Shown here: positions 1 through 64,000 of the stretch, in pieces | How positions within the stretch are numbered: position 1 is the first letter of the stretch | Layout of the letters: every line of letters begins with the position of its first letter | From: Microterricola gilva | GTDB lineage: Bacteria > Actinomycetota > Actinomycetes > Actinomycetales > Microbacteriaceae | Reading direction: 5' to 3' | Assembly (NCBI RefSeq): GCF_004217495.1 | Contig: NZ_SHLC01000001.1 | Span: forward strand, 3,286,001 to 3,350,000 | DNA: 64,000 bases | Notes under the pieces: generated by a model | The model's input: only the letters and a program-made list of their open reading frames with translations | Told to the model about the DNA's origin: nothing | Databases searched by the model: none | Position numbers and translations under genes: made by a program

Positions 1-1
1 T

Positions 2-901
2 GCCCCCGTGCAACAGCTGCGGCTCAGCGCGCAGAAACTCAGCGCCGCCGATTCCGGTGAGTTGCTTCCAGTCGGTACCGCGAACGATGAGATCTCCCAC
101 CTCGCAGCCACGCTCAATGAGCTCATCACCAGACTGCGTGCATCGGCCAGCCGCGAACGCCAACTTGTCGCAGACGCAAGCCATGAACTACGAACTCCGA
201 TTGCGATCCTCACCACCCAGCTTCAGCTCGCGGCAGACACCTCCGCCCCTGTGGAACAGCTGGTCGAAGACATCGAGGGCGCCAGACGCAACGTCGCGCG
301 ACTCTCGACGCTCGTCACCTCGCTGCTGGAACTCTCCAGCTACGAGGCGGCCTCCGCTCGCGGCACCTCAACGGCGGCGGAGCTCGAAGGCGAGGCAATA
401 GATGCCGTGGAGCGTGCAGCATTTCGCGCCGCGGACAGCGGCATTCATGTCAGCTTTCTCGGGCCATCGGGCTCAAGGCAAGGCGCGGCGGAAGACTCCA
501 ACGCGGCCCGCTTCCCTATTCGCGCCGAGGACTTTGGTCGAGTGCTCGACAATCTCTGCAGCAACTCGCTGCAGGCGATGAAAGCCAGTGACGCGCCGTT
601 GAGCCCCAGGCTCCTCGAAGTGCGGATGCTGCAGTCCGGCGAAGCGCGCGACACGGTGACGTTTACGGTGAGCGATACCGGTGGTGGCCTTGCCCCCGAT
701 TTCGAGGCTCGCGCCTTCGAACGCTTCTCCCGCGAGGACGAATCGCGTGCCCACGGCGGGGCGGGTCTCGGCCTCGCGATAGTAGCCGCGATCGTCACGA
801 ATGCCGGCGGCGAAGTCGAACTCTCGAATCACTTCGGGACCGGTGTGGACGTGAGCATTACGCTTCGCGCGCTCCGGCAGGATGATTCACCTTCCCGGTA
901 G
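2..901 (+). CDS. Sensor histidine kinase, C-terminal part (5' truncated by window edge)
   Basis: The window opens inside this gene; the sensor part, membrane segments and start codon are missing. What remains is the end of a HAMP-like linker, a HisKA domain with the phospho-acceptor box DASHELRTP (His about 60 residues in), and a HATPase_c domain with N-box DNLCSNSLQ, G1 box SDTGGG and G2 box GGAGLGLAI. All catalytic boxes are intact. Such kinases autophosphorylate on the His and pass phosphate to a response regulator, usually encoded next to them; it is probably upstream of the window because the next gene is a MarR regulator. Ends with TAG. The stimulus cannot be inferred. Confidence 0.93.
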   Translation, partial: APVQQLRLSAQKLSAADSGELLPVGTANDEISHLAATLNELITRLRASASRERQLVADASHELRTPIAILTTQLQLAADTSAPVEQLVEDIEGARRNVARLSTLVTSLLELSSYEAASARGTSTAAELEGEAIDAVERAAFRAADSGIHVSFLGPSGSRQGAAEDSNAARFPIRAEDFGRVLDNLCSNSLQAMKASDAPLSPRLLEVRMLQSGEARDTVTFTVSDTGGGLAPDFEARAFERFSREDESRAHGGAGLGLAIVAAIVTNAGGEVELSNHFGTGVDVSITLRALRQDDSPSR

Positions 902-1097
902 GACGTCGGCGACGGGCGACAACTCGGGTGACATGGCCACGGAGTGGGCCAGTTCCGCCCCTCGACAAACTCGCAGAAAAATAACGATCAGATAACTAGC
1001 GTTCGTTACCGCTTCGTTATATATTCAAAGAGCGCCAGTTGTTTGCTGTGGCAGCTGGCGCAGAATGTGATTGCAGGACACTCTTGGTGCAAAGGGA

Positions 1098-1131
1098 GAG
1101 GGTCGGTCGTTAGCCTCAACGACCGGCCCTC
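1098..1131. other. Strong hairpin upstream of the marR-type gene
   Basis: Two 14-nt arms (1098-1111 and 1118-1131) pair with one G-T wobble around a 6-nt loop. No T-run follows, so it could be a GC-only terminator or a regulator site. A second, weaker inverted repeat (GCGCCAG at 1032-1038 and CTGGCGC at 1055-1061) lies upstream. The rest of the 902-1179 intergenic stretch holds no convincing gene. A TATTCT box at 1157-1162 is a possible -10 for the next gene. Confidence 0.5.
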
Positions 1132-1179
1132 AGTCACGTTAACCGCCCCGAATGCCTATTCTTAGGCTGGGGAGGCGCA

Positions 1180-1623
1180 ATGAGCCAGAGAACAGAGGCA
1201 GTCGCCGCGTGGGAATCACTTTTCCGTGCCCAGGTGAGCGTGATGCGCACCCTCGCGGCCGAGTTCCCCTCGCGCGAGATCTCACTCAATGAGTACGACG
1301 TGATGTTCAGCCTGAGCAGACAGCCGGGGCGGCGCTCGCGCCTGCGCGAACTCACCCGGCACATGCTGCTCACCCAGCCGAGCGTCAGCCGTCTCGTCGA
1401 CCGCATGTGCGCCCGCGGGCTGCTCGAGAAGGAGCACGACCCGGATGACGGCCGCGGGGCCGTGATCGTGCTGACGGATGCCGGCTACGCCCTGTTCCGC
1501 GAGGTCGCCGTCTCACACATGGACTCGATCACCCGCCGAGTCGGCGGCGCGCTCGATTCGAGTGAGATGGCCCAGCTGGCCGCACTCTGCGACAAACTGC
1601 GGGGCAACGGCACCACCGCCTGA
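1180..1623 (+). CDS. MarR-family transcriptional regulator
   Basis: 147 residues, the usual MarR length. The centre carries the winged helix: recognition-helix region QPSVSRLVDRMCARGLLEKE followed by the wing DPDDGRGAVIVLTDAG, which closely matches the family (DxRxxxVxLTxxG). MarR proteins bind palindromes as dimers and release DNA on binding small phenolics or on oxidation. GGGGAGG at 1169-1175 is a good ribosome site 4 nt before ATG. The gene stands alone: 5' neighbour is a kinase and 3' is a 400-nt gap, so no target gene is evident; autoregulation through the hairpin region upstream is possible. Confidence 0.88.
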   Translation: MSQRTEAVAAWESLFRAQVSVMRTLAAEFPSREISLNEYDVMFSLSRQPGRRSRLRELTRHMLLTQPSVSRLVDRMCARGLLEKEHDPDDGRGAVIVLTDAGYALFREVAVSHMDSITRRVGGALDSSEMAQLAALCDKLRGNGTTA

Positions 1624-2031
1624 ACCCGCCGGCGGGCATGACAATGGGACGGAGGCCCTACCCCCCGCCCCATTGCGGCGTCCCTCGCAGGATGCCTCTC
1701 AAACAGGCGACCCGAACATTGCCTGCCGAGCGCGAACACACCGCATCACCGAGGGTGAACGGTGCCCGGCCCAGGGGCGAGAGGCTGCGGGCAGTCCGCT
1801 CCGTCGAACGTCAGACGGAAATGGGGAATGCTGCGCGCGGCAGGCGCGCGCGGTCACCGCGCGTGCTGACGTGTGGAGTTCGGGCTCCATAGCCTGTTGC
1901 CTTTCGGGTCGGCGACAGTGGCTCGGCACGTCGCCGATGGCGACGCGTCAGGTCAACTGCGTGCGCGATCTGGGTGGATCAACGCACACTGCGATGATAA
2001 ACCCGGCGCCACCCATTCGGGTAGCACCGAT
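1624..2031. other. Intergenic stretch without a recognised gene
   Basis: About 400 nt of GC-rich sequence. Open frames exist on both strands but show no family resemblance and no ribosome site, so none is called. A short near-perfect palindrome (arms CGCGCGGT and ACCGCGCG at 1847-1863) is the only structure noticed. Confidence 0.5.
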
Positions 2032-2391
2032 TCAGCGACTGCCGACGAGCGCTCCCTGCGCCTCGGCCAAGCCGGCACGCCACGCCGAGTCGAGCGCCTC
2101 GCGCTCCTCGGTGCTCAGCTCGGCACGGAAGGCCGCAGCGAGTCCGGCCCAGCGCACGGCCGACTGGGCACGCACCTTCTCACCGGTGAACCCGGATTCG
2201 CGCACGGCGGCAAGGAAGCTCTCGTCGATGCGTGCCGCAACGGCGCCGCCCTCGTCGAGCCGGGCCACGTGCTCCCGGCCCTGGCGATAGGCCGGACCGC
2301 GAGCGGTGCGCTGCGCCGCGGCCTGTGCTGATGCGATCAGCGCGATCTCCTCGGCGGTGAGCGACTCAACTTGCTTCAAAAATGCGTCCAC
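2032..2391 (-). CDS. Conserved-looking hypothetical protein, 119 aa
   Basis: Family not recognised. GTG start at 2391 preceded by GAGGAG 7 nt away, which supports translation. The product is almost wholly helical, alanine/glutamate rich, without signal peptide, Cys or membrane segment; the N-terminus (MDAFLKQVESLTAEEIALI) reads like a small soluble helical-bundle protein. It is divergent from the 42-aa gene at 2535. Intact, with no sign of decay. Confidence 0.65.
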   Translation of the reverse strand: MDAFLKQVESLTAEEIALIASAQAAAQRTARGPAYRQGREHVARLDEGGAVAARIDESFLAAVRESGFTGEKVRAQSAVRWAGLAAAFRAELSTEEREALDSAWRAGLAEAQGALVGSR

Positions 2392-2534
2392 AACGAACTC
2401 CTCTCTCGTGAACCGTAACCGCCCACCCTAGCAAGTTTCGATCTTTTTTTCCTGATCAGATACGAGATGCTTTCCAATGGGGAATGGGCTATGGTCTTCG
2501 GAAGCTCACCGCACGATGAGAAGGAGTGATGTTC

Positions 2535-2663
2535 ATGGCCGGGAAATCCCCCAAGGGCAACAACGCAAAGAAGGCCCCGCAGCTCTCGCTGAAGGACAAG
2601 AGAGCAGCCAAGCGCGAGGAGAAGTCCGACACCGGATTCATCAAGCCCCGCAAGGGCCACTAG
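2535..2663 (+). CDS. Small basic lysine-rich protein, 42 aa
   Basis: Short gene with a near-ideal Shine-Dalgarno AAGGAG at 2521-2526, 8 nt before ATG. An in-frame ATG at 2529 is too close to that site to be the start. The product begins MAGKSPKGNNAKKAPQ and ends FIKPRKGH; roughly one residue in four is Lys or Arg, and it has no hydrophobic segment. Short basic proteins of this kind are common in actinobacteria but I know no function. A strong terminator follows 8 nt after the stop, which supports a real transcription unit. Confidence 0.75.
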   Translation: MAGKSPKGNNAKKAPQLSLKDKRAAKREEKSDTGFIKPRKGH

Positions 2664-2670
2664 ACACGAC

Positions 2671-2706
2671 AGACCGGGGCCGGCGCATGCGCGCCGACCC
2701 CGGTCT
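2671..2706. terminator. Bidirectional terminator between convergent genes
   Basis: Arms 2671-2686 and 2691-2706 pair over 16 positions with one mismatch around a 4-nt loop. It separates the + strand 42-aa gene from the end of the - strand MFS transporter gene. Confidence 0.85.
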
Positions 2707-2723
2707 TGTCTGTGCTGCGGTGG

Positions 2724-4460
<1,737 letters not shown>

Positions 4461-5114
4461 CTACGCGCTGAGCGTCGCGGCGAAGAGTCTCTTGGTGGCA
4501 TCCGCGGAGCTCAGCAGGTGGCTGGCGAAGGATGCCGTGTTCTCGGGGCGGAAGTAGAGGCCGGCCGCGCGGCGCACCATGACGCTGACGACACCGACGG
4601 CCATCTCGGCGATCGGGTCACCCTCCGGCAGGCCTTCACGTGTGCAGATGATGCCGGCGAGCAGCCGCTCCATCTCAGCACCCTCCCGGAGGAACTTGCC
4701 GAGCAGCTGCGGCTCGCGGGCGATCACCGCCTCCGGCGTCGTGATGTCTTGGCCGTCGGCGGCGAACTCCTCGAGGGTGACGATCACCATGGCGATCAGG
4801 TCGTCGATCAGGCTCGGTGAGATCCCCTGGCAGTCGGCCGGTCGGGCGTTGATGAAGGTGGTGAGGTGCTCGATGGGGATGCCGTCATCGCGGTGACCGA
4901 GCACCGCATCCTCTTTCGCGGCGAAGTAGTTGAAGAATGTGCGGCGGGAAACGCCGACGACCTCGCAGAGCTCCTCGACGGTGAAACCGTGCAGCCCGCG
5001 CTCGATGGTGAGGCGGCGCGCATTGCTCGTGAGCTCCCTGCGGGTGCGCTCCATGCGGCGCTCACGCGGGCCGGGCGCCGGGGCATCCGCCACAGTCTTT
5101 GCACTATCAATCAC
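4461..5114 (-). CDS. TetR/AcrR-family repressor, probable regulator of the downstream exporter
   Basis: 217 residues from GTG at 5114. The N-terminal HTH (about residues 24-70) reads RRELTSNARRLTIERGLHGF ... VGVSRRTFFNYFAAKEDA, the standard TetR pattern with FFNYF in the recognition helix; the C-terminal ligand domain is variable, as usual. A TTG at 5123 would lengthen it by 3 residues but lies within the -10 box, so I choose GTG 5114, which is close to the predicted transcript 5' end (leaderless). An inverted repeat overlaps promoter and start. The adjacent DHA2 exporter is the likely target. Confidence 0.9.
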   Translation of the reverse strand: MIDSAKTVADAPAPGPRERRMERTRRELTSNARRLTIERGLHGFTVEELCEVVGVSRRTFFNYFAAKEDAVLGHRDDGIPIEHLTTFINARPADCQGISPSLIDDLIAMVIVTLEEFAADGQDITTPEAVIAREPQLLGKFLREGAEMERLLAGIICTREGLPEGDPIAEMAVGVVSVMVRRAAGLYFRPENTASFASHLLSSADATKRLFAATLSA

Positions 5115-5150
5115 AAAGTGCAATTATGCACGAACTTGCCCAGAGTGCAA
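5099..5150 (-). promoter_or_regulatory. TetR-gene promoter with inverted-repeat operator and extra half-site
   Basis: Read on the - strand: -35 TTGCAC at 5150-5145, then -10 CATAAT at 5128-5123 with 16-nt spacing. The inverted repeat TTGCACT (5099-5105) / AGTGCAA (5117-5123) covers the start of transcription and the GTG codon. A third copy of AGTGCAA (5144-5150) overlaps the -35, 27 bp away. This is the layout expected for TetR self-repression. Confidence 0.7.
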
Positions 5151-5181
5151 AAACAGCCCCCGGAGCGAACTCCGGGGGCTG
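5149..5181 (-). terminator. Rho-independent terminator of the transglycosylase gene
   Basis: Perfect 12-bp stem (5154-5165 with 5170-5181). The loop is CGAA on the + strand, so UUCG in the transcript, followed by five U (5149-5153). The U-tract overlaps the -35 of the tetR-type gene that begins just downstream. Confidence 0.92.
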
Positions 5182-5201
5182 CTGTTATGGTGCGGCGGAA
5201 C

Positions 5202-6053
5202 CTAGTACCAGTTCATCGACTGCGAGTGGGCCCAGGCCGCGGACGGGCTGCCGTATCCGCGGGCGATGTAGTCGAGGCCCCAGGCGATCTGGGTGGCGGC
5301 GTTGGTCTCCCAGTCGGCGCCGGCCGAGGCCATCTTGCTGCCGGGCAGCGACTGCGGGATGCCGGTGGCGCCGCTGGATGCGTTGTAGGCGGTGTACGAC
5401 CAGCCCGACTCCTTCTGCCAGAGCTTTTCGAGGGCGGCGAACTGGTCCTCGCCCCAGCCGTACTTCTCGGCGGCCATGGTGCGTGCGACCTCGCGGGCGC
5501 CCTCCGGGGTGTTGTTGGCGGCGAGCTGGGCGGCAGCGGCGGCAGCGGCGGCGATGGCCGCCTCGTGCTCGGACACGGCGGCCTGCACGGCGCTGATCTC
5601 CGACTGCGTCTGCTTCGTGAGCGTGGTCACGTCGTCAAGCGGGAGCAACTCGAAGCCCTCAAGCGATGCGACGGATGCCGCGAGCGGCGCCGCGTCGACC
5701 TTGCCCTCGGCACTGGCGAGCGTGACTCCTGCGGCATCGATCGTCACCTTGGCCGAGCTCGCGGCGTGCGCCTTTGCGATCCCGGAGTAGACGCCGGCCC
5801 GATCGCTGCGGTCGGCGGCGCTGGCGTTCAGGGCCGCCGTCTCCTGCAGGGCGGCGTTGTGGGTGGCGACGCCATTGATGGCGAATCCCGAGCCCGCGAT
5901 CGCACCGATCGCGAGCACACCTCCGGCCATGAGCAGCCTTCGACGCGAGCGACGGCGCCGGGTCAGCCGGTGGCGGGAGAGTTCCGCGGGTTCGGCCTTG
6001 GCAGGGCTGGTTGGGTTGGCGGTTGGCGATGTCGAGAGCGAATCAGGCTGCAT
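5202..6053 (-). CDS. Secreted lytic transglycosylase-like protein (C-terminal SLT-type domain)
   Basis: 283 residues from ATG at 6053. A basic stretch (RHRLTRRRRSRRRL) precedes a hydrophobic segment LLMAGGVLAIGAIAGSGFAI: a signal anchor. The middle is an Ala-rich helical linker. The last 100 residues (EKYGWGEDQFAALEKLWQKE ... SGATGIPQSLPGSKMASAG ... GLDYIARGYGSPSAAWAH) are the actinobacterial SLT-like domain with the catalytic-type Glu in LWQKESGW and GIPQ motif. It would cleave peptidoglycan glycan strands outside the membrane. The open frame extends upstream to 6185 without a better start. Alone, ended by a UUCG-loop terminator. Confidence 0.85.
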   Translation of the reverse strand: MQPDSLSTSPTANPTSPAKAEPAELSRHRLTRRRRSRRRLLMAGGVLAIGAIAGSGFAINGVATHNAALQETAALNASAADRSDRAGVYSGIAKAHAASSAKVTIDAAGVTLASAEGKVDAAPLAASVASLEGFELLPLDDVTTLTKQTQSEISAVQAAVSEHEAAIAAAAAAAAQLAANNTPEGAREVARTMAAEKYGWGEDQFAALEKLWQKESGWSYTAYNASSGATGIPQSLPGSKMASAGADWETNAATQIAWGLDYIARGYGSPSAAWAHSQSMNWY

Positions 6054-6188
6054 AACTGGAGAGAAATCTTTTCGTTTGGCGGCGGCGCCGGGCGGCGCAA
6101 AGCACCAAGCCTGAACTACGAAAATGTACGAACCCTCATCTTTTGCTGGGCAAAGCATCCATATGCATGGACTTCGACGCCCCACACG

Positions 6189-6270
6189 CTGATCGAGTAG
6201 GCCGCCTGCGGCCGTATCGAGATCCCGGCGGCCTCGATCTCGATACGCTCGTTCCTCGCTACTCGATCAG
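6189..6270. repeat. Composite inverted repeat (REP-like), next to a TCGACAAGCTCAACC element
   Basis: Outer arms CTGATCGAGTAG (6189-6200) / CTACTCGATCAG (6259-6270) and inner arms CGTATCGAGAT (6213-6223) / ATCTCGATACG (6237-6247) are each perfect. Immediately after, at 6286-6306, lies a copy of the GACAAGCTCAACCGGCGG unit, related to the repeats at 44288-44365 and 47016. It sits between the transglycosylase promoter region and the end of the acyl-CoA synthetase gene. No coding gene is seen in 6054-6309. Confidence 0.75.
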
Positions 6271-6309
6271 CGGCGTGTGCGCGATGTCGACAAGCTCAAC
6301 CGGCGGGGC

Positions 6310-8058
6310 TCAGCCGCGCTTGAGCCCGGGGAAGTCCTCTTCGCGCCACTCCCCCGGCGAGCGCACGCCGGCGTCCGCGGCATCCACCTCGCGCTGGCGC
6401 AACTCGACCCGGCGGATCTTGCCCGAAGCCGTCTTGGGCAGCTCGAAGAATTCGATGCGACGCACCCGCATGTACGGCGGCAGCGACGCACGGGCGTGTG
6501 CGAGCACCGCGAGGGCTGTCGCCTCATCGGGCGAGACTCCGGCGGCGAGCGCGATGTAGGCCTTCGTGATGTTGAGCCGTGTGGCATCCGGGGCCCCGAC
6601 GACCGCGGCCTCGGCAACGGCCGGGTGCTCGATCAGGATGCTCTCGACCTCGAAGGGGGAGACCTTGTAGTCGCTGGACTTGAAGATATCGTCGGTGCGG
6701 CCGATGAAGGTCAGCGTGCCGTCGTCGGCCCGGCTGGCGACGTCACCGGTGTGGAAGTAGCCGCCGCGCATCGACTCGCGGGTGCGGGCGTCATCGCCGA
6801 GGTAGCCCGTCATGAGGTTCAACGGCCGGGTGCCGAGGTCGAGGCAGATCTCCCCCTCCCCGTTCGTCGACGGTGCGCCGGTGATCGGGTCGACGATGGC
6901 GACGCTCACGCCGGGCAGCGGGAGACCCATCGCACCGGGAACCAGCTGCGCTCCTGGGGTGTTGCCGATGAGTGCAGTGGTCTCGGTCTGGCCGTAGCCG
7001 TCGCGGATGTCGAGCCCCCACCACTCGCGGATGCGGGCGATGACCTCGGGGTTCAGCGGTTCGCCGGCCGAGAGCAGCTCGCGCAGCCCGCGCGGCTTCT
7101 CGCGCACCTCACTCTGGATCAGCATGCGCCAGACGGTCGGCGGCGCGCAGAAGGTGGCGACGCCCGCCCGGTCGAGCTGGGCGACGAGGGCAGTGGCATC
7201 GAAGCGCGAGTAGTTGTAGACGAACACCGTCGCGCCGGCGATCCACGGCGCGAAGAAGCTGCTCCAGGCGTGCTTGCCCCAGCCGGCCGAGCTGATCGCC
7301 ATGTGCACGTCACCCGGTTGCACGCCGATCCAGTACATCGTGCTGAGGTGGCCGACCGGGTACGAGAGGTGGCTGTGCACGACCATCTTGGGCAGGCTCG
7401 TCGTTCCCGAGGTGAAGTAGATCAGCGCCGGGTCCCGGCTGCCGACGGTGTTCTCGATCGCGGATGCCGGCGCCGCCGCCGCGTCGGCCATGTCGAGCCA
7501 GCCGGCGGGCGCGGCCGCGCCGGCCTCTCCCGCACCGACGCAGATGCCGCGGTACTCGCCGGGCACGCCGCTGAACTTGGCGGCATCCGTCGGGTCGGCG
7601 ATGATGAAGCGCACCGCGGCGCGCTCCACCCGGTCGGCCAACTCGGCCGGGCCGAGCACAACCGAGCTCGGCAGAATGACGGCGCCGAGCTTCAGCACAG
7701 CGAGCATCGAGTCCCACAGCTCGACCCGGTTGCCGAGCATGAGCATGACGGCGTCGCCCGGGCGCACCCCCTCGGCTCGCAGCCAGTTGGCGAGTCGGTT
7801 GGAGCGATCGCGCATCTCGGCGAAGCTGTAGCTGGCCTCGCTGCCGTCTTCCTCGACGATCCAGAGCGCGGCCTCGTCGTTGCCCTCGGCCAGCACATCG
7901 AACCAGTGCTGCGCCCAGTTGAAGTGCTCGCCGACCTCCGGCCAACTGAATTCGGCGCGGGCCCGCTCGCCGTCGCTGCGGAGAGCAAGGAGGTGGTCGC
8001 GGGCTGCCCGCAGAGCGGTCGTTCCGGCGTGTTCGCGGGTGCTGTCGTTGGCGGCCAT
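6310..8058 (-). CDS. AMP-forming acyl-CoA synthetase
   Basis: 582 residues. Adenylate-forming enzyme motifs in order: P-loop YFTSGTTSLPKMVVHSH (A3), DGYGQTETT (A5), YFHTGDVASRADDGT and GRTDDIFKSSDYKVSP (A7-A8), and the catalytic Lys in KTASGKIRRVE near the C-terminus (A10). It activates a carboxylate with ATP and joins it to CoA; length and the SSDYKVSPFEVE segment suggest the medium-chain/acetate-type branch, but the substrate is not readable. ATG 8056-8058 lies 6 nt after a CAAGAT box on the - strand, consistent with a leaderless message. Divergent from the membrane-protein gene at 8107. Confidence 0.92.
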   Translation of the reverse strand: MAANDSTREHAGTTALRAARDHLLALRSDGERARAEFSWPEVGEHFNWAQHWFDVLAEGNDEAALWIVEEDGSEASYSFAEMRDRSNRLANWLRAEGVRPGDAVMLMLGNRVELWDSMLAVLKLGAVILPSSVVLGPAELADRVERAAVRFIIADPTDAAKFSGVPGEYRGICVGAGEAGAAAPAGWLDMADAAAAPASAIENTVGSRDPALIYFTSGTTSLPKMVVHSHLSYPVGHLSTMYWIGVQPGDVHMAISSAGWGKHAWSSFFAPWIAGATVFVYNYSRFDATALVAQLDRAGVATFCAPPTVWRMLIQSEVREKPRGLRELLSAGEPLNPEVIARIREWWGLDIRDGYGQTETTALIGNTPGAQLVPGAMGLPLPGVSVAIVDPITGAPSTNGEGEICLDLGTRPLNLMTGYLGDDARTRESMRGGYFHTGDVASRADDGTLTFIGRTDDIFKSSDYKVSPFEVESILIEHPAVAEAAVVGAPDATRLNITKAYIALAAGVSPDEATALAVLAHARASLPPYMRVRRIEFFELPKTASGKIRRVELRQREVDAADAGVRSPGEWREEDFPGLKRG

Positions 8059-8106
8059 TGTTCTATCTTGCCGTCGATTCGGCCGGCCAGGCGCTACGGT
8101 CGAGGC

Positions 8107-8484
8107 ATGCCCGTCATCGCAGCGGTCGCGGCGACCGTCATCCTCGGCGTCCTCGCCGTCTTCCAGGGCGCACTCGCGGCCGGAGCGCCGTTGGGTCGAT
8201 TCGCATGGGGCGGGGCGCACACGCGGCTCCCTACCGCGCTGCGCATCGGCAGCGCGGTGTCGATCGTGCTCTACGCGCTCTTCGCCGTGGTGCTGCTCGA
8301 CCGCGCCTCGGTCATCTCGGTTCTGCCTGATGCCGTGAGCGTGGTGGGGACGTGGGTGCTCTTCGGCTACTTCGTGGTCGGCACTGTCATGAATGGGATC
8401 TCGCGCAGCCGCTCGGAACGGCTGACGATGACGCCGTGCTGCCTGGTGTTGGCCGTGTTGACGCTCATCGTCGCGCTCTCCTGA
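8107..8484 (+). CDS. Small integral membrane protein, about four TM segments
   Basis: 125 residues with hydrophobic stretches at roughly 3-26, 42-62, 72-93 and 106-124 and few charges. No family recognised beyond generic actinobacterial small membrane proteins. The ATG lies 6 nt after a TACGGT box (8095-8100), so it may be translated leaderless; it is divergent from the acyl-CoA synthetase with a 48-nt shared promoter region. Ends 50 nt before a strong terminator. Confidence 0.75.
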   Translation: MPVIAAVAATVILGVLAVFQGALAAGAPLGRFAWGGAHTRLPTALRIGSAVSIVLYALFAVVLLDRASVISVLPDAVSVVGTWVLFGYFVVGTVMNGISRSRSERLTMTPCCLVLAVLTLIVALS

Positions 8485-8533
8485 CCACAGTCACCGCGCG
8501 ACAGACTCATCGCCGGTCGACCGGGGCAGACAG

Positions 8534-8569
8534 CAGTCCGGGGCCTGGCATGCGCCAGACCCCGGACTG
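8534..8569. terminator. Bidirectional terminator hairpin
   Basis: Ten-bp outer arms CAGTCCGGGG (8534-8543) and CCCCGGACTG (8560-8569) with a TGGC/GCCA inner stem. It lies between the convergent membrane-protein and glycosidase genes. Confidence 0.75.
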
Positions 8570-8587
8570 TGTGCAATCGTGCTCAGG

Positions 8588-11500
8588 CTATGGCGTCAGC
8601 GTGACCGTGGACGTCACCTCCACAACCGTGCCGCCCTCGCGGTAGACGACGTACGCGTACAGTTCCTGGCCGGCCTTCAACCCTGACAGGCGGGCGCCCT
8701 TCGAGTTGTACTTCGCGTCGTACTCGGTGAAGCTTCCCGGCGCCCCCGATTCCGAGACGTAGACCGTGTAGCCCTTGCCATTGGCGCTACGGATCGCGAA
8801 GTCGATCGCGCTCAGCTTGTTCTGCTGCCTCGCGGTCGCGGCAAGCACGGGGACCGTGCTCGCGAACGTCGCCTCGAGCGCCACGTCCTGGTCGGGCATC
8901 GTGAAGGTGGTCTCGGCCTCCTCCGCATCGGCGAAGGTCACGCCGCCGCCGGTCCAGCCCGCGAACTCGTGGAAGTCGGCCGCGGCATTCGCCGTCAGAG
9001 TCACCGTGTCGCCGGCGCGAGCCGTCTCGGGTGTGGAGGCGCCATTCCTCACGCTGATCGCGTGCGGCTCGCCCTGCTGGCGCACCGTGTAGCTCTCTCC
9101 GGCAACCGTGTTGAACGTAGCCGTGATCTCGCTCGACCAGTTCGGCGCGGTGCCGAGCGTGGTCGCGATCGTCGCCCCGGAGGAGTCGACGACGTGCACG
9201 CCTTCGCCCCACGGAACCGCGAGCGTGAGCGGCTTGCCCGCCTCGCTGGTGACCGAGATCTCGCTGACCGTGTTGCTCGCTCCATCGTAAGACGCCGAGA
9301 GCACGAAGGCGCCCTCCGCACGGAGCTTGCTGAATGAGGCGTTCTCGCCGGCGACCCAGTTCGGGAACACCTTCGTGACGCCCTGGTCGGTCATCAGCAG
9401 CATGTTGTTGACCGCCGCGGTGGCACCGATCTTCTCGACACCGTGGTTGCCGTCGCTGATGCGCAGGTTCGGCTGGATCTGGCTCTTGATGGTGTTCGTC
9501 AGGTTGGCGAGCACGCCGTCCGCCGGATATCGCGACTGCACGGCATCGTTGAAGATGCGCGGGAAGTTGTTGATCTGACGCCAGGCGTTGTTGCCGAACA
9601 CATCAATCGTGTTGCGGGCCGTCTGCTGCTCGTCCGCGGTTGAGTAGTAACCGAGCTGGCCGCCCGGCACGACGATGTCGAGCGGGATGATGTTGCCGTC
9701 ACCGGGGACCGGGTTCGCGAGCGGCACCCACTGGCCGTTCTTCCACTCCTTCTCGGCAAGGGAGTAGACCTTCTTGCCCGCCCACTCACTGGTCGGCTGC
9801 GGCGCCAGCTTGTCGAGGATGCCCTGCCAGTGCTCGCGCTTGTCGGCATCCTTGTCGAGCACGACACTCGCGTCGATGAGCTCGGTGAGCACGCTCTTCA
9901 GCGCGGCCAGCTCGACCGCCGGGTTGGTCGCCCAGGAGCCCTCGTTGTAGCCGGCGAACAGGGTGTACGTGTCGCCGGACTTGTCGAGCCAGGCGTCGTA
10001 GAAGTTGACGGCCTTCTTCAGGTAGTCGTAGATGTGCTCTTCCAGATACTCCGTGTCCTGGGTGTAGTGGTAGTACTGAATGAGCGGGTACGCGCTGTAT
10101 GCGGCGTTGAGCGCCTCGGACAGGTAGTTGTCATCGGTGACCGTTCCCCACGGTCCGATGCCGACCGGGTAGAGCAGGGCATCGGCGATGCCGTTCTGCA
10201 GATCGGGTCGGCCGTCGACGAAGCCCTTGTTGATCCGGCGCAGCTGAGCCGGATCGGCCGCACGCTGCACGCCCTTCGGCACGAAGCTCAGCATCGCATC
10301 GACGGCGGGCAGCGAGAGCTCGGGGCGGTTGCTCGAGTTCGTTCCGTAGAACGTCGCGATGAAGTTGTAGTTCAGGTGGTAGTCACCCGACCAGCTGGGG
10401 TTGTCGGTGGTGTGCCAGATCCCGAAGAGGCCGGGGGCGAGTTCACCCTCCCTCGACGTGCTGCCCAGCATGTACTGAGCGCCGTAGTAGTACCGCATCA
10501 CCTCCGGCCGGTTGGGGAGGTCGATGTACGAGGCCGACCAGAAGTCCTTCCACCAATCGGCGTGCTCGCCCTCGAGCGCTGCGAGGCGATCAGCGGATGC
10601 CGCATCGGCGACCATCGCGACGGCTTCAGCCACCGGGTCATCCGTGAGAAGCGTGCCGTCGGGGCCGAAGTTCTTGCCTCCGCCACCGACAGCGGTCACG
10701 AGCTGCACGGTTTCGCCAGCGGGCAGCGTGAACGTCGTGAGCCCCATGCCCTTCGCGCTGTCGGCGGACACCGTGGTCTCCGCACCGACGACCTCTGTCG
10801 CAAGCGCGGCCTGCGAGCGCCACGAATCCGGGTTGGCCGGTGCGTTGTTGAAGGTGGAGCGGTTCGCGGTTGCGACGCCGTCCTCGACGCTGCTTGCAAC
10901 GGGGTAGCTGCCGTTTCCCGGCTTGCCCCACGTCTGGACCTCGAGCTCCACGGCTCGGTCGCCCTTGGACACGAGCTCGGTGACCATCACGTTGCCCGAC
11001 GGAGCCAACCAGGTGTCCATCTCGACGGGTACGCCGCCGAGCGCCATCGAGGTCTCGATCGTGGCGTTCAGGATGTCCTGCTTCTCGTGCGTCTCGACCG
11101 TTGCCTCCGGCGCGGTCGGGGCCTTGGTCTCGGCGTAGAGCTCAAACTGACCGATGCGCGCCCGCGGGTTGGCATCGGTGTTGCTCTGCTGCAGCGGGTT
11201 CGTCACGTAGAGCCGGAAGTGCTTGCTCGAGACAGCCTGTTCGAGGTTCTGGTCGAAGACGTCAGCCGTGTTGTTGTCGACCACCGAGACGTCGGTCCAG
11301 GTGGCGCCCGGCCCACCCGTCTCACTCACCTGCAGCCGGAACGCACTCGTGTTGTTCGCGCTGTAGCCGCTGCGCACGGCGCCGTCGTTCTTCACCACCC
11401 AGCGCTGCACCGAGATCGCCTCGGGGAACGACACCTCGAGCCAGTGCGTCCTGCCGACGCCGGTCACCCAGCCGTAGCCGTTCGCGTCGTTCTGCATGGC

Positions 11501-12019
11501 GCCGTTGACGGCGAGCGCCGGAGCGAATGCGTCGTGCTGGCCGCTGGCGGACACCGCCGACCGCGTCGGAGCGAGATTGGGCTCGGACGCCGCGTCATCG
11601 GGCTTGCCCTGGATCGTAATGCCCCCGACCGGGAGTGGCTTGGTCAGGTTGTTGCCGCTGTTGAACACACCCTTCAGGTCACCAGCCGAGTAGAAATCGG
11701 ACTTCGAGATGAGGAACGACTTCTGCCCCTTGGCGCCGTACGAGGTGACACCGACGTCGCCGTTCCCGAGCAGCGCGGTGTTGGGCACGCTGTTCGAGAT
11801 CGCCCCGCCATAGGCGTCTCCGCGCCATTCCCCGTAGATGCCGCCGACGATCGCGCTGACCTTCTCCCAGTCAGCGGCGGATGCCGCAGCGCCGGCATCC
11901 GCTTGCGCCGTCACCGTGCGGACGCCGGCCTGCGCCGCCCCCACTGGCACGACGCCGATACAAACCGTTGCGGCGAGTGCCACGGCACCCGCGCGCAGAA
12001 ATAGACGTGTTCTTTCCAT
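8588..12019 (-). CDS. Large secreted six-hairpin glycosidase-like enzyme with inserted discoidin domain
   Basis: 1143 residues from ATG 12019, with AGAGG 6 nt upstream. Residues 1-31 are a signal peptide (RTRLFLRAGAVALAATVC, AAQA cut site). An N-terminal beta domain (ALLGNGDVGVTSYG, SFLISKSDFY) is interrupted at about 148-297 by an F5/8-type C (discoidin) module. The long central part (YYYGAQYMLGSTSREGELAP, IWHTTDNPSWSGDYHLNYNF) resembles (alpha/alpha)6-barrel hydrolases of the GH95/DUF5703 kind. At about 985-1055 is an InlB B-repeat-like module (GWTGGGVTF ... FTMPDQDVALEATF), then a C-terminal beta domain. Probably degrades an extracellular oligosaccharide; the substrate is not readable. No transporter is adjacent. 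Confidence 0.82.
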   Translation of the reverse strand: MERTRLFLRAGAVALAATVCIGVVPVGAAQAGVRTVTAQADAGAAASAADWEKVSAIVGGIYGEWRGDAYGGAISNSVPNTALLGNGDVGVTSYGAKGQKSFLISKSDFYSAGDLKGVFNSGNNLTKPLPVGGITIQGKPDDAASEPNLAPTRSAVSASGQHDAFAPALAVNGAMQNDANGYGWVTGVGRTHWLEVSFPEAISVQRWVVKNDGAVRSGYSANNTSAFRLQVSETGGPGATWTDVSVVDNNTADVFDQNLEQAVSSKHFRLYVTNPLQQSNTDANPRARIGQFELYAETKAPTAPEATVETHEKQDILNATIETSMALGGVPVEMDTWLAPSGNVMVTELVSKGDRAVELEVQTWGKPGNGSYPVASSVEDGVATANRSTFNNAPANPDSWRSQAALATEVVGAETTVSADSAKGMGLTTFTLPAGETVQLVTAVGGGGKNFGPDGTLLTDDPVAEAVAMVADAASADRLAALEGEHADWWKDFWSASYIDLPNRPEVMRYYYGAQYMLGSTSREGELAPGLFGIWHTTDNPSWSGDYHLNYNFIATFYGTNSSNRPELSLPAVDAMLSFVPKGVQRAADPAQLRRINKGFVDGRPDLQNGIADALLYPVGIGPWGTVTDDNYLSEALNAAYSAYPLIQYYHYTQDTEYLEEHIYDYLKKAVNFYDAWLDKSGDTYTLFAGYNEGSWATNPAVELAALKSVLTELIDASVVLDKDADKREHWQGILDKLAPQPTSEWAGKKVYSLAEKEWKNGQWVPLANPVPGDGNIIPLDIVVPGGQLGYYSTADEQQTARNTIDVFGNNAWRQINNFPRIFNDAVQSRYPADGVLANLTNTIKSQIQPNLRISDGNHGVEKIGATAAVNNMLLMTDQGVTKVFPNWVAGENASFSKLRAEGAFVLSASYDGASNTVSEISVTSEAGKPLTLAVPWGEGVHVVDSSGATIATTLGTAPNWSSEITATFNTVAGESYTVRQQGEPHAISVRNGASTPETARAGDTVTLTANAAADFHEFAGWTGGGVTFADAEEAETTFTMPDQDVALEATFASTVPVLAATARQQNKLSAIDFAIRSANGKGYTVYVSESGAPGSFTEYDAKYNSKGARLSGLKAGQELYAYVVYREGGTVVEVTSTVTLTP

Positions 12020-12498
12020 ATCAAACCTCTTCGTTTGTGATGCATGAACGCGCGATTGACCGCGCCTTCCACCGCCCGGGGTACCGACTCGAGACGCTCG
12101 ATATCGACCCCGCGGTGGAATCAGCATGAGCGTATCGAGGCAAACATCCGATGTCAACGACCCCCGTATGCGGGTGTCGGGGAGGCCGTCATGGACGGCC
12201 GTGCTCGTATCAGCTCCCCGTGTCCGCCTTTATGAGGACACAGGAGCCGTATCGCGCAACCGCGACGGCATCGTCGCAGCGGGCGCGGATTTCCCGGAAG
12301 ATCCGATGTTTAAGCGTCGGTGACCTCGTCGCGAGTCCACCTGTAGCGTTCAGAGATCACGCGCGAGCCGAGGCCTCGTCTCCAGTAGCCGCAATAGGAC
12401 GGCATGCGCGATGCGCGGCAGCAAGGGGCGTCGTCAAGCCACGCTCTGAGGGGCGACGATCACGAACGCTCGCGCCATGGCAGCGGAGGAAACAGAAA
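12020..12498. other. Intergenic region upstream of the glycosidase, up to the old tRNA terminator
   Basis: About 480 nt without a convincing gene on either strand. It presumably holds the glycosidase promoter. Imperfect repeats of ATCCGATGT occur at 12147 and 12302, and a small hairpin is formed by ACCCCCGTATGCGGGTGT. I recognise no regulator site. The right part was the flank of tRNA-Arg before phage insertion. Confidence 0.5.
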
Positions 12499-12522
12499 AG
12501 GCCCCATCCGAAGATGAGGCCT
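12499..12522 (-). terminator. Original tRNA-Arg terminator, now stranded at attL
   Basis: Stem AGGCCCCATC (12499-12508) / GATGAGGCCT (12513-12522), one wobble, CGAA loop (UUCG on the - strand), followed on the - strand by TTTT. It lies 8 nt past the tRNA 3' end copy in attL, so it would have ended tRNA-Arg transcription before the phage inserted. Confidence 0.75.
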
Positions 12523-12529
12523 TGTACTC

Positions 12530-12565
12530 TGTGCGCCCGAAGGGATTCGAACCCCTAACCTTCTG
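12530..12565. other. attL core (3' fragment of tRNA-Arg)
   Basis: Identical over 36 nt to 30206-30241. Similarity continues imperfectly beyond the core (TTCTGGTCTGTAG here, TTCTGATCCGTAG at attR), as expected when phage and host halves of a tRNA gene have diverged. Confidence 0.95.
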
Positions 12566-12634
12566 GTCTGTAGTTTGCGTCGAGGATCTGCTGGTTCTCT
12601 GGGCGGCCTCCGACGTGCTCGCCGAGGCCCTGGC

Positions 12635-12994
12635 ATGAGCGTTGATCTGACCGCCCCTGTCGATCGCTTCGAGGTCGGCCAGCGGGTGCGCTGGGATTAC
12701 GGTGACCGACCGGCCTACGGGGCGATCGAGTGGATGCTGCCCGAGGACTCGATCTATGTCGGCAGCGGCGATCTCGTCACGCCCTGGGGGACCTACCTCG
12801 GCCGACTGTGCTTTGTGCGCTGCGACAACTCGTCGTGCTGGTGTGCCCGTGGCGACGCTGCTACAGGGCACTACTGCAACGAGTGCCAGCTGACGCTCGA
12901 CGATCGCGAGAGCGCAGCCGTGTCACTGTTCGACCTCGAACCGAGTGATTCAGGCCAAGCGCATGAGAGTCAGCTAGTGCGCACTTTGCCGTAG
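12635..12994 (+). CDS. Phage protein of unknown function, Cys-rich, 119 aa
   Basis: Begins MSVDLTAPVDRFEVGQRVRW; a cluster CDNSSCWCARGDAATGHYCN and EC (about residues 68-88) looks like a zinc-binding knuckle. The function is unknown. Its ATG overlaps (ATGA) a TGA at 12636-12638 that ends the extended repressor frame of the excised phage, so in the circular genome it is translationally coupled to the repressor and lies between repressor and integrase. In the prophage it is cut off from that promoter. Its 3' end overlaps the convergent gene at 12970 by 25 nt. Confidence 0.7.
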   Translation: MSVDLTAPVDRFEVGQRVRWDYGDRPAYGAIEWMLPEDSIYVGSGDLVTPWGTYLGRLCFVRCDNSSCWCARGDAATGHYCNECQLTLDDRESAAVSLFDLEPSDSGQAHESQLVRTLP

Positions 12995-13263
12995 GCATCC
13001 ACCGTGATCACGAGTGTGTTCTTCTTCCGGTTCACAACTCGAACGATCACCACGATCAGCCACAGTCCTCCCGTGAGGATCGTGAGGATCGTGTTCCAAA
13101 ACCAGCCGATGCGCTTGTTCCTGGAGAGCACGGCCTGACCCGCTGCGACGGTCTGAACGTTCCAGCCGCGTGAAGCTTGCTTAGCAACTTCCGCGTTCAG
13201 GATCTGGGAACGGGCGTCCTCGCTCAGCGTTTCACGAGTTGATGAGGGGATCGAATCAGACAT
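12970..13263 (-). CDS. Phage membrane protein, 97 aa (possible superinfection-exclusion type)
   Basis: Soluble N-terminal half with ASRGWNVQTVAAGQAVLSRN followed by one or two membrane passages, WFWNTILTILTGGLWLIVVI. The ILTGGLWLIV pattern resembles short membrane proteins, including superinfection-immunity proteins, but is also common in unrelated small proteins. Its ATG lies 7 nt behind a TAGTGT box on the - strand, so it may be expressed from its own leaderless message. It lies in the immunity/integration region, against the direction of the integrase operon; lysogenic expression is inference. Confidence 0.65.
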   Translation of the reverse strand: MSDSIPSSTRETLSEDARSQILNAEVAKQASRGWNVQTVAAGQAVLSRNKRIGWFWNTILTILTGGLWLIVVIVRVVNRKKNTLVITVDAYGKVRTS

Positions 13264-13293
13264 GAGCAGAACACTACCGAAAGCGGGTGCTGA

Positions 13294-14250
13294 ATGAGTG
13301 GCACCAAGAAGGGGGCCGAGTCACGCAACAACACGGTTGGATCACCGGCATACGTTCGGCGGATGAACACAATCCCGCCCGAGTGGGCAACAGCTATCAC
13401 CAACTACATCGACGCGCAGACCGCCGCTGGATCACCCCGCACGACTCTCCGTACACGACGCGAGCACCTACAGCACCTAGCCCGCCGCATCGGCTCTGGC
13501 CCCTGGCACATGACTGGCGCAGAGCTAGTCGGCTACCTTGCACAACAGAACTGGGAACGCGAGACACGACGCGGCCGACGCGGCACACTCGCATCCTTCT
13601 ACGGCTGGGCGATCCGCGCCGGGTGGACAACAGATGATCCCCTCGAACAAGTAGACCGCGTAAAGGCAGCCGACCCCAACCCCCGCCCCGTCCCCGATCG
13701 CGTCTACCTCGAAGCGCTCGTGCGGGCCGACGCTGACGAAGCAATCTGGATAGACCTGGCCGCCGAGCACGGGCTACGCCGTGCAGAGATCTCGGTGATT
13801 CACTCCAGCGACATCCAGGAAACGCTTCTCGGCTTCGACCTGCTCGTGCACGGCAAGGGCAGCAAGCTCCGCACCGTTCCACTCACCCGAGTCATGGCCC
13901 GGTCGCTCCTCGCTCGACCGGCCGGCTACTTGTTCCCCGGCGACGACGAGGGGCACATTTCGCCGCGCTGGCTCGGCAAGCGAGTGAACAACTTGCTCGA
14001 AGGCGACTGGACGATTCACAAGCTGCGCCACCGCGCGGCAACTCGGTTCTGGGTCATGGCCGAGGGCGACCCCTACGCGGTAGCCGAGCTGATGGGCTGG
14101 GCGAGCCTAAACATGGTGCGCGTCTACGTCAAGATGCCCACCGACCGACTGCGCCGCATAGTCGAAGGCGCTAGCCGCGTCGGCGCACCGCTGGCGAGTG
14201 TCAACTCCACGTTGACACCAGAATCACGACAAGGAAGGGCAGCAATATGA
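13294..14250 (+). CDS. int: Phage tyrosine integrase
   Basis: 318 residues as drawn. The N-terminal core-binding domain (IPPEWATAITNYIDAQT...) is followed by the catalytic domain with Arg in HGLRRAEIS (about 162), Lys in HGKGSK (188), HKLR (His242, Arg245), Trp269 in place of the second His (LMGWASL), and nucleophile Tyr278 in RVYVK. It recombines the phage site with tRNA-Arg. A better start may be ATG 13363 (residue 24): it lies exactly 6 nt after TACGTT (13351-13356) and opens the folded domain. Ends in an ATGA overlap with the next gene. Confidence 0.96.
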   Translation: MSGTKKGAESRNNTVGSPAYVRRMNTIPPEWATAITNYIDAQTAAGSPRTTLRTRREHLQHLARRIGSGPWHMTGAELVGYLAQQNWERETRRGRRGTLASFYGWAIRAGWTTDDPLEQVDRVKAADPNPRPVPDRVYLEALVRADADEAIWIDLAAEHGLRRAEISVIHSSDIQETLLGFDLLVHGKGSKLRTVPLTRVMARSLLARPAGYLFPGDDEGHISPRWLGKRVNNLLEGDWTIHKLRHRAATRFWVMAEGDPYAVAELMGWASLNMVRVYVKMPTDRLRRIVEGASRVGAPLASVNSTLTPESRQGRAAI

Positions 14251-14495
14251 GTGTCGAAACGTCTGAATACCTGTCGATGCTGCGCCGGATGATCCGGGCC
14301 GGAGGTCGGCGCGTGGCCGAAGCTGACGAGCCCGAACTACGTGAGTTGCTGGCGCTTCGGGATGATCTCGACCGAGCAATAGCCGATGCCGTGGACGGGC
14401 AGCACGAGGGTGGACGCTCGTGGCAAGCGATCGCGGATGCCGCCGGCACGACCCGCCAGGCGGCGCACAAACGCTGGGGGCAGCGCGTCGCCTAG
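14247..14495 (+). CDS. Small helix-turn-helix protein downstream of integrase, 82 aa
   Basis: Overlaps the integrase stop by ATGA, with AAGGAAGGG upstream. A helical N-terminal half (RDDLDRAIADAVDG) is followed by an HTH-like segment SWQAIADAAGTTRQAAHKRW (about 58-77). It could be an excision factor or DNA-binding regulator made with the integrase; neither is proven. A perfect terminator follows at 14504. Confidence 0.75.
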   Translation: MSVETSEYLSMLRRMIRAGGRRVAEADEPELRELLALRDDLDRAIADAVDGQHEGGRSWQAIADAAGTTRQAAHKRWGQRVA

Positions 14496-14503
14496 CTAGA
14501 TGC

Positions 14504-14541
14504 GAAGAGACCGGGTTGCACGGTGGCAACCCGGTCTCTTC
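14504..14541. terminator. Bidirectional terminator between integrase and lysis operons
   Basis: Perfect 16-bp stem, 14504-14519 with 14526-14541, 6-nt loop. It ends both the rightward integrase unit and the leftward late operon of the phage. Confidence 0.92.
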
Positions 14542-14553
14542 TTGCGCCTGGCG

Positions 14554-14763
14554 CTACTCGGATGCGTGCGCGCCCGACTTGCGTCCGCTCGGATTGGCCA
14601 GGGCCGTCCCGACCGCAGCCGCTGCGAGGATGCTGGAGGCCGTCACGACCGGTGGTGCATACTCGGGGGCTGCGATCGCCACGAATGGCGCAGCAACCGC
14701 CGCTGCGAGGGCGACCAGGTAAAGGCCGCGCCGGACGGACAGCGGCAGGAACTGGGTATCCAT
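14554..14763 (-). CDS. Putative holin-like membrane protein, 69 aa
   Basis: Two hydrophobic segments (RGLYLVALAAAVAAPFVAIA and VVTASSILAAAAVGTALA) with a short hydrophilic N-terminus and charged tail. AAGGAG lies 6 nt before the ATG. Position right after the endolysin and size fit a class II holin, which would form membrane lesions releasing the lysin; this is a call by position and topology. Confidence 0.75.
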   Translation of the reverse strand: MDTQFLPLSVRRGLYLVALAAAVAAPFVAIAAPEYAPPVVTASSILAAAAVGTALANPSGRKSGAHASE

Positions 14764-14772
14764 GATTTCTCC

Positions 14773-14988
14773 TTAGGGGTTGCCGAACAGCCCTTCCGGC
14801 GGTTCGGGTGGTGGTGGCGGGTAGCCCCGATAGATGTGATCGACGAGTTGGCGGTTCCAGAGGTAGAGCAGGTGGTTCTGCTGACGGTTCTTCGCCAGCG
14901 ACAGCACGAGGGTGATGCCGCCGGCGACGAACGCGGAGCCGAGCACGCCGATCATGGCGAGCAGGGCAATCAGCACGGCGTCGGCCAT
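14773..14988 (-). CDS. Phage membrane protein of the lysis cassette, 71 aa
   Basis: One N-terminal membrane segment (VLIALLAMIGVLGSAFVAGGI) followed by a polar stretch and a proline-rich tail YPPPPPEPPEGLFGNP. It lies between endolysin and the two-TM holin candidate. It may be the second holin component or an anti-holin; its role is not determined. Confidence 0.7.
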   Translation of the reverse strand: MADAVLIALLAMIGVLGSAFVAGGITLVLSLAKNRQQNHLLYLWNRQLVDHIYRGYPPPPPEPPEGLFGNP

Positions 14989-14997
14989 GGGCGGGCG

Positions 14998-15726
14998 CTA
15001 CCGGGGCAGCGGGAGCGCGGGCTGGCCGATCATGGCGCGGCGGCGGTTGACGCCGGCCAGGGCGGCGTGAAACTCCGTGCTGGTCACAGTGTCGTACTGG
15101 CCGGACTTGCCGTTCCAGATCCGGCCCCATTCGTTGGCGCGGGCCTCGTCGGACGGGTTCAGCTCAAAGGTGAGTTCCCCGATGAGCGCCCATCCGTTGT
15201 AGTAGGTCTGGCCAGGTGTTCCCTGCCGGATTGGTCGTGCCATGGTGTCTCTCCTTGCTGTGGTGGTGATGGGTGTGCCGGCGCCCCCGACCGGGGTGTT
15301 CGTGAGGTACTTCTCGGGGTCGAGCTGCGTGCCGGCGAGGCGCAGCTCCTGGTGGAGGTGGACGGGCCAGTCGCCACCGGTGTCGCCCATGACGGCGACC
15401 GCCTGCCCCTGGGCGACCTCGGAGCCTGGGTGGACGGTGACTTCGGAGAGGTGCGCCAGTAGGGACTCCCAGCCGTCGCCGTGGTCGAAGATCATGCACA
15501 GCCCGTAGGTGCCGCGCTCGCCCGCGAAGACGACCCGGCCGGCTGCGGGCGCGACGACGAGGAGGTCGGCGGCGGTCTTGGTTCCGTGGCCGATGTCCAT
15601 GCCGCCGTGGCGCTTGACGTTGGCACCCGGAACGTCGGTGTCGCCGAAGTGCCCAGTGATGCCGCCGCGTGCTGCCTTGATGATCTGCAGGGTGTGCCTT
15701 CCGGTTCGTTCTGTCTGGCCGCTCAC
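14998..15726 (-). CDS. Endolysin, M23 (LytM-type) peptidase with 81-aa C-terminal module
   Basis: 242 residues from GTG 15726. Residues 20-150 are an M23 metallopeptidase: HGGMD (His40, Asp44) and HLH (123-125) are the zinc ligands and catalytic His. It would cut peptide cross-bridges of host peptidoglycan. After a GTPITTTARRDT linker comes a module of no recognised family. ATG 15241-15243 (residue 162) opens that module and has AAGGAG at 15251-15256, 7 nt upstream: a strong internal start for an 81-aa product. GTGA overlap with the gene upstream. Confidence 0.92.
   Translation of the reverse strand: MSGQTERTGRHTLQIIKAARGGITGHFGDTDVPGANVKRHGGMDIGHGTKTAADLLVVAPAAGRVVFAGERGTYGLCMIFDHGDGWESLLAHLSEVTVHPGSEVAQGQAVAVMGDTGGDWPVHLHQELRLAGTQLDPEKYLTNTPVGGAGTPITTTARRDTMARPIRQGTPGQTYYNGWALIGELTFELNPSDEARANEWGRIWNGKSGQYDTVTSTEFHAALAGVNRRRAMIGQPALPLPR
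15241..15256 (-). promoter_or_regulatory. Internal ribosome site and start inside the endolysin gene
   Basis: AAGGAG on the - strand (15256-15251), 7 nt, then ATG (15243-15241) in the endolysin frame. It predicts a separate 81-aa C-terminal product (14998-15243), as known for some two-product endolysins. Confidence 0.65.
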
Positions 15727-15965
15727 TGTTGCTCCAGGGCCGGGTTCGGTGCCGGCGTCGGCGTCGGGATGACGGCCGCCTGGACTGCCGCGACGAGGGC
15801 GAGGTATGCCGGCAGGGATTCGACGGGCACAACCTGGGTGGTGCCGCTGACGGTGAACGTGGCTACACCGTTCTCCACTTCGGCGACCATCTGCGAGGTG
15901 TCGGCGGCCGGCGCGGTGTAGCGGATGGTGGTGTGGGTTGTGGTGTTCTCGGTTTGCTGGATCAA
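15723..15965 (-). CDS. Small phage protein between tail fibre and endolysin, 80 aa
   Basis: Start is uncertain: TTG at 15965 with AGAAAG upstream gives 80 residues; Met at residue 26 (MVAEVENGVATF) is the only alternative. A short beta-rich part (VENGVATFTVSGTTQVVP) precedes a hydrophobic helix (LPAYLALVAAVQAAV) and a Pro-rich tail. No family is recognised. The stop overlaps the endolysin GTG, so it belongs to the tail-to-lysis transcript. Confidence 0.6.
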   Translation of the reverse strand: MIQQTENTTTHTTIRYTAPAADTSQMVAEVENGVATFTVSGTTQVVPVESLPAYLALVAAVQAAVIPTPTPAPNPALEQQ

Positions 15966-15981
15966 TGCGGTTCGCTTTCTA

Positions 15982-16569
15982 CTAGGTGCGGATGATGAAG
16001 TTTTCGGTGACGTAGGGCTGGAGGTTGTTGTGGGCAGCACCGCCGCCCGCGTCGCCGGTTTTGGTGACGTTGGAGCCGGTGCCGGTGCTGGACAGGTACG
16101 CGTTGCCCGTGCCTGAGGCTGATCCCGCGCCCCATTTGAGGATCGTGGCATCGACAATTGCGGCGGGGCTGTGGCTGTGAACCGGGCCTTCAGCGGGGGT
16201 GAGCGCGTGCGACTTCGAGCCGCCGGTCTTGCCGAGGGTGTTGAACTCGGTTTGGGCTGTGTCGAGGCCGACGCCGACACGGCCGCGACGGTCGGGCACG
16301 TTGAACGTGGACGAACCGTTCCCGGCACCGTGCGCGGTTCCGATCGCAGCGAACAGGGCCGCATAGGTTGTGCGTGAAACGGCTTGCCCCTGGCAGAGCA
16401 GCCAGCCGGCCGGCGCGGCGGTGCCGGCGAACTCTTGCACCACGCCGGTGGGGACGCCCCGGGCCGTCGCGGCGCTGAGCGCACCCTGGAGGGCGATCAG
16501 GTCGAGGGCTTGGGCGGAGTTCTTAGACTCCAGGATGCGGAGCCGGTCTTCGATGTCGCGAAATGCCAT
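15982..16569 (-). CDS. Phage tail fibre protein with tail-collar domain
   Basis: 195 residues. An N-terminal helix (DIEDRLRILESKN) probably trimerises. Residues 41-110 fit the phage tail-collar domain (AGTAAPAGWLLCQGQAVSRT ... FNVPDRRGRVGVG). The C-terminus carries HSHSP and HNNLQPYV, the His pairs that bind metal ions in T4 gp12-like fibre tips. It is likely the receptor-binding protein. Confidence 0.88.
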   Translation of the reverse strand: MAFRDIEDRLRILESKNSAQALDLIALQGALSAATARGVPTGVVQEFAGTAAPAGWLLCQGQAVSRTTYAALFAAIGTAHGAGNGSSTFNVPDRRGRVGVGLDTAQTEFNTLGKTGGSKSHALTPAEGPVHSHSPAAIVDATILKWGAGSASGTGNAYLSSTGTGSNVTKTGDAGGGAAHNNLQPYVTENFIIRT

Positions 16570-16579
16570 AGCGAGTGTC

Positions 16580-18613
16580 CTAGAGCGGTTGGAGGTCGAT
16601 GGTGACGAGCCAGCGGGTGGGTTGGATGTCGTGGGTGATGGCGATGATCTGGGAGTCCTGCTGTACGCCGTTGAAGTGCACGATGATGCGCTGACCGACG
16701 TCGAGGGTGTTGGCCATGGCGAGGTCTTGCTGGGCGTTCATTCGAAGCTGGGAGACGAGCAGCTCCGGCTGGTCGCGTGCATCGAGGATCGCGGCCAGGC
16801 GGTCGGTGAGGGCCGCCCCGTAGGGCACTTCGCTGTAAAGGTTGGTTCGGAGGGTCTGGGAGCGGGTGCCGTACGCGGTGATGGATGCCGGGGTTGTGAC
16901 GACCAGCTCATCGTTCTTCTCGTTGGCTCTGGTCTCATCGACGCCGTAGTTGGTGACGACGAGACGGTTGGTCATCGCGCGAGTGTCGTAGCCGGCCGAG
17001 ATGTCGATATAGCTCTGCGCGTTGTCGTCCACCTGATCGGAGAACACAGCCGTGACTGGCAGGGCTGTGCCGGGGAGGAGGAAGCGTGTTGTGCCGTCTT
17101 TGCCAACGCCCCATGACGCTCCGACCGAGTTACATGCGAGGTCAAAGTGGGTAGCAAGGTCGGACTCGAGCACGGTCTCCCGGAGGCGCTGCGGGTAGTC
17201 GGTGTTCAGCTCCAGCAGCTTGATGCCGGTGAAGGCCGCGCGCTCGATCACGTTCTCTGCGCCGGCCACGGTGACCGTCTCGGCCAGGAGGATTTGCACC
17301 GTGACCGAGGTGGCGTCGGCGACGAACTCCACGAAGCCGAGCGGGGTGGCCACGGTGCCGAGGGTGACCGGGGCGGCGCTGGCCTCGCTCACCACGCGCA
17401 GGCGGTAAGCGTCGCCGCGCGGGCTGTCGGAGCGAGTGCCGGTTGCTTCGAAACGGTAGGCCTTGCCGACGACAAGGCCGGTGATGACCTTCTGGATGCC
17501 GAATGTGTCGGCGGCGAGCGTCACGGCGGCGGTGGAGAGGCTTTCCAGCCAGAGGGCCTGTTTGCTGTTGGCGATGCCACGGCGGAGGCCGGAGGCGGTG
17601 AAGTATGAGATCTGTGCGGGCTTGGCGCCCACGCGCGTCCAGCCATCCAGATCTCCGGAGTCCAACACGAGCAGGTAGCTGAGCGTGTTGGAGAAGGTGT
17701 TACTTCCGCCTGCCGTGCGGGCGGCGACCCGGGCGTAATAGGTGCGGCCGCCGGCAAGGCCTGGGTGTGCGTAGCTCAGCACATTGCCGATGTCGGCGGT
17801 GACCAGATCGGCTGTGAACGCCGGGTTCGTGGCGATCTGCACCCGGTAGCCCACAAGGCCCGTTGTGACACTCGGAGCTGACCACGAAGCGATGAGGGCG
17901 GCGGCAGCGTTCTGAGTGAGACCCGTGAGGTTGGGAGCGGGCAACGCCGGTGTCTTCGACACGGCACTGGAGTAGCCGCTGTAGCCCTGGCTGTTGCGTG
18001 CACGCACCCGGAACCAGTACGTCGGGCCGGCGGCGAGGCCCGTCACGGTCTTCTCCGCGGTACCAGTGCCGGCAAACGTCTGGGTGCCGACGCTGGTGGT
18101 GAAGCCGGCGTCGGTCGCGTACTGAACCTGATACTCGGTGATTGCCGCGCCCATGTTGTCCGGGGCAGTCCAGCCGAGCGTCACAGAGCTCGGCGTCGTG
18201 TTGCCTGCGGCCAGTCCAGTGGGGACTGCCGGCGCTTTCGGGATGCGGATGAACGAGACGTTGCCGCCGGTGGAGCCGTCACCCAGCTCGCCCCAGCTGT
18301 TGTTGTCGTCGTAGCTGGCGCTAAATGACGCGGTGAGGTACCCGGCGGCGTTGTGCGCGAGGTTGACGGAGCTATCGGCCAGGTACAGCTCGCCGTAGTT
18401 GCGGAAGTCATAGGCGGGGATCGAGCCGCCAACCGGGATGCCACCGAGGTTCGCAGACCAGTAGTGCGGGCCTTCCGCGCGGCGGCCCTCGCCGGCGCCC
18501 TTGATGATGCGGAGCGACCAGAAGACAGTGGAGCTGTTGCCGGTCTGTGGCCCCTGAGCGACCTCCAGGCGGAGAACGTAGCCGGCGGCGAGACCTGCGT
18601 CGAATGTGGCCAT
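16580..18613 (-). CDS. Minor tail (tip) protein with fibronectin type III repeats
   Basis: 677 residues. An N-terminal 125-residue beta domain of a type common in phage tails (VFWSLRIIKGAG, YDDNNSWGEL) is followed by two FN3 repeats (about 130-225, with VTLGWTAPDNMGAAITEYQV, and 225-320, with LIASWSAPSVTTGLVGYRVQ). The C-terminal half resembles a tail-spike baseplate component ending in ITHDIQPTRWLVTIDLQPL, typical of gp27/Tal-like hub proteins. It overlaps its upstream neighbour by 1 nt. Confidence 0.82.
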   Translation of the reverse strand: MATFDAGLAAGYVLRLEVAQGPQTGNSSTVFWSLRIIKGAGEGRRAEGPHYWSANLGGIPVGGSIPAYDFRNYGELYLADSSVNLAHNAAGYLTASFSASYDDNNSWGELGDGSTGGNVSFIRIPKAPAVPTGLAAGNTTPSSVTLGWTAPDNMGAAITEYQVQYATDAGFTTSVGTQTFAGTGTAEKTVTGLAAGPTYWFRVRARNSQGYSGYSSAVSKTPALPAPNLTGLTQNAAAALIASWSAPSVTTGLVGYRVQIATNPAFTADLVTADIGNVLSYAHPGLAGGRTYYARVAARTAGGSNTFSNTLSYLLVLDSGDLDGWTRVGAKPAQISYFTASGLRRGIANSKQALWLESLSTAAVTLAADTFGIQKVITGLVVGKAYRFEATGTRSDSPRGDAYRLRVVSEASAAPVTLGTVATPLGFVEFVADATSVTVQILLAETVTVAGAENVIERAAFTGIKLLELNTDYPQRLRETVLESDLATHFDLACNSVGASWGVGKDGTTRFLLPGTALPVTAVFSDQVDDNAQSYIDISAGYDTRAMTNRLVVTNYGVDETRANEKNDELVVTTPASITAYGTRSQTLRTNLYSEVPYGAALTDRLAAILDARDQPELLVSQLRMNAQQDLAMANTLDVGQRIIVHFNGVQQDSQIIAITHDIQPTRWLVTIDLQPL

Positions 18614-19107
18614 TAGAAGCTGTACACCTCCCGGGGTGCTCCGACGGTCGGCACCTGGACCGGAGCCTGAGCGGACCCGGCCAGACGGTTGATGCGCGAC
18701 TCAAACGTTTCGAAGCCGGCGGCGATGGTGACCCCATAGCGCGGCGTGCTGGCGTGGACTCGCACCGCGTCGGCCACGGTCACGGTGACCATTGCCCGGC
18801 TCTGACCGTTCTGCTTGTCGAGCGGGTACGCGGACGCGATGTCTACCAGACGCCCGGTAAAGAGCGGGCCGAGCAGTCCGACGACCCGCACCGCTTGGCC
18901 GGGCACGAATGTGCCGCCGGCGAGCGGGTCTTGCGTGTTCTTGAGAGTGAACGAGCACAGACCGACGTCGGTCTTCACGCCGAGGCCGTCTCGGCTACCG
19001 CCGCGTCGGATGGAGACGCCGGTCGCGTTGGCGATGTAGGTGACCCACAGGCCGCCCTCGAACGCCTGCACGTCAACTTTCCCGCGGAGGGGCCGCTCGA
19101 TGATCAC
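18613..19107 (-). CDS. Minor tail protein downstream of tape measure, 164 aa
   Basis: Beta-rich with no membrane segment. Position directly after the tape measure gene (4-nt overlap) and before the tail-tip protein is that of a distal tail or tip component. The sequence VGLCSFTLKNTQDPLAGGTF ... FTGRLVDIASAYPLDK is of the kind seen in actinophage tip proteins but not a family I can name. Confidence 0.72.
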   Translation of the reverse strand: MIIERPLRGKVDVQAFEGGLWVTYIANATGVSIRRGGSRDGLGVKTDVGLCSFTLKNTQDPLAGGTFVPGQAVRVVGLLGPLFTGRLVDIASAYPLDKQNGQSRAMVTVTVADAVRVHASTPRYGVTIAAGFETFESRINRLAGSAQAPVQVPTVGAPREVYSF

Positions 19108-21188
19108 AGCCGGCCTCCTGCGGTCTCGTAGTCGCGTATGGACTGGACGATGATTCGGCCGGTCTCGGCGGTCGGGTTGAGTGTGTTGACGTACACCTGG
19201 TAGGTCGGGGCCGGGGCGGTGCCGCCGGCCGATGCTGTGAAGCTGAGGTCGGGGGTGGCAAGGGTGGGGCCGAAGTCGGAGACGCGGCCGGCGAGCCCGT
19301 CCAGGCTCTTGTCCACCAGGCGTGCGTTGCCGTCGAGGCCTTTGACGAGGCCCTGGATCACGTTCTTGCCGTAGCCGGCGAACAGGCGAGACGGCGAGTG
19401 GATGCCGAGCAATCCGAGGAATCCGTCGATAGCGCTGCCGGCGATGTCGAGCAGTGCGGAGCCGACTGCGCCGCCGGCGTTCCAGAGGCCTTGGACGAGG
19501 CCGCCGATCAGATCGACACCGGCGCGGATGAGCTGGGGCACGAGGCCGATGAGGGTGGAGATCATCGTGGGTGCCAGGTCAATGAGCGCTCGGATGAGCT
19601 GGGGCAGCACCTTGGGGATGGCCTCCACGATGCCGGTGAAGAGTTTCACGGCCGCATCGATCAGTTTGGGGATCATCCCGATGACGGTGGTGATGATCTT
19701 GGGCAGCAGCTCAAGGATCGCTACGACGAGCAGCGGCAGGATGATCGGCAGCGACTCCACGAGCGATGTGAAGAGTTGGACGGCCGCATCCAGGATCGCG
19801 GGGATGAGGTTCAGCAGCGTCTCGATCAGCTTGGGCAGCAGCGCCACGATGGCGGTGATGAGTAGCGGCAGGATGACCGGCAATGCTTCGACCAGAGAGG
19901 TGAAGACTTGGACGGCGGCCGTTAGCAGCACGGGGATCATCGCGATGAGGGTTTCCAGGATCGGGGGCAGCAGGGCGATGATGCCGGCAAGCAGCACCGG
20001 CAGCACCTCGATGAGCGCGTTGAGGAGCCCCTGGAACAACTGGATCGCGCCGGCGAGGATGAGCGGGGCCTGGGCGACAAGCATCTGGGCGAGTTGGGTG
20101 ACGAGCACGACGAGGCCGGTGACGATCGCGGGGATGGCCGCGACCAGTGCTTGCAGGATCGCGGGGAAGACTTGGAGTGCGGCGTCGAACACGGCGCTTC
20201 GGCCGGCGACGATGCTGTTGACGATGGTGGCCGCGCCGCCGGCTGCGAGCCAGTTGGCCGCCGACTGGATGCCGCTCACGGCGGCGTCGAGGAGGCCCTG
20301 AAACATGCCGCTGAAGTCGAGGGTGGCGGTGCCGTTGAGGAGGCCGAACACGAAGTCGGCGAAGCTGTTGGAGGCGTCGGTGAGGTAGCCGGTGAACGCC
20401 TCGAACGCGGCCGACTCCTGCACCCGGTTCACGAGAGTTCCGAGGGCGGCGCTCACGGCGGTCACTGCCGGCAGAAGCGAGAAACCGAGGGTGGCAAACA
20501 GGTTTTCGCTGCCGGCGGCGAGGCGCTGCTGCGCACCGGCGAGGGTGGTGCTCTCGCGGGAGAATGCGCCCTGGGCGTCGGCGGTCTGCTGGTAGAGCAG
20601 TGCGAGGGTGGCCTGGAGCTTGGCGTTCTTCTCGGCCTCGCCGGTCAGGCCGGACAGCCCCATCTCCGCCATCTTCGCTTTCAGCGCGGCCTCGTTCATC
20701 GAGACGCCGTAGCGCTCGATCGGGTCACGCTCGCCGCGCAGCAGCGAGGAGAGGGCAGACACGGCATCCGAGGTCGAGCCGCCGAACTGGGCGGCGAGGT
20801 CAGCGCCGAGGCCGACGAGCTTGTCAGTCTGGCCGGCGAGCTGGTCTTGGGCGACGCCCATGTTCTTGAGCTGGGCGCCGAGCACGGTGGAGAGTGAGGC
20901 GTACTCGCTCTTGGCCAGGCCGACCGAGTTGGCGGCCTTGGTCGCCCACGCTTCCATCTGAGTGCCACTCTGGCCAAACACGGCATACATACCGCCCATG
21001 GCCTGCTCCAGGTCGGAGGCGCTGCGGACGGCCTTGGTGCCGATCGCGGCGACGGCGACGCCGGCAGCGACGCCGATGGCGGCGGCGACCTTGCCGAACT
21101 TCGAGAGGCCGGTCTCACTGTCACCGAGCGCGCGCTGGAGGCTCTTGGCGTTTCCGGTGATGCTGACGACGACGGTGTTACCGGCCAT
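19104..21188 (-). CDS. Tail tape measure protein
   Basis: 694 residues. The N-terminal 200 residues carry the typical tape-measure start (MAGNTVVVSITGNAKSLQRA ... FGKVAAAIGVAAGVAVAAIG), and the centre has many hydrophobic helices with a repeating pattern (LLITAIVALLPKLIETLLNL), usual for siphophage rulers. By the 1.5 angstrom-per-residue rule it implies a tail near 100 nm. AAGGA lies before the ATG. It follows the frameshifted chaperone pair. Confidence 0.95.
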   Translation of the reverse strand: MAGNTVVVSITGNAKSLQRALGDSETGLSKFGKVAAAIGVAAGVAVAAIGTKAVRSASDLEQAMGGMYAVFGQSGTQMEAWATKAANSVGLAKSEYASLSTVLGAQLKNMGVAQDQLAGQTDKLVGLGADLAAQFGGSTSDAVSALSSLLRGERDPIERYGVSMNEAALKAKMAEMGLSGLTGEAEKNAKLQATLALLYQQTADAQGAFSRESTTLAGAQQRLAAGSENLFATLGFSLLPAVTAVSAALGTLVNRVQESAAFEAFTGYLTDASNSFADFVFGLLNGTATLDFSGMFQGLLDAAVSGIQSAANWLAAGGAATIVNSIVAGRSAVFDAALQVFPAILQALVAAIPAIVTGLVVLVTQLAQMLVAQAPLILAGAIQLFQGLLNALIEVLPVLLAGIIALLPPILETLIAMIPVLLTAAVQVFTSLVEALPVILPLLITAIVALLPKLIETLLNLIPAILDAAVQLFTSLVESLPIILPLLVVAILELLPKIITTVIGMIPKLIDAAVKLFTGIVEAIPKVLPQLIRALIDLAPTMISTLIGLVPQLIRAGVDLIGGLVQGLWNAGGAVGSALLDIAGSAIDGFLGLLGIHSPSRLFAGYGKNVIQGLVKGLDGNARLVDKSLDGLAGRVSDFGPTLATPDLSFTASAGGTAPAPTYQVYVNTLNPTAETGRIIVQSIRDYETAGGRL

Positions 21189-21215
21189 CTCGGGCGTCCT
21201 TCCTGGGTGGGGCTG

Positions 21216-21622
21216 TTAGCGGGGTCGCCGGTTACGCCGGCTGGCTTCCTGGGCGATGGCGTCGCGCTCGCCCAGGGTGAGCTGGTCGTACTCCGTCGGC
21301 GCGATGCCGAGGAGCACGAAGCTCGCCTTTACTCGATCGCGCTCTCGTCGGAGGGCTCGCCTTTTCCCTCGTCGGTGTCCTGCCCGGGCTCGGGCTCGTT
21401 CAGGCCGATCACCTCGTTCGCCTGGTCGAGGGTCAGGCCCATGGCCTGGTTGAAGGTGAAGCCCGGCTCGCCGCTGCGGCGCTTGACGACCATGGCGAGA
21501 GCGGCGAGGGCCTTGCCCTTGGGCGAGGTCGCGTCGGCGATGGTCGAGATGGACTGATTGGAGAGATCCTCGATCGTGGCCACCTCGCCGAGGGTGAGGG
21601 AGTCGAAGTCGAACGTTGCCAT
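21216..21622 (-). CDS. Tail assembly chaperone, frameshifted long form (gpGT-like)
   Basis: Made by -1 slippage at 21362-21368: 87 codons of the short form, then 48 codons in the -1 frame ending at TAA 21216-21218, total 135 residues. The added part runs RRALRRERDRVKASFVLLGI and then TEYDQLTLGERDAIAQEASR, which matches the usual second-frame T domain of siphophage chaperones. No start codon or ribosome site precedes the second frame, which supports frameshifting rather than a separate gene. Confidence 0.82.
21329..21622 (-). CDS. Tail assembly chaperone, short form (gpG-like)
   Basis: 97 residues, acidic C-terminus (EPEPGQDTDEGKGEPSDES). It lies between tail-completion/tube genes and the tape measure, the standard place of the lambda gpG equivalent, which coats the tape measure during tail assembly. 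Near its 3' end it carries the slippery sequence GGGAAAA that lets a fraction of ribosomes continue into the -1 frame. Confidence 0.85.
   Translation of the reverse strand: MATFDFDSLTLGEVATIEDLSNQSISTIADATSPKGKALAALAMVVKRRSGEPGFTFNQAMGLTLDQANEVIGLNEPEPGQDTDEGKGEPSDESAIE
21362..21368 (-). other. Programmed -1 frameshift slippery site GGGAAAA
   Basis: On the - strand the zero-frame codons are GAG GGA AAA GGC, so the heptamer is G GGA AAA, a classical X XXY YYZ site. A fully open -1 frame follows to 21216. Confidence 0.85.
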
Positions 21623-21644
21623 GGGGTCTCGTTTCTGCTGGGGG

Positions 21645-22049
21645 CTACTTGAGCCCGTTGTTGTGGAGGATCGTGGTGATGCCGGCGGAGAGTTCGCTCA
21701 CGATGCGGCCCTGGGAGCGCTTGAGCGCGTCGGTGAGGAACGGCTGGGGGCGGGTGCCTCGGTGCGGGTCGCCGTAGTGGACAACGCCGGCGTGGGCTCC
21801 CCGGTTGCGGTACCCCGCGCGGACAACGGCTTTGGTCTTGCCCTTGCCCGCGCGGAGTGTGCTGGCGAGCGACCCCGACTTGGCGGGAACGCGCGCGTTG
21901 GCGATGACGATGTTGCCCAGGCGGTGCATTAGCTCCGACATCTCGCTGAGGTCGGAGCCGGCGGCGCGCAACCGCCGGCTGACCTCGGCGACGCCCTCCA
22001 CCAGGACGGTGCCGCCCTGGTGGAAGCCGCTGCCCGCCTGGGTGGTCAT
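21645..22049 (-). CDS. HK97 gp10-type tail-completion/head-tail protein
   Basis: 134 residues from ATG 22049, overlapping the stop of the tail tube gene (TAATG). N-terminal helix VAEVSRRLRAAGSDLSEMSE, then ARVPAKSGSLASTLRAGKGK and GAHAGVVHYGDPHRGTRPQP, the usual pattern of the gp10-like minor tail family with a C-terminal helix. It would act at the head-tail joint. Confidence 0.82.
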   Translation of the reverse strand: MTTQAGSGFHQGGTVLVEGVAEVSRRLRAAGSDLSEMSELMHRLGNIVIANARVPAKSGSLASTLRAGKGKTKAVVRAGYRNRGAHAGVVHYGDPHRGTRPQPFLTDALKRSQGRIVSELSAGITTILHNNGLK

Positions 22050-22486
22050 TACGGGGTGCCCGAGTCCATGACGGGCTCGCCCTCGATCTCGAACTCGTAG
22101 TCGAACTGGAACGCGGACGAGCGCGAGGTCGAGGCTTCGCCGCCGATGGTCGGCTTCGCGCCGATGGTCAGCGTGCCGACGAAGTGCGGCTCCTCGGCGG
22201 TCGCGATGGCGTTGCCGTGCGGGGCGACCGTGTACGGAATGTCCGTCTCGCCGGTGTTCTCCCACACGTACCGCCAGAATGAGGTCGAGGCGGTGGACTG
22301 GATCGCAGCGCCGCGCAGGAAGTACTGGCGCGCTCCGCCGGAGGCCGCGTCCTCGAACGTCACAACGTCGGAGTCGGCCTCCTCGTTCTCGATCGACCAC
22401 GAGATGATGTCGGCGGACTGGTCAGCCCCCGGGGTGCCGAGGGTGAGGACGGGCTTCTTGTTGCCTTTGATGCGGGGTGAACCCAT
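22049..22486 (-). CDS. Major tail (tube) protein
   Basis: 145 residues, beta-rich, no hydrophobic segment. Position before the tail-completion and chaperone genes and length fit the tube protein; the internal pattern ADIISWSIENEEADSDVVTF and FVGTLTIGAKPTIGGEAS is of the type seen in actinophage tail tubes. It should be the most abundant tail protein. Confidence 0.8.
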   Translation of the reverse strand: MGSPRIKGNKKPVLTLGTPGADQSADIISWSIENEEADSDVVTFEDAASGGARQYFLRGAAIQSTASTSFWRYVWENTGETDIPYTVAPHGNAIATAEEPHFVGTLTIGAKPTIGGEASTSRSSAFQFDYEFEIEGEPVMDSGTP

Positions 22487-22487
22487 T

Positions 22488-22871
22488 TCAGACTCCTTGT
22501 GTGAAGGTCACGTCGGTCGTGACGGTGATGGCGGTGACGAGGCCCTGGGCGTTGTTGAAGCTCTGGGTGTAGGGCTGGCTGATCTGCTCGACCTGCCAGC
22601 CGGCGGCCTCCAGACGGGCCTGAGCGCCCTCGATCAGCTCGTCCAGGGCGGGCGTCTCGGAGGCGTTGTCGCCTTGCTGGGTGCAGAGCACGACCTCGAA
22701 GCGAACGGTTCGCTCTCCGAAGGTCTGGCCCTGCTCGATGTAGGGGGAGCCGGCCATGACGAATGCGCCAGGCAGCGCCATCCGGCCGGGTATGTGGGTG
22801 TAGGTGTTCAGGTCGAGGCCGGCGAGGGAATCGACCAGATCCTCGCGGAGGACGAGCAGGTCGCCGCTCAT
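22488..22871 (-). CDS. Tail terminator-like protein
   Basis: 127 residues from ATG 22871, in ATGA overlap with the connector gene upstream. The alternating pattern FEVVLCTQQGDN ... LDELIEGAQARLEAAGWQVE ... LVTAITVTTDVTF fits the small tail terminator fold that caps the tube before head joining. The call rests on gene order and size. Confidence 0.72.
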   Translation of the reverse strand: MSGDLLVLREDLVDSLAGLDLNTYTHIPGRMALPGAFVMAGSPYIEQGQTFGERTVRFEVVLCTQQGDNASETPALDELIEGAQARLEAAGWQVEQISQPYTQSFNNAQGLVTAITVTTDVTFTQGV

Positions 22872-23197
22872 GCGAGCCCCAGCGGGAGGTACGGCTGGAG
22901 GATCGGGTAGGCGGCGACCATCGGATCGCGGGCGACGCGGATGGCTGAGCCGTCGGGGGCCGAGAACTGGCTGATGCCGTTCGGGGCGCTCCGCCGGTTG
23001 TACAGCTCCGAGCCGACTTCGATCTGCGCGCGCTCCAGGATCGGGGTCGGCACGGTGGCCGTTCCGACCCGGGCCGAGACCAGGGCCTCCGCCTCGTCCA
23101 GGCACGTCTCGATGAACTTCTCGTCGGACGACGACACTGAGTGTGCGTCGGCCTTCACGTAGTCGGTGAGGCGAGTGATGAGGTCGGCGGAGGCCAT
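22868..23197 (-). CDS. Head-tail connector protein (gp6-like)
   Basis: 109 residues, helical: MASADLITRLTDYVKADAHS, then a helix ETCLDEAEALVSARV and IEVGSELYNRRSAPNGISQF. This is the usual gp6-like adaptor pattern that sits beneath the portal. It lies directly after the capsid gene. Confidence 0.82.
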   Translation of the reverse strand: MASADLITRLTDYVKADAHSVSSSDEKFIETCLDEAEALVSARVGTATVPTPILERAQIEVGSELYNRRSAPNGISQFSAPDGSAIRVARDPMVAAYPILQPYLPLGLA

Positions 23198-23201
23198 GGC
23201 C

Positions 23202-24836
23202 TTACGCTCCGAACTTGATCGGGACGACGAACTGGGGAACCTCGGGGGCGACTGCGCCGTAGCGGTAGACGCTGAAGTCCTTGGAGAGGTTGATGATGTT
23301 CTCGTCCTGGAGGCTGACGAGCGAGCTGTCGTACTGGCGGATCGCCTCGCCGTTCACGAACGAGGCCTGATCGCCGGTCTGGCCGGGGTCGGCCGCGACC
23401 TTCAGCCCGGCGAGGCTGCCCGTCAGGCCGACGAGGTTGAGCGTGCCGATCGACTTGCTCTCGTCGGTGACCTTGAGGGCCTTGTCGCCGGCGATTGTGA
23501 GGGCGTCGAGGCGCTTGAACACGTTGGGCGAGACGAGCATCGCGTCGATGCCGGCGTTCTCGGCGTCGTACTTGATCGCGGCGTCGATGATGGCGGCCGT
23601 CCACTGCGCGGCGGTCGAGGCGGCGAGCGTTGCGCCGAGCAGGACGACGCCGGCGTCGCCGGCGATGGCGCGTCGGGCGGTGACCAGGGCGTTGAACGCG
23701 GCGCGGAGGACGAGCTTCTTTCTGGCGCCGGCGGCGAGGGCAAGCGCCTGGAGGGAGCGGTTCAGCACTGGCAGGGTGCTGCGCTCGATCTGCTGGCGGG
23801 TGAGCTGGGTGTAGCCGCCGTAGGTCTTGACCGGGGCGGTCTTCGTCTCCAGCGTGACCTTGCCGAACTTGAGGTCGTCGCCCTCGTTGGCCTGCTCCTC
23901 AACAGTCGTGGTGTTGGCGAGGAGCTGGGCGTACTCGATGTTGTTGCCCTGGGCGGGCAGGGTGCCGGTGGCGAACGCGCTTGCGAGAACGCCACTGGAG
24001 GCGTCGAAGATGCGGGTGAGGTCGCCGACCCAGGCATCTTTGACCGGTGCGTCGGCGCTCGTGCCGCCGGCGTAGGCGCGCGTCTGCGCCTCGTCGAAGA
24101 GGTGTTCCTGCGAGGCGTTGTACGAGCGGATCGCGTCCTCGTCGCCGGCCACGAGGGCCTTGAGGAATGCGCCGGCCGAGCGGGTGTCGCCGGCAGGCGC
24201 GGCGACCGTGGGCGTGGTCGGGATGAGGGCGAAGCGGCGCTCCAGGTCTGCGAGCGCTTCGCTGCTCTCGATGGCGAGAGCGCGAACGTCGAGGGCGTCG
24301 TCGGTAGCGGTTCCGGACATGCTGGTCTCCTTGCGGGGTTGGGTGATGGTGGTGGTGAGGGAGTGGCGAACGTCGGTGACGGTCGCGCCGTCGTAGGCGG
24401 GGAAGGGAACGAGGCTCACTTCGTCCACCTTTGAGCGCTTGTGCGTGATGTGGGGCACGTCGCCCGACTCATCGACTTCGTACTGGTCGAAGCGGAATCC
24501 GATCGAGTGCCGGGTGAGTACGCCGTCGCGGGCGAGGGTGAGGGCGTCGTCGCCGGCGCGGGTGCTGGAGACCAGGGCCGTGATCTCCCACCCTTCCTCC
24601 GTGTCGCGGTGGGAGATGATGCGGCCGATGGGCTCGCGGTGGCCGTAAAAGTAGAGGGCGTCGTCGGAGTCCTGGATCGCGCCGCGCTCGAACTCCTCGG
24701 TGAACCATCCGCCGATGTCGGCGCGCTGGCCCCAGGGGACGGCGATGCCGGTGATCTCGCGGCGCTCGGTGTCGGTGGAGCGAATCGCCAGCTCGCGGGT
24801 GGAGTGCTTGGCGAGCAGGGTGTCGATGTCAGTCAT
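23202..24836 (-). CDS. Fused capsid maturation protease and HK97-fold major capsid protein
   Basis: One 544-residue frame. Residues 1-160 are an S21-type prohead protease: His66 in YFYGHREPIGR, Ser111 in LTRHSIGFR and EVSLVPFPAY. No stop follows; from residue 173 the HK97-type major capsid protein runs to the end (helical delta-like segment, then YTQLTRQQIERSTLP and DAMLVSPNVFKRLDAL). The protease would self-cleave and trim the capsid N-terminus. A strong internal start at 24320 could give free capsid protein (372 aa) in excess. The start overlaps the portal stop by 8 nt with AAGGAG upstream. Confidence 0.93.
   Translation of the reverse strand: MTDIDTLLAKHSTRELAIRSTDTERREITGIAVPWGQRADIGGWFTEEFERGAIQDSDDALYFYGHREPIGRIISHRDTEEGWEITALVSSTRAGDDALTLARDGVLTRHSIGFRFDQYEVDESGDVPHITHKRSKVDEVSLVPFPAYDGATVTDVRHSLTTTITQPRKETSMSGTATDDALDVRALAIESSEALADLERRFALIPTTPTVAAPAGDTRSAGAFLKALVAGDEDAIRSYNASQEHLFDEAQTRAYAGGTSADAPVKDAWVGDLTRIFDASSGVLASAFATGTLPAQGNNIEYAQLLANTTTVEEQANEGDDLKFGKVTLETKTAPVKTYGGYTQLTRQQIERSTLPVLNRSLQALALAAGARKKLVLRAAFNALVTARRAIAGDAGVVLLGATLAASTAAQWTAAIIDAAIKYDAENAGIDAMLVSPNVFKRLDALTIAGDKALKVTDESKSIGTLNLVGLTGSLAGLKVAADPGQTGDQASFVNGEAIRQYDSSLVSLQDENIINLSKDFSVYRYGAVAPEVPQFVVPIKFGA
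24318..24332 (-). promoter_or_regulatory. Internal ribosome site and ATG for the capsid part
   Basis: AAGGAG (24332-24327) lies 6 nt before ATG (24320-24318), in frame with the protease-capsid fusion. It is better than most ribosome sites in the operon and suggests separate high-level capsid synthesis. Confidence 0.75.
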
Positions 24837-25992
24837 TGGGGATCTCCTTGGGCGTCGTGGTCTCGGGCAGCGGCGGCAGGTTCTCGATCGCGCGCACTTC
24901 GGGGATGGTGAGGAAGCCGGCCTCGATGCCGGTCTTGTGTGCGCCGTAGCGGGTGGTGGTGTCGGCGCGGAGCAGCGCCTCGATGTTGAACTTGGCGACG
25001 GTGCCGCGCGGCAGCAGGTCGGAGAGGGCATCCTCGATCTCGACCAGGTACGCCATGAGCGCGAACCGGACGTAGCCCAGCCAGTCCTGTTCGACGTTCG
25101 CGTAGGTCTGCGCGGAGCCCTCGACGGATGCCAGCATGAGCGAGGCCGGCACGCCGAACAGGCGAGCGATCTGGGTGACGGTGAACTTCTGCGACTCGAG
25201 GAATTGGGCGTCGGCCGGCGAGAGATAGATCGGCTGGTAGCTGAGGCCGGCACCGAGGACGGCGACGCCCTTCTTGGCTCCCTGCGACTCGTTCCACGTC
25301 GCTTTCGCCTGGGCGGCCGTGTCGGACTGGAGGTGCTGATCGGACTTCAGCACGCCGTTGGGGATGCCGGAGTCCTGGAACCAGTTCTGCGAGTAGTCGC
25401 GGAGATCGAGGGCTCCGCGCAGCTCGACCTGTGCGGCCTGGATCGGGCCGAGGCCCTTGAGGGAGCCGGGAACGCGCAGCAGGCTGAGGTGCTGCACCTC
25501 GTCAATGTTCAGATCGCGACCCCGGTAGCTGTAGCCGGCGAGCTCGCCGTTCGCGTCGCCCATGGGCACCACGTCGAGCGGGTTGAGGCACTGGACGTTG
25601 CGCACGACGCCGGGAGCCTCGAACGACTTGAGCCAGTAGGCGTTGCCCTGGCTGGCGAGGGAGACGACGCACTGTTCGACGAACGACGAGCGGGTGAGCC
25701 GAACGTCGGGGCGGCGCACCAGGGACGGGGCGATGGGGAGTGCTTTGCCGTCTCGCTCGCGGAGTGCGACTATCGAGAGCTGCTTGCTGGCGACGGCGTG
25801 AATCTGGATAGCCCGGTAGGCCATCGACACTCCGAGCGCTTCGCCGGCGCTGACCGACCGGGTGCTGCCGGAGCCGGCACGCGGCGGGATGACTAGCGCG
25901 GTGCTCGGGTCAGATGCCAGCGTTTCCTCCGATCGCGTGTGCGTCGGCTCGGCGGGAACCGGGCCGAGCAGCCAATCCGCGATGCGCCCCAT
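24829..25992 (-). CDS. Portal protein
   Basis: 387 residues of the HK97-type portal family: MAYRAIQIHAVASKQL in the N-terminal third, LASQGNAYWLKSFE, LNPLDVVPM, the clip region LLRVPGSLKGLGPIQAAQ and the C-terminal helix region PASLMLASVEGSAQTYANVE. Twelve copies form the DNA channel and bind the terminase. It lies between terminase and protease genes. Confidence 0.95.
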   Translation of the reverse strand: MGRIADWLLGPVPAEPTHTRSEETLASDPSTALVIPPRAGSGSTRSVSAGEALGVSMAYRAIQIHAVASKQLSIVALRERDGKALPIAPSLVRRPDVRLTRSSFVEQCVVSLASQGNAYWLKSFEAPGVVRNVQCLNPLDVVPMGDANGELAGYSYRGRDLNIDEVQHLSLLRVPGSLKGLGPIQAAQVELRGALDLRDYSQNWFQDSGIPNGVLKSDQHLQSDTAAQAKATWNESQGAKKGVAVLGAGLSYQPIYLSPADAQFLESQKFTVTQIARLFGVPASLMLASVEGSAQTYANVEQDWLGYVRFALMAYLVEIEDALSDLLPRGTVAKFNIEALLRADTTTRYGAHKTGIEAGFLTIPEVRAIENLPPLPETTTPKEIPND

Positions 25993-26047
25993 GTGCCTGC
26001 CCTCCGTGTCTGTGATCGAACGGAGAGCAGGCTAAGGATTCCAAAAG

Positions 26048-27499
26048 CTAGAACACTTGCAGCGTGTCGTCGCTGCGCGTCTCTGCGGCCAACACGCCGA
26101 TGGCGGTGGAGAGCACGCCGTCGATCTCGATGGACGAGTCGCCACGGCTGATGCGGAACTGCTCGCCGATGTTCTTCCGCACGGTGCGCGGCACCTGGAG
26201 CGTGAGCAGCGGGTCGCCGGCGTGCCAGAGCTTGCCGGTGCTGAGCTTGGCGTAGAGCAGCGCGGAGGCGTTGATCACGTCGCCCTGGTTGGCGATCCAG
26301 ACGGGCAGGCCGCGCTTCTTGAGTTCGAGGCCGAGGTCTTTGAGCGCGTACCCGTCCATGGCGAACACGACGGGCGAGAATCGGTTGAGCTCGACGGCGA
26401 CGGCGACGAGCTGTTCCAGGTTCGGGTTGGTGATCGACGCGACGAGTTCGGAATGGGTGTCGGGGCCGGCCTTGACGGTGGCCGTGATGGCGGCAAAGCC
26501 CCAGTCGGGCGTGCGATCGAAGGTGAAGATCGGCCGGCCGCTCGGGAAGGCCTGGCCGGAGGGCCGGCGCTGCTTGCTCCAGAGGTCGAGGGTGATGAAG
26601 GCGTTGGAGGAGGCGGTGAAGCGGTTGAGGCGGTAGCGGATCGCGTCCGGCTCGGGCAGGCCGCGCACGTCGCTGATGGCGGTCTCCAGGTCGAGCCGGC
26701 CGCACGCGAGCCCGGGGGATGCCGCGCAGAGGTAGGCCCCTAGCGTCTCGTCGTCCTCGGGGATGCGGGCCTCGGGGGCCTCCCAGATGAAGAATCCGAA
26801 TCGCGCGCCGGGATCCTCGGCGTTCTTGTAGAGCTGGAGCAGCAGCTCGCTGGAGTCGTCGCCGGCGGTCGTGAGGCCGATGACGACTCCGGAGCGGCGG
26901 GCGGCGGAGCCGTTCACCATGTCCGACCACAGCTCGGGCTTGGTGATGTGCAGCTCGTCCACCAGGCCAACGGTGAGGTCGAGGCCCTGGACGGCGGCAG
27001 ACTTCGAGGGCTTGATCTCGTAGCGGCCGCCGTCGAGCGACTGGATACCACGTGTGTCGGTCAGGCGGGCGAAGCGGGCGGCGAGGGACTTGTTGCCACG
27101 GATGACGGACAGTAGGCGGGCGTAGATGATTCGGGCTTGCTCGGCCGATGATGCGATGCCGATGACGAGCGCGCCGGCTTCTCTCACGAGCCCGTAGAGG
27201 CCGAGGATCGCGCCGAGCACGCTCTTGCCGTTCTGCCGGCTGACCGAGACGAGCACCTGGCGATAGCGCAGCTCGCCTGCGCGCTTGTGCCCGGCCGGGT
27301 AGGTCTCCAGCATCGCGCGGATCAGCCAGCGCTGCCATTCGTCCAGCTCAAGCGCCGAGCCGTCCGGGAGCCTCCACACGACATCGACCAGGCGCAGCAG
27401 CCAGTCGCCGTGCGTGGTGAAGTCCTCGGCGAGCGGCAGCGAGTACCGCGTCGGCATCCACGGCGGGGAGGATGCCGGGGCCTCCAGCAGCAGCGTCAC
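26048..27499 (-). CDS. Terminase large subunit
   Basis: 483 residues from GTG 27499. ATPase: Walker A SVSRQNGKSV (85-94), Walker B VGLVDELH (177-184), and coupling motif GLTTAGDDSS. The C-terminal nuclease half has acidic residues in FTFDRTPDWGFAAI and FAMDGYALKD. It packages DNA into proheads and cuts it. GTGA overlap with the small subunit shows coupling. Confidence 0.96.
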   Translation of the reverse strand: MTLLLEAPASSPPWMPTRYSLPLAEDFTTHGDWLLRLVDVVWRLPDGSALELDEWQRWLIRAMLETYPAGHKRAGELRYRQVLVSVSRQNGKSVLGAILGLYGLVREAGALVIGIASSAEQARIIYARLLSVIRGNKSLAARFARLTDTRGIQSLDGGRYEIKPSKSAAVQGLDLTVGLVDELHITKPELWSDMVNGSAARRSGVVIGLTTAGDDSSELLLQLYKNAEDPGARFGFFIWEAPEARIPEDDETLGAYLCAASPGLACGRLDLETAISDVRGLPEPDAIRYRLNRFTASSNAFITLDLWSKQRRPSGQAFPSGRPIFTFDRTPDWGFAAITATVKAGPDTHSELVASITNPNLEQLVAVAVELNRFSPVVFAMDGYALKDLGLELKKRGLPVWIANQGDVINASALLYAKLSTGKLWHAGDPLLTLQVPRTVRKNIGEQFRISRGDSSIEIDGVLSTAIGVLAAETRSDDTLQVF

Positions 27500-27825
27500 G
27501 AGCTGCGGGCCTCGTCGATGATGTCCTCGACGCCATCGGAGGCCGGCGGGGCGGATGGTGCTTGCGAGCGGAGGTCTCGGAACGCGACGCCGAACTGGGC
27601 GACCATGGCGGCCGTCACGCGCTGGTCGAGCTGGCGGGCGAGGGCGCGCAGGGTCACCAAGGCGGGGCCGTGCTCGGGGCCGAGCCAGCGGCTTACCGCG
27701 ATGAACGCCTCGATCGAGCCGAGGAAGGTGAGTTCGCCGGATTCTTCGGCTTTCTGGCGCAAATCGGCGTCAATCTGAGCGTCTACGGTGGCCTCGATGG
27801 GGCGTTGCTCGGCGTTCGCTGTCAT
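27496..27825 (-). CDS. Terminase small subunit-like protein
   Basis: 109 residues, fully helical. The central stretch (ESGELTFLGSIEAFIAVSRW) and C-terminal RQLDQRVTAAMVAQFGVAFR resemble small terminase subunits of HK97-type actinophages, which recognise the packaging start. The call is mainly from position directly before terL with overlapping codons. Confidence 0.78.
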   Translation of the reverse strand: MTANAEQRPIEATVDAQIDADLRQKAEESGELTFLGSIEAFIAVSRWLGPEHGPALVTLRALARQLDQRVTAAMVAQFGVAFRDLRSQAPSAPPASDGVEDIIDEARSS

Positions 27826-27939
27826 GGCTTTTCCTTGGTCGAAATGTTTGAACTTGCGCGTGAAAATGAGGGCTGGGGGCGGGGTGATCTGGGGTGCCCA
27901 CAGAAAACCGGGGGCACCGACACGACGGCGGCCGGCGGA
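27826..27939. other. Non-coding gap before terminase, candidate cos region
   Basis: This is the only gap above 100 nt inside an otherwise overlapping operon, between the HNH nuclease and terminase genes, where cos sites of HK97-type phages usually lie. It holds GC-rich tracts with partly inverted GTGCCC and GGGCAC elements. No cut site can be fixed from sequence alone. Confidence 0.4.
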
Positions 27940-28191
27940 TCAGACACGGCTCAGCCAATTGCGGTTGAACCAGGTGATCCGGCTGCCTAGTCGCGCGCCT
28001 TTGGACGAGTTGCAGGGCTTGCACGCGGCGACCAGGTTGGCTAGCTCGTCCTTGCCACCGAGCTTCTTCGGGATCACGTGGTCGGCCTCGGTCGCCTCGC
28101 CTCCGCAGTACGCGCAGATGTAGCGGTCACGCTCCAGCACCTTGAGGCGCAGGGCGTTCCAGGCAGCGCCCCGGCTTGACCCTTCAGCCAC
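27940..28191 (-). CDS. HNH endonuclease
   Basis: 83 residues: zinc Cys pair CAYCG (about 26-30), catalytic ADHVIPKKLGGKDELANLVA with the His-Asn-His pattern, second Cys pair CKPCNSSKG. In HK97-type phages an HNH protein beside terminase assists cos cutting and packaging. It overlaps the gene upstream by 8 nt. Confidence 0.93.
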   Translation of the reverse strand: MAEGSSRGAAWNALRLKVLERDRYICAYCGGEATEADHVIPKKLGGKDELANLVAACKPCNSSKGARLGSRITWFNRNWLSRV

Positions 28192-28441
28192 GAGGAGCCT
28201 TCCGTTCCTGGTATCGGCGGGCGTCGTAGTGCGGCCGGCATACGCCCCGGGTCACGGCGTTGCCCTTGCATCCGACCTCGCTGCACATGGGCAGGGCTGC
28301 GAGGCGCTCGATGAGGCGGTGTGCTTGGGCTTCCTCATCGGCGGTGGTCTTCGAGAGGAAGACCCAGGAGCCGTGGCAGACCGAGCAGGCGACGACGTGC
28401 GAGCACGCGGACGAATCGACAATGACCAGGGGCTCGCTCAT
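28184..28441 (-). CDS. Small Cys-rich phage protein, 85 aa
   Basis: Eight residues after the start a Cys, then CSVCHGSW and MCSEVGCKGNAVTRGVCRPH: two possible zinc-binding clusters. The C-terminal cluster resembles short zinc-binding phage proteins near HNH genes. No function is recognised. ATGA overlap with the 37-aa gene upstream. Confidence 0.7.
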   Translation of the reverse strand: MSEPLVIVDSSACSHVVACSVCHGSWVFLSKTTADEEAQAHRLIERLAALPMCSEVGCKGNAVTRGVCRPHYDARRYQERKAPRG

Positions 28442-28551
28442 CGGCTGCTCCGTTCGATGAGGTGTTCGACGAGGACGACGATGCCGTAGATCGCCCAGGC
28501 GACGGCACCGGCAGCGAACAGCACTTCGGGTGCCAGATCATCGAACCTCAT
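28438..28551 (-). CDS. Tiny single-pass membrane protein, 37 aa
   Basis: Starts MRFDDLAPEVLFAAGAVAWA, with one hydrophobic helix (about 10-28) and a basic end LIERSSR. Both its start and stop overlap neighbours as ATGA, so it is translationally coupled on both sides, which is why I trust such a short frame. Function unknown. Confidence 0.65.
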   Translation of the reverse strand: MRFDDLAPEVLFAAGAVAWAIYGIVVLVEHLIERSSR

Positions 28552-28787
28552 GCGACGCGCTCCATGGCCTTGACGCCGGCTTCGAGCCAGGCGAGGGCGG
28601 CCTCCAGCGTCCACTCGCCCGAGTTCAGCAGCTCGGCCACTTCGAGAGTCTGGATGCTGGCCATCGCCAGGAGCGCGCGATCGGTGGACGACACCGACAT
28701 GAACGCCGTGGAGAGCTGGCGCATGTCCTCGGCGAGGTTGACGAGATCGGTGTGGGCGGCGACGGTGGCCGTCTCGGGTCGCATCAT
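28548..28787 (-). CDS. Small helical phage protein, 79 aa
   Basis: Starts MMRPETATVAAHTDLVNLAE and continues as a mostly helical, acidic protein ending EAALAWLEAGVKAMERVA. No family recognised. ATGA overlaps on both sides place it in the early leftward operon between the membrane protein and the 37-aa gene. Confidence 0.65.
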   Translation of the reverse strand: MMRPETATVAAHTDLVNLAEDMRQLSTAFMSVSSTDRALLAMASIQTLEVAELLNSGEWTLEAALAWLEAGVKAMERVA

Positions 28788-28981
28788 GCGAGCACTCCTG
28801 TCATTGCGAACAACACGAGGGCGAGCGCCCACGCGACGGGGGCAGACGCGCACGACGCGGCCACCCAGACACTCAGAGGCCATGTTTGAGGCCGGGTTGG
28901 GTGGATCGTGCGGCGCGCTCGGTGACGTACTGGCAGGCCGTGGCGGGCGATCAGCCATGCGGTGAGCGGATCGCGGCTCAT
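28784..28981 (-). CDS. Small phage protein with C-terminal membrane segment, 65 aa
   Basis: Basic, Arg/His-rich N-terminal half (TAWLIARHGLPVRHRARRTI) and one membrane helix at about 43-63 (AWALALVLFAMTGVL). ATGA overlap with the replication gene. Function unknown. Confidence 0.62.
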   Translation of the reverse strand: MSRDPLTAWLIARHGLPVRHRARRTIHPTRPQTWPLSVWVAASCASAPVAWALALVLFAMTGVLA

Positions 28982-29829
28982 GCGAGTTCGCCAGCGAGAG
29001 GGTTGATGATGGTTCCGGTCTCGGGATTGATCCACTCACCGAGCGCAGTGTCGAAGACAGGGATGGGGCCAGCCTCGAAGAGCGGCGGGCGTTCGCCGCA
29101 GTGCTGGCAACGCATCGAGTTGGCGTCGTAGTCGTGCAACTGGTGGCCGCGCCGGTTGGGGCACCACGGCACGGCGGGTGCGGCTTCTGTAGCGGAGCGC
29201 AGCGACGATGCGAGGTCGAAGACCTCCTCGGAGGGCGTGCCGCTCTGCGGCTCAATCTTGCCTTGAACACGAGCCGACGACGGCGAGTTATCCACAGGCG
29301 CTTCTGTAGTTACGTCTGCATGACTATCTCTAGAAGTGTTCTTAAGTTTGTTTTCTATAGTCATGGGATTTTCCGCCGACGGATTTCCCGGCGACGGATA
29401 AACCAGCGCCGGGTTTTCCCCCGCTGGTGTGATCAGGGCTTTTGTCTTCGCAGCCGGTAGAAGCTCCTCGAAGCCTTCGAGCGTCGTTCCGGGGTTGTCC
29501 ACAGGGGCGTGCGGGTCGGTCAGCCGCCAGTTGATGCCGGCGAACTGACCCCGGCTGCGGGTGCGGTATCGCTTCAGATAGCCGGTGCGCTCTAGCTCTG
29601 TGACCTGCGAGTGGATCGCATCGCGACCGTTCTTCGAGGCACGTGTGAGGGCATCTATCGTGATCACGAAACCCGGCTCGTGGCTGGCGAGCTGCACGAG
29701 CAGACCGCGAGCTGCGTTCCCAATCCGCGCGTCACGCGCCCAGGAGTTGGGGATGATCGAGAACCCGCCATCGAACCAAAGCTTGTCGCGCAGCAAGCGC
29801 CCACTGTTGTCGCTCACGAGCGCCCGCAT
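28978..29829 (-). CDS. Phage replication-initiator-like protein with winged-helix domain
   Basis: 283 residues from ATG 29829. The N-terminal half (LWFDGGFSIIPNSWARDARI ... ASKNGRDAIHSQVTELERTG YLKRYRTRSRGQFAG) is the helix-turn-helix domain found at the start of many actinophage replication proteins. A disordered middle follows, then a C-terminal zinc-ribbon-like part (CPNRRGH and RCQHCGERPPLFEAG). The frame is open to 29886, but that start would fall inside the operator palindrome and upstream of the predicted transcript start, so 29829 is preferred. It is the first gene of the leftward operon. Confidence 0.78.
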   Translation of the reverse strand: MRALVSDNSGRLLRDKLWFDGGFSIIPNSWARDARIGNAARGLLVQLASHEPGFVITIDALTRASKNGRDAIHSQVTELERTGYLKRYRTRSRGQFAGINWRLTDPHAPVDNPGTTLEGFEELLPAAKTKALITPAGENPALVYPSPGNPSAENPMTIENKLKNTSRDSHADVTTEAPVDNSPSSARVQGKIEPQSGTPSEEVFDLASSLRSATEAAPAVPWCPNRRGHQLHDYDANSMRCQHCGERPPLFEAGPIPVFDTALGEWINPETGTIINPLAGELA

Positions 29830-29844
29830 GTCGAGATGTTGTGC

Positions 29845-29883
29845 ATGATCCACAGAGTTCTTCACATTGTGAATAACTCTGTG
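29845..29883 (-). promoter_or_regulatory. Leftward early promoter with 33-bp operator palindrome
   Basis: On the - strand: -35 TTCACA (29873-29868), 17-nt spacer, -10 GATCAT (29850-29845). A near-perfect palindrome spans 29851-29883: outer arms CACAGAGTT / AACTCTGTG and inner arms TTCACA / TGTGAA around one T. It covers the spacer and -35, so repressor binding here would block the lytic operon. Confidence 0.75.
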
Positions 29884-29898
29884 CATTGAATGCGGCGT

Positions 29899-29930
29899 GT
29901 CGAGATATTGGGCACGAATGGTGCTACTTT
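29899..29930 (+). promoter_or_regulatory. Repressor promoter region with repeated 16-bp motif
   Basis: The 16-nt motif GTCGAGATATTGGGCA (29899-29914) recurs as GTCGAGATGTTGTGCA (29830-29845), 69 bp apart, one copy at each gene start. A TACTTT -10 box (29925-29930) stands 6 nt before the repressor ATG, implying a leaderless message. No good -35 is seen, as for promoters needing activation. Confidence 0.55.
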
Positions 29931-29936
29931 GTGTGC

Positions 29937-30242
29937 ATGACGATCATGGACAATCCCACGTGGACATTAGTCGACAGGCTGCGCAAGTCTCGTCTGCTCG
30001 CTGGCATGGAGCAGGCAGATCTCGCCGAGCTGATCGGCGTTTCTCGCAACTCCGTCAGCAACTACGAGAACGGCAAGACCGAGCTGAGCGCGACGACATT
30101 CGTGCGCTGGGCTGCTGCCACCGGCGTATCGCTCGAATGGCTGGCGGAGGGAATGCGCATTAACGCAAAAACGGCCTCAGCTGAAGCTGAGACCGTTTCT
30201 GGTGATGTGCGCCCGAAGGGATTCGAACCCCTAACCTTCTGA
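29937..30242 (+). CDS. Phage repressor (XRE-type HTH), prophage form truncated at attR
   Basis: 101 residues from ATG 29937. The HTH at about 26-47 reads QADLAELIGVSRNSVSNYEN, the Cro/CI type; SLEWLAEGM follows as usual. The last 12 residues (VRPKGFEPLTF) are translated from the antisense of tRNA-Arg within attR, and the TGA (30240-30242) uses one host base. Joining core to the left prophage end gives instead 24 further residues ending VLAEALA, stop at 12636-12638. So integration swaps the tail. It is divergent from the lytic operon and separated by its operators. Confidence 0.93.
   Translation: MTIMDNPTWTLVDRLRKSRLLAGMEQADLAELIGVSRNSVSNYENGKTELSATTFVRWAAATGVSLEWLAEGMRINAKTASAEAETVSGDVRPKGFEPLTF
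30170..30197 (-). terminator. Phage-borne terminator for tRNA-Arg, inside the repressor gene
   Basis: Arms AACGGCCTCAGC (30170-30181) and GCTGAGACCGTT (30186-30197), one wobble, followed on the - strand by a TTTT tract (30170-30167). It lies 10 nt beyond the tRNA 3' end, replacing the host terminator left at attL. Confidence 0.8.
30206..30241. other. attR core
   Basis: 36 nt identical to attL (12530-12565). Here it joins the host 5' half of tRNA-Arg, leaving the tRNA gene whole, and it also encodes the end of the repressor on the other strand. Confidence 0.95.
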
Positions 30243-30280
30243 TCCGTAGTCAGATGCTCTATCCGTTGAGCTACGGGCGC
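30208..30280 (-). tRNA. tRNA-Arg (anticodon ACG)
   Basis: 73-nt cloverleaf on the - strand: acceptor GCGCCCG with CGGGCGC plus A73, anticodon arm CTGACTACGGATCAG with ACG, T-arm GGGGTTCGAATCCC. CCA is not encoded. It serves as attB of the prophage; the 3' 34 nt come from the phage copy. Confidence 0.97.
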
Positions 30281-30319
30281 ATGTTGACCTTCTGTGCGGG
30301 CCAGGCCCGCCGAAGCAAC

Positions 30320-30724
30320 TTAGCTACTATAACCCAGGCCTCGCGGTCTCGCCAATTCGAGCAGGTTCAGCTGGCGTGTCACGGCCACCTGGCGGTACGA
30401 GGTCTCGATCAATTCGGCGAGGAACTGCCAGTCGACGGCTGGCCCGTCGAAGTCGATCCCGAGCCAGCGGGCGCCGTCGTAGTATGGCGCGTGGAAGAAG
30501 CGGGCGTCCTGCTCCAGGGCGGGATGTTCCTCGGGATCCGTCTTGATGACGATCGAGTATGGCCGCGTCATCGATGAGCCGGTGTGCACGAAGATCGGCT
30601 TTCGCGCTCGGAAGGTCGGCCTCCCCCAGGCCTCGACCTCGACCGCCTCCGGTAAGTCGAGGCACAGCTCGCGCACCCGCTGCACCAGCGGGTCGCCGGG
30701 TTCAAAGAGCTTGGGGTGCTCCAT
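30320..30724 (-). CDS. MmcQ/YjbR-family protein
   Basis: 134 residues with the double-wing CyaY-like pattern of the YjbR family: LCLDLPEAVEVEAWGRPTFR near the N-terminus, SIVIKTDPEEHPAL in the middle and WLGIDFDGPAVDWQFLAELI at the C-terminus. These proteins are thought to bind DNA, but their role is unknown. ATG 30724 stands 6 nt after TAACCT, so the message is probably leaderless. Confidence 0.88.
   Translation of the reverse strand: MEHPKLFEPGDPLVQRVRELCLDLPEAVEVEAWGRPTFRARKPIFVHTGSSMTRPYSIVIKTDPEEHPALEQDARFFHAPYYDGARWLGIDFDGPAVDWQFLAELIETSYRQVAVTRQLNLLELARPRGLGYSS
30326..30355 (-). promoter_or_regulatory. tRNA-Arg promoter
   Basis: On the - strand TTGGCG (30355-30350), 18 nt, TATAGT (30331-30326), about 45 nt upstream of the tRNA. 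It overlaps the 3' end of the MmcQ-like gene on the same strand. A GCGGGCC/GGCCCGC hairpin lies between promoter and tRNA. Confidence 0.6.
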
Positions 30725-30798
30725 CCCGACAGGTTAGGTGATTGGCGTGGCCACGTGAACCCCTAGCCAACGCCGAGCCGCGATGCTTGACTCTCGGC

Positions 30799-31521
30799 AT
30801 GAGTACCCCGACCTCTTTTGACTACACGGGCCTGCGAGCGTTGTTCATCAATTGCACTCTCAAACGCTCGCCGGAGATCAGCAACACCCAGGGCATCATC
30901 GACCTGAGCGCCGCGCTGATGCGCAAACAGGGCGTGCACGTCGACGTGCTGCGGGCGATCGACCACGACATCGCGACAGGCGTCTACCCGGACATGACCG
31001 AGCACGGGTGGCAGACGGATGCCTGGCCGGAGCTGTTCGAGACTGTGCGCGCCGCCGACATCCTGGTGATCGCCGGGCCGATCTGGCTGGGCGACAACAG
31101 CTCCGTCACCAAACGAATCGTCGAGCGCCTCTACGCGATGTCCGGCCTGTTCAACGAGGCCGGGCAGTATGTCTACTACGGCAAGGTCGGCGGTGCGATC
31201 ATCACGGGCAATGAGGACGGTGTCAAACACTGCGCCTCGAACCTGCTGTACAGCATGCAACACATCGGCTACACGATTCCGCCGGCTGCCGATGCCGGCG
31301 GGATCGGCGCGATCGGGCCAGGCCCGAGCTACCTCGACCCCGGTTCCGGCGGCCCGGAGAGCGACTTCACCAATCGGAACACGACGTTCATGAGCTGGAA
31401 CCTGATGCACCTGGCCGCCATGCTCCGCGCACACGACGGCATCCCCGCATTCGGCAACCTGCGCCAGGCGTGGGACAAGGGCGAGCGGTTCGACTTCCAG
31501 GCCAACCCGGAGTACCGGTAG
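30799..31521 (+). CDS. Flavodoxin-fold NAD(P)H-dependent FMN oxidoreductase
   Basis: 240 residues: ALFINCTLKRSPEISNTQGI is the phosphate-binding loop region after beta-1, ADILVIAGPIWLGDNSSVTK the FMN-contact loop, and YYGKVGGAIITGNEDGVKHC the third flavodoxin strand. It would reduce quinones or other acceptors with a bound FMN. Start chosen at ATG 30799, where the fold begins; the frame is open 57 nt further upstream. Alone; ended by a hairpin at 31549. Confidence 0.87.
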   Translation: MSTPTSFDYTGLRALFINCTLKRSPEISNTQGIIDLSAALMRKQGVHVDVLRAIDHDIATGVYPDMTEHGWQTDAWPELFETVRAADILVIAGPIWLGDNSSVTKRIVERLYAMSGLFNEAGQYVYYGKVGGAIITGNEDGVKHCASNLLYSMQHIGYTIPPAADAGGIGAIGPGPSYLDPGSGGPESDFTNRNTTFMSWNLMHLAAMLRAHDGIPAFGNLRQAWDKGERFDFQANPEYR

Positions 31522-31548
31522 CAGCGCGGCGAGCGGGAGCCGAAACGA

Positions 31549-31584
31549 CGGATGCCGGGGCGACGAGCGTCGCCCCGGCATCCG
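31549..31584. terminator. Bidirectional terminator
   Basis: Perfect 16-bp stem (31549-31564 with 31569-31584), GAGC loop, between the convergent flavoprotein and lipoprotein genes. Confidence 0.88.
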
Positions 31585-31604
31585 GGTTGGAACGGGGAGT
31601 TGCG

Positions 31605-32051
31605 TTACTTGGCCGAGCAGTTCGCTGCGGCCTCGACGGCTGCATCCTGAACGCCGGTGACGACGGCAACGAGGGCGGGGTCGGCCTCGGCCTCTTCTGC
31701 GGGCGCCTCGGTCGCGACGGGGACGGTGGCGACGTAGGCGCCTGCCTCACCGAGTGCGGCGGAGAAGTCGCCGAACGCCTTGTCGGCGTCCTCGTTCTCG
31801 ACGGTGCCGACGAGTGCGTTGACGCGGTCGGTCAGCTGGCCGAAGTACTCGGTCACGCTGGCGGGGTCGGCGGTGATGTCGCCGGCGAGGGTGTTGAGCG
31901 CACCGTTGGTGACGTTGCGCACCTCCGTGCAGGCCTCGACGGTGGTCGCGGGTGCTGCGGCGTCGGTGCTGGCCTCCGCGGCGCAACCGGTGAAAGCGAG
32001 AGCGGCACCCAGGGCGAGTGCGGCGGTGGTGACCATGCGGGTCGACTTCAT
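31605..32051 (-). CDS. Small secreted lipoprotein of unknown function
   Basis: 148 residues. Signal MKSTRMVTTAALALGAALAF and lipobox FTGC place a lipidated Cys at residue 23. The mature part is helical and Ala/Glu/Thr rich (VEACTEVRNVTNGALNTLAG), with a second and third Cys that could pair. AAGGAG lies 8 nt before ATG. No family is known; it stands alone. Confidence 0.82.
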   Translation of the reverse strand: MKSTRMVTTAALALGAALAFTGCAAEASTDAAAPATTVEACTEVRNVTNGALNTLAGDITADPASVTEYFGQLTDRVNALVGTVENEDADKAFGDFSAALGEAGAYVATVPVATEAPAEEAEADPALVAVVTGVQDAAVEAAANCSAK

Positions 32052-32207
32052 GACTGTGATTCTCCTTGAGTGCGTGCAAGCGTGGTTGAGCGCGTTGTGC
32101 CGTGGTGTGGCTGAGCGGATGTGCCGTGCTGTGGCTCGCTTTAACGCGCACGGGCGCCCCGGTAAGGGCGCCCTCGTCGCTTGCGTATTCAGTCTACAGA
32201 GCGCGTC

Positions 32208-33203
32208 TCAGTCGGCGAGCGCCGGGATCACGACCTGCTCGAACAGCTGCTGCGTCGCGCGGTCGTACGCGGCCTCCGGGAAGTAGTGGTTCGCGTAGCC
32301 GAGGCCGTGCCTCTTGCGCTCCTGCAGCCGCTCGATCACCTGCTCCGGCGTGCCGACCGCGACGGAGCCCGAGCGGTAGTTCTCGTGGACGTAGGCGGCG
32401 GCGACATCCGCCCCGACGTGCCTGGCCATGCGCGCCTCGACGGCGTTGATGCGGTCGGCGACCTCCGCCTCGGTATCGGCGACGATCGTGTTGAAGTTGG
32501 AGGAGCGGGTGATGCTGTCGAAGTCGCGGCCGATCGTCTCGCAGTGCCCGCGCAGCACGGCGCTCTTGTGGTCGAACTCCGCGAGCGTTCCGGTGAAGTT
32601 CGTGTAGTCGGCGTACTGGGCCGCGATCTTCAACGTGACCTTCTCGCCGCCGCCGGCGACCCAGATCGGGATGCCGCCCCGCTGCGGTGGCGTTGGCTGC
32701 ACGATCGCGCCGCTCACCCGGTAGTACTCGCCGTCGAGCGTGGCCTCGCCGGTCGTCCACGCCTGCTTCATGATGTCGACGCCCTCGCGGAGGCGGCCGA
32801 GGCGTTCGCCGATGCCGGGGAAGCCGTAGCCGTACGCGCGCCATTCGTGCTCGTACCAGCCGCCGCCGATGCCCATCTCGGTGCGCCCGCCGCTGATCAT
32901 GTCAACGGTCGCCGCGACCTTGGCGAGGTAGACGGGGTTGCGATAGCTCATGCATGTACACATCTGGCCGATGCGCACACGCTCGGTCACGGCGGCGAAT
33001 GCGCTCATCAGCGTCCACGCCTCGTGGGTGGCCTGATCGGTCGGCGCCGGCACGGTGTGGAAGTGGTCGTAGACCCAGATGGACTCCCACGGGCCGGCAT
33101 CCGCCGACTGGGCCAGTGCCCGCATGGTGTCCCAGTGCTCACTGGGATCGATGTCAACGAGGTCGTGGCGCCAACCCTGGGGAATGAAAGTACCGAATCG
33201 CAT
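32208..33203 (-). CDS. LLM-class flavin/F420-dependent oxidoreductase
   Basis: 331 residues of the luciferase-like TIM-barrel family: MRFGTFIPQGWRHDLVDIDP, ESIWVYDHFHTVPAP, VRIGQMCTCMSYRNPVYLAK, GIGGGWYEHEWRAYGYGFP and PIWVAGGGEKVTLKIAAQYA, a pattern usual for F420-dependent actinobacterial members. The substrate is unknown. ATG 33203 is 7 nt after TAGACT on the - strand. It is divergent from a second LLM-family enzyme. Confidence 0.9.
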   Translation of the reverse strand: MRFGTFIPQGWRHDLVDIDPSEHWDTMRALAQSADAGPWESIWVYDHFHTVPAPTDQATHEAWTLMSAFAAVTERVRIGQMCTCMSYRNPVYLAKVAATVDMISGGRTEMGIGGGWYEHEWRAYGYGFPGIGERLGRLREGVDIMKQAWTTGEATLDGEYYRVSGAIVQPTPPQRGGIPIWVAGGGEKVTLKIAAQYADYTNFTGTLAEFDHKSAVLRGHCETIGRDFDSITRSSNFNTIVADTEAEVADRINAVEARMARHVGADVAAAYVHENYRSGSVAVGTPEQVIERLQERKRHGLGYANHYFPEAAYDRATQQLFEQVVIPALAD

Positions 33204-33257
33204 GCTCGGCAGTCTAGGGGCAGGAATAAGCCCGGCGCCGCGAGCGCTGCACTCGGA

Positions 33258-34286
33258 GTGAAACGCATCGGATTCCTCTCCTTCGGGCACTATCAGGCCA
33301 TTCCCGGCTCGCGCACGCGCAACGCAAGCGACGTGCTGCTGCAATCCATCGAGCTGGCCGTGGCCGCCGAGGAGATCGGCATCGACGGCGCCTACTTCCG
33401 GGTGCACCACTTCGCCAAGCAGCTGGCGTCGCCGTTCCCGCTGCTCTCGGCGATCGGCGCCCGCACCTCGCGGATTGAGATCGGCACGGGTGTCATCGAC
33501 ATGCGCTACGAGAACGCGCTCTACATGGCCGAGGAGGCGGCCGCGGCCGACCTGATCAGCGGCGGCAGGCTGCAGCTCGGCGTCAGCCGCGGGTCACCCG
33601 AGCCGGCTATGAACGGCGCCCGCACCTTCGGCTACGTTCCGCCGGAGGGCGTGACGGATGCCGACCTCGCCCGCGCCAAGACCGAGCTGTTCCGGGCGGC
33701 CATCGCAGGTGCCGGCGTCGCCGAGCCGAACCCGCAGATGACCGGCAGCTACGAGCCGCTCGCGATCGAGCCGCAGTCGCCCGGCCTCGCCGACCGCATC
33801 TGGTGGGGCGCAGGCAGCCGCGCCACCGGGCAGTGGGCGGCCGAGCAGGGCATGAACCTGATGAGCTCCACGCTGCTCACCGAGGACACCGGCGTTCCGT
33901 TCGACCAGCTGCAGGCCGAGCAGATCGCGATGTACCGGGCGGCCTGGGCCGAGCAAGGCTGGGAGCGCACGCCGCGCGTCTCGATCAGCCGCAGCGTCAT
34001 CCCGATCACGACCGACGAGGACCGCGCATACTTCGGCGCCCGCTCGAGCGAGAGCCAGGACCAGGTCGGCTACATCGACGGCGGCATCGCCCGCTTCGGC
34101 AAGAGCTACACGGGCGAGCCGGACCAGATTGCGGCCGAGCTCGCCGCGGATGCCGCGGTGCAGGCCGCCGACACCGTGCTGCTCACCGTGCCGAATCAGC
34201 TCGGCGTCGAGTACAACGCGCGTCTGCTGCAGACGATCGCCGACCACGTCGCACCCGCGATCGGCTGGACCCCGAACCGCGGCTAG
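33258..34286 (+). CDS. LLM-class flavin-dependent oxidoreductase
   Basis: 342 residues from GTG 33258: IGFLSFGHYQAIPGSRTRNA, EEIGIDGAYFRVHHFAKQLA, RIEIGTGVIDMRYENALYMA, LQLGVSRGSPEPAM and ADRIWWGAGSRATG are luciferase-family segments. It is more like FMN monooxygenases than its divergent neighbour (32208), so the two are related in fold rather than duplicates. Start is uncertain: no ribosome site precedes it. Substrate unknown. Confidence 0.88.
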   Translation: MKRIGFLSFGHYQAIPGSRTRNASDVLLQSIELAVAAEEIGIDGAYFRVHHFAKQLASPFPLLSAIGARTSRIEIGTGVIDMRYENALYMAEEAAAADLISGGRLQLGVSRGSPEPAMNGARTFGYVPPEGVTDADLARAKTELFRAAIAGAGVAEPNPQMTGSYEPLAIEPQSPGLADRIWWGAGSRATGQWAAEQGMNLMSSTLLTEDTGVPFDQLQAEQIAMYRAAWAEQGWERTPRVSISRSVIPITTDEDRAYFGARSSESQDQVGYIDGGIARFGKSYTGEPDQIAAELAADAAVQAADTVLLTVPNQLGVEYNARLLQTIADHVAPAIGWTPNRG

Positions 34287-34325
34287 CCGGCATCCGTTCG
34301 CCCATCAGCCCGACCGCAAGGACAT

Positions 34326-34374
34326 AGTGCGTTTGCGAGGACGTTTCGGCCTGATCCGTCCTTGCAAGCGCACT
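34326..34374. repeat. Dispersed inverted repeat, copy A
   Basis: 18-nt arms (34326-34343 and 34357-34374) with two mismatches, containing the CCTTGCAAG core. It is related to copies at 37515-37575 and 39270-39311; here it follows the LLM oxidoreductase gene and could also end its transcript. Confidence 0.7.
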
Positions 34375-34448
34375 TTCTCCTGGTGCGGCGCGAGTGGCCG
34401 GGGCGGCATCCGTTGCACATCGCCCCGTGCCTGTGGCACCGTCAGCAT

Positions 34449-35057
34449 GTGACGGATACACGCAGGAGCCAGGCCGCCCGTGAACGACGCGTCGGCGCCG
34501 AGTGGCTGCGCGCGCAGCCCTCGCTCACCGGAACCCCGCCCGTCCTTGATCTCACCTCTCTCCCCGACAACCCCATCGAGATGTTCGACGATTGGCTGAG
34601 GTCAGCCGTGCACGCGGGAGCACCCGAGCCGCACGCCGCCTCACTGGCGACGCTCGATGCGGATGGCGTCCCCGATGCCCGCACACTGATCATCAAAGAG
34701 GTGAGCGACGAGGGGTGGGCCTTCGCTGGGCCACGATCGTCCCGGAAGGGGGCGCAGCTGGCCGCGCATCCGGTGGCGGCGTTGAACTTCTGGTGGCAGC
34801 CCGTTGTGCGGGCCGTGCGGGTGCGAGGCCTCGTTCGGGAGGCGACGCCCGCGGCCAGCGCTGCGGATCTCGCGGCGCGATCGGCGGCGGCGCGGGAGGA
34901 CGTCGCCCCCGGAGAGTGGGTGCTGTGGCGGATTGAACCGACGCGCGTCGAGTTCTGGCAGGGCTCGCCCGATCGGCGGCACATCCGGATCGAGTACCTG
35001 AGAGACGGTGGCAGCTGGGCTCGCACGCACGCGATTGTGGGACCGCGCGCAGGCTGA
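34449..35057 (+). CDS. Pyridoxamine 5'-phosphate oxidase-like flavoprotein
   Basis: 202 residues from GTG 34449. PdxH-type segments: NPIEMFDDWLRSAVHAGAPE, ASLATLDADGVPDARTLIIK, AFAGPRSSRKGAQLAAHPVA, LNFWWQPVVRAVRVRG. It binds FMN in a split barrel. The second half lacks the usual SQS substrate stretch of PdxH, so vitamin B6 oxidase activity is likely but not certain. The next gene is a YCII protein. Confidence 0.83.
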   Translation: MTDTRRSQAARERRVGAEWLRAQPSLTGTPPVLDLTSLPDNPIEMFDDWLRSAVHAGAPEPHAASLATLDADGVPDARTLIIKEVSDEGWAFAGPRSSRKGAQLAAHPVAALNFWWQPVVRAVRVRGLVREATPAASAADLAARSAAAREDVAPGEWVLWRIEPTRVEFWQGSPDRRHIRIEYLRDGGSWARTHAIVGPRAG

Positions 35058-35142
35058 GCCGGAGCCTCGCGCGCTCCCATCGCGTAGTTTGATCGTGATG
35101 CGCGCACGCCATCATCCGCGCCACCCCCTCAGGAGGACGACA

Positions 35143-35448
35143 ATGCACGCGGTGCTTGAGTACAGCTACGGCGACGACTACCTGGAGATTCGAGAGCTGT
35201 ACAGGGCAGCGCACCTCGCCGAGGCATGGGCCGCCGTCGAACGCGGCGAGTTGCTTCTCGGCGGCGCGGTGGGCACCGGCCCATACTCGGGGTTGCTCAT
35301 CTTCCAGGGTGATGACGCGGTGGAAATCGCACGGACATTCGCCGAGTCGGATCCCTATGTGCTCAGCGGCGTTGTGACGTCGTGGAACGCCCGCCCGTGG
35401 ACGACGGTCGTCGGCCGCGATGCCGCGACTCCCGTCCGCCCCGCATAG
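35143..35448 (+). CDS. YCII-family protein
   Basis: 101 residues with AGGAGG 6 nt before ATG. Ferredoxin-like pattern: VLEYSYGDDYLEIRELYRAA with the conserved H of RAAHLAEAW, GGAVGTGPYSGLLIFQGDDA and the SDPYVLSGVV motif (DPY) typical of YciI proteins. Probably a small enzyme or accessory of unknown substrate. Confidence 0.85.
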   Translation: MHAVLEYSYGDDYLEIRELYRAAHLAEAWAAVERGELLLGGAVGTGPYSGLLIFQGDDAVEIARTFAESDPYVLSGVVTSWNARPWTTVVGRDAATPVRPA

Positions 35449-35522
35449 GCGCCGCTGAGCCACCGCTGAGTCGCAGCACGGGCTGACGTTCGGCCGTTCG
35501 CGCTTTCGACCGACATCCGTTA

Positions 35523-35544
35523 AATTGTGCACAATTGAATTGTG
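35523..35544. promoter_or_regulatory. Probable OhrR operator
   Basis: Two overlapping palindromes: AATTGTGCACAATT (35523-35536) and CACAATT-G-AATTGTG (35530-35544). They resemble the TACAATT-AATTGTA boxes bound by OhrR in Bacillus. They cover a TAAATT -10-like box (35521) and the GTG start of ohrR, suiting peroxide-relieved self-repression. Confidence 0.72.
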
Positions 35545-36009
35545 TGCGACCATAAAGTCATGGCCGTGACCGATGAGATGGTGTGTTTCTCCCTCTACGC
35601 CGCTACCCGCGCGACGACCCAGGCGTACCGCTCGCTGCTCGAACCGTGGGGTCTCACGTATCCGCAGTACCTCGTGCTCGTGACGCTGTGGCTCGAGGGC
35701 GACCAGACGGTGTCCTCGCTCGGCGAGCACCTGCAGCTGGACTCGGGCACGCTGTCTCCGCTGCTCAAACGGATGGAGCAGGGCGGGCTGGTGCGCCGCG
35801 TGCGCCAGTCCCCCGACGAGCGCGTCGTCACGGTGACCGTCGACGAACGGGGCCGCGAGCTCCGCGCCGAGCTCGCCCACATCCCCGCACGGATCGCCGC
35901 AGGCACCGGTCTGCCGAATGAACTCTCCGCGGCTGCACTCATCGACACGCTGCAGCGCCTCACCGCGACGATGCACGCCGTGAGCGCGCACCCGGACACG
36001 CGGCGCTGA
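35542..36009 (+). CDS. ohrR: Organic hydroperoxide-sensing MarR-family repressor OhrR
   Basis: 155 residues from GTG 35542; ATG 35560 is an equally good start. EMVCFSLYAATRATTQAYRS holds the peroxide-sensing Cys (residue 15 from the GTG, the place of Cys15 in Bacillus OhrR), and LTYPQYLVLVTLWLEG and LDSGTLSPLLKRMEQGGLV match the family. No second Cys lies near the C-terminus, so it is of the one-Cys type. Oxidation by organic peroxides should free the operator. It precedes ohr by 36 nt. Confidence 0.92.
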   Translation: MCDHKVMAVTDEMVCFSLYAATRATTQAYRSLLEPWGLTYPQYLVLVTLWLEGDQTVSSLGEHLQLDSGTLSPLLKRMEQGGLVRRVRQSPDERVVTVTVDERGRELRAELAHIPARIAAGTGLPNELSAAALIDTLQRLTATMHAVSAHPDTRR

Positions 36010-36045
36010 GCCGCACACGAACTGAACCACACACGAAAGGCACAG

Positions 36046-36468
36046 ATGAACGTCCTCTACACCGCCGAAGCCCTGTCAACGGGCGCCGGACGCGACGGGA
36101 AGGTCACCACGAGCGACAGCTCCTTCCAGCTCGACCTCGCCATCCCCAAGGAGATGGGCGGCTCGGGTGCAGGCACCAACCCCGAGCAGCTTTTCGCGGC
36201 CGGCTACGCCGCCTGCTTCCACTCTGCACTGCAGGCCGTCGCCCGCAGCCAGAAGGTGACCATCGCGGACTCGGCGGTCGGCAGCCGCGTGCAGATCAGC
36301 CCCAACAATGAGGGCGGCTACCAGCTCGGCGTGCTGCTCGAGGTCACCCTTCCCGGAATCGACGCCGCGCAGGCGCAGGCGCTGACGGATGCCGCCCACC
36401 AGGTGTGCCCGTACTCCAACGCCACCCGGGGCAACATCGACGTCACCATCACGGTCTCGGAGGACTGA
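36046..36468 (+). CDS. ohr: Organic hydroperoxide resistance protein Ohr (OsmC family)
   Basis: 140 residues with both redox cysteines: AACFHSAL (about residue 60) and VCPYSNATRGN (about 124), and NPEQLFAAGYAACF, the Ohr signature. It reduces fatty-acid and other organic hydroperoxides using lipoyl thiols. Same strand as ohrR and a following dehydrogenase, 3-nt gap to the latter, so one operon is likely. Confidence 0.96.
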   Translation: MNVLYTAEALSTGAGRDGKVTTSDSSFQLDLAIPKEMGGSGAGTNPEQLFAAGYAACFHSALQAVARSQKVTIADSAVGSRVQISPNNEGGYQLGVLLEVTLPGIDAAQAQALTDAAHQVCPYSNATRGNIDVTITVSED

Positions 36469-36471
36469 ACA

Positions 36472-37494
36472 ATGAACGAGGACACCATGAGCACCGACGC
36501 CACGAGCACCGCCACGATGCGAGCACTCGTCCACCACACCTTCGGTGAGCCCGATGCCGTGCTGGCGGTCGAGGAACGTCCGCTCCCCCAGCCCGGCCCC
36601 GGCCAGGTCCGGGTGCGCACCCTCCTCTCGCCCATCCACAACCACGACCTGTGGACCGTGCGCGGCACCTACGGCTTCAAGCCGGAGCTGCCGGCACAGT
36701 CCGGAACCGAGGCCGTCGGCATCGTCGATGCCCTCGGCGAGGGCGTCGAGCAGCTCGCGGTCGGCCAGCGCGTCACGACGGGCGGCACCTTCGGCGTGTG
36801 GGCCGAGTACTTCGTGGCCAACGCCGCCGGGCTCATCCCCGTGCCGGATGCACTGCCGGACGAGATCGCCGCGCAGCTCGTCTCCATGCCGTTCAGCGCG
36901 CTCAGCCTGCTGCACTCGCTCGACCTCCACGAGGGCGACTGGCTCATCCAGAACGCGGCGAACGGCGCCGTGGGCCGTCTCGTCGCCCAGCTGGGCGCCG
37001 CCCGTGGCATCAACGTCGTCGGCCTGGTCCGTCGAGCAGAGGGCGTCGAGGAGCTCCGCGCCCAGGGCATCGAGCGGGTCATCGCCACCGACAGCCCCGA
37101 CTGGCGTGAACAGCTCACCGCGCTCACCGGTGGCGCCCCGCTCCGGGTCGGCATCGACTCCGTCGGCGGGCGTGCGGCCGGCGATGTGCTCTCAGCCCTG
37201 GCCGTCAACGGCACCCTCGTCGTCTTCGGAGCCATGGCCTCCCCGACACTCGAGCTCGCCTCCGGCGACGTCATCTTCAAGCAGGCAACGGTCAAGGGCT
37301 TCTGGGGCAGCGTCGTCAGCCGCGAGATGCCGGCCGAGCTCCGGGGCCAGCTCTTCCAGGAGCTGATCACGCGCGTGCTCGACGGCTCGATGACCCTCCC
37401 CGTCGCGGCGAGCTACGCGTTCGGCGACATCGCGGCCGCCGTTGCGGCGAGCGCCGAGCCCGGCCGCGTCGGCAAGGTGCTGCTGAAGCCGTAG
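36472..37494 (+). CDS. Zinc-type/quinone-oxidoreductase-like MDR dehydrogenase
   Basis: 340 residues. MDR fold: MRALVHHTFGEPDAVLAVEE, GTEAVGIVDALGEGVEQLAV, and the Rossmann part LIQNAANGAVGRLVAQLGAA (NADPH). It lacks the zinc-ligand Cys set, so it is a quinone reductase-type member. GGAGGA lies just upstream. Its coupling to ohr suggests removal of aldehydes or quinones made during peroxide stress; this is inference. A later ATG (36487) is possible. Confidence 0.88.
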   Translation: MNEDTMSTDATSTATMRALVHHTFGEPDAVLAVEERPLPQPGPGQVRVRTLLSPIHNHDLWTVRGTYGFKPELPAQSGTEAVGIVDALGEGVEQLAVGQRVTTGGTFGVWAEYFVANAAGLIPVPDALPDEIAAQLVSMPFSALSLLHSLDLHEGDWLIQNAANGAVGRLVAQLGAARGINVVGLVRRAEGVEELRAQGIERVIATDSPDWREQLTALTGGAPLRVGIDSVGGRAAGDVLSALAVNGTLVVFGAMASPTLELASGDVIFKQATVKGFWGSVVSREMPAELRGQLFQELITRVLDGSMTLPVAASYAFGDIAAAVAASAEPGRVGKVLLKP

Positions 37495-37514
37495 CCCGCG
37501 GCATCCGCTTTTCA

Positions 37515-37575
37515 GGAGATAGCGCGCTTGCAAGGATGATTCCGGCCGAATCGTCCTTGTGAGGGCGCTATCTCC
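37515..37575. repeat. Dispersed inverted repeat, copy B
   Basis: 27-nt arms (37515-37541 and 37549-37575) with a few mismatches, sharing CTTGCAAGGA with copy A. It lies between the convergent dehydrogenase and F420/PPOX genes and may also end transcription. Confidence 0.72.
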
Positions 37576-37595
37576 TTATTGCCGTGCGGCTGCGC

Positions 37596-38012
37596 TCATC
37601 CCACGGCGAGGTCGACGTCGCGCGAGACCGGCGCCCCGCGGTAGTCGCGGTGGCGGGCCCAGCTCAACGTGACCACGACGAGCACGACGCCCGGACGCAC
37701 CGGCTCGACGTGCGGGAACGCCGCCGCGTACGCGGTTGCGCAGCGCTCCAGCTGCGGGCCGTCGGCGATCACGGCCGTGCCCTCACACTGCAGGGTGGTG
37801 CCGTCCGCACCCCCGATGACCACGGCCACCCGCCCGTCGCGCACGATGTTCGCGACCTTGCGGGAGTCGGAACGGGCGTTGAAGACCAGCTCGCCCCCGT
37901 CCGTCGCCGTGAGATCGAGGTAGGCGGCCTGCGGAGCGCCGTGAGCCGCCGTCGTGGCCACCACGCCGCTACCGATGCCGCGTACATACGCGATCATGTC
38001 GGAGAGTTCCAT
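37596..38012 (-). CDS. PPOX-class (pyridoxamine-oxidase-like split barrel) protein
   Basis: 138 residues: MELSDMIAYVRGIGSGVVAT, APQAAYLDLTATDGGELVFN, ARSDSRKVANIVRDGRVAVV and WARHRDYRGAP are FMN/F420 split-barrel features. It is a small flavin- or F420-binding oxidoreductase of unknown substrate. ATG 38012 is 6 nt after TACGAT on the - strand, so it can have its own leaderless message though it follows the LtrA gene by 2 nt. Confidence 0.87.
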   Translation of the reverse strand: MELSDMIAYVRGIGSGVVATTAAHGAPQAAYLDLTATDGGELVFNARSDSRKVANIVRDGRVAVVIGGADGTTLQCEGTAVIADGPQLERCATAYAAAFPHVEPVRPGVVLVVVTLSWARHRDYRGAPVSRDVDLAVG

Positions 38013-38014
38013 GG

Positions 38015-39199
38015 CTACATCGTAGGGATGCCGGCCGCAGCCGCCGCACGCGCCCCGAGCAGCCGACTGACCAGGTCGAGCAGCACCAGCGCGAGCGCGG
38101 CGAGGGCGAGTGTGGCCCAGGCGGCGAGCGACCCACTGAGGAAGCAGGCCAGCGCCGGCAGCACGAGGCCGGGAACCAGCAGCTGCAGGATGCGCCCGAG
38201 CGGGCGGCCGAGGCGCACGCCGACGAGCGCGTTGGCGAGGTAGAAGCCGCCGATGCCGACGGCGAGGAGAACACGCACCGGCAGCTCGAGTGCCTCGTTG
38301 CCCCGCTCGACCGCGCTTCCGATGGCCGCGGCGATGAGGGTGAGCGCGGTGACGAGGAGGAACGGCAGGTACATGGTGACGTCACGCATCACCGAGAAGG
38401 AGTGGCTGCGCTGGGCGCGCAGCAGGCCAACCTCGGCGGTCGGCGCACCCCAGCGGAAGAAGGCGCGGGCGAGGAAGGCGCAGAGCACGAGCCCGAACAG
38501 CGCCGCCGCTCCCCCGCCGACGCTCGGGTGCTCGGCCAGAGCGGTGACACTCAGGTAGACGGCCTCACCGATCACGATCACGACGAACAGTCCGACGCGT
38601 TCGAGGAGGTGGGAGATCGACGCCTGCTCGTAGATCTCGAACGCGAAACCGCCGCGGCGCAGCGCGAGCAGGAACACCTCGGCCGCCACCGCCACGCCCC
38701 AGAGCAGGTAGCGGTACGGCTCCGGCACGAGAATCGAGCCGAGCCAGAGCATTGCGGTGCCGAGGTTGTAGGCGAGCGGACGCCAGAGCGGCACCCTGAC
38801 GGCTCCGAGCGCCCGTGGGATCAGCCACATCACGAGCAGCACGAGACGGATCCAGGCCGCCCCGACGGCGTAGAGCCACGCCATTTCGGAGATGCCCCCC
38901 GCGATCGCGATGGCCATCATCGCCGGCCCCGGCATGGCGACGACGACGAGCACGGGGATGGCCGGATGCCGCCTGCCGAAGAGGTTGTTGGTGATCATGA
39001 GGTTCACCCACGCCCACCACAGCGGGAAGAACAGCAGCACGAACAGCAGCACCGTGTCGGGGCTCGGGTCCACCTCGATCAGGTGGGCGGAGAGGGCGAT
39101 GACGACGACGAAGACGAGATCGAAGAACAGCTCGTACCAGTCGGCCGTGCGCCGGGGCGCTTCTTCCCGCTGTTCCTGTGTCGCGGAGAGCTCGGACAC
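38015..39199 (-). CDS. LtrA-type low-temperature-requirement membrane protein
   Basis: 394 residues from GTG 39199 with AGGAGG 5 nt upstream. N-terminal motif WYELFFDLVFVVVIALSAHL and FFPLWWAWVNLMITNNLF are the LtrA family marks; about 11-12 membrane helices follow (e.g. HLLERVGLFVVIVIGEAV). LtrA was first tied to cold growth in Listeria; the reaction is unknown. An open frame extends to 39454 but crosses the tRNA region and is not used. Confidence 0.9.
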   Translation of the reverse strand: MSELSATQEQREEAPRRTADWYELFFDLVFVVVIALSAHLIEVDPSPDTVLLFVLLFFPLWWAWVNLMITNNLFGRRHPAIPVLVVVAMPGPAMMAIAIAGGISEMAWLYAVGAAWIRLVLLVMWLIPRALGAVRVPLWRPLAYNLGTAMLWLGSILVPEPYRYLLWGVAVAAEVFLLALRRGGFAFEIYEQASISHLLERVGLFVVIVIGEAVYLSVTALAEHPSVGGGAAALFGLVLCAFLARAFFRWGAPTAEVGLLRAQRSHSFSVMRDVTMYLPFLLVTALTLIAAAIGSAVERGNEALELPVRVLLAVGIGGFYLANALVGVRLGRPLGRILQLLVPGLVLPALACFLSGSLAAWATLALAALALVLLDLVSRLLGARAAAAAGIPTM

Positions 39200-39269
39200 G
39201 GCAACCTCCTTGCACCGGGCAACGATGCCACGGCGAATCTCAGTATGCGCGGCATCCGTTCGCAAGGAA

Positions 39270-39311
39270 ACAGTGCGATCGCAAGGACTCCTCGGCAGAT
39301 CCCGTCCTTGC
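39270..39311. repeat. Dispersed inverted repeat, copy C (degenerate)
   Basis: GCAAGGAC (39281-39288) and GTCCTTGC (39304-39311) are perfect arms within longer imperfect ones. It belongs with copies A and B. It lies between tRNA-Ser and the LtrA gene. Confidence 0.55.
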
Positions 39312-39351
39312 AACGTCGCGAAGTCCTTGTATGGCGCTCCTCGCGGAACGC

Positions 39352-39379
39352 AAAAACCCCCGCCGAAGCGGGGGTTTTT
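39352..39379 (-). terminator. tRNA-Ser terminator
   Basis: Perfect 12-bp stem AAAAACCCCCGC (39352-39363) / GCGGGGGTTTTT (39368-39379) with CGAA loop (UUCG on the - strand), directly after the tRNA 3' end. The A and T tracts let it work both ways. Confidence 0.92.
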
Positions 39380-39387
39380 CACAAGTG

Positions 39388-39478
39388 CGGAACCGGTGGG
39401 ATTTGAACCCACGGTACCCTGTAAAGGGTACTCCACCTTAGCAGGGTGGTGCACTAGGCCGAACTATGCGACGGTTCC
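39388..39478 (-). tRNA. tRNA-Ser (anticodon GCT)
   Basis: 91 nt with long variable arm: acceptor GGAACCG/CGGTTCC plus G73, anticodon arm CACCCTGCTAAGGTG with GCT, variable arm GTACCCTTTACAGGGTAC, T-arm GTGGGTTCAAATCCCAC. CCA not encoded. Confidence 0.96.
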
Positions 39479-39510
39479 GTGGTGCTCACCGAGGCGAACA
39501 CACGACGACA

Positions 39511-39540
39511 ATCATAACCGCTTTTTGCGAGTGGTTTTGA
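39511..39540 (-). promoter_or_regulatory. Probable tRNA-Ser(GCT) promoter
   Basis: On the - strand TCAAAA (39540-39535), 18 nt, TATGAT (39516-39511), 32 nt upstream of the tRNA 5' end. The -10 is good, the -35 weak. Confidence 0.45.
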
Positions 39541-39573
39541 CCATCGGTGAATCCAGCTTAGCCGCCGGACGGT

Positions 39574-40830
39574 CTACTGGTCGTCAAGAGTGCGGCCATC
39601 GGAGCAGGTGTACTGGCCGGCGCTCTGGCCCTTCACGTCGCTTGGCAGCACGGCGGTGGTCGGCGCGGCCGGGTCGGCTGGAGCATCGACGGTCGCATTC
39701 GGGTCGACCGGAGCATTCGGGTCGGGGATAGACCCGCCCGTCTCGCCAGCGAGCTGAATGGGCTGGTCGCTGATCAGCGCTGCCATAAGAGCGTCCGCTG
39801 CTTCGACATTGGGCACGACGCCGCCCTCGGCACCACCGGTCGGGTACTGCACGAAGTTGATCTGGTCGAGCGGGATGTCCTTCAGCGCCATCGCGATGGC
39901 CACCATGTTGTCGATGTTCTGCAGCTGCTCAGAGAGCACGACGTTGGTGAGCGCCGCCTTGGCCAGCGAATAGAGCTTGGCCGGGTCGCTGAGCGTGTCC
40001 GCGCTCTTGACCGTCCGCATCAGCGAGGAGAGGAAGACCTGCTGATTACTGATGCGAGTGAGGTCACTCCCGTCGCCGACACCGTGGCGAGTACGCAGGA
40101 ACTGCAGCGCATCAACGCCCATGAGTGTGTGCTCACCCGGGTCGAGGAACACTCCCGTGTACTCGTCTTCGATGCGTGCGCCGACGCAGACGGGAACTCC
40201 GCCCACGGCGTTGGACATTGCGATGACGCCGCTGAACTGAACCTCGGCTGCAAATCGGATGTCGAGTCCGGTGAGCTCGGAAACGGTGAGCACGGTGCAT
40301 GGCAATCCGCCGTACATCAGCGTCGTGTTGAGCTTCTGGTAGCTCATCGAGTCGAATGGCGACTCCGGATCCTCCGGGTCGGGGCAAGACGGGATGGAAA
40401 CGAACATGTCGCGCGGGAAGCTGACCACCGTCGCGCTGGAGTGGTCGGCGGAGATGTGGAGCAGCATCGTGACGTCGTTCAGATCGCCGGTGTCGTCTTC
40501 GTCACCGAAAGCCGGGTCTTGACCCTTGCGGCTGTCGCTACCGACAAGGAGCAGGTTGACCCCACCCTCCCAAGCGCCGATCTTCGGGATCGAGACGGGG
40601 CTCTCGTCGTCTCCGACGAGAGCAATACTGGGTTTCACGCTGCGGGCCAGGTCGTAGGCGGCGATCGCTGCGACTGAAGCGCCGCTGACCATCACGACGG
40701 CGAGCGTCGCGGCGAGGACCTTGGCAATGGTGGCGAAGGGGTTCGACTTCTTCAGCCGACCGTGCCTGGCGATCGTCGGCGTCTTCATTGCCCGACGAGA
40801 GCGGGGGCGCAAATCTTCGCTCACTGACAT
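39574..40830 (-). CDS. LytR-CpsA-Psr (LCP) family cell-wall ligase
   Basis: 418 residues. A cytoplasmic basic tail, one membrane segment (AKVLAATLAVVMVSGASVAA, about 37-58), then the LCP domain: NLLLVGSDSRKG, VTMLLHISADHSSATVVSFP RD, DALQFLRTRHGVGDGSDLTR with the phosphate-binding Arg residues. LCP proteins attach teichoic-acid or arabinogalactan-like polymers to peptidoglycan. The C-terminus is a Pro/Ala/Thr-rich tail. ATG 40830 is used; GTG 40824 fits the GAAGGG site better. It lies between two tRNA-Ser genes. Confidence 0.9.
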   Translation of the reverse strand: MSVSEDLRPRSRRAMKTPTIARHGRLKKSNPFATIAKVLAATLAVVMVSGASVAAIAAYDLARSVKPSIALVGDDESPVSIPKIGAWEGGVNLLLVGSDSRKGQDPAFGDEDDTGDLNDVTMLLHISADHSSATVVSFPRDMFVSIPSCPDPEDPESPFDSMSYQKLNTTLMYGGLPCTVLTVSELTGLDIRFAAEVQFSGVIAMSNAVGGVPVCVGARIEDEYTGVFLDPGEHTLMGVDALQFLRTRHGVGDGSDLTRISNQQVFLSSLMRTVKSADTLSDPAKLYSLAKAALTNVVLSEQLQNIDNMVAIAMALKDIPLDQINFVQYPTGGAEGGVVPNVEAADALMAALISDQPIQLAGETGGSIPDPNAPVDPNATVDAPADPAAPTTAVLPSDVKGQSAGQYTCSDGRTLDDQ

Positions 40831-40875
40831 CCCTTCATTGGTTTTCGAGGCGCAAGGCCTTCGAAACACGTAGTG

Positions 40876-40960
40876 CGGAGGGCGTGGGATTCGAACCCAC
40901 GAATGCTTTCACATCACCAGTTTTCAAGACTGGCTCCATCGGCCGCTCGGACAGCCCTCC
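40876..40960 (-). tRNA. tRNA-Ser (anticodon TGA)
   Basis: 85 nt, acceptor GGAGGGC/GCCCTCC plus G73, anticodon arm CCAGTCTTGAAAACTGG with TGA, long variable arm, T-arm CGTGGGTTCGAATCCCACG. Upstream on the - strand a TAGAAT box (41027-41022) is a likely -10. Confidence 0.96.
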
Positions 40961-41085
40961 CGGTCATTCCCTCAACACCGTCGCTGGCGAGCCACGGCGA
41001 AAAAGAATCGAACAACGCCCGATTCTAGCCGATAGCAGGATTTCCAGAATGACAGTCGATTCTGCGAGCCCGCTGGAGAATGCTG

Positions 41086-41898
41086 TCAGTTGCCTGAAAC
41101 GAAGGCGTCGAGCACGGTGGCGAGGCCGTCATCCTCGATGGCGCCGGTGGTTTCGCCCGCGGCATCCTTCACCTCATCCGGCGCCTGCCCCATGGCGATG
41201 GCGCGGCCTTCGGCGCCCGCCCATTCGAACATGTCGATGTCGTTGCGCCCGTCGCCGGCCACCAGGATACGGGAACGCGGGATGTCGAGCGCCGCTCGCA
41301 CCCGCTCGAGCGCGGTGGCCTTGTTCACACCCTCGGGAGCGATGTCGAGCCACGCGGTCCAGCCGACGGAGTACGTCACCTGGTGCAGGCCCATGCGCTC
41401 GACGATCGTGAGGAAGTCCTGCAGATCGTGGTCGGGCGAGAGCACGACGACACGGGTGGCCGGGGCGGCACTCAGCTCCTCGAAGCGCACCTGGCGGGCG
41501 TTGTCGAGGTTCCAGTCGAGCATGCCGTCGGTGTACAGCCGGCGCCCGGTGGCGTCCTCGACCATGAACCGCCCCTCAGGCAGGTGGCCCCGGATGCGGT
41601 CGAGCACCGGTGCCGGGTCAAACGTCTCCACGTGCGCACGACGGTAGCCGCGCGGCTCGCTCGGGTCGCGCTGCATGATGAGCGCACCGTTCGCGCAGAC
41701 GACGTACTCGGGGGTGAGGCCGATCTTCTCAAGCACCTGCCAGCTGCTCTCCCAGCTGCGCCCGGTGGCGAGGGTGACCTCGTGGCCGGCCGCCTGGGCT
41801 GCCGCGACGGCGGAGCGCACGGCCTCCGTCAGCGTCTCGTCTTCGTGAAGGATTGTTCCGTCGACGTCGAGGGCGACGAGCCAGCGCTCTGAGGTCAT
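41086..41898 (-). CDS. HAD-superfamily (Cof-type) phosphatase
   Basis: 270 residues: motif [10 protein letters not shown] (Asp nucleophile), motif II LATGR, cap domain in the middle, and motif [16 protein letters not shown]. Cof-type HADs dephosphorylate sugar phosphates or flavin/PLP-like cofactors. ATGA overlap with serS shows co-translation; the pairing serS-HAD is common in this bacterial family. Confidence 0.93.
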
Positions 41899-43163
41899 TT
41901 CGTCAGCGGCTCGATCAGTTCGATGCCGCCGAGGTAGGGCCGGAGCGCCTCAGGAACGCGCACGGAGCCGTCGGCCTGCTGGTGCGTCTCGAGTAGCGCG
42001 ACGATCCAGCGGGTGGTGGCCAGCGTGCCATTGAGCGTCGCGACCGGGCTCGTCTTGCCCGACTCGGTGCGGTAGCGGATGTCGAGGCGGCGCGCCTGGA
42101 ACGTGGTGCAGTTGCTCGTGCTGGTGAGCTCGCGGAAGGCACCCTGCGTGGGAACCCACGCTTCGATGTCGAACTTGCGAGCGGCGCTCGAGCCGAGGTC
42201 ACCGGCTGCGACGTCGATCACGCGGTAGCTGAGGCCCAGCGACTGCAGCATGTCCTCCTGCATCGCAACGAGGCGGTCGTGCTCGGCCTCGGCGTTCTCC
42301 GGCAGCACGTAGGCGAACATCTCGAGCTTGTTGAACTGGTGCACACGAATGATGCCGCGGGTGTCCTTGCCGCCCGAGCCGGCCTCGCGGCGGTAGCAGG
42401 TCGACCAGCCGGCGTAGCGCAGCGGCTCCCCGCTGAGGTCGAGGATCTCGTCGGCGTGGTAGCCGGCGAGGGCGACCTCGCTCGTGCCCGTGAGGTAAAG
42501 GTCATCGGCCGGGAGGTAGTAGATCTCGTCGGCGTGCTTGCCGAGGAAGCCGGTGCCGTCCATGATCTCGGGGCGCACGAGCGTTGGCGTGATGAGCGGC
42601 GTGAAACCGGCGGCGAGCGCGCGGTCGAGGGCCATGTTCATGATGGCGAGCTCGAGCCGGGCGCCGATGCCTTTCAGGAAGTAGAAGCGTGCACCGCTCA
42701 CCTTGGCACCGCGAGCCATGTCGATGGCGCCGAGCATCTCGCCGAGTTCGAGGTGGTCTCGGGGCTCGAAGTCGAAGGCAGGCGTGCCGCCGACCTCGCG
42801 CAGGGTGATGAAGTTCTCCTCGCCGCCCGCGGGCACGCCGTCGACGATGGGGTTGCCGATGGCCCGGACGAGCTCGGTGAAGCGGGCGTCTGCGTCGACG
42901 GATGCCGCGCTGGCGACCTTCACCTGCGCCGAGAGTTCCTGCACCTCGGCGAGCAGGGCCTTCTTCTCCTCCGGAGCGGCCTTGCCGACCTTCTTGCTGA
43001 ACGCGTTCTGCTCTGAGCGCAGCTGCTCGAAATGCGCAATCGCGGCACGGCGCTCGGCGTCGGCGGCCAGCGCTTCGTCGACGAGTTCGACGGAATCACC
43101 GCGCGCCTCTTGCGATGCCTTGATGAGCTCGGGGTTTTCGCGGAGGAGTACGGGATCAATCAC
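41895..43163 (-). CDS. serS: Serine-tRNA ligase
   Basis: 422 residues. An N-terminal coiled-coil arm ([20 protein letters not shown] ... [20 protein letters not shown]) that grips the tRNA-Ser long arm is followed by the class II core: motif 2 [20 protein letters not shown] and motif 3 [17 protein letters not shown]. Charges both tRNA-Ser genes nearby. GTG 43163 lies 6 nt after TAGACT on the - strand, so the transcript is probably leaderless. Divergent from the lipid kinase gene. Confidence 0.98.
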
Positions 43164-43227
43164 CCGGCCAGTCTAACAATCCCGCTCGTCCACTCTCTCC
43201 GATCCCCGATGCCGTAGCGTGGACGGC

Positions 43228-44247
43228 GTGCCACCCACGACTGAAGCGAACCCGGCCGCAGGCGCCGAAGTGAAGCACCGCCGCGCGGCGATCGTGTTCA
43301 ACCCGAGCAAGGGCGACGTCCCCACACTGAAGCAGGCTGTGCGCGCCGCCGAGAAGAAGCACGGCTGGGCGGCATCCCTCTGGATCGAGACCGCGGTGGA
43401 CGACCCGGGCAAGGGCATGGCCGCCGACGCCATCGCCCAGAACGTGGCGCTCGTGATCGCCGCCGGTGGCGACGGCACCGTGCGCTCGGTGTCGGCAACG
43501 CTGCGCAACAGCGGAGTGCCGCTCGGCATCGTTCCGGCCGGAACCGGCAACCTGCTCGCCCGCAACCTCGAGCTGCCCGTCAACGACGTGCCCCTGGCAC
43601 TCGACATCGCCTTCGCCGGCGCCGATCGGCCGATCGACGCACTCCTCGTCGACGTGACGCGACCGCACGGCGACACCGAGCAGCACCTCTCGCTCGTGAT
43701 GTCGGGGGTCGGCATCGACGCCGCGATGATCTCGAACACCGACCCGGCCCTGAAGAAGCGCGTCGGCTGGCTCGCCTACGTCGACGCCGGGCTGCGGATC
43801 CTGCCGGCCTCCAAGCCGTTCCACCTGCACTACCGGATGGAGGGCAGGCACTCCCACCGGGTGCGGGTCGCGACCGTGCTCGTCGCCAACCTCGGAAAGC
43901 TCCCTGGCAACATCGAGTTGATTCCGGATGCCGAACTCGACGACGGCCTGCTGGACGTCGCCGTGCTGCAGCCGAAGAACGCCTGGGGCTGGCTGATGAT
44001 CTGGCGCCGGATCAGCTGGGAGAACCGGGTGCTGCGTAAGACGGCGGTCGGCCGACAGCTTCTCGACCTCACCGGCGGCGACAAGCGCAGCGAGATGGTC
44101 TACCTGCGTGGCACCGGCATCGAGCTGCGCGTCGAAGAGGGCGCACAGGAGCTCGAGATCGACGGCGACGAGTTCGGTGTCGCGACGGCCGTGACGTTCA
44201 CGACGGATGCCGCATCGCTCATCGTGCGCGTGCCGGACGCGTCGTAG
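43228..44247 (+). CDS. Diacylglycerol-kinase-family lipid kinase
   Basis: 339 residues from GTG 43228, 7 nt after TAGCGT; GTG 43219 lies within that box and is rejected. KHRRAAIVFNPSKGD opens the fold, ALVIAAGGDGTVRSV is the nucleotide motif (GGDGT), then GIVPAGTGNLLARNLEL and LPGNIELIPDAELDDGLLDV. It phosphorylates diacylglycerol, ceramide-like or other lipid alcohols; substrate not readable. A repeat cluster follows. Confidence 0.92.
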   Translation: MPPTTEANPAAGAEVKHRRAAIVFNPSKGDVPTLKQAVRAAEKKHGWAASLWIETAVDDPGKGMAADAIAQNVALVIAAGGDGTVRSVSATLRNSGVPLGIVPAGTGNLLARNLELPVNDVPLALDIAFAGADRPIDALLVDVTRPHGDTEQHLSLVMSGVGIDAAMISNTDPALKKRVGWLAYVDAGLRILPASKPFHLHYRMEGRHSHRVRVATVLVANLGKLPGNIELIPDAELDDGLLDVAVLQPKNAWGWLMIWRRISWENRVLRKTAVGRQLLDLTGGDKRSEMVYLRGTGIELRVEEGAQELEIDGDEFGVATAVTFTTDAASLIVRVPDAS

Positions 44248-44287
44248 CGGCGCGGCCGGTTGCTTGAGCAGCCCGAACCCGACAAGC

Positions 44288-44365
44288 GGGTTTCGACAGG
44301 CTCAACCAGCGGAAGCTCAACCAGCGGAGGCTCAACCAGCGGGTTTCGACAGGCTCAACCAGCGG
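44288..44365. repeat. Tandem GCTCAACCAGCGG repeats (REP-like cluster)
   Basis: Four copies of GCTCAACCAGCGG at about 44300-44312, 44315-44327, 44330-44342 and 44353-44365; the first and last are preceded by GTTTCGACAG. The last copy overlaps the end of pheA and supplies its stop codon. Related units are at 6286-6306 and 47016-47037. Units are tandem without spacers, so not CRISPR. Confidence 0.85.
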
Positions 44366-45314
44366 TGTGGTTGGGGTCGAGCAGCCCGCGCAGCCACTGC
44401 CGCGCCTCGATGAAGATCGCGTCGTCGTAGCGCGAGGTGAACTCGATCGTCTGCTTGTCGGCCCGCGGGTAGGAGCCGAGGAAGATCACGTTCGGGCTGA
44501 AACGGCGGAGTCCGAGCAGCGCGTCGGCCATGCGCTCGTCGGCGATGTGCCCGTCGGCGTCGATGATGAAGCGGTAGCGGCCGAGCGAGTCGCCGATCGG
44601 CCGCGACTGGATGAGGCTGAGGTTCACGCCCCGGGTGGAGAACTGCTCGAGCATGCCGAGCAGTGAGCCGGAGACGTCGTCGGGCAGCTCGACGATCAGG
44701 CTGGTCTTGTCTGCCCCGGTCGGCGCCGGGATGGCGCGGCTGCGGCTCACCAGCACGAAGCGGGTGACCGCGTTGCCGTTGTCACCGATGTCTTCGGCGA
44801 GCACCTCGAGCGGGTAGTGCTCGGTGATGCCGGGCGGGGCGATGGCTGCATCCGCGTGGCTGTCGTTCAGCAGCGCAGCGGCCGCTGCGACGTTGCTGGA
44901 TGCCGGGATGTGCCCGTGGCCAGGCAGCGTCTCGTTCAGCCACGTGCCGCACTGCGCGTACGCGACGGGGTGCGCGTTGACGGTGCGCACATCGGCGAGC
45001 GTCGTGCCGGGGCGGGCGACAAGCACGAAGTTCACGGGGACGAGGTACTCGCCGATGATGCGGAGGCCCGGCACGTTCGCGAGGGCGTCCTGGGTCGCGG
45101 AGACGCCGCCGTCGACGGAGTTCTCCATGGCGATCATCGCGGCGGTGCTGCGACCGGAGACGACGTCGGCGAGAGCCTCTGCCACATTGTTCACGGCGTG
45201 CCACGTCTTGCCCGCGGCATCCGGAACCTGCTTGAGCGCCGCCTCGGTAAAGGTGCCTGCCGGGCCCAGGTAGCTGTAGCTGGATTCGGCGGGCGTCGGG
45301 CTCTGATCGGACAT
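44355..45314 (-). CDS. pheA: Prephenate dehydratase
   Basis: 319 residues. N-terminal PDT domain: [35 protein letters not shown] and [11 protein letters not shown] with the catalytic TRF. A C-terminal ACT domain ([20 protein letters not shown] ... [20 protein letters not shown]) binds phenylalanine for feedback. It makes phenylpyruvate. ATG 45314 is 7 nt after TAGGCT, so leaderless. The last residues (HTAG, stop) are read from the repeat cluster. Confidence 0.97.
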
Positions 45315-45387
45315 GGCTCACAGCCTAATGGGGCGGCCACCGCGATCGGGCATGGCAGGCACTGGTGCGCGGTGCCAGACTGGGGGC

Positions 45388-47013
45388 ATGACTGATCGCG
45401 CAGGAACCCCGGCCCAGGCATCCGACCTCATCGACGTTCAGGCGCTCGTGCGCGCCTACTACGAGCTGAAACCGGATGCCGCGATCACAGAGCAGCGGGT
45501 GGCGTTCGGCACCAGCGGCCACCGGGGCAACGCGCTGAAGACGAGCTTCAACGACGACCACATCGCCGCGACGACGCAGGCGATCGTCGAGTACCGCGCG
45601 CAGCAGGGCATCACCGGACCGTTGTTCATCGGCGCGGACACGCACGCGCTGAGCGCACCGGCCATGACGACCGCCCTCGAGGTGCTCGTCGGCAACCAGG
45701 TGCGCGTGCTCGTGGACGAGTTCGATGACTTCGTGCCGACGCCGGCGCTCTCGCACGCGATCCTGCGCTGGAACAACGACCCTGTGACGCGGGCGGAGGG
45801 CGAGGCCGACGGCATCGTCGTCACCCCGAGCCACAACCCGCCGAGCGACGGCGGATTCAAGTACAACCCGCCGCACGGCGGACCGGCCGACTCGGACGCG
45901 ACCGGCTGGATCGCGAACCGGGCCAACGAGCTCATCGCCGGCGAGCTGCTCGAGGTCAAGCGTGCGGAGCCGAGCGCCGTCGAGACCTACGACTTCCGCA
46001 GCCGCTACGTCGAGGACCTCGAGAACATCATCGACATCGCGGCCATCCGGGCCAGCGGCATCCACATCGGCGCCGACCCGCTCGGCGGGGCGTCGGTGGG
46101 CTACTGGGCCGCGATCCGCGACCACTACGCGCTCAACCTCACCGTCGTGAACCCGCTCGTCGACCCGCAGTGGGGCTTCATGACGCTGGACTGGGACGGC
46201 AAGATCCGCATGGATCCGTCGAGCCCGTCCGCGATGGCATCCGTGTTGGCGCACCGCGACGACTTCGACATCCTCACCGGCAACGACGCCGACGCCGACC
46301 GGCACGGCATCGTCACACCAGACGGCGGCCTGATGAACCCGAACCACTTCCTCGCCGTTGCCATCGACTACCTCTACACGCACCGCACCGGCTGGCGGGC
46401 GGATGCCGCGATCGGCAAGACCCTCGTCTCCTCCAGCATGATCGACCGGGTCGCCTCCGCCCTCGGCCGCCGCCTCTGGGAGGTGCCGGTCGGCTTCAAG
46501 TGGTTCGTGCCCGGCCTCGTCGACGGCTCCGTCGGCTTCGGCGGCGAGGAGAGCGCCGGCGCCTCGTTCCTCCGCTTCGACGGCACCGTCTGGACCACCG
46601 ACAAAGACGGCATCCTGCTCTGCGTGCTCGCCGCCGAGATCCGCGCCGTCACCGGCAAGAGCCCGTCCGAGCTGTACGCGGAGCTCGTCGCGCAGTACGG
46701 CGACCCCGTCTACGAGCGGTTGGATGCCGCGGCGACCCCCGCGCAGAAGGCGGCGCTCGGCAAGCTCGACGGCGACGCGATCACGGCGACGGAGCTCGCC
46801 GGCGAGCCGATCCTGGCGAAGCTGTCCAGGGCACCGGGCAACGACGCGGCGGTCGGCGGGGTCAAGGTCGTCACCGAGAACGCCTGGTTCGCGGCCCGCC
46901 CGAGCGGCACGGAAGACGTCTACAAGATCTACGCGGAGTCGTTCCTCGGCGAGGACCACCTGCGTCAGGTGCAGGGCGAGGCACGCCTGATCGTCGACGC
47001 CGCGCTCGGGTAA
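45388..47013 (+). CDS. pgm: Phosphoglucomutase (alpha-D-glucose phosphate-specific)
   Basis: 541 residues, full length. [20 protein letters not shown] at the start, active-site phosphoserine in [12 protein letters not shown], metal loop [18 protein letters not shown], sugar loop [12 protein letters not shown] and phosphate loop [17 protein letters not shown]. It interconverts glucose 1- and 6-phosphate for wall precursors and glycogen. ATG 45388 is 6 nt after CAGACT. Divergent from pheA. Confidence 0.98.
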
Positions 47014-47015
47014 GG

Positions 47016-47054
47016 GTTTCGACAGGCTCAACCAGCGCGACGCGAAGCGTCGCG
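47016..47054. repeat. Single REP unit followed by GC hairpin
   Basis: GTTTCGACAGGCTCAACCAG at 47016-47035 matches the 44343 unit. It runs into a perfect 8-bp hairpin CGCGACGC-GAA-GCGTCGCG (47036-47054). It begins 3 nt after the pgm stop, so it probably forms the pgm 3' end. Confidence 0.75.
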
Positions 47055-47142
47055 AAAGGCGGCAGCCCTGAGACAGGCAATCTCGGGAACCACATCCGGT
47101 GCTGGTCCGGGCGCTCCGTCCCGCCATGTGGAGATCGAGCGG

Positions 47143-47796
47143 TTACTCGGGGATGCTCCAGTAGTAGGCGGTTCCGCCCGGGTGGTCCACGGTGATGGCG
47201 TCGTCGACCGAGCGGTAGTCGCTGTCGTCGGTGTGCCCGGCGAAGTAGATCGTGACATCGTCGCCAGCGGTGTCGATCCGTGTGACGACACCGGTGTGGT
47301 CCCGGTCGCCCGAGTTGTCCCAGTCGAACTGCACGACGTCGCCGAGCTTCACCTGATCGCGCTGCTCGTCGCTGAGCGCGGTAGCCCGGCCGGACTCGTC
47401 GAGGTAGTCACGGAAGGCCGTCGAGCTCACCCACGGCGAGCTGTAATCGAAGTCGGTGCCCGTGCCCTCCGTCCACCAGTCCTCGTCCATCTGCCAGCCC
47501 CGCTCGAGGAGCGACTGGCTGGTGAAGTTGACGCAGTCGTTGCCGTCGAGCATGCCGTAGTCGTCGAGGTTGTAGTCGCTCCAGTACGCGAGCACGTAGT
47601 CGAGCTGCGCCTGCACGGCCGGGTCATCGCTCTGCTGCACGGAGCTCTGTCCGGCGGCTGCGCCCTGAGAGGCGCCGGATGCCGGTCCGCTCTGCTGCGT
47701 CATCCGCACGATTTCGGGTGCAAGCGCAAAACCGGCAACCGCGACAGCGGCGACCGCGAGCACGAGGGCGATGGGGATCCAGCGGGGACGAGACAC
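47143..47796 (-). CDS. Secreted amidase-domain (CHAP-like) cell-wall protein
   Basis: 217 residues from GTG 47796 (TTG 47805 possible). Signal anchor IPIALVLAVAAVAVAGFALA, short linker, then the putative amidase domain: YNLDDYGMLDGNDCVNFTSQ with the catalytic-type Cys, WVSSTAFRDYL, VVQFDWDNSGDRDHTGVVTR with the His. It probably cuts peptidoglycan peptides or amides outside the cell. It is a close relative of the C-terminal part of the gene at 50518. Confidence 0.87.
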   Translation of the reverse strand: MSRPRWIPIALVLAVAAVAVAGFALAPEIVRMTQQSGPASGASQGAAAGQSSVQQSDDPAVQAQLDYVLAYWSDYNLDDYGMLDGNDCVNFTSQSLLERGWQMDEDWWTEGTGTDFDYSSPWVSSTAFRDYLDESGRATALSDEQRDQVKLGDVVQFDWDNSGDRDHTGVVTRIDTAGDDVTIYFAGHTDDSDYRSVDDAITVDHPGGTAYYWSIPE

Positions 47797-48013
47797 AGGT
47801 GACAACTTTCAGTGACGAACACTCAAGTTCAGCACGAAGGAGCTGTGAAAATCATGCTCGCGCGCCACAAGAGGACTCCACTAACGAATTCCCCAAAATG
47901 ATGTACAGTGTCCACAAATTTTAGTCACCGGGCGGCCAATTTCCGAACAATTCCCTGATGGCACCCGAAAAGGGGCGCGAGCGATAAGGGCGATTCTCAG
48001 TAGGCTCAGCGCC

Positions 48014-50419
48014 ATGACCCTAACCCGACTTCGTCGCGCCCTAGCGCTGACGCTCTCTCTCACGCTTGCCGCCGGCCTCGCGCTCGTGGCCGCCCCGGCG
48101 GCGCTGGCCGCGCCATCGAACGATGCGACGCTCAGCAGCATCACGGTGTCGACTGGAACCATCACGACACCGTTCAGCTCCGACCCCAACATTCCAATGG
48201 CCATCACGCTCCCTAACGCGGTGTCGCATCTGGCGTTCACGCCGACGGCGAGCGACCCGGGGGCAACGATCCTTGCCTTCAACGCGTGGGACGCCAAGTA
48301 CGTACTCGCCAGTGGGATACAGAGCAAGCCAGGCTTCGTTGCTGCGGGAGCGACCGTCACCATGACGGCGGAGGTCACGGCCGCCGACGGCGTCACGACG
48401 GCGCAGTACAGACTGCTTGTGACCCGGGAGGCCACCCCCGCGCCCGTCTACAACCTCGACCTCGACGGCCTGACCGTCTCGGAGGGCACCCTCTCCCCCG
48501 CGTTCTCCAGCGCGACGACGGGCTACACCGTCGACGTGCCGTACACGACCACGAGCATCACCGTGACGCCAGGCGCGAGCGCAGGCAACACAGTCGTCGT
48601 CACGAACAGCGGCAACGAGGTCGGCGAGACGATTCGCCTCGGCGTCGGGACCAACCTGGCGTTGGTGACCGTCACCGCGCCGGACAGCACCTCACGCCAG
48701 TACACCGTGCACATCACGCGCGGCCCGGCCCCCACCGCCGATGTCGACCTGGCCGACATCGAGCTGTCCATCGGCACCCTGAGCCCAGCCTTCGACCCGG
48801 CGACGCTGCAGTACTCGGCGACCGTGCCGTACGCCACCCGGTCGATGCAGATCACACTCACCGCGTCGACCCCCGGCCACACCATCACCATCAACAACGC
48901 GGTCATCACCGACGGCGCACCCGCGACGGTTTCACTGGGCTTCGGCCCGTCTGGCAATAGCTTTGGCATCTCCATCACCGCCGCGAACGGCGCGAGCAAG
49001 AACTACGTCGTCGTGATCACCCGCGCCCAGCCATCGAGCAACGCCGACCTGACGGGGCTCTCGCTCTCGAACGCCACCATCTCCCCCGCGTTCTCCAACG
49101 GCGAGGTCACCTACACGGCGACGGTTCCGTACCTGACGACCTCGACCACGGTCACCGGCGTTGTGGCGGATGCCACGGCCATCCTCCGCATCAACGGCCA
49201 CGACACGGCATCCGGCACCGCCTCCGCCCCGATCGCCCTGGCCGTTGGCGCAAACACCATCACCGTGTCGGCAACCGCCGAAGACGGCGTGACGGAAACG
49301 ACGCGCACCGTGAACGTGACCCGTGCTGCACCAGACCTGGATCTGAGCGCTCTCACGGTGACCGGTGGTGACCTGTCGCCGGCGTTCGACGCCGCCACGA
49401 CCGCGTACACCCTCGCGCTGCCATTCGACGTCGCATCCGTCGACGTCGCCGCCTCGGCCGCGAACCCGGACTGGACGCTCGCGATCCAGGGCACCGAGAC
49501 TGCAGGCGCATCGCTCGCCGTCCCCGTTGGGGCCAGCACGATCTCGGTCACGGTGACGGCCCTGTACGGCGAGACCCGCGAGTACACCATCGCCGTCACA
49601 CGGCAGGCTCCCTCCGCGAACGCCGATCTGGCAGGCATCACGCTCTCGGACGGCACCCTCAGCCCCGCATTCGCCGCGGGAACGACCGAGTACACCGCGA
49701 CCGTCGGTTACCTCACCGAGCAGATCACGGTTAACGCCGCGGCGGCGGAGGCGACAACGAGTCTGACGGTCAACGGCACGCCGGTGGCATCCGCCATCGT
49801 GCCGCCGTCGGTGCCGCTCGCGGTCGGCGAGAACACGATCACGATCGTGGCGACGGCGCAGGACGGCGTGACCGTGAAAACCACGACGGTCGTCGTCACC
49901 CGTGAAGCGGCACCGTCCCCCAGCGTCACCTTCGCCCTCGGGTTCGTCGCGGGTGACTCGGCGGCAGACGCGCCGCTCAGCGTGGGCGGCACGAACCTGC
50001 GTCCGGGGAGCACCGCCACGATCACGATGCACTCGACGCCCGTCGTGCTGGCAACCGGAACGGTGAAGGCCGACGGGACGATCACGCTGACCGCTCGGAT
50101 CCCGGCGAACGCGGAGAGCGGCGCCCACCGACTCGTGTTCGACGGCACCGCCATGGACGGCACCGCACTGAGCACGACCGCATGGTTCACCGTGCTGCGG
50201 GACGGCACGATCGGCGCCGTCTCGACCACGGATCCCGTGGAGTACGTCGAGCCGAAGCCCACTCCGACCACCGACGGCGGAACCGCCTCAGGCGGAACGA
50301 CGGCGCTCGCATCGACCGGAGCCGACGCCGGCCTCGGGGCTATGGCCGCGGCAGGCCTCGGCATCCTCGGCGCCCTGATGCTCCTGCTCGCCGGGCTGCG
50401 CCGCCGCCGGGCCGCCTAG
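48014..50419 (+). CDS. LAxTG-anchored surface protein with six cadherin-like repeats
   Basis: 801 residues. Signal peptide ALALTLSLTLAAGLALVAAP; six repeats of about 95 residues from residue 34 to 636, each opening like LDGLTVSEGTLSPAFSSATT and ending like YTVHITRG (cadherin-like beta-sandwich). An Ig-like domain spans about 640-735, then a Pro/Thr linker, LASTG (about 765-769), a membrane helix and RRRR: a sortase signal of the LAxTG type. Displayed on the wall; may mediate adhesion. ATG is 7 nt after TAGGCT. Confidence 0.9.
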   Translation: MTLTRLRRALALTLSLTLAAGLALVAAPAALAAPSNDATLSSITVSTGTITTPFSSDPNIPMAITLPNAVSHLAFTPTASDPGATILAFNAWDAKYVLASGIQSKPGFVAAGATVTMTAEVTAADGVTTAQYRLLVTREATPAPVYNLDLDGLTVSEGTLSPAFSSATTGYTVDVPYTTTSITVTPGASAGNTVVVTNSGNEVGETIRLGVGTNLALVTVTAPDSTSRQYTVHITRGPAPTADVDLADIELSIGTLSPAFDPATLQYSATVPYATRSMQITLTASTPGHTITINNAVITDGAPATVSLGFGPSGNSFGISITAANGASKNYVVVITRAQPSSNADLTGLSLSNATISPAFSNGEVTYTATVPYLTTSTTVTGVVADATAILRINGHDTASGTASAPIALAVGANTITVSATAEDGVTETTRTVNVTRAAPDLDLSALTVTGGDLSPAFDAATTAYTLALPFDVASVDVAASAANPDWTLAIQGTETAGASLAVPVGASTISVTVTALYGETREYTIAVTRQAPSANADLAGITLSDGTLSPAFAAGTTEYTATVGYLTEQITVNAAAAEATTSLTVNGTPVASAIVPPSVPLAVGENTITIVATAQDGVTVKTTTVVVTREAAPSPSVTFALGFVAGDSAADAPLSVGGTNLRPGSTATITMHSTPVVLATGTVKADGTITLTARIPANAESGAHRLVFDGTAMDGTALSTTAWFTVLRDGTIGAVSTTDPVEYVEPKPTPTTDGGTASGGTTALASTGADAGLGAMAAAGLGILGALMLLLAGLRRRRAA

Positions 50420-50438
50420 GCGCCGCGCGCTCACGCCG

Positions 50439-50477
50439 ACGATGGCGCCCCACCCTTCCCGGGTGGGGCGCCATCGT
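50439..50477. terminator. Bidirectional terminator
   Basis: Perfect 17-bp stem (50439-50455 with 50461-50477), 5-nt loop, between the convergent surface-protein and amidase-domain genes. Confidence 0.9.
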
Positions 50478-50517
50478 GCGTTGTGCGCTGTGCTGTGCGT
50501 CTGCGAGCGGCGCTGGG

Positions 50518-51786
50518 CTAGCTGAGGCCCCAGTAGGAGACGGAGCCGCCGCCCGCGATCGCCACGTCGACGTCCCAGTAGTCGGAGTCCTTGCTGTGCC
50601 CAGCGACGTAGACCTTGACGCCGGATTCGGTTTTGTCGATGCGTGTGATGGTGGCCGTGTGGTCGCGATCACCGGAGTTGTCCCAGTCGAACTGTGCGAT
50701 GTCGCCGACCTTGAGAGAGGCCCGCTGGTCGTCGCCGATGGCAACGCCGCGCTCGGGGTGCGCGGCCATGTAGTCGCGGAACGCCGTCGAACTGACCCAG
50801 GCTGCCGAGCCACCGCCGGCCTCGCTGTAGCCCCACTCCGCGTCCATCTGCCAGCCGCGGGCGATGAGCCCCTGACTGGTGAAGTTGGCGCAGTCATTGC
50901 CGTAGATCGCCATGTATGCGGGGTTGTAGTCGGCCCAGTGCTGCAGCAGGTAGTCGGTCTGAGCGGTGACGCGGGGGTCAGGCAGGTACTCGAAGCTCAG
51001 CATCGCCGGGGCGGCCTGGCTGGCGGATGCCGAAGCGGCGGCATCCGCGGCAGCAGCGGCCTTGGCAGCCTCCGCGGCGGCGGCGGCAGCCGGTGTCAGG
51101 ACGAGGGCCCGCAGCATCTCGCTGCCGCGCTCGGGCGCCGGCGGCGCGAGCACGCCGTGCAGGCCGGGCACGGCGGCGTCGCCGGAGGCGGCGTTCGCGG
51201 TGGCGCCGGCAGCGGCAGCTTCGCTTGCACTGTCGGCCGCGGCAGCGCCACCGTCGGCCGGCAGGGCCGCGGTGCCGGCGGCGCTCGCGCTCGTCTCGGC
51301 CGCCGGCAGTTCGGTGGCGACGGAGACCGCCGCACCGGTCACGTCGAAGAGCTCGACGGGCACGGTTCCCGTGCTGAGGTCGGCGGCGACCGGCACCTGG
51401 TAACTGAGGGTGGTCGGGGTCGCCTCGACGACGGCGGCCGGCACTCCGCCGACCTGCACCGCGCTCACCTGCGTGAGCTCCTCGCCGGTGAGGGTCACGA
51501 CGGTTCCACCGGTGACGGGGCCGGAGGCGACGGCGGGTTCGGCGAGCGCGACGGCCTGCTTCACCGCCGCCGGAGCCGACGTGATGGTGGCGGCGGAACG
51601 ACTGGACGAGGCTGCCGAGTCGAGCGCGGCGGCATCCGCGGAGTTCGCGGAATCGGCGCCGATCGGCTGGGCTCCGATGGTCAGTACGAGGAAGGAGCAG
51701 ACGGCGATCGCAATGCCGGCCGCGCCGCCCGCGACAGCGGAGCGCTGGCCGGAGAAGGTGTGGGGTGAGGGTAAGCGGTGACGCAT
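50518..51786 (-). CDS. Secreted protein with IPT/TIG-like domain and amidase domain
   Basis: 422 residues from ATG 51786 (TTG 51807 possible). Signal segment AGGAAGIAIAVCSFLVLTIG; Ala/Ser-rich stretch; an IPT/TIG-like beta domain (TGGTVVTLTGEELTQVSAVQ ... LSYQVPVAADLSTGTVPVEL); a long Ala-rich linker; C-terminal amidase domain with GNDCANFTSQGLIARGWQMD and IAQFDWDNSGDRDHTATITR, about 60% alike to the protein at 47143. It would remodel peptidoglycan. The two paralogues flank the surface-protein gene. Confidence 0.86.
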   Translation of the reverse strand: MRHRLPSPHTFSGQRSAVAGGAAGIAIAVCSFLVLTIGAQPIGADSANSADAAALDSAASSSRSAATITSAPAAVKQAVALAEPAVASGPVTGGTVVTLTGEELTQVSAVQVGGVPAAVVEATPTTLSYQVPVAADLSTGTVPVELFDVTGAAVSVATELPAAETSASAAGTAALPADGGAAAADSASEAAAAGATANAASGDAAVPGLHGVLAPPAPERGSEMLRALVLTPAAAAAAEAAKAAAAADAAASASASQAAPAMLSFEYLPDPRVTAQTDYLLQHWADYNPAYMAIYGNDCANFTSQGLIARGWQMDAEWGYSEAGGGSAAWVSSTAFRDYMAAHPERGVAIGDDQRASLKVGDIAQFDWDNSGDRDHTATITRIDKTESGVKVYVAGHSKDSDYWDVDVAIAGGGSVSYWGLS

Positions 51787-51926
51787 AAATCGTTTCTGAT
51801 CAGCCAAAGTGGACTATCGACCAGAACAAGCCCAGATGTCAGAGCACTGGGGAAAGGCTGCGCAAACCATGAGAAAAGCACAGTTTTGACCCCCGAAGGG
51901 GGGAGTAGATCGATCTGTCTGAGGGG

Positions 51927-53222
51927 TCAGCGCGCCCGCTGAGCCCGCACTCCCAGCACGACCAGCGGCACCAGGACGAGCAGGGCGAGGGCATTCAGCG
52001 CCGGGAATCCGCCCCAGGCCAGGATGACGCCGGCCACCGCCGCCGACGCCGCGGCCGCGAGGTTCATCGCGGCATCCGTCGCGCCCTGCAACGGCACGCG
52101 CACCGCGGGCTCGACGGATTCGGTGAGCTGCGCTGAGCCACCGATCATCCCTGCCGACCAGCCGAGGCCGAGCAGGCCAAGCGCGATCGGGACGGCGATC
52201 ATGTTGTCGGATGGCACCGTGATGCCGATGACGGCGGCGGCCGTGAAGATCACGACCGCGAGTGCGATCACCCGGCCGGAGCCCCAGCGGTCGGCGAGCC
52301 ACCCCATCAGCGGGCTGGCGCCGTACATGCCGAGGATGTGGATGCTGATCACGAGCGCCTGCAGGCTGAGCGAGAGGCCGTGCTCGTGCATGGTGACCGG
52401 TGTCATCACCATCACGCCAACCATCACCGTATGTGAGCAGATGATCGCGACGACGCCGACAGTCGCACGGGGAGAGCGCAGTGCGATGCGGAGCGCCTCG
52501 ACGGTGCGCACGCGCGTGGCGACCCCGGCGTCACCGGCGTCATCGGCCGCGAGACGGCCGGCCGGTGGGGTGCGCAGCAGTGCGGCGGCCAGCAGGGCGG
52601 ATGCCGCGAAGGCCAGCGCCGAGAACACGAATGGCCCGGCGAGGGGCTCGAAGCCCAGAGAAGAACCCAGTTCGGCACCCAGCGTGGAGAGGTTCGGGCC
52701 GGCGACGGAGCCGAGGGTCGTGGCCCAGAGCACGAGCGACATGGACCGGGCCTCGTAGCCGGGAGACGCGACCTCGGTGGCGGCGAAGCGCGCCTGCAGC
52801 CCGGCTGCGCTGGCGGCGCCGAAGGCGCCGAGGCCGAGGAACAACAGCGGCAGCACGCCGGTGATCGCCGCCATCAGCACAAGCCCCGCGCCGAGGAAGG
52901 CCAAGGCGTAGCCGCTGGCCAGCGCCCAGTGGCGGCCGACCGAGACGGCGAGTCTGGCCATCGGGATGGCGACCAGCCCCGCGCCCAGAACGCTCGAGGT
53001 CTGAGCGAGCCCGGCGAGAGTGACGGTTCCGGTGAGCTCGCGGGCGAGGATGCCGCCGACCGCGATGCCGGAGGCCACTCCGACACCGGCGAGCAGCTGG
53101 TTCACGATCAGGATCGTGAGCGGCATCCAGCTGTGGTGCCGGCTGAGCCGCCTCGCGCCCGCGGTCACCAGGGGCGCGACGTCGGCGCGCCCGCCCTGCC
53201 CAGCACCCGTGTCAGCAGCCAT
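51927..53222 (-). CDS. MFS transporter (12 TM)
   Basis: 431 residues from ATG 53222 with GAGG upstream. About 12 hydrophobic helices: ILIVNQLLAGVGVASGIAVG, MARLAVSVGRHWALASGYAL, the central loop RLAADDAGDAGVATRVRTVE, then MGWLADRWGSGRVIALAVVI with motif A in the second half. Probably an exporter of small molecules; substrate unknown. No regulator is adjacent. Confidence 0.88.
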   Translation of the reverse strand: MAADTGAGQGGRADVAPLVTAGARRLSRHHSWMPLTILIVNQLLAGVGVASGIAVGGILARELTGTVTLAGLAQTSSVLGAGLVAIPMARLAVSVGRHWALASGYALAFLGAGLVLMAAITGVLPLLFLGLGAFGAASAAGLQARFAATEVASPGYEARSMSLVLWATTLGSVAGPNLSTLGAELGSSLGFEPLAGPFVFSALAFAASALLAAALLRTPPAGRLAADDAGDAGVATRVRTVEALRIALRSPRATVGVVAIICSHTVMVGVMVMTPVTMHEHGLSLSLQALVISIHILGMYGASPLMGWLADRWGSGRVIALAVVIFTAAAVIGITVPSDNMIAVPIALGLLGLGWSAGMIGGSAQLTESVEPAVRVPLQGATDAAMNLAAAASAAVAGVILAWGGFPALNALALLVLVPLVVLGVRAQRAR

Positions 53223-53326
53223 CACGTTCCTCGTCGATCGCGCGGAGCCCGCGTGCGCCCGCGCGATCCAGTCTGCTGCATCGCGCGCGCCGACCCAAGC
53301 GGTCCTGGCGTCGCCGGGGAGGACGA

Positions 53327-54151
53327 CTACGGGTAGGCGGGAGCGGCCGGGAGGCCGAAGAACTCCTCAAGCGTCGTGATGCCCGTGTTGTGCATCTCGG
53401 TGGCGAGATCGACGCCGATGTAGCGGAAGTGCCACGGCTCGAAGTCGTAGCCGGTGATCGCGGTCTTGTCGGCCGGGTAGCGCAGCAGGTAGCCGAAGCG
53501 CCAGGCGTTGTCGCGCAGCCAGGCGCCCTCTGCGGTGTCGGTGAAACAGGTGCGGAGCGAGCAGTTGCCCGACGCCGCACCGATGTCCATGGTGAGGCCG
53601 GTCTGGTGCTCGCTGTAGCCGGGGCGCGCGGTGAGGTTGTCGTCGCCGGCGTAGAGGTCGACCTGGGTGGAGTAGCTGCGGTAGGCACTGTTGGAGGCCA
53701 GCGACAGACCGGCCTCGGCGGATGCCGCCTGGAACAGTGCGACAACGGCGTCGGACGCCTCCGCGCGCATCAGCGGCGTCCACGTGTGAGCAACGGGGAC
53801 CTCGACGAGGTCGGCCGGCGCGTAGTCGGCCGGATTCAGCGGGCGCAGCTTGTTGACGACGAGCCAGATGCTGTTCGGGTCGTCGATCGAGCGTGCGGAC
53901 TTGTCGAAGCTCGGCACGACCGTCGGTTCGGCCGGCACCTCCGGCGTCGGGCGAGTCTCCTCCGGGGTCGGTGTCGCGCTGGGGCTCGTGGTGACGGATG
54001 CCGTCGGCTTCGCCTCGTCGGTTCCGGCCGAGCTGGCCGCTCCGATCGCGATCGCTGCGATGACGACGACCACGATTCCCGCGGCGGCTGCGATGGTTCG
54101 CCGCTGCCGCACACGGCGCGACGGCCGGGCAGATCGGCGGGGAGTTGACAC
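53327..54151 (-). CDS. D-alanyl-D-alanine carboxypeptidase, VanY family
   Basis: 274 residues from GTG 54151, placed 6 nt after TACGCT. Basic N-terminus, membrane anchor TIAAAAGIVVVVIAAIAIGA, Pro/Thr linker, then the zinc peptidase: SAYRSYSTQVDLYAG, ligands in SEHQTGLTMDIG (H and D), and EPWHFRYIG with catalytic Glu and His. It trims the last D-Ala from wall stem peptides outside the membrane. Confidence 0.9.
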   Translation of the reverse strand: MSTPRRSARPSRRVRQRRTIAAAAGIVVVVIAAIAIGAASSAGTDEAKPTASVTTSPSATPTPEETRPTPEVPAEPTVVPSFDKSARSIDDPNSIWLVVNKLRPLNPADYAPADLVEVPVAHTWTPLMRAEASDAVVALFQAASAEAGLSLASNSAYRSYSTQVDLYAGDDNLTARPGYSEHQTGLTMDIGAASGNCSLRTCFTDTAEGAWLRDNAWRFGYLLRYPADKTAITGYDFEPWHFRYIGVDLATEMHNTGITTLEEFFGLPAAPAYP

Positions 54152-54296
54152 GTTCACAGCGTAACGCGTCGTGCTGAGAGCTCGCGTCGAGCCGACGGAG
54201 GGCGGGGCGGGAGGCGGGAGCGAGGCGGGAGGCGTGGAGCCCGGGCGATTCCGCGAGCGATCCCGCAGTCGAATCCACGAGCGATCACACACTCGT

Positions 54297-54388
54297 GAGA
54301 GCGCTCTCTTGACAACCGCCCGATCGTGTCCCTATCATCGGTACACGCTCATGAGAGCGCTCTCACGCCATCGCGAGAGAGCGCTCTC
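54297..54388 (+). promoter_or_regulatory. Promoter with three CebR/LacI-type operators
   Basis: TTGACA (54309-54314), 18 nt, TATCAT (54333-54338): a strong sigma-70-type promoter. GAGAGCGCTCTC occurs three times: 54297-54308 (touching the -35), 54353-54364 (just past the start site, part of TGAGAGCGCTCTCA) and 54377-54388. The boxes differ from the Streptomyces CebR box TGGGAGCGCTCCCA at one symmetric position. The region 54152-54296 holds no gene. Confidence 0.88.
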
Positions 54389-54438
54389 TGCGCGTCCTGG
54401 CACTGCAGAATCCCACCCACGCACACAAAGGAGTGACC

Positions 54439-55755
54439 GTGAAACTCTCACGACGCACAACAATCGCCGCGGCCGTCGCCGGCGCGGCATCCATCGCCCT
54501 ACTCGCAAGCGGCTGCTCGGCCGGGGCCGGCGGATCCACCGAATCCGGTGACGAGAAGGTCGAACTGACCATCACGACCTTCGGAACGTTCGGCTACGAC
54601 GAGCTCTACAAGCAGTACGAGTCCGAGAACCCGAACGTGACCATCACGGCCACGAACATCGACACCGGCGGAAACGCCCGCACGGACACCTTCACCAAGA
54701 TCGCCGCCGGTTCCGGCCTCTCCGACATCGTCGCCCTCGAGGAGGGCTGGCTCGGCTCCGTGATGGAGGTCTCCGACCAGTTCGTCGACCTGCGTGACTA
54801 CGGCGTCGACGACCGCAAGGCCGACTGGGTGGACTGGAAGTTCGCCCAGAGCACCGACGCCGACGGCCGCGTGATCGGCTACGGCACCGACGTCGGACCC
54901 GTCGGCCTCTGCTACAACGGAAAGCTGTTCGAGGCTGCTGGCCTGCCGAGCGACCGCACCGAGGTTGCAACGCTGTTCGGCGGCGCCGACGCCACCTGGG
55001 ACAAGTACTTCGAGGTCGGCAACCAGTACAAGGCCGCGACCGGCAAGGCCTGGTACGACCAGTCCGGCTTCGTCTGGAACTCGATGGTCAACCAGCTGCC
55101 AGAGGGCTACTACACGGCCGACGGCGAGCTGAACGTCGAGGGCAACACCGCGCTCCAGGAGCGCTGGGGCCAGCTTGCAGGCGCCGCAGCTGACGGCCTC
55201 TCGGCCGCGCAGGCACAGTGGGACTGGAACGGCGGCAAGTCGTTCACCGACGGCACCTTCGCCACCTTCGTCTGCCCCGGCTGGATGCTCGGTGTCGTGC
55301 AGGGCAACACCGAGGCCGGAGGCGGCGACGCCACAACCGGCTGGGACTTCGCCGACGTCTTCCCCGGCGGCGCGGTCAACTGGGGCGGCGCGTTCCTGGC
55401 CGTCCCCGAGACGTCCGAGCACAAGGAGGAGGCGGCCAAGCTCGCATCCTGGCTGACCGAGGCCGAGCAGCAGCTCGGACAGTTCGCCGCAGCCGGTACG
55501 TTCCCGAGCACCGTCGCGGCCCAGGAGGAACTGGCCGCAAGCGGTGAGCAGAACGCCTTCTTCAACGACGCTCCGGTCGGCGCCATCCTCGCCGGTCGCT
55601 CTGAGGGTGTCGTCGCCCAGTTCAAGGGACCGGACGACTCCGTCATCCAGGAGAACGTCTTCGGCCCGGTCACGCAGAAGCTCGACAGCGGCGAAGCCGA
55701 CGCGCAGAGCGGCTGGGACGAGGCGATCAGCTTGCTGAACGAGCTCGTCGAGTAG
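54439..55755 (+). CDS. Sugar ABC transporter substrate-binding lipoprotein (CebE-like)
   Basis: 438 residues from GTG 54439, 5 nt after GGAG; GTG 54433 overlaps that site. Signal with lipobox ALLASGC. Family 1 solute-binding pattern: LTITTFGTFGYDELYKQYES, DTFTKIAAGSGLSDIVALEE, GTDVGPVGLCYNGKLFEAAG and WGGAFLAVPETSEHKEEAAK. Binds an oligosaccharide, probably cellobiose given the GH1 enzyme and CebR-type boxes. First gene of the operon. Confidence 0.93.
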   Translation: MKLSRRTTIAAAVAGAASIALLASGCSAGAGGSTESGDEKVELTITTFGTFGYDELYKQYESENPNVTITATNIDTGGNARTDTFTKIAAGSGLSDIVALEEGWLGSVMEVSDQFVDLRDYGVDDRKADWVDWKFAQSTDADGRVIGYGTDVGPVGLCYNGKLFEAAGLPSDRTEVATLFGGADATWDKYFEVGNQYKAATGKAWYDQSGFVWNSMVNQLPEGYYTADGELNVEGNTALQERWGQLAGAAADGLSAAQAQWDWNGGKSFTDGTFATFVCPGWMLGVVQGNTEAGGGDATTGWDFADVFPGGAVNWGGAFLAVPETSEHKEEAAKLASWLTEAEQQLGQFAAAGTFPSTVAAQEELAASGEQNAFFNDAPVGAILAGRSEGVVAQFKGPDDSVIQENVFGPVTQKLDSGEADAQSGWDEAISLLNELVE

Positions 55756-55852
55756 TCGGCGACACCAGCGCACCACAACCGGGGTCCCCGATGAGCACCT
55801 TCTCGGGGACCCCTCCCATTACCAGCACTCCCGCACCGGAATCGGACACACG

Positions 55853-56950
55853 ATGACCTCAACACTCCATCGGCCACCAGCCGATCTCGACAGCCACGAG
55901 GCGGAACAACCGCCGGCGCGGAAGAGTCTGCGCCAGCGCTTCAGCCGGCTCGACAACCACGCATCTCCCTACCTCTACATCTCGCCGTTCTTCCTGCTGT
56001 TCGGGCTCGTCGGTCTCTTCCCGCTGCTCTACACGCTCGTCGTCTCGCTGCACGACTGGGACCTGCTGCAGGGCCAGGGCGACTTCGTCGGCCTCGCGAA
56101 CTTCGGCGAGGTGCTCACCGACCGCTTCTTCTGGAACTCGATCTTCAACACGGTGAGCATCTTCCTGCTCTCCGCGATCCCGCAGATCTTTATCGCCCTC
56201 GTCCTGGCAGCCATCCTCGACCAGAACCTCCGCGCCAAGACGTTCTGGCGCATGAGCGTGCTGCTGCCCTACGTCGTCACCCCCGTCGCTGTCGCCCTCA
56301 TCTTTTCGAGCATCTTCAACGAACAGTCCGGCCTCGCGAACAACCTGCTTGGCCTCGTCGGCATCGACCCGATCGCGTGGAAGCATGACGTCTTCGCCAG
56401 CCACTTCGCCATCGCCACGATGGTCAACTGGCGCTGGACCGGCTACAACGCCCTCATCCTGCTCGCGGCCATGCAGGCCGTGCCGCGCGACATCTACGAG
56501 TCGGCCGCGATCGACGGTGCCGGCGCCGTGCGCCGCTTCTTCTCACTGACGATCCCCAGCATCCGCCCCACCCTCGTCTTCGTCGTGATCACCGCGACGA
56601 TCGGTGGCCTGCAGATCTTCACGGAGCCGAAGCTCTTCGACGCGTCATCCGCCGGCGGCATCGGCGGCGCCGACCGCCAGTTCCAGACCACCGTGCTCTA
56701 CCTCTGGGAGATGGCCTTCTTCCGCCAGAACCTCGGCGAGGCATCGGCCATCGCCTGGCTGCTGTTCCTGCTCATCGTGATCATCGGCCTGCTCAACTTC
56801 CTGCTCTCGCGGCGCATCGCCAGCGGCGAGCAGAAGGTCGCCGACCGGCGCACCCGCAAGGCGCTGCAACGACAGACGGCGGATGCCGCATCCGCCCGCG
56901 CCACCGGCACTGCAACGCACGGCGACGACCACCAAGGAGACCGCGCATGA
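55853..56950 (+). CDS. Sugar ABC transporter permease (CebF-like)
   Basis: 365 residues with six membrane helices: SPYLYISPFFLLFGLVGLFP (first), and the cytoplasmic EAA loop YESAAIDGAGAVRRFFSLTI that docks the ATPase. MalF-type. The long C-terminal tail is hydrophilic. It is 97 nt after the binding protein and overlaps the next gene by ATGA. No ATPase gene is near; a shared MsiK-type ATPase elsewhere is likely. Confidence 0.93.
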   Translation: MTSTLHRPPADLDSHEAEQPPARKSLRQRFSRLDNHASPYLYISPFFLLFGLVGLFPLLYTLVVSLHDWDLLQGQGDFVGLANFGEVLTDRFFWNSIFNTVSIFLLSAIPQIFIALVLAAILDQNLRAKTFWRMSVLLPYVVTPVAVALIFSSIFNEQSGLANNLLGLVGIDPIAWKHDVFASHFAIATMVNWRWTGYNALILLAAMQAVPRDIYESAAIDGAGAVRRFFSLTIPSIRPTLVFVVITATIGGLQIFTEPKLFDASSAGGIGGADRQFQTTVLYLWEMAFFRQNLGEASAIAWLLFLLIVIIGLLNFLLSRRIASGEQKVADRRTRKALQRQTADAASARATGTATHGDDHQGDRA

Positions 56951-57849
56951 GCGCCACCCTGCAGCGGGCAACGCCCGAGGCGAGCCCCCGCCCGTACCAG
57001 CCCCGCCGCCGCAAGCTGCGCTTCGGCGCCGGCGCGGGCAACCGCCCCGGCTTCCTCCTCTACGGCCTGCTCGGCGCATTCGTGCTCGCCACCGCCTACC
57101 CGCTCTGGTGGTCGTTCGTCGTCGGCAGCGGAACCAACGCGACCCGCGGCGAGACGCTGCCGATGCTGCCTGGCGGCAACTTCCTCAGCAACGCGGCGAT
57201 CGTGCTGGACGCGATCCCCTTCTGGAAGGCACTCGGCAACAGCCTGATCGTCTCGTGCGTCATCACCCTCTCGGTCGTGACCTTCTCGACGCTCGCCGGC
57301 TACGCCTTCGCCAAGCTCCGCTTCCGCGGCCGCGACGGCCTCATGGTGTTCGTCATCGCCACCATGGCGATCCCCACCCAGCTCGGCATCATCCCGTTGT
57401 TCATGGTGATGCGCCAGCTCGGCTGGACGGGCGAGCTCGGCGCCGTGATCGTGCCGATGCTTGTCACGGCCTTCGGTGTCTTCTTCATGCGGCAGTACCT
57501 CGTCGACGTCATCCCGGACGAGCTGATCGAGGCCGCCAGGGTCGACGGCGCCGGCCAGTTCCGCACCTTCCTCACCGTCGCCGTTCCCGCGGCCAGACCG
57601 GCCATGGCGATCCTCGGCCTGTTCACCTTCATGATGGCCTGGACCGACTACCTGTGGCCGCTGATCGTGCTGAACCCGGGCAACCCGACGCTGCAGACGG
57701 CGCTCGGCCAGCTGCAGTCCGGCTACTACATCGACTACTCGATCGTGCTGACCGGCGCGGTCATGGCGACCATCCCGCTGCTCATCCTCTTCGTGGTGGC
57801 CGGCAAACAACTCATCTCAGGAATCATGCAAGGAGCGGTGAAGGGCTGA
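56947..57849 (+). CDS. Sugar ABC transporter permease (CebG-like)
   Basis: 300 residues, MalG-type with six helices: GFLLYGLLGAFVLATAYPLW, NSLIVSCVITLSVVTFSTLA, EAA loop LIEAARVDGAGQFRTFLTVA, C-terminal LISGIMQGAVKG (typical end of MalG-like permeases). ATGA overlap upstream and TGATG overlap downstream show translational coupling through the operon. Confidence 0.94.
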   Translation: MSATLQRATPEASPRPYQPRRRKLRFGAGAGNRPGFLLYGLLGAFVLATAYPLWWSFVVGSGTNATRGETLPMLPGGNFLSNAAIVLDAIPFWKALGNSLIVSCVITLSVVTFSTLAGYAFAKLRFRGRDGLMVFVIATMAIPTQLGIIPLFMVMRQLGWTGELGAVIVPMLVTAFGVFFMRQYLVDVIPDELIEAARVDGAGQFRTFLTVAVPAARPAMAILGLFTFMMAWTDYLWPLIVLNPGNPTLQTALGQLQSGYYIDYSIVLTGAVMATIPLLILFVVAGKQLISGIMQGAVKG

Positions 57850-59324
57850 TGACGAATCACTTTCCCCCGACATTCATCTGGGGCTCGGCGACCGCCGCTG
57901 CCCAAATCGAGGGTGCGGCGCACCTGGGCGGCAAGGAGGACTCCATCTGGGATGCCTTCTCGCGCATTCCCGGTGCCGTCGCCAACGGCGAGACGCCGGA
58001 GCTCGCAGTTGACCACTACCACCGCGTGCCGGAAGACGTTGCGATCATGCAGCGCCTCGGCCTCGACTCCTATCGTTTCTCCACGAGCTGGGCGCGCGTC
58101 GTGCCTGGCGGGCGGGCCGTGAACCAGCAGGGGCTCGACTTCTACTCGCGGCTCGTCGACGAGCTGCAGGATGCCGGCATCCTGCCGTGGCTCACCCTCT
58201 ACCACTGGGATCTGCCGCAGGCCATCGAGGAACAGGGCGGCTGGGCCGCGCGCGACACGGCCTCCCGCTTCGCCGACTACGCCGAGGCCGTCTACGGCGC
58301 GCTCGGCGACCGGGTCATGCACTGGACGACCTTCAACGAGCCGTTCTGCTCGTCGATCCTCGGCTACGGTGCGGGCGTGCACGCGCCGGGGCGGCAGGAC
58401 CCGGCGGCAACGGTCGCGGCCATCCACCACCAGCACCTCGCCCACGGTCTCGCCGTGAACCGCCTGCGCGAGCTCTCGGCGACACGTGCAGAGCCGCTGC
58501 AGATCGGCATCACGCTGAACCTCAGCAACGCGATTCCGCTCGATCCAACCGACCCCGTCGATCTCGACGCGGCCCGCCGCTTCGACCTGCTGCAGAACCG
58601 CATCTTCCTCGAACCGATCGTCACGGGCAGCTACCCGGACGATGCCTTCAGCGATCTGGAGCAGTTCGGCATCCGCGACGTCGTCAAGCAGGGTGACCTC
58701 GAGGTGATCGCCACTCCGATCGACTTCCTCGGCGTGAACCACTACCACGACGACCAGGTCAGCGGGCACCCGGACTCCACGGGCAGCGACGGCCACTCCG
58801 GCGCGACCGACCGCGCCATCAGCTCGCCGTGGATCGGCTCCGAGCACATCACCTTCCCGAGCCGCGGCCTGCCGCGCACGGCGATGGACTGGGAGGTGAA
58901 CCCCGCCGGGCTCACCACGCTGCTGCTCCGGCTCGGCCGCGAGTACCCCGGCATCCCGCCGCTCTACGTCACCGAGAACGGTGCGGCATACGACGACGTC
59001 GTTGCGGATGACGGTGCCGTGCACGATCGGGAGCGCACCGCCTTCGTGCAGGCCCACGTCGACGCCATCGCCGACGCGATCGCCGGCGGTGCCGATGTGC
59101 GCGGCTACTTCGTCTGGTCGCTGCTCGACAACTTCGAGTGGTCGTGGGGCTACGACAAGCGTTTCGGCATCGTGCGGGTGGACTACGACAGCCAGGAGCG
59201 CACGATCAAGGACAGCGGACTCGCCTACAGCGAGATCATCAGGAGGGCGAAGGCGGATGCCGCCGATCGCGTTGCCGGATCGCTCGCCGGATCCGCTTCT
59301 GCTCCTACCGAACGCGTCGGCTGA
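57849..59324 (+). CDS. GH1 beta-glucosidase
   Basis: 491 residues, full GH1 length. FIWGSATAAAQIEGAAHLGG opens the barrel; acid/base Glu in TTFNEPF (TFNEP), nucleophile in YVTENGA. FVWSLLDNFEWSWGYDKRFG is the C-terminal active-site strand. No signal peptide, so it splits imported cellobiose or other beta-glucosides in the cytoplasm. Coupled to the permease gene. Confidence 0.96.
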   Translation: MTNHFPPTFIWGSATAAAQIEGAAHLGGKEDSIWDAFSRIPGAVANGETPELAVDHYHRVPEDVAIMQRLGLDSYRFSTSWARVVPGGRAVNQQGLDFYSRLVDELQDAGILPWLTLYHWDLPQAIEEQGGWAARDTASRFADYAEAVYGALGDRVMHWTTFNEPFCSSILGYGAGVHAPGRQDPAATVAAIHHQHLAHGLAVNRLRELSATRAEPLQIGITLNLSNAIPLDPTDPVDLDAARRFDLLQNRIFLEPIVTGSYPDDAFSDLEQFGIRDVVKQGDLEVIATPIDFLGVNHYHDDQVSGHPDSTGSDGHSGATDRAISSPWIGSEHITFPSRGLPRTAMDWEVNPAGLTTLLLRLGREYPGIPPLYVTENGAAYDDVVADDGAVHDRERTAFVQAHVDAIADAIAGGADVRGYFVWSLLDNFEWSWGYDKRFGIVRVDYDSQERTIKDSGLAYSEIIRRAKADAADRVAGSLAGSASAPTERVG

Positions 59325-59367
59325 GGCGCACTAGGGTGGATTCCACAGACCACCGCGGGAGGCAGTG

Positions 59368-60399
59368 ATGGGCGCACAGCTCGGTGACAAGCCGGCTCAG
59401 ACACCCACGCCGACGCTGGAGATGGTGGCGGCGCTCTCCGGCGTGTCGCGCGCGACCGTCTCCCGCGTCGTCAACGGCTCGCTCACGGTCACGCCCGACA
59501 TCGTCGAGGCCGTGAACCGGGCGATCGCCGAGCTCAACTACGTGCCGAACCGCGCAGCCCGCATGCTGGCGAGCCGGCGCACGCAGGCGATCGCGCTGAT
59601 CGTGCCTGAGTCCTCTGCGAAGGTCTTCGCCGACCCCTTCTTCGCCCAGCTGGTGCAGGGGGTCGCGCTGCACCTGGCCGACACCGAGTACACGCTCACG
59701 ATGCTGATCGAGTCGGAGACGAACTCGGAGAAGACCAGGCGCTACCTGCTCGGCGGCAACGTGGACGGTGCCCTCGTCGTCTCGCACCACACCGGCGACC
59801 ACTCCTACGCGCGGCTGAGCGGCAGCCTGCCGATCGTCTACGGTGGGCGGCCACTGCTGCCGGACGACGGCGAGACGCTCTACATCGACGTCGACAACTC
59901 CGGCGGCGCCATGGCGGCGACGGAGCACCTGATCGGGCTCGGTCGCACCCGGATCGCCACCATCGCCGGCCCCGTCGACATGCCGCCGGGCGTCGACCGC
60001 CTGCTCGGCTGGCGGCGGGCGATGGAGGAGCGCGGGCTCGACGACTCGCTCGTCGAGCAGGGCGACTTCACGCTGGCATCCGGGGCCGAGGCCATGCGCA
60101 GGCTGCTGGAGCGCGATCCGCGAATCGACGCCGTCTTCGCGGCGAACGACCAGATGGCGGCCGGTGCTTACCAGGCCATCGCCGAGGCCGGTCGACGCGT
60201 TCCGGATGACGTGGCCGTCGTCGGCTTCGACGACAACTACTTCGCCGAGACGGCGACCCCGCAGCTCACGACGGTGCACCAGCCGTCGGTCGAGATGGGC
60301 GCGGCCATGGCGGCGCTGCTCGTGCAGGTGATCGAGGGCAAGCCGTACGAGCCGCACTCGGTGCTGCAGACGACGCTCGTGCGCCGCGCCTCCGCCTAG
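59368..60399 (+). CDS. LacI-family repressor of the cellobiose operon (CebR-like)
   Basis: 343 residues from ATG 59368 with GGGAGG 5 nt away. HTH MVAALSGVSRATVSRVVNGS, hinge NRAARMLASRRTQAIALIVP, then a periplasmic-binding-type ligand domain (DGALVVSHHTGD, YIDVDNSGGAMAATEHLIGL, PDDVAVVGFDDNYFAETATP). It likely binds the three GAGAGCGCTCTC boxes and leaves on cellobiose. Its place at the operon end differs from Streptomyces, where cebR is separate. A TAGGGT box at 59333 may give it an extra promoter. Confidence 0.9.
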   Translation: MGAQLGDKPAQTPTPTLEMVAALSGVSRATVSRVVNGSLTVTPDIVEAVNRAIAELNYVPNRAARMLASRRTQAIALIVPESSAKVFADPFFAQLVQGVALHLADTEYTLTMLIESETNSEKTRRYLLGGNVDGALVVSHHTGDHSYARLSGSLPIVYGGRPLLPDDGETLYIDVDNSGGAMAATEHLIGLGRTRIATIAGPVDMPPGVDRLLGWRRAMEERGLDDSLVEQGDFTLASGAEAMRRLLERDPRIDAVFAANDQMAAGAYQAIAEAGRRVPDDVAVVGFDDNYFAETATPQLTTVHQPSVEMGAAMAALLVQVIEGKPYEPHSVLQTTLVRRASA

Positions 60400-60412
60400 C
60401 CGGCATCCGCCC

Positions 60413-60904
60413 GTGAACTCCCCCGTCATCGGCCCCGCGACGCCAGAGGACATCGCCGGCATCCTGGAGGTGCAGGAGGCGAACCAGGAGGAGTCGGGCG
60501 GTACGCTCTCCGCACGCTTCTCGGCCGAGTGGTTCGCCGACGCGATCGCGAGTGGGTGGGTCATCGTCGCGCGGGACGATGACCGCATCGCCGGCTACGT
60601 CGCGTTCACCCCGCGCGAGGCACAGGCCCACATCCCGATCATCCAGACCATGCTCCGCTCAGGCACGAATCCGGGCGCCTACCTCCATGGCCCGATCTGT
60701 GTGGCGGAGGACTACCGCGGGCGGGGCCTGGCGAGCGGGCTGTTCGCGGCAGAGCGCGAGCACATGGATCACGCGGCGGTCAGCACGTTCATCCGGGAAG
60801 ACAACCGGGCATCTCGAGCGGCGCATCTGCGGATGGGGATGACGCAGGCGACGAGCTTCGAGCACGACGGCGTCCGTTACGTCGTGCTGGAGGCGGCGGA
60901 GTAG
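60413..60904 (+). CDS. GNAT-family N-acetyltransferase
   Basis: 163 residues from GTG 60413, 13 nt after the lacI-type gene. GNAT fold: PATPEDIAGILEVQEANQEE, WVIVARDDDRIAGYVAFTPR, the CoA loop ICVAEDYRGRGLASGLFAAE (motif A RGRG) and NRASRAAHLRMGM. Substrate unknown. Confidence 0.88.
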   Translation: MNSPVIGPATPEDIAGILEVQEANQEESGGTLSARFSAEWFADAIASGWVIVARDDDRIAGYVAFTPREAQAHIPIIQTMLRSGTNPGAYLHGPICVAEDYRGRGLASGLFAAEREHMDHAAVSTFIREDNRASRAAHLRMGMTQATSFEHDGVRYVVLEAAE

Positions 60905-60908
60905 CCGG

Positions 60909-61814
60909 CTACTCGAAGGTGACGGTCTCCAGGGCGGCGAAGCGGCCCCGCATCGTGTCGATCGCGGCCTGATTCTGATCGATCAGCACGAAGTTGCGGC
61001 CGAGCTCGGCCGCGACGGCTCCGGTGGTCCCGCTGCCGGCGAAGAAGTCCAGCACGGTGTCGCCCTCGCGCGACGAGGCCTGGATGATGCGCCGCAGGAT
61101 GCCGGCCGGCTTCTGTGTCGGGTAGCCGGTCTTCTCCTTGCCGGTCGGTGAGACGATCGTGTGCCACCAGACGTCGGTGGGCAGCTTGCCCCGCTCGGCC
61201 TTTTCCGGGGTGACCAGGCCGGGCGCCATGTACGGCTCCCGATCGACCGTGGCCGAGTCGAAGTAGTAGGCAGCCGGGTTCTTCACGTAGACGAGGATCG
61301 TGTCGTGCTTGGTCGGCCAGCGGCTCTTCGACTTGGCGCCGTAGTCGTAGGCCCAGATGATCTCGTTGAGGAAGCACTCCCGGCCGAACAGGGCGTCGAG
61401 CAGCACCTTCGCGTAGTGCGCCTCACGGTAGTCCAGGTGCAGGTAGAGCGTGCCGTCATCCGCGAGCAGGCGCCAGGCCTCGAGCAGCCGCGGTTCCAGG
61501 AACTGCCAGTAGTCCTCGAAGCGGTCGTCGTAGCGCATGAGATCGCCGCGGATGCGCTCGTAGAACTGCCCCTTGAATCCGCTCACGGCACCGGCGGCGT
61601 GGGCGCCGTCGGCATCCGGTTTGCTGCGCACGCTCGTGCTGGTCGCCCTGCTCTGCGAGCGCCCCGTGTTGAACGGCGGGTCCAGGTAGATCAGCGTGAA
61701 CGACTCATCCGCGAACTCGGAGAGCACCGCGAGGTTGTCTGCGTGGATCACCCGGCCGCTCGGCGGCGCGCTCGGCTCCGTGACCTCGGGGTCGGGAGCG
61801 GCAGATTCGGGCAT
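60909..61814 (-). CDS. Orphan site-specific DNA methyltransferase
   Basis: 301 residues. Catalytic motif IV SFTLIYLDPPFNTGRSQSR comes first (DPPF) and AdoMet motif I VLDFFAGSGTTGAVAAELGR near the end: the beta-class order of amino-methyltransferases. Also DGTLYLHLDYREAHYAKVLL and EIIWAYDYGAKSKSRWPTKH. It methylates adenine N6 or cytosine N4; target not readable. No restriction enzyme is adjacent, so it is an orphan. ATG 61814 is 6 nt after TAGACT. Confidence 0.93.
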   Translation of the reverse strand: MPESAAPDPEVTEPSAPPSGRVIHADNLAVLSEFADESFTLIYLDPPFNTGRSQSRATSTSVRSKPDADGAHAAGAVSGFKGQFYERIRGDLMRYDDRFEDYWQFLEPRLLEAWRLLADDGTLYLHLDYREAHYAKVLLDALFGRECFLNEIIWAYDYGAKSKSRWPTKHDTILVYVKNPAAYYFDSATVDREPYMAPGLVTPEKAERGKLPTDVWWHTIVSPTGKEKTGYPTQKPAGILRRIIQASSREGDTVLDFFAGSGTTGAVAAELGRNFVLIDQNQAAIDTMRGRFAALETVTFE

Positions 61815-61921
61815 CCGCCCAGTCTAGGCACCCTCATGCCGCACTCAGTTTTCTCGGCCGGCTCCTTGCTACTCTGACGGCGCCGCAGTCCTGCGTCGAA
61901 CCCCCATTTGAGGAGTCCCCC

Positions 61922-62251
61922 GTGAACTGTCCCATCGACAACGCCCAGCTCGTGATGAGTGAGCGCTCCGGCATCGAGATCGACTACTGCCCGCAGTGCC
62001 GTGGCGTGTGGCTCGACCGTGGCGAGCTCGACAAGATCATCGAGCGCTCCTTCGGCGCGGCACCGGCCCAGCAGGCTCCGGCCCAGGCGCCGGCGCAGCC
62101 CGTTCAGCACGGCTACCAGCAGCAGCCCGGATACCAGCACCAGCCACAGCAGGGCTTCAACCCGCGCGAGCTGTTCGGAGGCGGTCAGAGCACCGACCAG
62201 TACGGCCGCAAGCGCAAGAAGGACAACTGGCTCAGCGAGCTCTTCGACTGA
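61922..62251 (+). CDS. zf-TFIIB-domain protein, 109 aa
   Basis: Starts GTG 61922 with GAGGAG 6 nt away. CP (residue 3) and YCPQCRGVWLDRGELDKIIE form the TFIIB-like zinc ribbon (first pair CPIDN, second CPQC). Then a Gln/Pro-rich linker and a basic end YGRKRKKDNWLSELFD. These proteins occur singly in many bacteria; role unknown. Confidence 0.9.
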   Translation: MNCPIDNAQLVMSERSGIEIDYCPQCRGVWLDRGELDKIIERSFGAAPAQQAPAQAPAQPVQHGYQQQPGYQHQPQQGFNPRELFGGGQSTDQYGRKRKKDNWLSELFD

Positions 62252-62289
62252 GCCGCGGGCGTCTCCGCCCGAAACTCACGCCCGCAGTT

Positions 62290-62351
62290 GCGCGCCAGTT
62301 ACCGCGCTATGCGCCAGTAGTTTCTACGGCGTAGCGCGGTAACTGGCGCGC
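62290..62351. terminator. Long inverted repeat between convergent genes
   Basis: Perfect 20-nt arms (62290-62309 and 62332-62351), core GCGCGCCAGTTACCGCGCTA. It lies between the zf-TFIIB gene and the end of the LacI-type gene. No T-run; could be a terminator for both or a REP element. Confidence 0.65.
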
Positions 62352-62363
62352 GGGCCGCAGCCG

Positions 62364-63296
62364 TCAGGCCGACTCGCGCCGGATGACGCTGGCCGGGCCG
62401 GGAAGCTCCGACCCCGGGTCGAGCCCGAGCACGGTGCGTGCCGCGCGGCGCCCGAACGCCGCGGTGTCGATGCGCACCGTGGTCAGCGCCGGGCTGAAGA
62501 GCTCGCCGGCGGCGGAATCATCGAAGCCGATCACGGCGAGGGCGCGCGGCACGGCGATGCCCAGACGTTGCGCGGCGGAGAGCACGCGCAGCGCACTCTC
62601 GTCGTCGGTGCCTGCGACCGCCGTGATCGCGGGATTCCGCGCTGTGAACTCTGCGAGCGCCGCGCGGTCGCCCTCCGCCGTTCCCGGCAGCACGAAGCTC
62701 TGCACGGCCGGCAGGCCGGCATTCATGGCCGTGCGCTCTGCGTAGCCGCGCCGGAGCCCGGCCAGGTGCGCGATGCGCTCGTTCGCGGTCACCGCCATGC
62801 CGATCCGCTCGTGGCCCCGCTCGATCAGGTAGCCGATCTGCACGGCCGTGTGGGCGGCGAGCCCATTCACCCAGCCGCCGTCCGCGCCCTCGGCGGCGGC
62901 GCCGAAGTAGTAGCTGTCGAGATCGAGCACCGCCCGCGGGGCGATCGCCGTGGCAAGTTGCTCGCTGTCGCCAGGCCGCTCTCCGTAGCGCACGAGCAGG
63001 GTGAAGCCGAGGCGCTCGAGCTCCTCGTCGAGGCCATCGATGAAGCCGGCGAGGCTCGTGCCGCCGTGCGGCAGGCGCGCGGCCTTCAGCACGACGATGC
63101 GGGAGCTGCCCTCGCGCAGTGCCCTGGCGACACCGTGCGGCAGGTAGCCGAGCTCGGCGGCCGCGCGGCGAACGCGCTCGCGGGTCGCCGGCGCGATCGT
63201 CTGGTCCGGTGTGTCGTTCAACACGAAACTCACCGTGGCCGGCGAGACCCCGCTCGCCCTGGCGACGTCTTTCATCGTTGCGCGCGCAGCTGCCAC
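62364..63296 (-). CDS. LacI-family transcriptional regulator
   Basis: 310 residues from GTG 63296 with AGGAGG 7 nt upstream. HTH TMKDVARASGVSPATVSFVL NDTP, hinge YLPHGVARALREGS, ligand domain with AVIGFDDSAAGELFSPALTT. Divergent from the alcohol/polyol dehydrogenase at 63438, which is its likely target. Slightly shorter than usual (330-340), with a reduced ligand domain but no frameshift seen. Confidence 0.9.
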   Translation of the reverse strand: MAAARATMKDVARASGVSPATVSFVLNDTPDQTIAPATRERVRRAAAELGYLPHGVARALREGSSRIVVLKAARLPHGGTSLAGFIDGLDEELERLGFTLLVRYGERPGDSEQLATAIAPRAVLDLDSYYFGAAAEGADGGWVNGLAAHTAVQIGYLIERGHERIGMAVTANERIAHLAGLRRGYAERTAMNAGLPAVQSFVLPGTAEGDRAALAEFTARNPAITAVAGTDDESALRVLSAAQRLGIAVPRALAVIGFDDSAAGELFSPALTTVRIDTAAFGRRAARTVLGLDPGSELPGPASVIRRESA

Positions 63297-63363
63297 CCGC
63301 CGACCTCCTCTCGCAATCCTGTGAGGCGACCGAGCGTCATGCCCGCCGCCTTTCCCTCAACAC

Positions 63364-63386
63364 TAGACTGGACTAATTCGATTTAG
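63364..63386. promoter_or_regulatory. Candidate LacI-type operator before the dehydrogenase
   Basis: CTAATTCGATTTAG (63373-63386) is a near-palindrome around CG, like LacI-family boxes, next to a TAGACT box (63364-63369) on the + strand. It lies between the divergent regulator and dehydrogenase genes. Confidence 0.45.
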
Positions 63387-63437
63387 CAGCGCAGCGGTCG
63401 CCGCGGCATCCGCTGGCACGAGAAAGGACACGGTTCG

Positions 63438-64000
63438 ATGAGAGCTGTCATGGTCACCGGCCCCGGAACGACGGATGTCGTCGAGATCGATCGGCCCGTC
63501 GCGGGCCCGACGGACGTGCTGGTCCGCATCCGCGCCTGCGGCATCTGTGGCTCCGACCACATGTACACGCTGTACGGCGGGATCCCGCCGCGCCAGGGCG
63601 CGACCCCGCTCGGCCACGAGCCGGCCGGTGAGGTTGAGGCCGTCGGTGCCGAGGTGCGGGGCGTCGAGGTCGGCGACCACGTCGTGATCAACCCGATGGC
63701 GGCCTCCGACGGCATCATTGGCTCCGGCGGAGCCCAGGGCGCGTTCTCCTCACACATCGTTCTGCTCGACGCCGTCGCCGGCGTGCACTTCCGCGTCATC
63801 CCGAAGGAGATCCCCTTCGAGGTCGCGGCCCTCAACGAGCCGATGGCCGTCGCGCGGCACGCCGTGAACCGCTCGGGCGCGACCGTCGGCGAGCGCGCCG
63901 TCGTGTTCGGCGCAGGCCCCATCGGGCTCGGTGTACTGCTCAGCCTCAAGGCCAAGGGCGTCGAGCACGTCGTCGTGATCGATGTGCTGCCCGGGCGCCT
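63438..64000 (+). CDS. Zinc-containing alcohol/polyol dehydrogenase (3' truncated by window)
   Basis: 188 codons visible. MDR zinc enzyme: RIRACGICGSDHMYTLYGG (catalytic Cys and Ser), GHEPAGEVEAVGAEVRGVEV, and the NAD part VFGAGPIGLGVLLSLKAKGV. The structural-zinc Cys cluster is missing at the usual place (HVVINPMAASDGIIGSGGAQ), as in sorbitol or threonine-type members lacking it. AGAAAGGA at 63421 is the ribosome site. Substrate unknown. Confidence 0.9.
   Translation, partial: MRAVMVTGPGTTDVVEIDRPVAGPTDVLVRIRACGICGSDHMYTLYGGIPPRQGATPLGHEPAGEVEAVGAEVRGVEVGDHVVINPMAASDGIIGSGGAQGAFSSHIVLLDAVAGVHFRVIPKEIPFEVAALNEPMAVARHAVNRSGATVGERAVVFGAGPIGLGVLLSLKAKGVEHVVVIDVLPGR

Follow-up and report, generated by a model that had tools for sequence, protein, structure and literature searches.

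The 17.7-kb prophage of Microterricola gilva described here has its attachment site inside its repressor gene. This gene encodes a 101-residue protein in the integrated state and, when the two prophage ends in the analysed DNA are joined, a 125-residue protein. The same anatomy recurs in related elements of the Microbacteriaceae, and records of a related phage and of related contigs have the uninterrupted long form. It is highly probable that the arrangement serves as an integration-dependent immunity switch. We infer that the long form would be degraded and inactive, that the short form would be stable and active, and that operators lie upstream of the gene. This kind of switch is already known from BPs, from 17-kb Gordonia phages and from Bifidobacterium prophages, to which the present prophage adds.

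Attachment Core and Reading Frames of the Repressor Gene

The window is the whole stretch of 64,000 nucleotides that was analysed, and it belongs to a genome assembled as one contig of 3.67 Mb. Five features define the two prophage ends.

12530..12565, + strand: common core of attL, 36 bp, the longest exact repeat common to both ends
12566..12638, + strand: phage-only repressor tail, ending ..DVLAEALA, in the frame obtained after joining the ends
29937..30242, + strand: repressor gene in its prophage form, 101 aa, HTH at residues 15-69 (phrog_2328, E 2.8e-23; PF01381; 434 repressor)
30206..30241, + strand: common core of attR, 36 bp, in frame within the repressor gene and forming the 3′ part of tRNA-Arg
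30207..30280, − strand: tRNA-Arg(ACG), the integration target, rebuilt by the phage core (ARAGORN)

The core is exact at either end of the 17.7-kb prophage. The repressor gene enters attR and stops at TGA 30240-30242, which consists of the core bases 30240-30241 and the host base 30242. When the core is joined to 12566 onward, TGG takes the place of this TGA, and the frame gains 24 residues before the stop TGA 12636-12638, giving 125 aa. The latter stop overlaps, as ATGA, the ATG at 12635-12637, which starts a 119-aa frame ending at 12994. As in BPs-type integration-dependent immunity, attP lies inside an open repressor frame, integration shortens the repressor through a stop at the host junction (TGG to TGA by base 30242), and attB overlaps a host tRNA gene, tRNA-Arg(ACG) at 30207-30280. 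The ATG at 29937 is favoured as the putative start of the repressor because the repressors of several relatives begin with MTM or MTI.

The preliminary description of this DNA had the 36-bp core, the stop that uses one host base and every coordinate right, and joining the window's ends bears out its 101-residue prophage and 125-residue circular-phage repressors, as well as the 24-codon extension to TGA 12636-12638 with the ATGA overlap onto the next phage gene. Its judgement that such a fit is very unlikely by chance was too strong. Among random joins made in prophage or window DNA, 52-65% stay open for at least 24 codons, 6-9% do so and have their stop inside ATGA, and the 0.6-3.6% that satisfy all conditions also have an ATG there that opens at least 100 codons. 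The fit of the reading frame in the single case is suggestive, and the strong support comes from the comparison across elements.

Gene Content of the Prophage

12635..12994, + strand: 119-aa gene, directly after the repressor in the circular phage (frame after the ATGA overlap)
12970..13263, − strand: 97-aa gene, opposing, between the repressor tail and the integrase (phrog_34413, E 3.5e-10)
13294..14250, + strand: tyrosine integrase, 318 aa (profile and homology matches)
14998..15726, − strand: peptidase/endolysin (profile match)
15982..27499, − strand: virion gene block (profile matches)
28978..29886, − strand: replication-initiation-like early gene, divergent from the repressor, candidate start (profile match)

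The virion block encodes tail proteins (fibre-like), tape measure, tail chaperone, major tail, connector, capsid-protease fusion, portal and large terminase proteins. The repressor belongs to a homologous HTH family, as shown by its phrog_2328 match (E 2.8e-23) and by tblastn matches to the Angel and Bipper repressors, and its best-scoring solved structures are those of the 434 repressor. The only Pfam domain of the integrase is PF00589. The 119-aa protein, which has several cysteines, has no PHROGs or Pfam match, and the repressor region has no match in plasmid records.

The repressor and integrase lie on the same strand and in the same order as in the known systems, but the 119-aa gene and the opposing 97-aa gene intervene, which counts against a simple repressor/integrase pair. 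A shared repressor-integrase operon is at best putative, and our confidence in the switch is slightly lowered because an opposing gene lies between the two.

Recurrence of the Junction in Microbacteriaceae

Across 398 Microbacteriaceae genomes, counting that of the window itself, the integrase was found in 30 (threshold 1e-25) and the repressor in 21 (threshold 1e-9). In 17 of 22 repressor loci a tRNA gene on the opposite strand overlaps the 3′ end of the repressor gene, the tRNAs being Arg in 11, Thr in 3, Lys in 2 and Asn in 1. The scan for att cores covered 36 elements, comprising the window, 10 paired elements chosen for an integrase and a repressor 14-17 kb apart, 20 more integrase loci and five repressor loci (from G227, G096, G133, G052 and G185; those of G179, G279, G194, G369, G251 and G292 were left out). 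The repressor frame at the cores was picked by the repressor HMM.

A core was detected in 21 of the 36 elements. None was seen in the stretch examined for 13 of the 20 other integrase loci, where L081 and L094 (contig ends) and L085 were short, or in the repressor loci L115 and L116. The repressor frame passes through the core in 17 of the 21 elements having one; L090, L093 (tRNA-Lys), L098 and L100 (tRNA-Met) have no such frame and are counted against the switch.

Host DNA closes the frame in 16 of these 17 elements, the window included, whereas joining to the phage side leaves 34-181 nt of open frame. In the 16 the host-side stop codon begins between 2 nt before and 21 nt after the core end, and their target tRNAs are tRNA-Arg, -Lys, -Thr and -Asn. 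The 17 elements were scanned in two sets, of 14 and 3. In 12 of the set of 14, the stop codon is finished by the first host base, giving TGA, or TAA in L088, where the phage codon is TGG, TGT, TGC or TAC. The 17 elements are 14.8-17.7 kb in size, and the phage-only tails span 11 to 60 codons. The one exception, L078 (Labedella), has a repressor that is apparently frameshifted relative to the others before the core, and it is counted against the rule. In L078 / L128 (1970-2431) a repressor is seen at both ends with an 82-bp repeat, both copies being apparently frameshifted before the core; this is possibly a tandem prophage.

One of the 16 elements, L071, is another prophage carried by this genome (contig 1, 985500-1004800; 15.6 kb), integrated at tRNA-Lys(CTT). 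Its repressor is 49% identical to that of the window over residues 6-89, and it has the same TGG to TGA junction. Despite different tRNAs and cores, the two share the tail motif WAA.DVLAE, and their upstream DNA is similar. Over 21 tail codons the two differ by 5, 6 and 11 changes at codon positions 1, 2 and 3, and 5 of the differences are synonymous while 9 are not, a weak codon-position bias that is counted against the switch. Judged from these comparisons, the genome appears to carry two elements with the same switch and related repressors.

Long Form of the Repressor in Phage and Contig Records

The isolated Curtobacterium phage Barebow encodes a 133-aa repressor whose frame continues across a tRNA-Arg-like core, and its integrase gene lies downstream. 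In a set of 67 integrase loci, a repressor lies upstream of the integrase in five, namely L165, L166, L168, L125 and L128 (the last being the L078 case); 28 of the remaining 62 have less than 1 kb upstream in the locus. The frame reads through a tRNA-Arg-like core in the following four, with the core checked in three of them.

L165 (IMG/VR): long form ends WALAA; integrase 542 nt on; core checked
L166 (IMG/VR): long form ends WALAA; integrase 542 nt on; repressor head cut by the contig end
L168 (IMG/VR): long form ends RQAVA; integrase 1889 nt on; core checked
L125 (Brevibacterium): long form ends PLVA; integrase 20 nt on; core checked; repressor head cut by the contig end

L067, a contig of 3866 bases, has a repressor-like ORF whose end, DGLIAA, follows a segment similar to the tRNA-Thr elements, and it looks like an unintegrated form; no integrase was found within the 1970 bases examined. 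A free form of exactly this phage was not found among viral records. An identical integrase occurs in only one viral record, L145 (IMG/VR, 17.3 kb), which begins about 0.4 kb inside attL and is without the tail.

Tail End and Degradation Tag

The host tmRNA tag is ANSKRTDFALAA, which ends in ALAA. The repressor tail of the window ends in LAEALA, which is close to this tag but not canonical, and the ending ALA rather than AA is counted against the switch. Of the 16 tails compared, 12 have Ala or Ser as their last residue.

Tails ending in A: window, L073, L074, L075, L077, L080, L091, L097
Tails ending in S: L071, L076, L079, L117
Tails ending otherwise, counted against: L072 (D), L088 (C), L113 (V), L114 (V)

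The background frequency of such ends in frames of 11-60 codons is 19-24%. With kinship between the elements ignored, the binomial probability of the enrichment is 2e-6 to 3e-5, or 5e-6 to 7e-5 when L078 is entered as a miss. The attP tail of L072 continues beyond a segment similar to the tail ends of its relatives, as far as RIDRD, and is without a tag-like end. The tag need not be LAA, because the long repressor of Angel (BPs-type) ends in KAS and the change A135E stabilises the BPs repressor (PMC4557955; here and below, papers are cited for passages of their text).

The window integrase ends in GRAAI and has no clear C-terminal tag of the AA type; an AA end was seen in 7 of the 19 integrases examined. 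Published systems tag the integrase too, unlike the window, and this is counted against the switch. Degradation of the 125-residue form could at best be presumed from these tail ends and from the analogy to BPs.

Comparison with Known Systems

The closest known system is the integration-dependent immunity of mycobacteriophage BPs and its kin in Clusters G, N and P. The preliminary description had stated that BPs places attP in its repressor gene and uses tRNA-Arg as its target, in agreement with passages of PMC9262239, in which a host base makes TGA at the junction. Its proposal that a BPs-like lysis-lysogeny switch works here is supported by the homologous repressor and integrase, by the BPs-type junction and by the 16 of 17 elements. 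The window resembles BPs in the position of attP, the tRNA-Arg target, the 35-36-bp core, the change of a third codon position to TGA and a tyrosine integrase downstream on the same strand. The proteins are homologous; compared to Angel, the repressor shows 37% and the integrase 44% identity. The window differs from BPs in its phage size (17.7 kb against 41 kb), its viral codon (TGG instead of Cys), its number of extra residues (24 against 33), its tail end (ALA), the two genes, one of them opposing, before the integrase, and the lack of a clear integrase tag. It also has an antisense terminator in the repressor, whereas none was found in Angel or Bipper.

Both window proteins are homologous to proteins of Barebow, Angel, Bipper and Gordonia phages. 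Gordonia phages of Cluster CW (Jeanie, McGonagall, GMA5 and GRU3) are described in passages of PMC5559632 as temperate phages of 17.1-17.7 kb with integration-dependent immunity. They are alike in size, in being temperate and in a common 37-bp attP at a tRNA, and GMA5 has an extra gene between the integrase and repressor; they differ in host family and in using tRNA-Lys rather than tRNA-Arg, and the likeness is one of description. Barebow (PQ868957, 18.3 kb) has a repressor 43-46% and an integrase 50-51% identical to those of the window, and shares the tRNA-Arg-like core, which lies inside gp19, with the integrase downstream. Its tail ends in RAS, no gene lies between repressor and integrase, and a small HTH gene is divergent; its record gives no immunity type. 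In the Bifidobacterium prophages Bb423phi2 and 689b-1, the viral repressor is 18 residues longer and includes an ssrA-like tag (PMC6109161, in part); they have the integrase at attL, the repressor at attR and kinship to small CW-type phages, but belong to another host and are again likened by description.

The top-listed DNA matches for 12531-20500 are Paopuvirus (Microbacterium phages; PoRanda, 17.5 kb), with 67% identity over 41% of the query, although the PoRanda record has a repressor and lists no integrase. Passages of other papers describe integration-dependent immunity in M. abscessus prophages (PMC9934374), a Streptomyces phage with synteny conserved with this immunity (PMC12243558) and an Arthrobacter phage of similar layout but with attP outside the repressor (PMC5513430). 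The system is not mentioned, and the term attP is absent, in the passages of PMC9862828 on Curtobacterium prophages; attP is likewise absent from those of PMC9030533 on a Microbacterium prophage. Among the literature matches listed, no title describes integration-dependent immunity in Microbacteriaceae.

Proposed Switch and Alternative Explanations

During infection, while the phage is circular, the repressor gene would read through attP and yield the 125-residue protein, whose C-terminal tail may mark it for degradation, so that lytic genes would remain on. The integrase would then recombine attP with tRNA-Arg, and the repressor gene would lose its 3′ end. The first host base would change the Trp codon TGG to the stop TGA, and the resulting 101-residue form, if stable, could repress the divergent early gene and confer immunity. 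The tRNA sequence would be kept because the phage core supplies its 3′ part, and the tRNA would gain a phage-borne terminator located antisense within the repressor gene.

The attachment site could merely lie at the end of the repressor gene, with both forms stable and active and the truncation a harmless by-product. This is unlikely. A 24-codon open frame past a random join is common in GC-rich DNA (the 52-65% above), the window tail is not a canonical LAA, and both BPs forms bind DNA similarly (PMC4557955). Against these points stand the shortening of the frame at the core, seen on four tRNA types in 16 of 17 elements, the Ala or Ser ends in 12 of 16, the WALAA tails of L165 and L166, and the alike tails of this genome's two prophages. 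It is similarly improbable that the prophage is a dead remnant and its two frames are left over from a switch that no longer works. No free copy of precisely this phage was found, and L145 is without the tail, but the att cores are exact, and the genes for repressor, integrase, peptidase, terminase, portal, capsid and tail look intact.

Very unlikely, finally, is that the long form has an activity of its own, such as activating the repressor promoter, and that integration swaps one regulator for another. Such an activity would be compatible with the variable tail length (11 to 60 codons) and with a stabilised BPs long form that appears to raise Prep activity modestly (PMC4557955). The tails, however, have little in common beyond a small last residue, and degradation is the established explanation for the long form in BPs (PMC9262239, PMC4557955).

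The integration-dependent switch, if it works as proposed, would extend this immunity to 15-18-kb temperate elements in Microbacteriaceae and offer many natural variants on four tRNA types. The tRNA and its terminator on the other strand would shape the C-terminal segment of the repressor, which would make the sequence limits of the switch testable.

Terminator Antisense to the Repressor

30171..30196, − strand: phage-borne tRNA-Arg terminator hairpin, T-run at 30163-30170, antisense to repressor codons
12498..12523, − strand: displaced host tRNA-Arg terminator, left outside attL, with a different stem

A strong hairpin with a T-rich stretch within 12 nt was found on the phage side of the tRNA 3′ end in 13 of 16 elements, the window included, compared to 63 of 960 random 70-mers of the same prophages under the same rule. 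There was no such hairpin in L074 and L091, and the T-rich stretch of L113 lies at 24 nt. A stricter T-run rule retains hairpins in 10 of 14 elements. By the same test Barebow has a comparable hairpin, whereas Angel and Bipper are without one. L078 was left out of these counts and of the palindrome and motif counts below.

The phage hairpin sits in the pre-core DNA of the repressor, and those codons therefore double as a terminator. We give about even chances to a broader proposal, in which the repressor 3′ part has a triple use as codons, as tRNA-rebuilding core and as antisense terminator, and in which immunity heads are swapped at the core while the tail and integrase are kept. Head swapping is proposed because the contigs L165 and L166 suggest swapped heads: L165 2387-6864 and L166 152-4629 are 99.96% identical from the att core on, with different repressor heads before it. 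The heads may have been exchanged at the core, or the difference may stem from a chimeric assembly. No paper combining antisense terminator and repressor terms appears among the best 15 of 30 literature matches listed.

Candidate Operators Upstream of the Repressor

29851..29883, no strand assigned: near-perfect palindrome, 33 bp, operator candidate (0 of 100 shuffles as good)
29892..29902, + strand: GCGGCGTGTCG, operator candidate, a motif upstream of related repressors

A palindrome upstream of the repressor is better than all 100 shuffles in 5 of 16 elements (window, L071, L074, L080 and L114). A shared palindrome upstream of the repressors was considered and rejected, as those of the five elements differ. 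A 23-bp repeat at 29828 and 29897 has no further copies in the prophage with up to 7 mismatches.

The motif GCGGCGTGTCG was chosen from six of the 16 elements and recovered in 6 of the other ten. With at most one mismatch, it stands upstream of the repressor in these 12 of 16 elements (7 exact; two on the other strand only), and there are 31 matches in the remaining ~262 kb. Barebow has four matches, of which one, at 2543, lies in the interval separating gp20 from gp19. The BPs operators contain CGACATATGTCG (PMC4557955, in part), and TGTCG is common to this sequence and the candidate motif.
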